36,186 nucleotides of DNA from Fragilaria crotonensis (Eukaryota; Bacillariophyta; Fragilariophyceae; Fragilariales; Fragilariaceae), in contig JAKSYS010000641.1 of the NCBI GenBank assembly GCA_022925895.1, positions 1 through 36,186 on the forward strand, given 5' to 3'. The notes below the pieces were generated by a model that was not told where the DNA came from, made no database searches, and was given only the letters and a program-made list of their open reading frames with translations. Shown here one piece after another: positions 1 through 36,186 of the stretch. The translations under genes and the position numbers were made by a program. How positions within the stretch are numbered: the first letter of the stretch is position 1; every line of letters begins with the position of its first letter.

Positions 1-1062
1 GACCATTCTGTTCAATGCCTTCCAGTGATCTTCACCTGGGTTCGATAGGTGCTGTGCCAGTTCTCGAGCTGCGTTGGCCAAATCCGGTGCCAGTTTCGTC
101 GTTAAATACATGATCTTTCCAACCATTGACCTGTAATCCGTCATATTAACCGTAGGTCCTTCGTTTTTACTTAGTACTTGTTCGGGTATCGGGCGTGTCG
201 TGAGTCTTGACTTCTTGCAAGTAATCTTCTCGTAGGTTTCACGATTTCATCTTCAAGTTTGTTCATCTTCGCGGTGATAATTTTTCATTTTCGTCCACGC
301 TCCAATCGTACCATACTCTAAGTGCTTCTTCAACTTTCCGAGATCAGATATATTGAATCGTTCCTTAAGCTTCGTCTTGATTCCTCAATCGCCTTTCCAG
401 TCCAACAAAATTACGTCATCCACGTGTACAACTGCCATGAGGTCATATGCCCTTTCGTGTCTTTCAGTAGTACATGCACGGATCAACCAGACTTTGAATC
501 ATTTTCATGTAGGCGTCAGGTACTTACGTGTGTCTTCATAAAAGTCTTGGGACATCCACTCCTCCATACATCGGACGAGTCAACATAATACAATAACGCC
601 TCAATTAACCGTTATATATCCCAATTCAACAATACCTTCCGGCCACTCTGCAAATACTGGCTTGTCGTCTTCAAGTTCCGCGTTTAAGAACGCTGCTTCG
701 ATGTCAATCATCTCAATCAACCTTCGTCTTGCCTGTACAGCGCGATAGTAATCGAGTCTGACCGTAGTATCCGTTGCAACTGGTGAAAATGACTCTGTTA
801 TAGTCCACCCAGGTACCATCACGTAGCCCTTCAGTACGATTCTGCTCTTGTACCGTAGTGTGCCGTCCTGTTCCTCCTTGATCTTGAAAATCCACTTAAC
901 AGGTATAGGTTTCGTCCATTCAACTTGTCCTTGAATTTCTTCCATGCGTCGCGTGATGCAATTATTAATTTCGGACTTAGCGGACGGTATCCACTCTTGC
1001 TTCTTCGATCCGGTCACAGCTGCACGAAATGTCTTAGGTTCGCCTGGGTCCGACGTAAGCAT
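1..1062 (-). pseudogene. pol: Copia reverse transcriptase (RVT_2), 3' end outside the window
   Basis: The stretch 601-1062 has the N-terminal half of a Copia reverse transcriptase: PVKWIFKIKEEQDGTLRYKSRIVLKGY, then MIDIEAAFLNAELE, which carries the first catalytic Asp. In another frame the polymerase motif HVDD is encoded at 415-426, followed by hydrophobic residues. At 1-90 the frame reads PDLANAARELAQHLSNPGEDHWKAL, the conserved segment between reverse transcriptase and RNase H. There is at least one frameshift between 426 and 601. All key motifs are recognisable but the reading frame is not continuous. Confidence 0.88.
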
Positions 1063-1815
1063 GGTATTAAATACCAGATGCGCAATTCGAGTTCTGCTTC
1101 TTGTACGCGTCCAGGCTCGTCGTTTTCGATCACAACTGGACTCTCAATTCCAAGTTTTCAATTCTCTTTCCAATGGTGTTGTCCTCTGCTTTTGCTGTTC
1201 CTCGACCATTTCTTCGGCATTCTCGATGATTGTTTGTTCTGTGAGCAACTCCACGATTAAGCTCTTCAGCTGTCGCCTTCCTTTCGCAATATGATGACGT
1301 CTTCGTCGTCATCAGGTCGGAATCGAAAAGAATTGATGTTGAGGCACGTCCATTTTCGTTTCGTTCTAAATAGTGTACCTCGTCTTCTTTCGTTCTCTCT
1401 CGCTCAATCATCGACTCTATCCTCCCTGCTGAAGACATGGGAGTTTCAGCCGGTTGCAATGCAGTCATGGTCGCGATTTCCTCATCATACTCTGGAATGA
1501 GATGAATTTGGGAGTCAATTCCTCTTCATCTGCCGCCAATTCAGCTTCCACCTCTTCCAGATCTTCGCCTAGGACCATCTGACGGTCAAAGGCCTCGGCC
1601 ATTGTCAATCTGATGTCATTTTCAGCCTTTGTCAAGTCAGCCCATGCATGAATATCTCTTGTTTCAACAATTTTCCACTGTAAGGATTGTACATCCTGTA
1701 CACATCTGCATGGTTCTCAGCATAGCCAACCATGATCATCTTGGTGGCTTTCTCCTGAACTTCCCCTCATTGTCCCTCTGTTTGTAACATAGCCAATTCA
1801 ATATACTCCACTGTG

Positions 1816-2420
1816 CTACCGTATATCGTGCACGGGGTACCGTAGAACAGTTCGTCTGGGGTACTGTACTGCGGGTATTGGGTAGTGTATTCCAAGTACC
1901 GCCGCAGTCTTCGTCGCTTCCGCCCACAGTTTTCCTTGTAGAAATTTGGTCCATCCTGCAGACAGCATCATAGCCAGTGCTCTGTTGGCGTCTCGTGCAA
2001 ACATGCGTTCAACAACTCCGTTATGCTGTGGTGTGCGGTGCCGTATACTCCATCTTGATATTGTACTGTCCTTCGCACATCTTCTTTAAATCCGAAATGT
2101 GTTCTCCGGCATTGTCGCATCGGACGTACTTAACTTCAATACCAGCCGCCTTCAATTTGTCCAGAAGTTCTTGAAGGTGCGCTTTATCCACTCTTCTTAG
2201 CGCCGTAAAAAGTCCCGTCTTCCTCGTTTTGTCGTCGACAATCTTGAACCAGTATCGTGATCCCGCAACCGTCTCGTTGTATGGACCACTCGTATCCATA
2301 TATAGGCGTTCGCCACGTTCTTCAGCCTCGGTCGTCGTGATCTTATTGGTTCGTTTCTGCGTAGCTTTTGCACGTGCACATCCATCGCACAGCCCACTCT
2401 CCGTAGGTTTGATCAAGCGT
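1816..2420 (-). pseudogene. pol: Copia integrase catalytic core (frameshifted)
   Basis: The segment starts with a CDGCARAKATQKR motif, the end of the HHCC zinc-binding region. The first catalytic Asp is in LYMDTSGPY and the second in VRCDNAGEH. The third, Glu, is in NGVVER, reached only after a frameshift near 2021. If the frames are followed, 35 residues separate the second Asp and the Glu, the DD35E spacing of retroviral-type integrases. The part after the Glu (1816-2004) reads RMFARDANRALAMMLSAG, typical of the helix following it. The protein would insert element cDNA into the genome. Confidence 0.88.
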
Positions 2421-2757
2421 TTTAAGCAAGCTCCGAACCACTTTCCGTCGCATGTCCAAATTTTCGATGCGCCTCATTGATGTCCATGGCTTCATTCTTC
2501 TCGTTCTCGATGGTTTCGTCGCCTCGTTTCGCAATTCCTTCGGCATTAAAGCTTCTCTTTCAAACGAAACTCGTCGCGCTTTCAGATAGTCATGCCGTCT
2601 GTTTCCTTTTCAAATTTCATCGTGTCACCAGATGGGTTCTTGAGCTCAGATTCGTCTTTCCTGCTCACAAACTCGTTCCATTCTCATTCAAACGTCCCAC
2701 ACTGATCAGGTTTCGAGCGAAGTCGGGATAACCATCACTTCCCTCAAAATCATCCGC

Positions 2758-3003
2758 TTATTGGAGTGTTTGCTCCAAACATAGATCTCCAATAGCTGTA
2801 GCTTTTAGGGTCTCATTGCTCCCAACTCTGACATGCTCTCCATCCAAAGTAGCCTTCAAATTAAACATGTTGTTGGTTGTCTTGGCAACATGAGTAGTGG
2901 CGCCCGAATCCATCAACCAGTTCTCAAAACCATCTTCATCATGGTCAGCAACAAACTTAGTTTTGCTGGAATTCGCCATGAAAACTTCTTCGTCCACTTC
3001 CAA
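2758..3003 (-). pseudogene. pol: Copia aspartic protease fragment
   Basis: The segment contains WLMDSGATTHVA, the active-site D-S/T-G triad of retroelement aspartic proteases, with the catalytic Asp encoded near 2908-2910. The surrounding pattern (VADHDEDGFENWLMDSGATTHV, then VRVGSNETL and AIGDL) matches the start of Copia pol. In this family the protease cleaves the Gag-Pol polyprotein. The frame ends at 2758 and the following gag-pre-integrase part is scrambled across frames between about 2420 and 2758, so the protein is broken here. Confidence 0.85.
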
Positions 3004-3829
3004 TACTTAGGCCTCGCGGGGTGTCCATGCGGTATTCAGTCGTGTCGGATTCCTTTTTCTTGTCTTTTTCGTCGTCGTTCCAGAAATCGTCTTCGTCATC
3101 GTTGTCATTGTCTTCGTGATTGCTTTCGTCATCGCTCGTTTCACACATATCAGCCCAACTCACGGGCTTTTTGATCCTTCGGAGATCTTCTTCGAGTTCG
3201 GCGTCGTTCTTTTCAATCCCATCGTAGTATTGACCAATTAATTCTTCTTCCGGTTTCGATACGTCGAGGGCGGTAATCGTCTCGGCAAATTTCTTGTACT
3301 TGCGATCCAACTCCGTATCAGGTTTACGTTTCCTGTTATTGTTCGCGATGTCGTTGAGAATCTCAGGGCAAGCTTGTCCAGATCGATGTCGTTTTGCACC
3401 ATGGGTTCCTCCCTGTTTCTCGTTTCGTGAATAGCCATTCCGACAAACATTCCCGAGTCGTTTCCTTGAGTTTTGCAGTGCTGCGCTCGGTGCCCAACTT
3501 GGCCACATTTGTAACATTTTCCGAAAACGAATTTTGCACTCCATTGCCATTCTTGACATTGCCTCCATTTCTCTCTTCATTGCTCTTGCAGTCTCGTGCC
3601 TTGTGCCCTTGTTTTCCACACTTGTTACACTTCCCTTTAAATTGCCTCCAGCTGTTTCGTCCGCCGGTCGTCGTGAGCGCCAAATGCTTCTGATTTCGTT
3701 CGCCTCCTTTTTCGTCTCTCTTTTCTTGAATTCGTCCATATACGGCTCAATAAACATTTGATAGTGCCCTGTGATCTCTTCAACGAAGTCTTGATGATCC
3801 ATACCCTCACGCCCAATCTTGCCGTTCAA
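2957..3829 (-). pseudogene. gag: Copia Gag C-terminal part with two CCHC zinc knuckles
   Basis: Two nucleic-acid-binding zinc knuckles are visible, each CX2CX4HX4C. The first, CNKCGKQGHKARDC, is at 3588-3629. The second, CYKCGQVGHRAQHC, is at 3475-3516 and in a different frame, so a frameshift lies between them. They are followed by a lysine-rich stretch and a strongly acidic Asp/Glu/Asn tract (about 3060-3180). Zinc knuckles package the element RNA in this family. The frame changes again before the protease. Two knuckles instead of one is a modest but real feature of this copy. Confidence 0.85.
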
Positions 3830-4380
3830 CGAAGTGATAACGGCCTCGTATCGTTTGTAAACGTGCCAAAATTGTTGCTTGCATCTGTTCTTGGCTTCTC
3901 ATGGTTCCATTTTCACACTTACCAACCTCTCTGTTCAACCTTTCGAGCTCCAATATCCACATGTGCGGGTCCTCCATGTCATTCTTCATGTAACACTTTT
4001 CTAATTGCGTAGTTGCCTTCACAAGGTCTTTCGTCTTCTTCGAATCGTAACGACTTTTCAACGCTTTCCACATGTCGTTCGCCGTCTCTTCGGCCTCGAT
4101 AATCGCAAATGCGTCGCCCTGGCATGACATAAAAAAATTGCGAGCATCGTTGTTCCACTTCTGCGCTTGTTCTTCCTCTCTTGTCAACTCCACAGCCCCT
4201 GGGCTTGGCAGCTTCAACTTTCCAGCAGGCCCCTCTCAAAGCCTTTGGACGCAGCAAACACTTCTGCCTTCTTGAAGAACTCTCGCGGTTCCATACCGCC
4301 CTTCGTCTTGTCATTTCCCCAAAGGGAATGACCTTGATCGTCTCGAGCGGACTCGACTTCATCGTCGCTTCGCTCGCCAT
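3807..4380 (-). pseudogene. gag: Copia Gag, N-terminal UBN2 region (frameshifted)
   Basis: Gag forms the virus-like particle of LTR retrotransposons. The likely start is ATG at 4380, followed by a short Ser/Glu-rich leader and the phrase KVIPFG. The frame then shifts twice, near 4315 and 4210, before a clean stretch from 4217 to 3807. That stretch has the helical UBN2-type pattern: AQKWNNDARNFF, DMWKALKSRYDS, LEKCYMKNDMEDPHMWI and LERLNREV. The region continues in another frame into the zinc knuckles at 3475-3629. Neighbouring protease and integrase segments on the same strand support the assignment. As written the gene is broken. Confidence 0.85.
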
Positions 4381-4547
4381 CGTCGTCGTCGTTAGATCTT
4401 AACTCTCAAAACAATCGTTTTATAAAACGTGTTGAGAATCCCAGATATCGTGAGCGCGGTACCACAGTACTTGCTCTGGTTATGGGGAATAACTGCGGTT
4501 GTCAGGCCTTGACAAAATCTGTAAAGTAAAAGTTATGAGTTTAGGTT
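4381..4547 (-). other. Presumed untranslated leader of the left Copia element
   Basis: This stretch lies just 5' of the gag start on the minus strand and should hold the primer-binding site and the LTR edge. I see no convincing TG...CA boundary. On the minus strand TTTTACTTTACAG near 4525-4537 could be a splice acceptor or an LTR end (..TTTACA). Neither can be confirmed without the other LTR, which is outside the window. Confidence 0.3.
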
Positions 4548-4883
4548 CTAACTAAACTCCTCTTCCAGTTCCCTTCTCTGTCTCTCCAGAACCTTCTCCA
4601 TCCTTCTTCCTTCCTTGTGTCTCTTCTTGTTCTTCCCAGTTCTTTTATAGTGGACTTCTGTCCAATCTCCTACATGTTTAATGTTCTTCATTGACTTTCC
4701 ATAGTTTTCGTCCTCCGATGGAATCTTGGTTTGTTGGACTCTTTGGAAATCCGTAGATCGATTAATTTCGAATTCTTTATCACAGTTCAATCGTGCATTC
4801 AATTCCGAGTTCACGTCTGACTCGAATCTGACATTCCGTCCAAACGTCGAATCTCTCTCAGCTTCGCCAACGACAGTATTCAC
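4548..4883 (-). other. Open frame of 111 codons, unknown; possibly in the LTR of the left Copia element
   Basis: An uninterrupted 111-codon minus-strand frame lies directly upstream of the left element's gag. It is rich in Lys, Arg and Glu, with a basic stretch KRTGKNKKRHKEGRR and a charged C-terminus. I recognise no domain. A TATA-like CTATAAAAG (minus strand, near 4645-4655) sits inside it, which would suit a U3/R region better than a gene. It may be chance, LTR sequence or a small unknown gene. I do not claim it is expressed. Confidence 0.2.
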
Positions 4884-7113
4884 TGTCCCACCGGTACTGG
4901 ACTTATCCAGTAGCCTACTATCCTCGACAACAAGATATGGCAGGTTTCACGTCCGAAAATCCTGGCGCAGGACATGGTATATATTGTACGCAAGACTGCA
5001 TTTCGTTCTCAATTGACGTCATCTTTACATTGAGTTGTCGTGCTGAAAGCAAGCGTTTCGCCATGAGATTGCATGCCGTCGTTTGCATTAGATGCACTAT
5101 TTTTAAGCTACCCAGCCCCAACAGTTGCCTTCCAAATACTTCCAAGAAACGTTCTGTGTAGGCTGGGTAGTCTATCTCCGTGTCTGACACACGTATTTAC
5201 ACTGTTTTGTCAAGGGCTGTAGTGTTCATACGATGCAACACAACATACGTCCATAGAATGTTGTATTCGTTGCACGGCTCCCTGGCAGAACGTGAGTGGA
5301 TGCATTGAGGATGCTTGGTTGCTAGGATGTTTAACTTGCCCTTTGGTTTCAGCCCACTCCCCACTTAGCTTTTGCAAAGTTGAGTTCTTGTCGGTGGCTC
5401 TCTTTTGCAAAGTCACTTTGTGTTGGAGCATTATACACTGCCCATGACCCTATACACCGATACGGCAGTCAATTGGTTTCTGGAGTTTCACATCAATGCG
5501 AGTGGGTTCCTCTCCATAAGTGGACCAGCGAATGAGTGTACCTACAAGCATCCAGTTTTGATGGAAGTCTTGCTACCTTGCTTCACGCAACAATCCACCA
5601 GTCAGTTTTGTTTTTATGTCTTCATTGTTGCGATACAAGCTACTATCAGATCATTCTTTGCAATTGAACTCATAACGTTTCAGGCATCTTTTTAATAATT
5701 GGCATTGTCGTTGCTAACGTTGCTTCCCTTTTCATCTCTGCAGGTTGCTCACACCTGCCCGCTTTCTCTCGTTCAGCCATTCTCCCAGCATGGCGTGTCG
5801 GTTCGGCTTCCATATTTGCCTCAACCTCTTAAAGTTATTCCCATGGGGGTCTGATCATCTGGTGACTTTGAGCGGATGATTTAGCTTACATCAAGACGAA
5901 CACGTCGCGTTCCTTCTGGAGAAGGGCGTGGCTTCAAAACAATCGGAGGAGGGCTGCCCTCTTGGCGTCAATGGGACAAATGCTTCAAAAATGCACTTCT
6001 TAATCCATGACTTATCCACCTTCTACAATGGATGACAATTCACAAAGGATTTGCATGGCAGCTCGGCCACAGGTCACAATCGATTAACGGCTTCACGCAT
6101 GCACTGTTCTTGGGGAACGGGATCACGAAAATCATCCGATGGGAGCCGCACTGGATTTGGCTGATATTGTAGCAGTTCTTGGAATACTGCTGCCGGTAGT
6201 GCTCTGAATACTGAATAGTAAAGTCTTTGTGGTTGTTACTCTTGATGATGATCATGACTGCAGTTACTGTGTGCATCAACCTTCCAGGTCAATTGGCCGG
6301 AGTAGAATTTCCGTTCTCAGCAGGCGTTCATTTGCAAGCACGACAGCCAGCAGCCTTCATTAGCGCCTTCTCCCCTTCTCGTAAAACGACACCTTTTATG
6401 ATGGCGGTCCCACTGGGGCCTGTTAGCTCGGGAAAGAGTAGATCCAACCGTAGTGATTAGTGAAGGACCCGCACAACACAGACCACAGCTCCGAGCTGGA
6501 GTTCCATTCACTACCACGCCACATTCGTGATGTGGTGAAGGAGCTACTTCTTCCTGTCGTTTCAGAAGACCCGGGTTAGCCGATATGAAGTCTGCGTCAA
6601 ATGTGAAGTTCAAGAACCAAACAATAATGAAGTGCGATCGCGATGATTTATGCTACATTGACGACAACAACATCCTGATCGCGACACAATTTGGACGAAG
6701 ATTTACTATGGGATTTTGTGATCGTGGTATAAATTCTACATTGATGTACGCCAGGACGGTTCAGGGTGAAACCTGCCATACATCTTACATCTTTGATCGT
6801 ACAGTGTACTGTGTACTGGCATAATACGTCATTTTATCTGCACACTACTACACGTACTGTACTATGCATACCAGGTGAACGTGAGCTTTCCATGCAGGTA
6901 ACGTCGTGAATGCGTTTATACTTTATTCATTACTGACGTTCTAATATCATGCCTCGTTATCCAGTACTGTACAGCTGGTTTTTCGTTGAAGCGTCCGAAC
7001 GTAGGTTGTGTACAATTCGTACCATGCACGCATATTATTTCCATATCCTTTATCAAGTTTTAGTAGCAGCTGTCTCCTGCGACCATAAAAATCCATCTCT
7101 GTCGACATGATGA
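4884..7113. other. About 2.2 kb without a supportable gene
   Basis: Only short unrelated frames occur here. Patches worth noting are a TCTCTGCAG splice-acceptor-like site near 5736-5744 on the plus strand, a 77-codon plus frame at 6227-6460 with a hydrophobic start, and GTACTGT-type motifs at 6805-6870 and 6963-6972. No domain is recognisable on either strand. The right end of the interval could contain the 3' flank of the broken transposase. Confidence 0.5.
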
Positions 7114-7440
7114 TCACACCTCGTCCTCCTCGTTTCTTGTCTTTGCTTCTTTGAGTGCACTGTTGACGAAGCCACGATCGAAGTCCAATGCACACCTGTG
7201 AGACTTGAACAATTTCATCAGGCGTTGGATTTCGGAGTACAGAAGTCCTTGATCTTCTGTTATACTTGTGGCGATGAAGTTGTGGGTACGACCTTGCTGC
7301 CTCATTCTCTGCTGACTCTCAAAGATGATGGTAAGTACAAATATATGCGCGTGCTCTCGAAGCAAACTTTCCCATCCTTTCTTTGGTCAACTCCTTGATT
7401 GAACACGTTGAATCTCTCACAAGTTGTTTGAAATTCTCTC
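7114..7440 (-). pseudogene. DDE transposase, C-terminal tail (frameshifted)
   Basis: Past the stop at 7417, one minus frame continues ELTKERMGKFASRARAYICTY and then stops. A second frame (7365-7114) picks up with LLYSEIQRLMKLFKSHRCALDFDRGFV. Both phrases belong to the end of this transposase family, where an Arg-rich helix precedes a K-F-K-S-H-R motif. At least one further frameshift near 7340 is needed to join them. A strong GGTAAGT donor-like site on the opposite strand at 7329-7335 is probably coincidental. Confidence 0.6.
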
Positions 7441-8637
7441 GTCCCCTCTTTTGAGATACAGGAACCCGTCGGTAGAAAGCCTTTGCGTGACCCCAGCAAA
7501 ATTCAATGCCTTCCCTGCTAATTCGGCATGGAACTTTGGTGTTAGAAGTACCGTGATGCCCAGCTGAGATCCAAGGTACTGAAGTGCCGTTTCCTCATCC
7601 TTGAAATCAGCACACTCTGCGATGAGATGGCGTAGGGAATACCGTAAGTCAATCTTCCCTGAAATTGTGTCTTTCTTTCCGTCGACAGTGTATTTATCTA
7701 ACTCACTTGGATCAATCAGTCCTCTTTCCCACAGAACTTGTAGCATGCCTTTAGATTTTCCTTCCCATCCAGATAGGATTTTGTCGACTTCTTTGTGAGT
7801 TTCGATTGAATTGTTTCTTGCCAATTCCTGAAGTTCGGCTTTAGTGTACCCGCGTTTTTGTTGGAGCGTCACACCCTTTTCGTTGAGCTCTTCAAGAAGG
7901 GTCTTCTTTGTTTTTTCAATTGGCTTGCTTCTTTTCCCCATTATTCGATCATGACGTTGTAAGTCACGTTGCTCTGGTGTCAAATACCATGGGCCACAGT
8001 CGTCAGTATTGAATACCATTGACTGTGTGTCTCCGATGCCCAGGGTTGGTGAGTGTGTGCCCAGATAACCCTCTTGTGACATTATGACTGTGTCTCTCAT
8101 CTGCTGTTTTGATCCTCCAAAGTTCTTTTGCATGTTGATCGCACTGAGTGCACCATCACGTTTGCGAGCGTGTCCCTGAGAATGATCGAACAAAAATACA
8201 AAATCGAAGCTTGGATATAGGATTCGTAGGCAATCAACCACATCCTCAAGCTGAAGACTCATGTGGTATGAATTCCAATAACCCTGATTATTGATTCCGA
8301 TGAACAAGTATTTTACGAAGGGGGATTCCAACAAAATCGGCTTCCTCGTTGTTCCCAAGATTTCCATCGCAGCTGTTGTATCGAGGTAATTTCCACCGCC
8401 GAGAGCTGCTGTTTGCCTTGCCATATTCACTCTTTGTAACTCATCCTCTGTCATCTGCCTGCCAAAGCCGAATTCGCGTGACACGAACGCAGAAAGCATA
8501 TACCCATCGCCCTCCGACTTGGGCAGAAGTGGCACTTGTCCTTTTGGCCCAACCCATTGTTTGGAGGACAGTAGATACTGCGCGAAGACAGACTCATCTT
8601 GACCAATAATCATCAAGGGCCTGACTGATGATGACAC
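7417..8637 (-). pseudogene. DDE transposase, catalytic half (about 406 codons), third acidic residue missing
   Basis: The frame begins without an ATG (GTG at 8637) and reads straight into IIGQDESVF, the first catalytic Asp (residue 14 from 8637), then WVGPKGQVPLLPKSEGDGYMLSAF. The second is FLFDHSQGHAR (Asp151). After the usual long insert (ILSGWEGKSKGMLQVLWERGLID, ECADFKDEETALQYL) comes TPKFHAELAGKALNFAG. Relatives, as I recall them, carry a Glu and a Trp (ELAGxGIEYSW) where this copy has Asn379 and Gly. If so the catalytic triad is incomplete. The frame stops at 7417 in the middle of the C-terminal domain. Confidence 0.72.
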
Positions 8638-10298
8638 TCGTATGCTTGTTTTGCTTCAACATCTCGCGCTGCCTCTTCTCCCCTTTTGATTCTTGATATG
8701 CAATTCTTCCAATAGTCAACGTGAAACTCAACCCGAGTCTCATCAGATATAATATCATAGTAATGATGTCCGAAATCTGTGTCTAAGGTCTTGATCGTAG
8801 CAGCTTCACTGAGTGGAAGCTGAATCCAACGCCGACAACGTGGCTCAAGCACGGTAAGGTAGTTCTTGCAGAATGCATTTCGATGTGCGACAACATCTTC
8901 ACGTTCATGGCCATCGACGTAGAAGCTCTTCCTTCTCGTATCATACTTGAATCCGAGTAATCGCATCCAGCGCCATGCTGTTGTGAAGCTCATGTTTTTA
9001 AGTCTATGTGCGCGAAGGAATAGCGCAATATCATCCTCATCTTGATCGACATCGACAGGATTGCTAGTAGGATTAATGGCTGTAGTACTTGTACTCAATG
9101 TTGACGTTTCTGCAGTATCTTCGTCTACTACCGATTCACGTTTCCACAACGCAGCCAGCCTTGGGATTACAGACGAATGAACGAATTGATAGACTGCTTC
9201 AATTGAAAGATGTGACAAGTTCTCGACGCCAAATGCAACAATCTGCTCCTTTGCGCATGGAAACACTTCGAGAACTCGAGGAAGAGGTCGTTTCCCACAC
9301 TGAACAGACAAGTTTGGGTTTGGGAAGCATTCAAAATTACGGAACACAATGTTCCAATTTGCGATGGTTTTATAGAAGGTTGCTTGCGTCATACCAACAG
9401 TGTTCAATACCTTACAAGATTCAGTGCAACAGTCTTGCCACGTCCATTCATTCATTTTTGCAAGAGCCAATCGGTACGCATAACAAAGAAACGTCGCCCT
9501 TTGCCTGACAGCGCATATCTCAGCTTTGGTACACACGTTGTCGATATCTCTACCTTGCACAACATTCCTCCAATTATTTTCTTCCTCATGAACGCTTTGA
9601 AGCAGTACAATCCTTCTCTGAAGTGCTTCCATTGGAGTTTCAGAATCGAAATCAGTATCATTCCCATCCTCGCAATTCGTTGTCCCATGTTTCTTTGGTG
9701 GTTTGAACACTCGGTATGCCTCTGGGCTACATGGCCAGTAACTTGAGCTAGAAGCATCAGCAGCAATCATTACAGCGGCCGCACCAGTATCTCCTATCCT
9801 TGCTCGTTTGCTCGGTGATTGCTCAACAATGTCTCCGATCCTTCCTCCCGTTGTAGCCTCCGTGTTGACAGGTGTAGTTATCATTGTGTCGAGAGCGGGT
9901 CTTGATCTTGTGCTTGGAATGACTAGCACATTTGCGGCTGCTTCCATTACTTTTTCGTTCCATGCACTGTTAAGTGGACATGGGTACCGTATCTGCCTTG
10001 ATTTCTCTGTGAAGTAGTAATAGAATGTGTTCTTGTATGTGACTCTGAACACTCCTGTTGTGTTTGATCCATCAAATCGGTGCATCAATTCTCCGAAAGA
10101 AGCCGACTTGGACATCCCTGTATTGAACCTTCTTACATCAATGACGCCAAGGGACGCATTGACATCAAATCTCCCTAAAGCTTCAGCCCAAGTTGATGCA
10201 GGAAGCCAGCAATTTGACAATCTCGGACCATACGTGATGTCTGTTCGAAGTAGCATGACGGCATCAGTCAAAATAGCATATTTACCTTTGTCAACCAT
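8613..10298 (-). pseudogene. DDE transposase, N-terminal half (561 codons)
   Basis: ATG at 10298 opens a 561-codon frame. The first 100 residues are of unknown fold. A low-complexity Ser/Thr/Ala linker follows, and the second half has helix-turn-helix-like stretches (MTQATFYKTIANW; NMSFTTAWRWMRLLGF). The latter is followed by SFYVDGHEREDVVAHRNAF, a signature I associate with DDE-superfamily transposases of fungi and diatoms; it normally precedes the catalytic core. The frame stops at 8613 just before the expected QDE catalytic motif, which is encoded in an overlapping frame starting near 8637. A frameshift within the 25-50 bp overlap therefore splits the gene. Confidence 0.72.
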
Positions 10299-10860
10299 TG
10301 TATCTATAGATTTATCACCAACAGTAGGTTCACTGAGTTACATAGGAAGGTGACTGCAGGAGGTAAATCTATAGATTAGAATGGAAATGTTGCAAACGAC
10401 GGCTTGAAAATCTCATTGTGGAAGCCTTGCTTCCAACACGACAAAGTCCCGCCCTCGTGACGTCATATTGGCAGTGAAATCGGTCTAGCGTAGAATTAAT
10501 ACTGGGACGTGCGCCCGGATTTTAGAACAGAAAACCAGCTGTACCTTGTACTGTGCGCCCACCTCTACACTCTAGCATGCTCGCTTGGCAAAGAATGCAA
10601 AACCGTCATTTATCGGACGTTCTCCTTTTGTCAAAACTTCCATCCGACAGACGATGCGGGGAGGGTTCCGCGAGCCACGATCAGCACAGTCCCTGATTTG
10701 AGCCTGTTATCCTGAATCCTGAGTCCAACGTCCAACCTTTACATCTTCGACGTACTGGACTACAACACAATTATACTTTTAGTTTGCTCGAACCTGTTTT
10801 CCAGTTGCTCCTATTTTCAGTAACGTCAGTCATTATTAAAGGAATGCCATTTGATTCGTC
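10299..10860. promoter_or_regulatory. Divergent intergenic region between the transposase remnant and XPG
   Basis: The region separates two divergent reading frames. It holds a 13-bp perfect inverted repeat (10302-10314 and 10364-10376, core ATCTATAGAT) next to the transposase start and a TGACGTCA palindrome at 10458-10465, a CRE/bZIP-type site. No TATA box is obvious before the XPG start. Confidence 0.4.
10302..10376. repeat. 13-bp inverted repeat before the transposase start
   Basis: ATCTATAGATTTA at 10302-10314 and its exact complement at 10364-10376, with 49 bp between. The core ATCTATAGAT is itself palindromic, so each arm could be a dimer-binding site. It sits just upstream of the transposase ATG at 10298. 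Confidence 0.6.
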
Positions 10861-13800
10861 ATGGGTGTGAGAGGGCTCTGGCGACTCTTGCTACCGATAG
10901 GACGTCGAATATCCATCGAAGTCCTGGAGGGTCAGATTATTGCCATTGATGCCTCTATTTGGCTAACCCAATTCTTGAAGGCCATGCGTGATCCCGACAC
11001 GGGTAGCGTAAAGCCTGCTGCTCATTTGATTGGCTTTTTTCGAAGGCTCGCCAAGCTTCGATTTCATGGGATCCGACCTGTATTGGTCTTTGACGGGCCC
11101 ACGCCCATCATCAAGCGACGAGAACTGGCGCTAAGACGGCAGAGACGAGAACAGTTTGCACCAACGGCAGATGGCGCAGTGCTACGACTCGCAAAGCGAT
11201 TGCTGATTCAAGAAATCAAAAAGTCAAAACAGCTACAGAAAGAAAATGATGGAGCGGTGCAGGTTGATGGATTCAATCTTCCAAGCGACGATCGACCACA
11301 TGGGGAATCAGTCAATCTGAAGCGCCGTGGCTCAGATAATGACGCGGTGGTGATGAAGGTCGATGCACAGTTGGAAGAGACTTCGGAGGAAGTCGCCCGT
11401 GCTTTGCAGGAACAAGAGTGGCAGCTGGACGATAGAGTCAATACACCAGAAGGAGCCGTACATGCGGAGACCTCGGAGGAAATTGCGCGGGCCTTGCAGG
11501 AAGAGCAGTGGGACGACGGGCAAGAAAACAGCGAGAGAGCACCTCCGAACAATGATTGGGATCTTCCGATCCAAGAGGAGAATAGCGACGAATCTTCATC
11601 AACGCGTCCTTTCAAGAAGCTTCGCAGCGGTGTTGATCCCTTCCGAGACCATGACGGCACCCTCGACGTAGTATACTTGAACTCGTTGCCGGCAAGCACT
11701 CGCAAGGATGTCATTGAGGAAGCTCTCAGGAAACAGAGACTGAATAGTCGCAAGGAATTTATGCCAGTGGCAGGACAGCCAGCCGAATACTCAAAAGTAC
11801 AGCTTAGAAATTTCCTCCGATCGACCCGGTTGAATAAAAGCATTGTCAAGATGGGACAGCAGTCCACAACCTTAAGCGCTACGGAAGGGGAACAAATCGC
11901 ATCAGATCCCACTCGCCGCATGATTTTCGAGAAATTCGACGAACAAGTGAAGTTGAAGTCGTCCGTAGGTTTCGTGCAAAAAGGACTCAAAGACGAAGTT
12001 GATTCCGACGCTGATTGGGACAATGGGACAGACGCCGAGGAAAGCAACTGCAATGTAGACCTTTCCAGGAATGTCAAAAGGAAAAAAATGGTCATTGTAG
12101 ATTCATCGGACGAAGATGACCAATTAGACAAAGGTGCGTCTCCGAGTATTGCCGTCGCGCGCAGCGACGTACTGGATGTACAATGCCCTTCATCGCCTGT
12201 GCCTATTTCGAATGATGACTTTCAAGGAGGGGGGTTCCTGAAGGGCACACCAGATTCGAGCAATGATCAGCTAGGCCAAACGATTTCCACCTACGAGTAT
12301 CAAGGTTATGGCTCTATTCACACCCTGAAGGAAGGCAAGTCTGAGCACTCACATCAGTCTCACCTCCAAGATCGCGAGATAGCATGCGCCCTTCTGTCGA
12401 AAGCTCCCGAGAAGGCTGTCACCTCCGATGGGCAAAATGCTGACGATGATTCAGTTGATTGGGAAGATGGTGACGCTGCGCCAGATTCAGACGATGACAG
12501 CCGCGGGAGCGTTTCTGTTGAAACTTTGCCAGACTGCCCGCGTACGACCCCGATGATTGACGAAAACTTTGACACTCTCAATGATGAAAAGATTGTCACC
12601 CAAAATCTCGCTGCGCTTTATCAAGCTCAATCTACTGCTGCAAATCTTACCAATTGGGCGGGTCGGGCTTTTCGTCGGGCAATTGCGCAACACGAAGAAA
12701 ATGGTGTGATAAATGCGTCAGCGGTTGGAAGCAAGGCAAGTACTTCCAGAGCCGATCGCGTGGCTTTCAGGCCACTCGCCTCCCTTCCGACGCAGGCTAT
12801 CGATGGTCCTGTTGCAAACGACGAAGGTGGTAAAGGCATTCTGGGTGCGATCATTTCATCAGATGATGTTGAGGGCCACGAAACTCGCCTTCCAACTGGA
12901 GGCGAGTTTGCGACTCCTGAGAAAGATACTCAAGGCGGGGAAAGTGTGATCAACGCACTGGACGGTTTCAAGCCAGCGATCCACAGGCATGAACCTGATA
13001 CGGACAATGTCGTTGACCTTAGGAAGTTGGGAGCGCCACCTACAGAGCTGGGTGGAGAAAGTGGTCAGCACGAAACTGATGACGTGAGAGCTGCAAGTGG
13101 AGTGCGTACAGAAAGGACGCGACCCGTCGACCGAACTAACGCGACTCAAGAGCTCTTGGCAGAAGAAGAAGAGCTCGAGGCGGAACGACGACGCCATGCT
13201 CGCGACATGCAGACAATAGACGACGAAATGAAGTCAGAGATCATCTCGTTGATCAAGTTATTCGGTATCCCATACTTAGAATCGCCAGCTGAGGCGGAGG
13301 CTCAGTGCGTCGCTCTAGAGGCGCTTGGCCTTGTAGATGGAATTGTCACAGAGGATAGCGACGTGTTTGTGTTCGGAGGCAAGACGATTTACCGCAATAT
13401 GTTCGACGATCAAAAGTTTGTCGAAGTCTATCGGGCGGAGGATGCCATGAAGGAGATGTCGTTAGGGAGGGAGGAAATGGTAGCAATGGCCATGTTACTT
13501 GGTGGTGATTACACTGACGGTGTCAAAGGCGTTGGCATAGTGAACGCCATGGAAATAATGGAAGCATTTCCAATGTCTCCAGACGTGAAGGAGGGCCTTC
13601 GAAAATTCCGAACGTGGCTTGATGGCTTTGATCCCTTGGATGTTTCTGTATCTAGCTCGAGCGATATCGAGGGGCTTACTGGTCTTCAGAGATTTCACGC
13701 TAGCCACAAATCGGCCCGCTTGCGATGGATATGTCCTCCAAACTTTCCAGCGGAAAACGTGCTCAATGCTTATTTGAATCCTGTTGTTGATACTTCATCA

Positions 13801-14043
13801 GAGCGGTTCTCCTGGGGTGTCCCTGATGCTGACGAGCTTGTGAAGTTCTGTACCCGAAACATGGGATGGGAGGCCTCGGAAACAAGACGAATGCTGGACC
13901 CTATCATCAAGAGAGCTGAGGGTGGTATGAGACAGACTCGACTCGATACCTTTATGAGGTATTCTGACAATATTCAATTCGCCGACGTCAGATCAAAACG
14001 TTTGCGCACGGTGTTCGAAGGGGTTCGGAAGGATACGGCGTGA
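10861..14043 (+). CDS. XPG: XPG/RAD2-type structure-specific endonuclease (nucleotide excision repair)
   Basis: This 1060-residue protein starts with MGVRGLWRLL, the invariant start of the XPG/FEN1 family, which fixes the start codon. The XPG-N domain spans about residues 1-105, with Asp30 (IIAIDAS) and Asp78 (LVFDGPTP). A long acidic spacer follows. The XPG-I domain is at about 740-900: ESPAEAEAQC (Glu811, Glu813), VTEDSDVFVFG (Asp832, Asp834) and GGDYTDGVKGVG (Asp883, Asp886, start of the helix-hairpin-helix). A C-terminal QTRLDTFM (1025-1032) resembles a PCNA-binding box. All metal-binding acids are present. Overall length and a spacer of more than 600 residues match XPG/Rad2 rather than FEN1 or EXO1. 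In this family the enzyme makes the 3' incision around bulky DNA damage in the nucleus. The spacer has a duplicated UIM-like motif. Single exon, intact. Confidence 0.96.
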   Translation: MGVRGLWRLLLPIGRRISIEVLEGQIIAIDASIWLTQFLKAMRDPDTGSVKPAAHLIGFFRRLAKLRFHGIRPVLVFDGPTPIIKRRELALRRQRREQFAPTADGAVLRLAKRLLIQEIKKSKQLQKENDGAVQVDGFNLPSDDRPHGESVNLKRRGSDNDAVVMKVDAQLEETSEEVARALQEQEWQLDDRVNTPEGAVHAETSEEIARALQEEQWDDGQENSERAPPNNDWDLPIQEENSDESSSTRPFKKLRSGVDPFRDHDGTLDVVYLNSLPASTRKDVIEEALRKQRLNSRKEFMPVAGQPAEYSKVQLRNFLRSTRLNKSIVKMGQQSTTLSATEGEQIASDPTRRMIFEKFDEQVKLKSSVGFVQKGLKDEVDSDADWDNGTDAEESNCNVDLSRNVKRKKMVIVDSSDEDDQLDKGASPSIAVARSDVLDVQCPSSPVPISNDDFQGGGFLKGTPDSSNDQLGQTISTYEYQGYGSIHTLKEGKSEHSHQSHLQDREIACALLSKAPEKAVTSDGQNADDDSVDWEDGDAAPDSDDDSRGSVSVETLPDCPRTTPMIDENFDTLNDEKIVTQNLAALYQAQSTAANLTNWAGRAFRRAIAQHEENGVINASAVGSKASTSRADRVAFRPLASLPTQAIDGPVANDEGGKGILGAIISSDDVEGHETRLPTGGEFATPEKDTQGGESVINALDGFKPAIHRHEPDTDNVVDLRKLGAPPTELGGESGQHETDDVRAASGVRTERTRPVDRTNATQELLAEEEELEAERRRHARDMQTIDDEMKSEIISLIKLFGIPYLESPAEAEAQCVALEALGLVDGIVTEDSDVFVFGGKTIYRNMFDDQKFVEVYRAEDAMKEMSLGREEMVAMAMLLGGDYTDGVKGVGIVNAMEIMEAFPMSPDVKEGLRKFRTWLDGFDPLDVSVSSSSDIEGLTGLQRFHASHKSARLRWICPPNFPAENVLNAYLNPVVDTSSERFSWGVPDADELVKFCTRNMGWEASETRRMLDPIIKRAEGGMRQTRLDTFMRYSDNIQFADVRSKRLRTVFEGVRKDTA

Positions 14044-15963
14044 CCATTGCCTTGCGGCCTGTCCAGAAACACTACTTGCAATGGACTGGACCGACGAGCA
14101 CTCTGCATATTGTCTTTATCCGCGTTCTCCAGTATTAATGCGGAAGGGGACGTTTCAGGACATAGATACGAAGCCTTTTGAATTTCGTCAAAAGGACATG
14201 AACGAACCTGACATGTCTTGGGCACCTGCACCGTATAGAAGTGCATATTTTGAAAAGGTCCGCAGAAACTTATGCCACGATGAATAAGGCCAACTCTTAT
14301 GATGATGTTAGTATGTTATCCGTATGCTTGAGCATCAGCTAAAAATGGTCCAGCAATTGTCGGTGATATAAGTGGTCGTGTTGCTGAGAAGTGCTGAAGC
14401 CGATCACAACAATGCAGAGGCGGCATGATGAGATAGTCAGGAACAGGTGATAGGTTTGGATAAAATATTAGAAGTTATATTGACCTCAATGTTGGTGATG
14501 GGTTCCTTGATGTGCCCTTTTGCGAGTGCCTTGCACCTACGGGTCTCTGGAGGGTGTAGTGGTTGTGAGTGAGTTGTCAAACCAGGTCTATGTCAGCACC
14601 ACCACTCTCACTATGTTGTCCTGGTAAGAAGTTGCTGTGCCTTTGTCTGAGTCAGATAGGAGGTTAAACCCCACCAGTTTCCTTGGTATAACTTCAGAAA
14701 GAAGAGCCAGCCTGCAGCAAGGAGCTGATGGTGTCTGGAGACATAAGTTGAAGTAAAAGGAAGAAGGGCATAAAGCATGTCATTCATGAGCTATGCTAAG
14801 TTTGTCGATTGTCATTCTTGCGACTAGGAATCACGAAAGGTCCCTCGTAGCAATGGGTGACATGCTGGTTAGAGTTTTAAAAAAGAGGACAGGTATGTAA
14901 CGTGTATTGTGACTTATGATGGATTGTGATGTAAAGTTTACAGGGACAGAAGAAAGTAATTGTAGCGCATTCATATGCACTATTGTGTTTGTACAGGTGA
15001 GTGTGTGGGTAGTAATAGATACGTGATTCAGGTTCATATCTTTGACAAATCAATTGATATTCAATGAGTAATTGGATGTACTAGCTGGGCTACTATAAGC
15101 GACAGGTAAACAAGGGTACAAAGAAGTGGTCAATTCAGAAAGAGTAACATGTGTTTCTAGTGCTAATTGCAAGATTTGATTTAAAATGTAATGAACTTAA
15201 AATACCATGGTTCTTAGATTATTTTTAATTTTGTTCATGAAGAAATTATTATTGAATTTGCTTCAAGAAGAAGGTGACATAAGTTGTACTGGAGTTGTAA
15301 GTTTTGGTCTCCATTGACACATATAAATTGCGATGATGGTCAAATGCTGCTATGCCATTTGTGAGTCTTGATAGATATTTGTTGGCATTCACCATTGCAA
15401 CAAGCAAAAGAGCAAAAGTGATCATTTTTACATCAGCAACGCCAATTGCAGGGAAGGCAGTAAATGAAGACGACAGTAGGATGGATCACCATATTGCAAT
15501 AACTCTTGCATTTTCTCCCGAAGGGTACTTGTACCACCTGGTACGACGTACTATAGTATTTAACTATATACGCTACTAGGAGTAGTACCAGGCTTTTAGT
15601 GTATTCATAATTTATTTATAACCCTTGCTGAACATGAATGCAGATATATTGAAGGAAACGAGGAGAAACCGTATAGCATGTATCTACTCGGAGTATATAT
15701 TTATGTACAGGGTCATTTGCGAATTTCTCAGTGCTCAGATTTCTACTCGTAATATCCCGGAATTGAAATGACTGATGCTCATGTCTTGTGTAATTTGTGT
15801 GGTAGGCTACCGCGGAACACAAAATCAATTGCTTTAAAGCTCCGTCAAGATACGCTTGACCTCTCTTTGATCTGCTCTCTTTGCATCGATCAACTGGTGT
15901 TGTTCCAGAGCACTCAACTGAACTGACGGATAGCCCACTTTTGATTTCAGTCATCGTCTTCAA
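14044..15963. other. About 1.9 kb intergenic region between XPG and the cytochrome b561 gene
   Basis: Only short frames and no recognisable domain. The left part is presumably the XPG 3' UTR. The stretch 15525-15592 has clustered GTAC/CCTGGTAC motifs like those in other intergenic parts of the window. Composition is AT-rich from about 14800. I see no tRNA or other structured RNA. Confidence 0.5.
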
Positions 15964-17886
15964 TTGATCGATTTCCTTAAGAATATGATCATCATGACTG
16001 CTAGATGGCGATTGGCCCTGGTACTTGTGTCCGTGTCTATTGCAAAAGCCACCACCATCATCGACGCAACTGCTAACTTTTCCCCGTCAAGTGAGGCCGA
16101 GTACGATCATGAAATCATTTTGATCCCAGGAGAAATGGCCTTTCACTGGAACGATGTGAGCGGGAATACAATTGACTGTCGCCTTGTTCATACGGCTCCT
16201 TCCGTCGACAAAGCTCCTTCCTGGATCGGGTTAGGTTTTTACGATACATTCTCCAACACCGATCCTATCAGTGCAGATTCGCAACTCATCATCGGTTCTG
16301 ACGCCGTGATTGGGTTGGTGGCAACCTCAATTGTCAAGAAGTATGGTTTGGACGGAATGACCGTTAACGCAACCGACGGTGTTCACCCTCTAGAGCATCA
16401 GACATTGATTAATCCTTCCATCAAGCAGCACAATGCTGACGACGGAACTGCCACGACTATCTTGACATTTACCAAAGAGTTGGAGGAATCGAACGTTGAA
16501 GAGGTGCGACTACGAAAAGAAGGGATGAATGTCTTCATCTTCGGCGAGGGCGCACCCGGTGAGACCACCCTTGTCATGAACGACCAATGGGGGGCATTCA
16601 CGCTGGACATGGCGGCTGTCGAAGCTCGTACTGCATATGGGGAGCCCGGAAGCTCTTCAAAAGGAACTGACGGAGGCGCGTCCACTTCGGATGGAAGTGC
16701 CAACACAGCCCGCATCGTTGATGGACAATGCGGATCGGAGCTCGAAGGGTATGATCACCAATTCATAGCGACATCAGACGTCACCTTCTATTGGAAGATT
16801 GATGGAAACATTCTCAAGGCTGCTCTCAAGGTTAAGAAAGTTGCTTGGGTTGGCTTTGCTATCTCTGACAATGGAATGATGATTGGTTCCGAGGCCATCA
16901 TTGGAATGCCTTCCGAGTCAACCGCCACCAAATATATCCTTGGTGATAAGCAAGTAGGGGCAATTGTTGCTACCAAGGATACAACGAGCTTGAAGGCCGC
17001 ATCCATCCAACAGGGAGATGGATCCACAACATTGACCTTCGAGAACGCTTTGGATGTCTCCAGTGACACGCACCCAATTATTTCGACTGGCCTCAATACC
17101 TTCCTTTTTGCTGTTGGAAAAGACAACCAGTTTGGTTACCACGCAAGTCGTGGAAGCTTCCGTATTGACTTGGCCAGTTGTGAGGGTTCCGGAACGACGA
17201 CAACGAAGACACACATGGGTGCATTCGCTGCGCACGGAACTATGGCTACGTTGGCATGGGCGATCGCATCGCCGTTCGCAATGACAGTTGCATGGTTCCG
17301 AACTCTCGTGCCAAGTTCATGGATTTACATTCACGTTTTCTCAAACGTGTGCTCGTTCTTCTTCACTCTCATCGCAGTTATCATTGCAATCTCAGCTGTC
17401 AGCGTCCAGCAAGACTCATCGCACTTCAATAATCCACACCATTGGGTGGGCATCATCATGTTGGTTGGAATAACTTTCCAAGTCATGAATGGTTTCCTTC
17501 GTCCGCCGGTTGAGAAGCGAGACCCATACTCCACTTCGCACTATGATATTGACCGCGGCTTCATCAAGTGGCCACGGTCTCCGCGCGAGGTTTGGTATTT
17601 CTCTCACCGAGTGACTGGTATATCATTGCTCGGGATGGGCATTTACCAGATTGTGAGTGGTTTGGATCTGTTTGCTGCAAACTATAATGTGTCCAGTATC
17701 GCTCCTTTGTTTTGGGGTTACGTTGCAATCTTCGCATTCTGCTTGATTTCTCTCAAGTTCTGGATCATGTATGAGGAGTACAAGGCTCGTCGTGGAATGG
17801 AAGCTATGCATGTCGAACACCGAAGTGGTGCCTCAGCTGGAGGTCCCAGTGATGACCTCGTTCCTGTCCAGTTCGACATGTCTTGA
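15964..17886 (+). CDS. DOMON-DOMON-cytochrome b561 membrane protein
   Basis: This 640-residue protein starts with a signal peptide (hydrophobic core LALVLVSVSIA, likely cleaved after AKA). Met1 (15964), Met8 or Met11 (15994) could each be the start; Met11 gives the most usual signal peptide. Two DOMON-like beta domains follow (about 45-225 and 255-405), both with the FxW and SWIGLGF/AWVGFAI patterns, separated by a Ser/Gly linker. The C-terminal half has about five membrane helices (420-600) with four conserved histidines suited to two b-type haems: His424, His457, His492 (or 493) and His548 in FSHRVTG. Such proteins pass electrons across a membrane, often from ascorbate to ferric iron or another outer acceptor. 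The two DOMON domains would face the lumen or cell exterior. The tail is cytosolic and charged. No introns, no defects. The exact substrate cannot be told. Confidence 0.93.
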   Translation: MIDFLKNMIIMTARWRLALVLVSVSIAKATTIIDATANFSPSSEAEYDHEIILIPGEMAFHWNDVSGNTIDCRLVHTAPSVDKAPSWIGLGFYDTFSNTDPISADSQLIIGSDAVIGLVATSIVKKYGLDGMTVNATDGVHPLEHQTLINPSIKQHNADDGTATTILTFTKELEESNVEEVRLRKEGMNVFIFGEGAPGETTLVMNDQWGAFTLDMAAVEARTAYGEPGSSSKGTDGGASTSDGSANTARIVDGQCGSELEGYDHQFIATSDVTFYWKIDGNILKAALKVKKVAWVGFAISDNGMMIGSEAIIGMPSESTATKYILGDKQVGAIVATKDTTSLKAASIQQGDGSTTLTFENALDVSSDTHPIISTGLNTFLFAVGKDNQFGYHASRGSFRIDLASCEGSGTTTTKTHMGAFAAHGTMATLAWAIASPFAMTVAWFRTLVPSSWIYIHVFSNVCSFFFTLIAVIIAISAVSVQQDSSHFNNPHHWVGIIMLVGITFQVMNGFLRPPVEKRDPYSTSHYDIDRGFIKWPRSPREVWYFSHRVTGISLLGMGIYQIVSGLDLFAANYNVSSIAPLFWGYVAIFAFCLISLKFWIMYEEYKARRGMEAMHVEHRSGASAGGPSDDLVPVQFDMS

Positions 17887-18010
17887 GTAGAAGAGTCCTG
17901 TCGTATCGTCCTCGGACATATCTCGAGACGTAGAAAGCTTACGTGAAATAACTTGCATGGCGTTATCATTAAGAATCTAGAGCAGCACGTGTGCGCTTTT
18001 GAGTACGTTT
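17887..18010. other. Short convergent intergenic region
   Basis: Only 124 bp separate the stop codons of the b561 gene (plus) and the F-box-like gene (minus), so the two genes converge and their 3' UTRs probably overlap. An AT-rich GCGTTATCATTAAG stretch is present but no clear terminator signal is visible. Confidence 0.5.
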
Positions 18011-18808
18011 TTACAGCCATCCACTTTTACTAAGGCATCCAGTTCCCTGGATAAGTTTTCCTTCTGTCTTTTTCTGAACGAAGCATTGCAATGACGTCAG
18101 ATTTTGCTGGGAAAGTTGTAACTCGCGGAAGACAACGGTCTGCATAATGAGACGCGACGTCTCCAGGATTTCTTCGTGGTAAGGTAACGAAGAAGAACCC
18201 ACACGGGCATCTCCGGCGCCCAGGAGTTGCTTGCTATGCTTGAAGGCCTTGCCTCCACACTTTCCACATGTTGCAAGGATTTGCTTCTGCAGAGAATCGC
18301 AAAAAGCAGGAGCTACGTCAAGGAGATCAACAGCCATACGCAGAGCCTTCCGGACATCGTTCCCTTGAATTGCGTCAGGTGCCTTCCCAAGCACGCTACG
18401 AAGATGCTCAAGATCGGAGAGAACTCTGGAACAGATTCTCGCGTGACGGATGAAGAGCGATGTTGATGATTCTATTTCGGACTTCGGTGGCAGAGGTTGT
18501 CTGAAATGCAACAGCGCCCTTGGCAGCATCACGTCCCCGATGGATAACATAATCTTCCGGAAGTGTTTGCTGACTAGGGAAAGGCGCACCAAACTCTTAG
18601 AAGCGGCCCCCAAGAAATCCAGCACGCCGCAAAAGACATCTGGCGCAAGCCTTTCAAGCGAAGGCTGCGTCTCCTCAGTTGGCTTCCCTAATCGAGTTAA
18701 TTGATGACGTATTTTCTTCGCCTGGGGCTCCGTAGGGTCGATGTCATTTGAGGACAACATCTCACTTAGGCAACGTCGTCGCCTTGAAACAAAAATTGAC
18801 TTTGACAT
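18011..18808 (-). CDS. F-box-like protein
   Basis: The minus frame is open from 19300, but I prefer the ATG at 18808 (MSKSIFVSRRRRC). Upstream of about 19060 the sequence is GTAC-rich, like the intergenic DNA of this window. From 18808 the protein has 265 residues. A basic N-terminus is followed by SLERLAPDVFCGVLDFLGA and SLVRLSLVSKHFRKIML (residues about 50-88), an F-box-like pattern: Leu-Pro replaced by Leu-Ala-Pro, then a V..VL.FL core and an LxLVSKxFR end. F-box proteins recruit targets to SCF ubiquitin ligases. The C-terminal 175 residues are helical with an ATCGKCGGKAFKH motif, but no known substrate domain (LRR, WD40, kelch). The start is uncertain and the F-box call is moderate. Confidence 0.62.
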   Translation of the reverse strand: MSKSIFVSRRRRCLSEMLSSNDIDPTEPQAKKIRHQLTRLGKPTEETQPSLERLAPDVFCGVLDFLGAASKSLVRLSLVSKHFRKIMLSIGDVMLPRALLHFRQPLPPKSEIESSTSLFIRHARICSRVLSDLEHLRSVLGKAPDAIQGNDVRKALRMAVDLLDVAPAFCDSLQKQILATCGKCGGKAFKHSKQLLGAGDARVGSSSLPYHEEILETSRLIMQTVVFRELQLSQQNLTSLQCFVQKKTEGKLIQGTGCLSKSGWL

Positions 18809-19300
18809 AGGCGTGGACGAGCAATTTGGCTGAATTTTCTTCTGGTAGCGCGAAGTTTTGTGTTCGACGCTGAAGCGATTCGTTTGTGGTCCTTCGTTTT
18901 GATGATGCGTCCATGACAAACATTTTGTGAGCGTCGACGTGCAGGGGCGAGCTGCCGTTCCTTGGAGTGCGTGCTGACGTCTGCTCAATACGTCCATCAT
19001 AATGATTGTTTCTATAGACATCAAAGAAGGATTCGTAGCCATCCTCGGACATTCCATTGACCAATTAAAATTTTCAGTTGACCACGTCGGCGTTTGTGAT
19101 GTAAGATTCGTTTCTATGCACACGTCATGCCCACAACAATTGCTGACGCGTTCACACGGGAAACGGGAACCATGGTTCAGAGTGTACTGGAGTAGAAGTA
19201 CTTGTACCTGGTAGTACGAGTATCTCGTAGCTCGTACATCTGTTATCAGTACTGTACCGCCCTCGAGTGACTGTGGTTGTCCACACGTCAACATCATCAA

Positions 19301-22287
19301 GGCAGCGTCGAAGCAACAACTGCAAACTTGAGCATAGCTTATAGTATTACCAGGTACTACATTCTACTACAATAACAACAGCGTTCAGAGTTCCACTACA
19401 ACAATCGTTATCGAGCATGTACGCATATGTACAAGTGCTTTTTGGCAGAAGAATGCTAATGGGGAGGTTAGTACCAGCTTGGTACCTTCATTGTTGACAG
19501 ACTTCAGACTTATCAATCCATTGCAATGGCTTGCTGCTCCTAAGAATATCACTTGATGGCAGCAAGCAGAGCAGCATTGTTATGTACTTCATGTCAGATC
19601 CCTGCCTCTGATCATTAAATGTGTCATCGGCGTCAATCTCTTATTCACTTGGAACACATGATTCACTACACCAAACACGGTAGTAGTAGTACTCGATGAT
19701 TCACCGTAACTTGTTCATGGTGAATCCAGACACCATTTCTTGGAGTCTGTGATAGAAGGCATCACATTGGATTATTGCGGTGGACCACCAGGCCAGCATT
19801 CTCTGTGTCATCCAGGTGGACATCCTGAAAGATTTGGGCGACAAGCAATCCCTCTGCATTTTTTGTTCCTTTAGCTACTAGATACAGCATGCTGAAATAA
19901 TTTGGGCCACCAGCACTTGGTGCTGGCCTGTGATTTTTCCTGGGTATGCTGGAATATTCTGGACCACTTGGCCCACAGTGCTTGGAAGAATGCCTGCACC
20001 AAAATGCTCTCTCATGAACCTCTAGGTGACCGTGGGATTCTTGGTTTGGTGGCAGCATGATGTGATTTCTTTCACAAAGAGATAGAAATTGCTTCGCCAG
20101 GAATGGATGGAGATATTGCACAACAAACTTTTGGGACTGACCAAAAACTGACATTTAACACATTGAACTAAAATAATTAATGACGTGATACAGGCAGTAA
20201 TTGATGACGACACTACCACTGCTACATAATGCTTACCAACTCAGGTTGCTTTTGCGCTGCTCCAGTTAGCCTTAATGGTCTGTAGTGTTATGCTGGTGAA
20301 CCATGTTTGCTGTCTTCCAATGAATTTTCCTTTATTATGTTGGGTTCTCATTGGGTGTCTTTGAGTTATTGCTTTGGATGTACTATGATATTGGTGTGTA
20401 TGTACATAATTGCCCTCACTCAAATGATAGTACGAACAGAAAATGTAGCATCAGGAAACTGCTTATTTTGCACTTTACTAGAGCATCTTGTTTGTTGAAT
20501 GAAACTTCTGTCAACTTTAAGGTACCTTGATGTATTCATACATGAGATCATGATTGTGATCAAGATTTGTGTCCGTGCAACTTGACTTGTTACAATAAAC
20601 ACTGTTATGATTTTTTTAGCACCTGACCTTTCTTGACAACGGTAACCTGGGGCAAATTGTTGATCAGATTCATAAGACTTCCAATTGAAAACGTAGCACA
20701 TACGACCTAACATGATAAGTCGTGAGACTGCCAAGGCACAAATGGCAGCAGTATTGGTATGTTGTTCTCTGCAATGACAAGAACCTTTTGTGAACTCCCC
20801 TTACTAGTAGCGTGTCATTAATGCTTGCATGCTGCATACCAACTCTCTCATCAAATTGGAAGATGTGAAGCTTTACATCAAAAGCACATCCACCAGCATT
20901 TTGGTCAAACGGGGGCAAACAGCACACAAAAACATCACTTAACGTATTCAGCATCATGTAGTATGAGATCCTTGTTTTGGCAAACTCAATGTTGGAAATT
21001 CTCATTGCCAGGTATAAATCTTAAGATGCTATTCGCAGAAATGGAGAACTACTTGTAACTAGTGGGGACAATTCGTAACGTTGCTGAACAGTCTGGTTGT
21101 CTGGTTACACTTCAATCAATCGGCAATATACAAAAACAGGTACAAAGCTTATGATCTTTTGGCAGCACAGGTTTGAGAGCACTTGTATACGGAACAATAA
21201 CCAGATTATCATGATCTCATGAAATGTTCTTGATTTGGGAATTCATTGAGCTGAATCCAAGTATCAAATTGTTCTGTACTGGAAGGGAGGCGTCAAACTG
21301 ATTGCTTTGCTCACATACCATCTTAATACCAGAGCTTGGGTTAGTTTGTTTAGTGGAACTAATTTTGACAATTGTCTGGATCCTTAAGAATATGAACAGC
21401 ACAGACCCAATACAATTATATTACTTTTGGTAAACACATCAAAGTTGTGTGCCACAAACCTCAGCAGACCGCCGCAAGAACATAGGAACCATTAACACTG
21501 TGTTCGTACTTCGTCTTGAGTACCACTGTATGAGGTCTCAACTCTGTTTGGGAGGTCATCATCACAAATTACGACCTAAGATCAAAACGTGTGTATTCTT
21601 TTTTATTACTTATGATCAGATCACCGTGTCAGTATTTCATTATATACAGCCGATACATGTATATTGTGCATTGAGAGTTATTCGAATTTCCAATCATATA
21701 TACTACTCGGGAGTACTCCCGTAAACTTTATGATGACGTGCTAGTAGGGAGAGATGCCGCAATTTCTACAGTACCGGTACCAGGTAGCAGGTCACATTGT
21801 TCCGAAGGCAAACGTGAACTTGTTTTGCTGAGCAGTACACTTCTGCAAGAACACAATGGGTACAAGTTTACCCAACCTCTGCAATATGCCCTGATTACTA
21901 TGACATACATACTGGCATGGGATCTGGATTGGCAGAATTGGGACTATTTCCAGCCGACGGCGGGTGAAGTCCACTTCAAGCCCCGAAGTGCCTCAATCGA
22001 ATTCAAATATCAGCGTCACCCAGACCGGTATGCCCACGCACTCCTATTTCTTTTTCGTCTAAGCCCTTACCCCTCGGGAGGAGATGTACCGAGACTGTGA
22101 TAAGCTGAATTCGCACATAACCCATACCGCTTTATCTCTATGCCAAAGGTCAATGCCGGATGGGAATTCGTCCGCAGTACAAAACAAAACAAAACCTCTT
22201 ATCGGGTTATCACCAATCCAGGCCGAGAGGTCCAACATGTGTACCTCACTTGCCGTGTGAACGATGAATCGCCGTATCATACTAAAT
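19301..22287. other. About 3 kb without a convincing gene
   Basis: AT-rich sequence with many short frames. Minus-strand patches look faintly coding: 19762-20154 (131 codons, HPFLAKQFLSLCERN, ESHGHLEVHERAFW) and 20420-21005 (MLGRMCYVFNWKSYES; FDVKLHIFQFDERVGM), but they fall in different frames and match no family I know. They could be remains of an old gene or transposon. GTACC motifs cluster at 19205-19216, 19348-19357, 19470-19487 and 21772-21786. The 3' UTR of the MFS gene occupies the right end. Confidence 0.4.
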
Positions 22288-24201
22288 TCAATCGTTGAAG
22301 ACATCAGCATCCTCGTGCTCGCCGTACATGCTGGTTTGTGTCAAGCCCAATATTTGGGCCGAAAGTCGTCTGTGAGCCTCGACTCTAGGTGAAAACACTC
22401 TTGGCCGCTTTTGGCGTGATTCAAATTGTGACTCCGTTAGACTAGTTCTCTCACTGGGGAAAGCAGAGTCCTTCACATCATAAAGTTCAGCAGAGGCTTG
22501 CATAGGGCGATTCGTGATTTCTACCATGAGAATTCCAACGAACAGGAGAAACATCAAGAAAGGAGCTACCAGGGCGTAGATACTCAACTCGCGATGATGC
22601 AAGCTGGTTTCGACTTCCTCAGGAATTTGCAAGACATACGCTGCAACCAACCCCGGCGTTGTAAAGCCCGCAACTGAAGCACACATGGAGAGTATGGCTT
22701 GCATTGATCCCTGGCTTGCCGATAGTACCTCGCTGCGGTCCACCCCCTTGGTGAACACTGACCTAGTTGGCGCGGCCAAAAACGGAAAGCTGGAAACGCC
22801 GAGGAAAATCGGAATAATGAAATTCCAGACAGATGAATGCCACCTCCACAAATCCCAGACCAGGGTGTATCCAATGACGCTGAGGAACGAACCGAAGAGG
22901 ATCATGGTTTCATCCCTTACTTTTCTCGAACTAAGAAAAGAGACGATCAACATATTCAAGAAGATGATGATCTTTAAAAACAGGAGACAGCAGATGTGAG
23001 AACATAATATCACGTGGCTTCGACACACGTCGGGAACAATTGGTCGGTTGTAAAACTTACAGACAGAGAACCGAGTACCCCCGAAACAGCGACTGGTGTC
23101 CATCCCATGGCATGACTGGCCGCTGGGGCAAACGCTGTTTCAATCCTATGAAAGGATGGAATAAGAGAGTCAGCTCGAGGAGTTACCATACCTCAAAATT
23201 ATGCGGCGTTCGACGAGACACTTACAATTGAAATGCGGCGTTGAAGCTGAAGATTCCAAACATGGGGACCAATATTTCGGCACGAATAAGAGAGCGAGCG
23301 CATTCCCAGAAGCCAACCTCGTTGGTATCGTTCGTAACCAATGAGTTTGAATGTGCGACAGAATGGTCGATTTCTGGCTCGTCAAGCAGGCAATAGATGA
23401 CTGCTATTGCGACAACGTTCCCGCCCATTAAGATGAGACCGACCGAGTTGAGTGGGCTAACATGCAGGCTAAACCAAGTCATATCGACTTTTGCCAAGAA
23501 TATATTAATACCTGGCCCACATGCCAGTCCAACAATTCTCACCATACTGAGCAATGAGTTGACTTGGGTTTGCTCTTCGTGAGGAACCACCTTCGCCAAA
23601 TAGGCAAAGCCAAGCGTTCCACTAGCAGCACCAATTCCGCCCAGAAGACGAGCTGTCAGAATCAAGCTGACTGCCTTCGCGTCACTGTATGCATCAGCAA
23701 TAAGGTAGAGAAAACCGCCAATCGCTGCGATGGCTAATGTCACGAGGTAGGGTAGGCGAAATCCACGCTTGTCGGACCAATATCCCAAAAATGGTTTGCC
23801 GCAAAAGGAGGCAAAGGAAAAGGCACTGACGATGATACCGTACTGTTCCTTTGTTCCGCCGTTCTCCAAGACGTAAAAGACGATGGAGGGCGCCACAACC
23901 ATATGGGAGACTTGAGGTAAACCATGATTTTCGCGGTGCGGAACGCGACATGTCAGACATCAGCAAGGAATGACACTGTTGCTAATTCTTCTCCTGATAG
24001 GTGGGACTTACTTGAGTCTACAGCGCCGACCAGCGCAAGAGCAATCAGCCACTTCTTAACCATGGTAAGAGAAGAAACACTACCGCTGTAGTCTTTTCGG
24101 ATGAGGTTTGAGCCCTTTGACACTCGAGATTCGAGCTGTTGGGTTGAGTGGCAGCGTATCTTTGGATGTTCGGCGTTTCGCGATGGAATAACCGGGAACA
24201 T
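22288..24201 (-). CDS. Major facilitator superfamily transporter (four exons)
   Basis: Exons on the minus strand are 24201-24012, 23910-23226, 23145-23061 and 22971-22288. All three introns (101, 80 and 89 bp) begin GTAAGT and end AG, and joining the exons gives 1644 nt, one uninterrupted 547-residue frame. Transmembrane segments are evident throughout. The loop-2/3 signature GYWSDKRGFRLPYL after SFCGKPFLG is the classic MFS motif. A second half begins with ETAFAPAASHAMGWTPVAVSG and ends in a hydrophobic ALVAPFLMFLLFVGILMVEI. The N-terminal 46 residues before MVKKWLIALALVGAVDS are hydrophilic, so ATG at 24063 is an alternative start. The C-terminal 80 residues are cytosolic, Ser/Arg/Glu-rich. 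Overall it is like lysosomal/vacuolar MFSD8-type or drug-transport MFS proteins; the substrate is unknown. Confidence 0.9.
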
Positions 24202-24571
24202 CTCTCTGTATTAGGAAACGAGATCTTTTCAAGTTGTGTGTACTGTGTGTACTGTGCCCTCGTAAAAATATACGCTTCCTTACGACTTCAGTAGGGCAAT
24301 CGAGCGTATGACATAGTACCAGGTACTGAGCACTGACTACTTGGTACCGGTCCAAGTTCTCATGCGTGTACTGTATCCATTCTGTTTGAACTGGAGTACA
24401 GTATGCCATATCTGTGCATATATGCCATAAGCATACATAGCGCGTATATACATGCATATATATATCATATATGATATGTGGATATGTGTCATATGTCATA
24501 TGTCATAAGACATGGACGGTTTAAAAGTATCAGTTTGAAGGTACGGCGTAGGGTATGTATGCATATACATA
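24202..24571. promoter_or_regulatory. Upstream region of the MFS gene with AT-rich palindrome and tandem heptamer
   Basis: The region contains GTGTACTGT repeats (24237-24258), a TACCAGGTAC motif near 24317-24326, a 16-bp perfect palindrome (ATATCATATATGATAT, 24462-24477) and three tandem copies of GTCATAT/GTCATAA (24488-24508). The Copia element inserted just beyond, at 24576, in what would be the distal promoter of the MFS gene. Confidence 0.45.
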
Positions 24572-24576
24572 CGATG
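24572..24576. repeat. Probable 5-bp target-site duplication of the right Copia element
   Basis: CGATG precedes the left LTR. On the far side only two bases (CG, 36185-36186) remain before the window ends; they match the start of CGATG. A 5-bp duplication is normal for Copia integrases, so the match is consistent but not complete. Confidence 0.5.
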
Positions 24577-25167
24577 TGACAGTGTTCGTGTGATCGGTAC
24601 ACGAGTACTGGCCGACGGTAGACTTAAGGTTAGTAGGACCTAGAAGTCTAACGTTGGACTTGACGGGTGAGGAAGCGAACCTGACGGATCGTCCAGCTTT
24701 GGGCGATGGTGTTTTGTAGACATACACCATGGCGGTAGATTTGTTGATACAAGGATGTAGAAATGTAGGAAACTAAGTAGTAAAGGCCTTTACTGTTTTT
24801 GGTTTGTGGAAATTATAAGATGAATTGGAATGAAAAATGAAGGTGAGACTTGCAACATTAGTTGGAGTCTCACAAATGAAGTGTTGTCTTAGTCCCACTT
24901 CCTGAGTGGTGTTTGGGAAGTGTTGTCCATAGTAAAAGAGTGTTGTTGAAGTTATCAACAACACTCATGATTTAATTACATAGGAAGTAAATTCAAATAG
25001 TTTTGTGTTGCAGACCGGTAGTACCAGGTTCTGATCCGTAGCATTCTACGGGAACGGGTCACGGACAGACTAAGAAAATAATGGACTGTCTATTGTATTA
25101 CCGTATGGTATTTAACCTTACAGTAAGACGAGAGACAGTGTGACAGAGTGACGGTAGATTCCTAACA
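24577..25167 (-). repeat. 3' LTR of the right Copia element (591 bp)
   Basis: Boundaries come from comparison with 35597-36184. The copies start together at TGACAGTG and end together at CCTAACA. Differences are four substitutions and four 1-2 nt indels, several in homopolymer runs. The first ~185 bp (the end adjacent to the leader in the 5' copy) are identical. It contains a 51-codon frame on the minus strand, a 12-bp hairpin (24938-24966) and a GTACCAGGT motif at 25021-25029. Confidence 0.95.
24938..24966. repeat. Hairpin in the LTR
   Basis: A 12-bp perfect inverted repeat (GAGTGTTGTTGA and TCAACAACACTC) with a 5-nt loop. The same hairpin in the 5' LTR is at 35955-35982, with one mismatch and a 4-nt loop. 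It may form a structure in the element RNA. Confidence 0.7.
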
Positions 25168-25830
25168 CCCCTCTTGGATCAGATCTCTGGTCCCGGTGAT
25201 GAAAGCATGTGGTCGGGGAGAACACAGAAGATCTTGGTGAGGTGAGGATCGATTTTGCCGGAGTGTTGGGTTTGGTGAGGATGTCGGCAAGTTGAGAGTC
25301 ACAGGGAATCCAATGAAGTTGGTGAATGCCGTCTTGCTGGCCTTGACGGACGAAGTGGAAGCGGCGTTCGATGTGTCGCGTCTTGCGAGTGAGTTTTCCA
25401 TTCTTTGCGATTTGGACGGTGGCTTCATTGTCAATCATGAGGATGGCAGGTATGGAAGGAAGACGTTGGGTTGATTCACGCCATTGTTTGGTGCCAAGAT
25501 AGAGCATATCGTAGAGAAGCATTCGGATGTGAGCTGTGGCCATTGTGGCAGAACATGCGGCCATGTATTCAGCTTCAGAAGTAGACATTGCAACAGGTGT
25601 AGGCATTGTAGATTGGCTTCAATGAGGGCACCATTGTAGAAGATCATGTATCCAACAGTGGAACGGCCAGTGTCAGGGCAGTCTTGCCAGCTGGCGCCGG
25701 AGAAAACGGTGAGATCGGAGTATGGGATACGATGGTGAAGGCAGATGTCATAGATGGATTTGAAGTGCCATCGGGGTAGAATTTGAGAGCGTAGTAGGGG
25801 CGGCGGCGAAGATAGCCGATGAGCCAAGAT
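25118..25830 (-). pseudogene. pol: Copia RNase H and end of pol, stop codon inside the LTR
   Basis: 25827-25640 reads ASWQDCPDTGRSTVGYMIFYNG, the first acidic residue of RNase H. After a shift, 25606-25118 reads MSTSEAEYMAACSAT (the second, Glu), then LMIDNEATVQIAKN (Asp), RKTRHIERRFHFVRQ and SQLADILTKP, the end of a Copia pol. The frame runs on through the polypurine tract and 50 bp into the 3' LTR before stopping. RNase H removes the RNA strand during cDNA synthesis. Confidence 0.87.
25168..25176 (-). other. Polypurine tract of the right Copia element
   Basis: On the minus strand AAGAGGGG immediately precedes the TG of the 3' LTR. This is the usual place and composition of the plus-strand primer in LTR retrotransposons. 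It is also translated, as the Pro-Arg-Gly of the pol frame, which continues into the LTR. Confidence 0.75.
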
Positions 25831-25989
25831 AGGGCTCGAAAATCAGGTATGCCAGGAGAGATGCATGCTTTAGCAAGTTTGCAGACAGCAAATAGGATGT
25901 CAGCTCTTGTATTGTATGCAAGGTAGAGGAGAGTGCAGACAGCAGAGCGGAAGGAAGGCGTTGTTGCTTGTTCGACGAGGGTAACGTCA

Positions 25990-27130
25990 GAGGCGGTTAC
26001 GGGCGGTTATCCTTGCTGAAGGTGTAGTCGGGAGGAAAGGGGTATCGCGTTCGGGAATTCGGAATTCGGGTCATAACGTTGGAGAGTATTCAAAACGTAG
26101 CGGTGTTGATCCAGAGTATAGCTTGAGTCGGAGTGTTTGTGGATACGCATTTGGAGGAACCATTGCGCAGGTCCGAGGAATTTGACATCGAAGCGATTGC
26201 GGACGGAATCTTCAAATTGTTTTTCGATGGAATCGTTGCTTCCAGCGTAGAGCATATCATCGACGAAAAATAGGACGGAGCCATTGATTGTGTTTGTCGT
26301 ATCGGACAAAATAAGACGGTTCGGAAGGAGATTGGATAAAGCCTTGGGAGTAGAGCCATTCCGAAAATTCAATGTTCCAATATTTGCCAGAGTAGACGAG
26401 ACCGTAGATTCCTTTGTTCAGTAACATTGGGGAGCCAAAGAATTTAGCGTATTCAGGGAAGTGATAGGCGTATTCCAATGGCAGTTTCACAAAGTGGCGG
26501 CCAATAACTTTGGCTTGGAGGTAGGCACCAATGAAGTCAGCACTCTTGACACTTCTTCTGGATGCACAGATGGTTGCAATGAATAGTTTGACCCCTCTTG
26601 CAGATGCACAGGGTGACCAGGTGTCTTCATACATGAGTGGTTCAACAGGTATAGGTTTTGGAGTGCCAGGTGAATTGGTAGATTCAGCAATTTCTTGACG
26701 TTGTTCAAGGTCGTTGTTGGTTGATGGCTTTGACTCTTTTCAGGAGACGTTTCTCCAGGTCGCCACGGGCGACAAGGCGAGCTTTTAGTTTGTCAAGTTT
26801 TCCAGTTGCAGTTTGTTTTGCTTTGAGCACAAGTTTGACTGGGATAATGAGTTCATCTTTGTGTGGAGTTTGTCCAAGGATGAAGGTATCATGGTCAATG
26901 AGGTTCTTGATTTCCATTTTGATTGCATGTAGCCAAGCATTGCGGACATTATCATCAAGTTTGAGGACAGCTTTGAGAGACTGAGGTTCTGGAAGATATT
27001 TGTCCACAGGTTCCTGGGGGTTGGCTTGTGGATTGTTGCTGGGAGAGTTGTCAATTGTCATCATGGCAGAGTGAATGGGATCAATAGTTGGTAGATCTTC
27101 ATTGCATTCTTGGAAGTAGATGGTCATCAT
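25990..27130 (-). pseudogene. pol: Copia reverse transcriptase (RVT_2), frameshifted
   Basis: Three frames cover the domain. 27130-26705 has the start: SLKAVLKLDDNVRNAWLHAI, then KARLVARGD. 26634-26257 has the first catalytic Asp in SADFIGAYLQAKV and the RT core LLNKGIYGLVYSGKYW. 26372-26007 has FVDDMLYAGS (26256-26267), the polymerase Asp pair, then FLGPAQWFLQMRI. Each motif fits Copia RT well. The frames overlap but are not continuous; at least three shifts are needed. The downstream connection to RNase H near 26000-25830 is also shifted. Confidence 0.87.
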
Positions 27131-27134
27131 CTTG

Positions 27135-28220
27135 TGGAGTTAGGAATGATGTTGTTGATGGGTGACAAAGTTGATTTGATGTGGTGTGGGTGGTGTTGGA
27201 CCATGTGGAGGAGTTGTATGTTTGATTGCAGCAAGTGTAGAAGGTGGTGGATCATCTTCATGGGCATTGTCATCAGTTTCAGGGATGGCAGGGAGGGAAG
27301 AATGATGGTTGGAAGTATCAATGAAAGTTGATGGTGGGTTACCAAGGTTGGCTGCAGAGCCAGTTTGATGGTAGGTAGATGGTTCAGAGTTCTCTGGAGT
27401 GTCACGAAGTCCATGCGGATTGAAGTGGGAGCGGATGGGTACGGCTCCAGCAAAAGGTTTGGAATCGAAACAGAGAGCGGAGTTGAAGTCTTCATCGAAG
27501 TAGGCATCGCGGGTTATGATGAGGCTTTGGGGTTGGTCTGGCGAGTAGATTAACCAGCCTGCAGAGTTGTCGGGGAATCCAAGGAAAATACCGCGGGATG
27601 CACGTTGGAGTTGTTGCTTGTAGGTTATAAGTTTGTTGCGGAAAGTTGGTTCGTAGCGTTTGAAGAATGTTGGACATCCGAGCGCGGAAGTTGGCTAGGA
27701 AGGCTTGCGTTGAAAGCTGTATTGATAGGGAGTTGTTGGGTTGCCATCTTGGTCAATAACATTCTTGGCTGGGCAGACATTGAGGATTTGAACAGCATAG
27801 GCATGGGCATGATGGAAGAATGCACCTAGTCTTGCATTGTTCAGAAGGATGTTGGCAGTGTTGTGGACTTCACGCCATTTGGCTTCGCAAATGCCATTCA
27901 TTTCTTGATGTTCAGGTGCTGCAGCTTCAACTTTGATACCAAGTGAAGTGCATTCAGAAATGAATTTGGTTGAGGTGAAAGCAGATCCAGCATCAGTGCG
28001 GATAAAACGGACAGATTGGGTGCGCCAAGGTTCTGTGTCAGTTAGCCATTGCTTCAGAGCAGTAATAATGGAAGCTGTGCTTTCAGTTGGGAGACCAATC
28101 CAACCTGTTAGTTTGCCAGGTGTTGTGACAATGAACAAGTAGGCTGAAAAGTTGGTATTGGTTGTGAGACCATAGCGGAAAGGGTTGCGCATTAGGTCAA
28201 GATGAAGGCGGTGGAAAGGT
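27135..28220 (-). pseudogene. pol: Copia integrase (core and C-terminal region), frameshifted
   Basis: The first catalytic Asp is in HLDLMRNPF, just upstream of 28192. The second is in IRTDAGSAF (Asp67 from 28192) and the Glu in MNGICEAKW (Glu103). Exactly 35 residues lie between them, the DD35E spacing. After a frame change near 27695 the C-terminal region reads CPTFFKRYEPTFRNKL, then GIFLGFPDNSAGWLIYSP, the conserved integrase end of Copia. A low-complexity Pro/His/Ser linker follows before the reverse transcriptase. All three catalytic residues are encoded, but in more than one frame. Confidence 0.86.
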
Positions 28221-29022
28221 TCAGTGCCTTGGCGTTGAGGAGTTTTGTTGCGGGCACGTTTTGGCTGATTGAAATGCGTAGAGGCCAGGAGTTGTGATCA
28301 ACAGTAGGTGTCAAGACATGGTCATTCCATGTTTGGTGAAGGGATCCGACCATAAGATTGCGGAAATTTCGGAAAGCAAGTCGTCGGTAGATGAGTTCCA
28401 AAGGTAGGGCGGTGACTGAACGGCGTTGATCGGTGTCAACAGGGGGTGTAGTGTCATCAAAATGTTGTTCATCAGGTTCAGAGTCAGGGTCAGAAGGTAG
28501 GTTAGAGTTGGAGATGGTTGAGAAGGCTTGTTGTGATGAAGGGAGTTCTCTGGTCAGTATTGGCCAAGTGTATGTGGAACCATTTGGGAGTTGGATTGTT
28601 GTGGCTCTGTTCTTGATCAGGACACTGAAGTTTTGGGTGCATGATAGAGCAGTTAAGGAGAGGAGTCTGTGGCTGAGACCTTCAACATAGTAGACATCAG
28701 TGAGTCCTAGGATGGACTTGAGGCCATCATCAGTGGTGAAGTGGCATGCAGTTGTGCCTTTGTGAGTGGACATCTTGGTGCTGCCATCAGCTAAGGAGAT
28801 TGGAACACTGCAGGGTTCGACATCGTGGAGGTCGCTGAAGAGTGGAGTATAATGGCTGGTAGCACCACTGTCAGGTAGCCAGTTTTCAAGATGTGGGGGA
28901 CCAAATCTTTGGTATGGTGATTGGGGATCATCTGGAAAGTAAGCTGTGGCTCCAGAGTTGGGAGGAGAATAATTGGCAGATGGTAGATAATCTCTGTCAA
29001 GGAGAGGTTGGTTGATGGTCAT
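28193..29022 (-). pseudogene. pol: Copia protease and gag-pre-integrase region
   Basis: The active site DSGATSHYTP (Asp51 counted from 29022) is preceded by HLENWLP, the standard start of Copia protease. Flap-like and later patterns are present (VPISLADGSTKM, LTDVYYVEGLSHRLLSL). After a Glu/Asp-rich linker comes LELIYRRLAFRNFRNLM, where a gag-pre-integrase HHCC region is expected. The frame stops at 28192 overlapping the next one. The protease is complete in one frame, unlike the rest of pol. Confidence 0.85.
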
Positions 29023-29244
29023 CTGAGGTAGGTCAGGATTGGGCCAAGGGATGTTGGATGGGTGACCATCAGTGTTGTCAAAAGATGAGGCTGAAAAGGC
29101 TTGGTGGTGGTATCTTGATTGGTCTGGTGAGTTTTGGCCAGAGTCAGTGATGAAGTAGGCGCGTTGTTGGTTGCGGGAGCAGCGTTTTCATTGTTGGATG
29201 GTCTTTGAGGGTTGGTGGAGCGATTGTTTTGGTTTGATCTGGGT

Positions 29245-30551
29245 TTAGCAGTTGCGCGCATAGTGGCCGAGGCGTCCGCAGTTATTGCAGACGATTGTAG
29301 CGGCATTGGAAGGGTTGCGCGAATGGTTGTTGTTGATCCGTTAGGAGATGGACGTTGATTAGACTGGACGTCGGTCGGAAAGGTGGTCGATTGTTTCGTT
29401 GAGGCTGGTTGGATGGCCGCGGGAGGGTGGTGGTCGACGTTGATTCGAGTTGTTGAATGGTGGTCGAAGGATTTGTAGGAGGTCGGAACGGGCGCGAATG
29501 GTTTTGCGGTGGTCGCGGTGGTTGGTTTCGGTTTTGATTGTTGCTGCTGGGATTGGAATAAGGTCGAAGGATGGAACTGAAAGCTTGTTGTTGTCTTTGT
29601 GTGAAAACACGTTGGGTAGTTTGGTTGTGGCGCGGTTGAAAATGGTGGGAGTGGTGACCACGGGCAGCGTTGGCGTGTTGGTTGTAGTTGCGGTGGTTTT
29701 GGGATGGGAGTGTGAGGCCACGGGATTCGTCAATGTTCAGGAGATGGCTTTCGAGTTCGGCGAATGGTGGCAGAGCTTCGTCATTCAGTTCTGCTCGACG
29801 TATGTCGGCGTCGAAGCGTTGATAGGATGCGGCGTAGAAGGAGTGATTGCTTCCACCACGAACGGTGCGTTTGATGAGTTCGGCGTCAGTGTTGGGTATT
29901 CCAGCATGATAGCAGTCGCGCGTGAGAAGGCGAATGCGGTTGAGGTAGGAGGTTGCGACTTCATGATGTGGTTGTTTGATTGAGCAGAAAGCTTCACGAG
30001 TTCGTTCAACATGATCAGGAGTTAGCGGAGCGCAGTGGCGTCGTAGAGTGAGAATTGCAGTCCGAGCGTGGGCCATCAATGATGTGTTTCTGGCAAGGGT
30101 CGCAAACGTTTGTGAAGATCAAATTGTAGATAGCAGTGCCAACAAAAGGGTGTGAATAGGACACTTGTTTTGGCCAAAGATCAAAGACTTGGCGCGTCCA
30201 CGGGAAATGCAAACAATTCGAAGGTTGTCAATGAAGGTGTTAAATGTCGGCGGCGTGCTTGAAGGTCGGGTAGGCCAATTTGCGAAGGTTAGCATTTTTG
30301 GCGTATTTCAAAAGTGTTTTCGTGAGGTCCTCGATTGGCGGATAAGTAAAATCGGTTCGCGTTGATGATGTGAGCGCATCAGGGATGTGTGTTGAATGTG
30401 CTTGTTCTTCTTCTGAATCATGGTCTGTGTCCTCATCAAAGAAGGTTTCAACAGTGGGAGGGTATGTGAAGGTTGCGGTCGCCTGGCGCGGAGTTGGGCG
30501 TGTTGCAACGGATTTTGGTGCATTTTGGGGTTTTGGTCGTCGTTTCCAAAA
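29245..30551 (-). pseudogene. gag: Copia Gag (UBN2-like region plus one zinc knuckle), frameshifted
   Basis: The open stretch from about 30551 reads an acidic segment (FFDEDTDHDSEEEQ), then PPIEDLTKTLLKYAKNANLR and, after a 1-nt shift near 30243, NTFIDNLRIVCISRGRAK. After further shifts near 30110 and 30066 comes ARTAILTLRRHC, then REAFCSIKQPHHEVATSYLNRI, the helical UBN2-type core. A Gln/Asn/Arg-rich tail follows. A single knuckle CNNCGRLGHYARNC (29248-29289) is in a different frame again and is followed at once by TAA (29245-29247). In this family Gag forms particles and packages RNA. As written it is broken in at least four places. Confidence 0.8.
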
Positions 30552-30992
30552 TTAGGTGATTTTGCGTAGGTTTGGCAGATTTCGTGCTGGGAGGTTGAAT
30601 AATTTCGTTGTGTTGATTTTGGGGTTGCGAAAGATTTTGCGACGGATTTGGTGGTTGGGGTTCAAATTTTGGGGTGAGAACTTTTGGTAGGTATAATTTT
30701 GGGTGTCGTCGAAAAAGTTGTCGAAATCGGAGGTTGTGGGTTCGATTCGGTGGCGTCCGGATTGTGAGGTAATTTTACGTTTTTCGGCGTGAGAATGCCT
30801 GAAAATGCATCGGAGAAGCGTTTTAGAGGCCCAGTTGTTGATTTCGCAGTTGGAGGTGAGTTGGAGGGTGTTTTGGTGTGTGAACTGCTTGTTTCGGGCG
30901 AGTTTGGTGGTAAAAATGCGAGATTTGGTTGAGTTCGGGCAGTTGTTGAGTTGTTTGTGCGTGTTCGTCGTATGTAGTTTCTGCGTCGGAAA
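30552..30992 (-). other. Low-complexity spacer between pre-gag block 2 and Gag
   Basis: The plus strand is rich in G and T, so the minus strand is rich in A and C, with no frame that looks like a folded protein. A minus frame from 31233 to 30823 is Gln/Thr/Asn/Pro-rich. It may be an unstructured linker or untranslated spacer. Confidence 0.4.
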
Positions 30993-32222
30993 TTAGCTGT
31001 TGGGAGTGAATTTCCGGGCTGTCGGTGTGTTTTGCGTTGGATTTTCGCCGGTAGTGTCGTTTTTGCAGGAATTTCGTCGCCGTGTTCGTCGTAAAAATTG
31101 CAGTTTGGGGTTCGTTTGGTGCAAAATTTGCGTTTGCGGGTCGATTTGTGCAGGAATTTCGTCCTGGGGTCCGGGGTTCGAGTCGGATCCGATAATAAAG
31201 ATGAACGGCGAGTTGAAACGGCAAGACATGCAATGTGGTCCAGAAAATGTACTATTGTCCTGTTGAAAGGTAATTATATTGTTACTTGCAACTGATTCTA
31301 TCTGATTGGGACAGCTTAGACTGTCACAGATAGAAAGAGGTAAGTAACCAGCATAACAACCAGGATAATGTAAACATTGTGAACTAGACTCACCATAGTT
31401 TGGAACAGGTGAATCAGATCCCATGAGATCAATGAATGGGAACTCAGGGTGGTTTTCCTTTGCAGTGTGATAGTAAGAGAGGAAATTGTTGAATAGTTGC
31501 AGCTCAGGGTCGCGGAGGGCATTGTCAAGGTGTGGAAGAGCCCATGCTTGATAAATAGTCTGCCCACTGGGGCCTGTGGTATAAACTGGAATCAAGCGGA
31601 CAGCCAAGGAAAACGGGATGCGTTTGGGGTCGCAGGCAACGTGGTACAAGTCGGCATCGGGGTGGCGACGTAAATCGGCAGTGTGGCGTGGTATCCAATC
31701 CGGGTCGTTAACTTGATCAGGGTGGATTGGTTTGGCAGTCTGGGTCCGAAAGAGGCGTTGAACTGTGGAACGATTGTAGGCTTCACCAGAAATATTGTTG
31801 ACAATGATGGATCCAGAATGGTCAAGGTTGATGGGAAAGCACCAGTTGTTGGGTAGGGAGCAATTTCAGTTGGGAGCCAAAGCAGTAGGTGGGAGCTTGG
31901 AGTGGGGAGCCCTGGAAAATAACAACATTGGTAGGTGGGTAGTTCTCTGATAATGCCAGTTGGATCTTTGGGATGAAGCAGTTGCACAACTCGGAATAGG
32001 ACGTATTCAAAATGGGGCAGGAAGTCAATGAATCGTTGACGGTGTCGGTCGCTATCGGAGTGAGGCGGTTGTAAATCTCCATGTTTGAGGGATCGCTGTC
32101 GAATCGGTTCATGGCGATGAGCTCCTGAAGGATGAGGGGATTGCAAATCACATGATTGATGGCCAAAGTATCTCAGTCACATTGTCAAAGGTTAGTTGGA
32201 CATCAGAAGGTGTAGTGATCAT
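30993..32222 (-). pseudogene. Pre-gag coding block 2 of the right Copia element, unknown function (about 410 codons, frameshifted)
   Basis: ATG at 32222 overlaps the stop of block 1 as ATGA. It reads MITTPSDVQLTFDNVTEILW, then shifts frame near 32165. From there it continues NHVICNPLILQELIAMNRFDS, CFIPKIQLALSENYPP and, after another shift, QTIYQAWALPHLDNALRDPE to a stop at 30993. A Cys-containing part (CLHYPGCYAGYLPLSICDSLSC, then GPHCMSCRF) precedes FIFIIGSDSNPGP at 31167-31190, which resembles a 2A-type NPGP motif. The last 50 residues are low-complexity. I recognise no domain. The start resembles the beginning of a Gag (a short leader before a xxNxxxW motif), so this could be the true gag start. 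Confidence 0.5.
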
Positions 32223-35200
32223 TGGGTAGCAGGTAGCAAAACTGGAAAGGAACATGTCTGCAGGGGGAGGTTGCCAATGAAAACTTGGTTGTTGTTGAGT
32301 TCAGGTTGCTTGGAGCGCTTTGACATACGATGGATGATAGCATGTTGAAAAAGAGCGACGTTAATCAATTCGCAGGCTCGGTCAGACGCAATCTCTTTGG
32401 CTTCGGTGGATGACGTTGGGAAAGAATTGATGTAGTCCGTTACATAAGGTTGCACGAGTTCAAATTCCGTTTGGAGATAGGGCAGTTTGTCGCGATAATA
32501 TTGATCAGAACGGTGGCCAAGGGATGTTCCGGGGAATAGGTCGTCGACTTCGTCAAAGGCATCGTGAACAAAACGGGGCAGGAGGTTGAAGGTTGTTGTA
32601 TCGGGAAGGAGACTTAGAGCGGCGGCAGTTGATTTGATTTCCTTTGCGATTGCGAAGAGATGGTCCGGGTAAAAATAGTGCTCAGCTAGTCCATGGTCGC
32701 GGCTGAAATAGTTGCGGTGATGCGTGATGTATAGTAATCTGAGCGCGTAGATGATGGCGACTGCGCATCGTGTTTCCATCGGACAGTCTGGAGGGTCGTC
32801 GTGGAACGCGTCGTCGATGTCGCTGAATGCTCGGGGAGTTCGGGGGCAGGAACTGGGAGCGTTCGTTGAGGTGTTGACGACCATGTTGGTAGCGCGATTG
32901 AGGGTGTGCTTCATGCTACGTAGGAGCAGGAGTTTATCGGGTCGTACATTCAGAAGTGGGATGTTGGTGCCGGAGATCAGTTCGTCGATATACATGTGGT
33001 TGCGTATGACGTGAAGTAGGATGTGGTGGATGAAGTGCTTGTCGAGGCCACGGATGATGTTGAGTTCGGGTGGGTCGGCGAGTGTGTTGATGCAAAGGCA
33101 GAGATAGTTGCACTTGTGCGAACGCAAAGCGGTAGGTCGCGAAGGTGAATCGTGCCGTTGATTGTGTCCATTAGCATTGCCTCGGTGAAAAACAGGTCGC
33201 GTGACGGAATGTGATGGAAGTGTTGGAACATCCGAAAAGGGTGGTGATGAATGGCGTCGAGGGGTTGGCGATCGCAACGGTGGGGCAGGCGCAGAGGAGG
33301 CAGTAGTCTGACAAGTTGTTGTATAGCTGCACTTGGTACCTCATTAGGTTCACCAATATCTCGGTTAGCGTCGCCATTATTGTCAAGATCATCCTCCACA
33401 ATGTCCATTGGTTCGGGATCAGGGTCGTTTGCAACTTCTGGTAGCGGATCTGGGTCGGCATCAGGATAAAAGTTAACAGTTTCCCTAGTTGAGTCATTAT
33501 TACTGCAGGAGTAACAATGATCGGCAAGGAAAACATCGGCATCATCAGCTTGGGAGCTTGGCAAATCTTCCAATTTGATTGGGACAGGGTGCTGAACATC
33601 CAAATAGGTCAAAGTCTCAGAGGAAACGGTCGGATTGTGGGCTCTGCAGGCCCATTGTTGTGGATTGGGGGAGGAAACCGCGGTACGAACGACAGTAGCG
33701 TTGTTTCCCGTGTCAACGGCAGCACAGTACGAGAGCGATGCGTTAGAGCCGTTAACGGGACGTTTCACAGAATCGGAAATCTCCAAAATGACGTCAGGAA
33801 TCGGACTTGACGTGGAAAATTTTGAAACGGAATCGAGGGTTGTTGAGTTGTCGGTGCGAGTTGGTTCGGGATCGGATTCCGAAAAGAGCAGGGGCTGTAC
33901 TGGGTATAGTTCGTAGAACGTAGGCGAGGTAGCTGTGGGAGTTTTGGGGAATCCGGGATTTCTGGGTCAATCGGGAAAAATCAGTACAAAATTGCGGGTA
34001 GCAGAGCCGTTATCACTGTTCTCATCAGACGTCATAGTTTTGAGTCGCGAGTCTGCTGAGTTGTCGGCACCCACCAAAGTGCCGAAATGACTCTTAGAAC
34101 TTTGAACAGTCGTTTCTCGAGATCTGTCGCTTCGAATTCGCTCAAATTTGGGGATGTTGCTGAGAAGGCTGTACTGTGGCGCCTGGCATCGCGTAGTGTG
34201 GCGTACCAGCGCGTGTGCGATCATGGTGAGTGTGTTTTGAACTGACATCAAATACATGTTCCCAGTGGCTCTGATGATCTCGTCAACGTCGTCTTGGATC
34301 GTCCCCAGGGAATATGAGGCTTTAATTGGCTCCTCATCTTCGGTGAACATGTGAATTGTGCAAACGTAGCGAGCCATATCGATGATGTCCAACTTCAAGT
34401 TGCTGTGATAGTGGGATAAGTGCTGATCGGAATTTGGCGCGTGCTGATCGGTTCTGCAAGCGAGCTCGGCGCGAATCGCCTTCGTTGTCGGGACGGAGCA
34501 CGAGGCGGAAAGAAGAGTTGGAAAAGCGTCATCAATTAAATCCAGGATGTCTTGAGAGAGGTATTGCAGCGACGTCGGATCGTCGTATGGATCGATTTGG
34601 GGTCGCGACGTGCGAGGGCGACGACGGGGATAAAATCTGCGAGCGCGATGCCTGCGCTTCGAGGGAACCGTAGGGGCGAAGTAAGCTCCTGTGGTGGTGT
34701 TTGGATGGCGGCGTGGCGTCCGCGATGTCGTTGTGGAGTGATGGTCCAGTTGTTGAAACTGGTACTGTTGTTGGAGTTGGTAGTTGTAGTACTTGTGTCC
34801 TGTCCTCCTCATTATCATCTGTAGGTCCAATGTCCTTGTAGTTACATTGGTAGATGCATAATTCTTTGTAGTTTGATCATCTGGTTCAGTATTTGTGCCC
34901 TTTGTTGTCATCCGTAGTGATTGAAGTAGTAGTTAGTAGTTGGAGAAGTGGCTTGCATCTTTGCAGCCATCTTGGTTGGAGTAGTAGCCCTGTGGCTAAT
35001 GTTGGTGCCCTGAGGAGAAGGAGCTGCAATCTTGTTGTTGCGCTCATGGAAGTGGAGGTTGCGATCCTCCTGGATGATCTGGTCAAATTGTCGTCGGAAT
35101 TGTTGGCATGGTAGGCGGCTTGGGACCTTTCTTGATGGAGGTGCGCTTCTTCTTGGTTGGTTGATCCTGATCGTCATCAGGGGTAGTGTTGGGAGAAGGA

Positions 35201-35408
35201 AAACGGTGGACACGTTGATGCTTGGATCCTCTGGGAGATCCGAAAGCTAAGGCTCCATGATAGAGGCCAGGTGGGCGTGTCGGGAGGACAGGATTCGCGC
35301 CGATGGGGCGCGAACGTCGACGTTATCGTCGAAGGCATCGCGGTCTTCGGCCTTACGGGCGGACCTAGAGATGCGAGGGGCAAGGGTGGGCGGGATGGCG
35401 TTCTTCAT
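32219..35408 (-). pseudogene. Pre-gag coding block 1 of the right Copia element, unknown function (about 1,060 codons, frameshifted)
   Basis: ATG at 35408 opens a frame (MKNAIPPTLAPRISRSARK) that ends at 35247; coding-like sequence continues in shifted frames. Best parts are 34911-33967 (314 codons), a further stretch in the same frame after one TGA, to about 33130, and 33277-32219 (352 codons). Visible features are a basic PTKKKRTSIKKGPK segment (35119-35163), a Gln/Tyr-rich run, an Arg-rich KRRHRARRFYPRRRPR (34612-34659), an acidic Asp/Pro tract (DADPDPLPEVANDPDPEP) and long helical regions such as DIIDMARYVCTIHMF and AIIYALRLLYITHHR. No known domain. It lies where normal Copia elements have only a short leader. 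It might be a giant Gag extension, a separate accessory protein or captured host sequence. Confidence 0.55.
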
Positions 35409-35596
35409 GGTGGACTTGGGAAGCTTCTGTTCTTCAATGGGAGTTTAAATTTGCTGCTGGCGAGTCCGTGAGGAGAGGGAAATTAATAGCAGTTAAACTC
35501 AAATTGTTAACGGCCGTACGAAGGTTCGCCCAATGATCGGACGAGTAATTCTCTCGACGGTAGAGCCTTGGACCGGTGGTTCGAGGCGAGCAACCA
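35409..35596 (-). other. Leader between the 5' LTR and the first pre-gag ATG
   Basis: The 188-nt leader holds the primer-binding site and the end of a small frame that begins inside the LTR at 35750 and stops at 35499. The first ATG of the pre-gag region is at 35408. No other element is evident. Confidence 0.55.
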
Positions 35597-35750
35597 TGAC
35601 AGTGTTCGTGTGATCGGTACACGAGTACTGGCCGACGGTAGACTTAAGGTTAGTAGGACCTAGAAGTCTAACGTTGGACTTGACGGGTGAGGAAGCGAAC
35701 CTGACGGATCGTCCAGCTTTGGGCGATGGTGTTTTGTAGACATACACCAT
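35499..35750 (-). other. Small frame starting in the 5' LTR and crossing into the leader (83 codons)
   Basis: The frame starts MVYVYKTPSPKAGRSVRF and runs through the LTR edge and primer-binding site to a stop at 35499. The first 51 codons lie in the LTR and are identical in the other LTR copy (24577-24730). It is basic and Ser/Thr/Pro-rich. I do not recognise it. It could be an upstream ORF of the element mRNA or simply open sequence; whether it is transcribed depends on where the R region starts. Confidence 0.35.
35579..35596 (-). other. Primer-binding-site candidate of the right Copia element
   Basis: Directly abutting the 5' LTR, the minus strand begins TGGTTGCTCGCCTCGAAC. A primer-binding site must begin TGG to pair with the tRNA 3' CCA, and its position fits exactly. 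I could not assign the primer tRNA from memory: the implied acceptor stem is unusual, so the pairing may be shorter than 18 nt. Confidence 0.6.
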
Positions 35751-36184
35751 GGCGGTAGATTTGTTGATACAAGGATGTAGAAATGTAGAAACTAAGTAGT
35801 AAAGGCCTTTACTGTTTTTGGTTTGTGGAAATTATAAGATGAATTGGGATGAAATGAAGGTGAGACTTGCAACATTAGTTGGAGTCTCACAAATGAAGTG
35901 TTGTCTTAGTCCCACTTCCTGAGTGGTGTTTGGGAAGTGTTGTCCATAGTAAAAGAGTGTTGTTGAAGTATCAATAACACTCATGATTTGAATTACATAG
36001 GAAGTAAATTCAAATAGTTTTGTGTTGCAGACCGGTAGTACCAGGTTCTGATCCGTAGCATTCTACGGGAACGGGTCACGGACAGACTAAGAAAATAATG
36101 GACTGTCTATTGTATTACCGTATGGTGTTTAACCTTACAGTAATACGAGAGACAGTGTGACAGAGTGACGGTAGATTCCTAACA
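35597..36184 (-). repeat. 5' LTR of the right Copia element (588 bp)
   Basis: Second copy of the LTR. As the element reads on the minus strand, this copy would carry the active promoter and 5' end of the transcript. Its hairpin (35955-35982) has one mismatch and a shorter loop than the other copy. The last two window bases lie just outside it. No certain TATA box is visible. Confidence 0.95.
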
Positions 36185-36186
36185 CG

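Follow-up and report, generated by a model that had tools for sequence, protein, structure and literature searches.

A Copia retrotransposon of the diatom Fragilaria crotonensis with a long pre-Gag region in one reading frame with Gag

The window, a stretch of 36,186 nucleotides which forms contig C604 of the searched Fragilaria crotonensis genome (62.1 Mb, 881 contigs), carries a Ty1/Copia element of 11.6 kb on the minus strand (24577-36184), inside a pair of long terminal repeats (LTRs). The published assembly is described, in the available text, as 61.85 Mb in 879 nuclear contigs obtained from MinION reads with Illumina polishing, using Canu and Pilon (PMC9476933). The 5′ LTR (35597-36184, minus strand) reads TGTTAGG...TGTCA and the 3′ LTR lies at 24577-25167 (minus strand); the two are identical in 584 of 593 columns and differ by four mismatches and five gap positions. 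As the contig ends 2 bases past the outer edge of the 5′ LTR, the target duplication of this copy is unreadable. Duplications of 5 bp were found in all five copies whose right end was retrieved, namely CACTG, CCAGG, CTACT, CGCGT and CAACT (L010, L018, L013, L025 and L021, respectively), so that the TG...CA ends of the window LTRs and the duplications of these five other copies correspond to the pattern of Ty1/Copia. A putative polypurine tract, AAGAGGGG, was read from the sequence next to the 3′ LTR (25168-25175, minus strand).

The Gag domain begins near position 30368 and extends to 29285, and natural copies display a CCHC knuckle, CNNCGRLGHYARNC, downstream of it. The protease region follows (28195-29187) with the motif DSGATSHY and a Pfam match to Pol_BBD (4.1e-10), then an integrase (27698-28297) recognized by a weak rve match below the Pfam cut-off, a Copia-type reverse transcriptase (26010-26739; Pfam RVT_2) and an RNase H region (25121-25618) whose motif was seen by eye and gave no Pfam match, all on the minus strand. 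The earlier note, made from the window sequence, had described a Copia element with both LTRs and a protease-integrase-reverse transcriptase-RNase H order of pol, and this description is borne out with the stated weakness of the integrase and RNase H assignments.

The first ATG downstream of a TATA-like box (TATAA, near 35836 in the 5′ LTR) is part of the sequence GCCATGG and represents the probable start codon (35748-35750, minus strand). It lies inside the LTR, in frame with the pre-Gag region, and is spanned by natural open frames in L014, L028 and L031; a translation start of the long frame inside the LTR, at window position 35750, is thus well supported by the reading frames. The putative primer-binding site TGGTTGCTCGCCTCGAACCACC (35575-35596, minus strand) adjoins the LTR and consequently falls within the coding frame. 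Its letters are identical in 19 of the 20 fetched copies, the exception being the truncated L026, and the putative site TGGTTGCTCGCC is common to families A, B and C; a primer tRNA was sought for it and none was found.

Coding-like sequence of about 5.2-5.3 kb separates the 5′ LTR from the Gag domain, which confirms the earlier estimate of about 5 kb. Three parts can be distinguished on the minus strand: an N-terminal region (33272-35747), partly of low complexity, acidic and weakly constrained (omega about 0.6), an orphan conserved domain of about 700 aa under purifying selection, here termed the core (31191-33271), and, between core and Gag, a P/N/T/S-rich linker (30369-31190), which is open and in frame in the natural sequences L021, L031, L033, L042, L043 and P0026. 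In the window copy the pre-gag region is split into several frames, and other copies are broken elsewhere. Rare indels of 1-2 bases among the copies lie in homopolymers in 122 of 258 cases, homopolymer runs making up 17% of the bases; this bias fits nanopore error in repeats of a MinION/Canu/Pilon assembly, and real decay of copies may also be a source of frame breaks. A and C are abundant on the coding strand, and in nearly every copy some stretches of the pre-gag region are free of stops in all three frames. Long frames alone are therefore little proof of coding, and the evidence that the pre-gag region is coding comes from a test of codon positions.

For this test, substitution sites were counted between L020 and 19 other copies, the omega values being derived by simple counting and not from a full substitution model. 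In the core, the sites at codon positions 1, 2 and 3 amount to 18, 7 and 71 (71 of 96 at position 3), with 69 synonymous and 27 non-synonymous changes and none to a stop (chi-square p 1.3e-16; omega about 0.12). Purifying selection thus acts on the core among recent copies, and the Ka/Ks below 1 which the earlier note had named as support is seen in this part. The corresponding counts are 2, 1 and 26 for Gag (omega about 0.05) and 5, 1 and 27 for the protease-integrase part (one stop, omega about 0.08). Only weak constraint follows from these counts for the sequence upstream of the core, with 41, 24 and 44 (one stop, omega about 0.58), and for the N-terminal region as measured from L014, with 32, 33 and 47 (two stops, omega about 0.61, p 0.15). 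Three copies of family B gave 11, 8 and 40 for the core (omega about 0.19). Between families A and B omega is 0.19-0.26 for the core, at a dS of 0.9-2.2 that is near saturation, 0.01-0.03 for Gag, 0.33-0.46 for the N-terminal region and 0.39-0.75 for the linker. The cores of these two families are 58% and their Gags about 96-98% identical, and among more distant sequences the core identity drops to 29-37% (L031, L042, P0020 and P0026) at a Gag identity of 81-89% (L031, L042 and P0026; P0020 is without Gag). The core hence evolves much faster than Gag, although it is selected.

With 1.2 kb of the pre-gag region as query, 40 scored matches were obtained in the genome, 31 at 94-100% identity (window included) and nine at 74%. 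The LTR is joined to the pre-gag region in 19 of 20 close copies that were fetched, and 18 of these continue unbroken into Gag; in L024 the match ends at element position 5309, before Gag, and in L026 everything before element position 3098 is missing. The region is thus a part of the element, as had been supposed, and of its family, and the alternative that other copies are devoid of it does not hold for the family of the window. Protein searches with two cores returned 79 and 80 matches, and five diverged core-bearing families were read: A (window), B (L031, L034-L036), C (L032, L033), D (L042) and F (L043, L044). Among the matches listed, a core lies no more than 3 kb upstream of 84 of the 137 merged gag loci, leaving 53 without one, and for 11 of the 95 merged core loci there is no gag on the downstream side up to a distance of 3 kb. 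These 53 and 11 loci are not proven absences, because the core counts rest on 63 and 64 scored candidates and the gag counts cover the matches listed; contig C558, counted among the 53, does carry a core (L044), and some of the 53 represent the core-less lineage described below. Named proteins matching the core are MHU86_* entries of Fragilaria crotonensis, and further relatives are the unnamed JGI/ENA proteins P0011, P0019, P0020, P0021, P0026, P0027, P0031 and P0032.

The pre-Gag region is family-wide and in frame with Gag. Uninterrupted natural frames comprising the N-terminal region, the core of about 700 aa, the linker and Gag are present in families B and D and in one ENA protein, and the junction between core and Gag is open in three further families, A, C and F. 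In family B, L031 provides a single natural frame of 2284 aa which leads from the LTR across pre-Gag and Gag as far as the CCHC knuckle; in family D, the frame of L042 has 2498 aa, and the 2075 aa that were read extend from the N-terminal region into Gag; the ENA protein P0026 (1814 aa) consists of an acidic N-terminus, core, Gag, CCHC knuckle and protease. For the window's family A, natural frames tile the element from LTR to integrase, overlapping in one frame that includes the LTR ATG, pre-Gag, Gag, CCHC knuckle, protease and integrase. The overlaps range from 116 to 501 aa at 96-99% identity (L028/L020, 198 aa, 96%; L020/L021, 280 aa, 99%; L021/L017, 171 aa, 98%; L017/L019, 116 aa, 96%; L019/L023, 501 aa, 99%). 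In families C and F the frames of L033, L043 and L044 span the core-Gag junction, the remaining parts being broken. Judged from these frames, pre-gag is the predicted N-terminal part of the Gag-Pol frame and no separate block beside Gag.

Similarity searches linked the core to no known family. Two pre-gag frames (L020 and L014) contain no Pfam domain at E up to 1, and the core is without match in Pfam, PDB sequences, NCBIfam, PHROGs and phage records and without a confirmed relative among viral contigs, in line with the earlier remark that no domain is recognizable. A duplicate of Gag was considered for the core and rejected (hhalign probability 0.4%). Two AlphaFold models of the core are poor overall (mean pLDDT 49.4 and 53.6), the best-modelled part being the mainly helical residues 1-145; structural searches with these low-pLDDT models yielded no match above the thresholds, and no fold was assigned. 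A clear membrane segment is absent from pre-Gag, as five proteins contain 0-2 hydrophobic 19-residue windows of at least 1.6.

A related lineage is devoid of nearly the whole core. In L046 (C354) one open frame contains the N-terminal region, the post-core tail and the Gag start; nearly the whole core is absent and its flanks are joined in frame. A 289-aa query across this junction is contiguous in the best 20 loci (L046 included), 19 of them stop-free within the match, whereby L046 was read directly and the other loci were judged from match coordinates. In loci of family F, among them C113, C340, C869, C278 and C25, the match to this query is divided near residues 121-125, and about 2.04 kb (about 680 aa) separate its two halves. 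Where the Gag match of a core-less locus is full-length (nine loci), its identity is 87-89% with family F and 79-81% with family B; Gag alone fails to place these loci, since family D is equally close to F (89%). For the post-core tail, identity is mostly 56-75% with family F versus 36-38% with family D, and the listed matches of the N-terminal half include family F but not family D. Because the position of the core is constant among the core-bearing lineages that were read, a loss is simpler than separate gains, and the core-less lineage is probably the result of a loss of the core rather than of gains elsewhere. The 20 loci matching across the junction further indicate that a core of its own is not needed by every element.

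Consistent with these data we propose a first scenario in which a Copia clade starts its frame in the LTR and produces pre-Gag, Gag and Pol as one polyprotein with the core as a particle-borne module, a scenario that we regard as evenly balanced between right and wrong. Pre-Gag would be made first, as the N-terminal part of the polyprotein, and would be carried into the virus-like particle on the N-terminus of Gag, from which the element protease probably cuts it off at the low-complexity linker. The core itself would most likely be an outer-shell or matrix-like component, or a contact to a host factor serving localisation or escape from silencing; either role would fit a sequence that diverges quickly while Gag hardly changes. 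In the core-less lineage, related elements of the same nucleus might supply the core in trans, or the core might no longer be needed. An N-terminal, Gag-fused particle or host-interface module, and thus a new architecture within Copia, appears to be the best reading, its function being deduced.

Other explanations have to be weighed against the same evidence. A separately expressed accessory protein similar to ORF1 of Ogre, with Gag-Pol originating from another start or from a spliced mRNA, is a minor but serious possibility. It would account for the long low-complexity linker and for the strong difference in rate between core and Gag, and Gag of Drosophila copia is indeed made from a spliced mRNA; however, natural sequences of five families, as well as one ENA protein, have no stop on the way from core to Gag, and L046, despite the lost core, keeps N-terminal region, tail and Gag start in a single frame, which suggests that the fusion matters. 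The low core identity of distant lineages with well conserved Gags, the elevated core omega between families A and B relative to Gag and the N-terminal omega of about 0.6 would also be compatible with a Gag-fused factor that suppresses silencing or counters host defence and is maintained by an arms race. We consider this rather improbable, as no known family was matched and as the core omega is well below 1, so that positive selection is not indicated, and fast divergence is also seen in structural surface parts.

An extra long protein in an LTR element might further be an envelope-like protein moved to the front, but the position upstream of Gag, the fusion to Gag and the scarcity of hydrophobic windows given above make this very unlikely. 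Finally, the broken frames of the window copy could reflect a nested insertion, a one-off capture or a non-coding relic restricted to this copy. This explanation has a negligible probability and is refuted by the survey of copies, with its 31 close and nine more distant DNA matches and the cores upstream of 84 of the 137 listed gag loci, and by the purifying selection on the core.

Extending the particle-module scenario, the elements might constitute a distinct diatom clade of Pseudoviridae with a new particle architecture, characterized by a pre-Gag of about 1800 aa which starts at the LTR ATG, is fused to Gag and contains the founding member of a domain family. A related lineage would have lost this core in frame and would still multiply, by borrowing it in trans or without it, so that autonomous and core-borrowing Copia families would share one nucleus; this extension is tentative and, in our view, somewhat more probably wrong than right. 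Copia elements are usually simple, consisting of LTR, gag-pol and LTR, and pre-gag ORFs are known from Ty3/gypsy elements. About 1800 largely unknown, partly selected residues ahead of Gag suggest that new functions can be accommodated at the N-terminal end of a Copia polyprotein, outside Ty3/gypsy as well. The natural core deletion offers a comparison between two lineages regarding the role of the core in particle, host contact or silencing. Caution is advised with the F. crotonensis gene catalogue, which carries many pieces of this element as hypothetical host proteins.

Ogre/Tat elements belong to Ty3/gypsy, have the reverse transcriptase before the integrase and carry an extra ORF1 ahead of gag and separate from it. 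In the present element the integrase match precedes RVT_2 and core and Gag are joined stop-free in natural sequences; the earlier comparison with the extra ORF of Ogre upstream of gag is therefore not supported, in view of the frame shared with Gag in five families and one ENA protein. The likeness consists in a long element with an extra coding region, ahead of gag also in Ogre, and the plant mobile domain, found in 57% of Ogre elements according to the available text and hence in only part of them, has no Pfam counterpart in the frames of L020 and L014 at E up to 1 (PMC6317226). CoDi elements, the Ty1/Copia elements of diatoms, share the host group and the pol order, with TG/CA LTRs in 23 of 26 families; their reported full lengths of 5182-8062 bp compare with 11.6 kb here, an ORF1 upstream of the polyprotein ORF was also sought by the authors, and a pre-Gag domain as present here is undescribed for them in the available text, the distinction being drawn from the published description (Maumus et al. 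2009, PMC2806351). LTR elements of bdelloid rotifers resemble the present ones in having extra proteins in some lineages and not in others, but these are captured third ORFs (ORF3), some with enzymatic matches in the accessible description, in contrast to the N-terminal, unmatched part found here (PMC5408684). Among titles and beginnings of abstracts the architecture is undescribed, Repbase and most subscription papers lying outside this search. The Env-like protein of SIRE-like Copia elements contains membrane segments and is encoded downstream of pol, whereas the extra protein of the present element lies upstream of gag and is devoid of a clear membrane segment. We know of no large pre-Gag module in yeast Ty1, whose Gag frame, as is generally known, begins inside the LTR so that the primer-binding site falls in coding sequence. 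A start within the LTR and a primer-binding site in the coding frame are the features which the Fragilaria element appears to share with Ty1.

Between the window's family of elements (family A) and its relative, family B, Gag (29285-30368 in the window, and its relatives) is almost frozen, with ratios from simple substitution counts (omega) of 0.01-0.03, whereas its N-terminal partner diverges fast. Synonymous divergence between the two families is about 0.25-0.42 in the N-terminal region and the linker of the pre-Gag part, lower than in Gag (0.7-1.0) and in the pre-Gag core (0.9-2.2). These low values could reflect recombination or a constraint at the nucleotide level. Within the N-terminal region, one segment of about 70 aa occurs in two clearly different versions (KWDVIDLARYIRQINAFTEDEVP... 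and KLDIIDMARYVCTIHMFTEDEEP...), as seen when copy L014 (ca. 1700-1960) is compared with copy L020; the copies concerned are nearly identical elsewhere, as if segments had been exchanged between elements.

Nearly the whole pre-Gag core, about 680 aa, is absent in frame from a related lineage comprising L046 (C354:7700-10300) and 19 more loci, the latter assigned from match coordinates; open frames in this lineage reach 1496 aa. In copy L024 (contig C396), the element match ends at element position 5309, ahead of Gag, and the nearest Gag among the matches listed on the same contig and strand lies ca. 8 kb further on (C396:27216-27656), which looks like an insertion at this point.

The window also contains host genes for an XPG/FEN-type nuclease (10861-14043, +), a DOMON-cytochrome b561 (15964-17886, +), possibly an F-box protein (18011-19300, −; match below the cut-off) and an MFS transporter (23222-23902, −). 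Two long frames of 406 and 561 aa (7417-10298, −) gave no match in Pfam. Pieces of the element are entered in GenBank as hypothetical host proteins (MHU86_*; P0001-P0018 and others), one of them, P0010, under the name 'Mitochondrial protein', and several of these entries look like gene models that jump over frame breaks.
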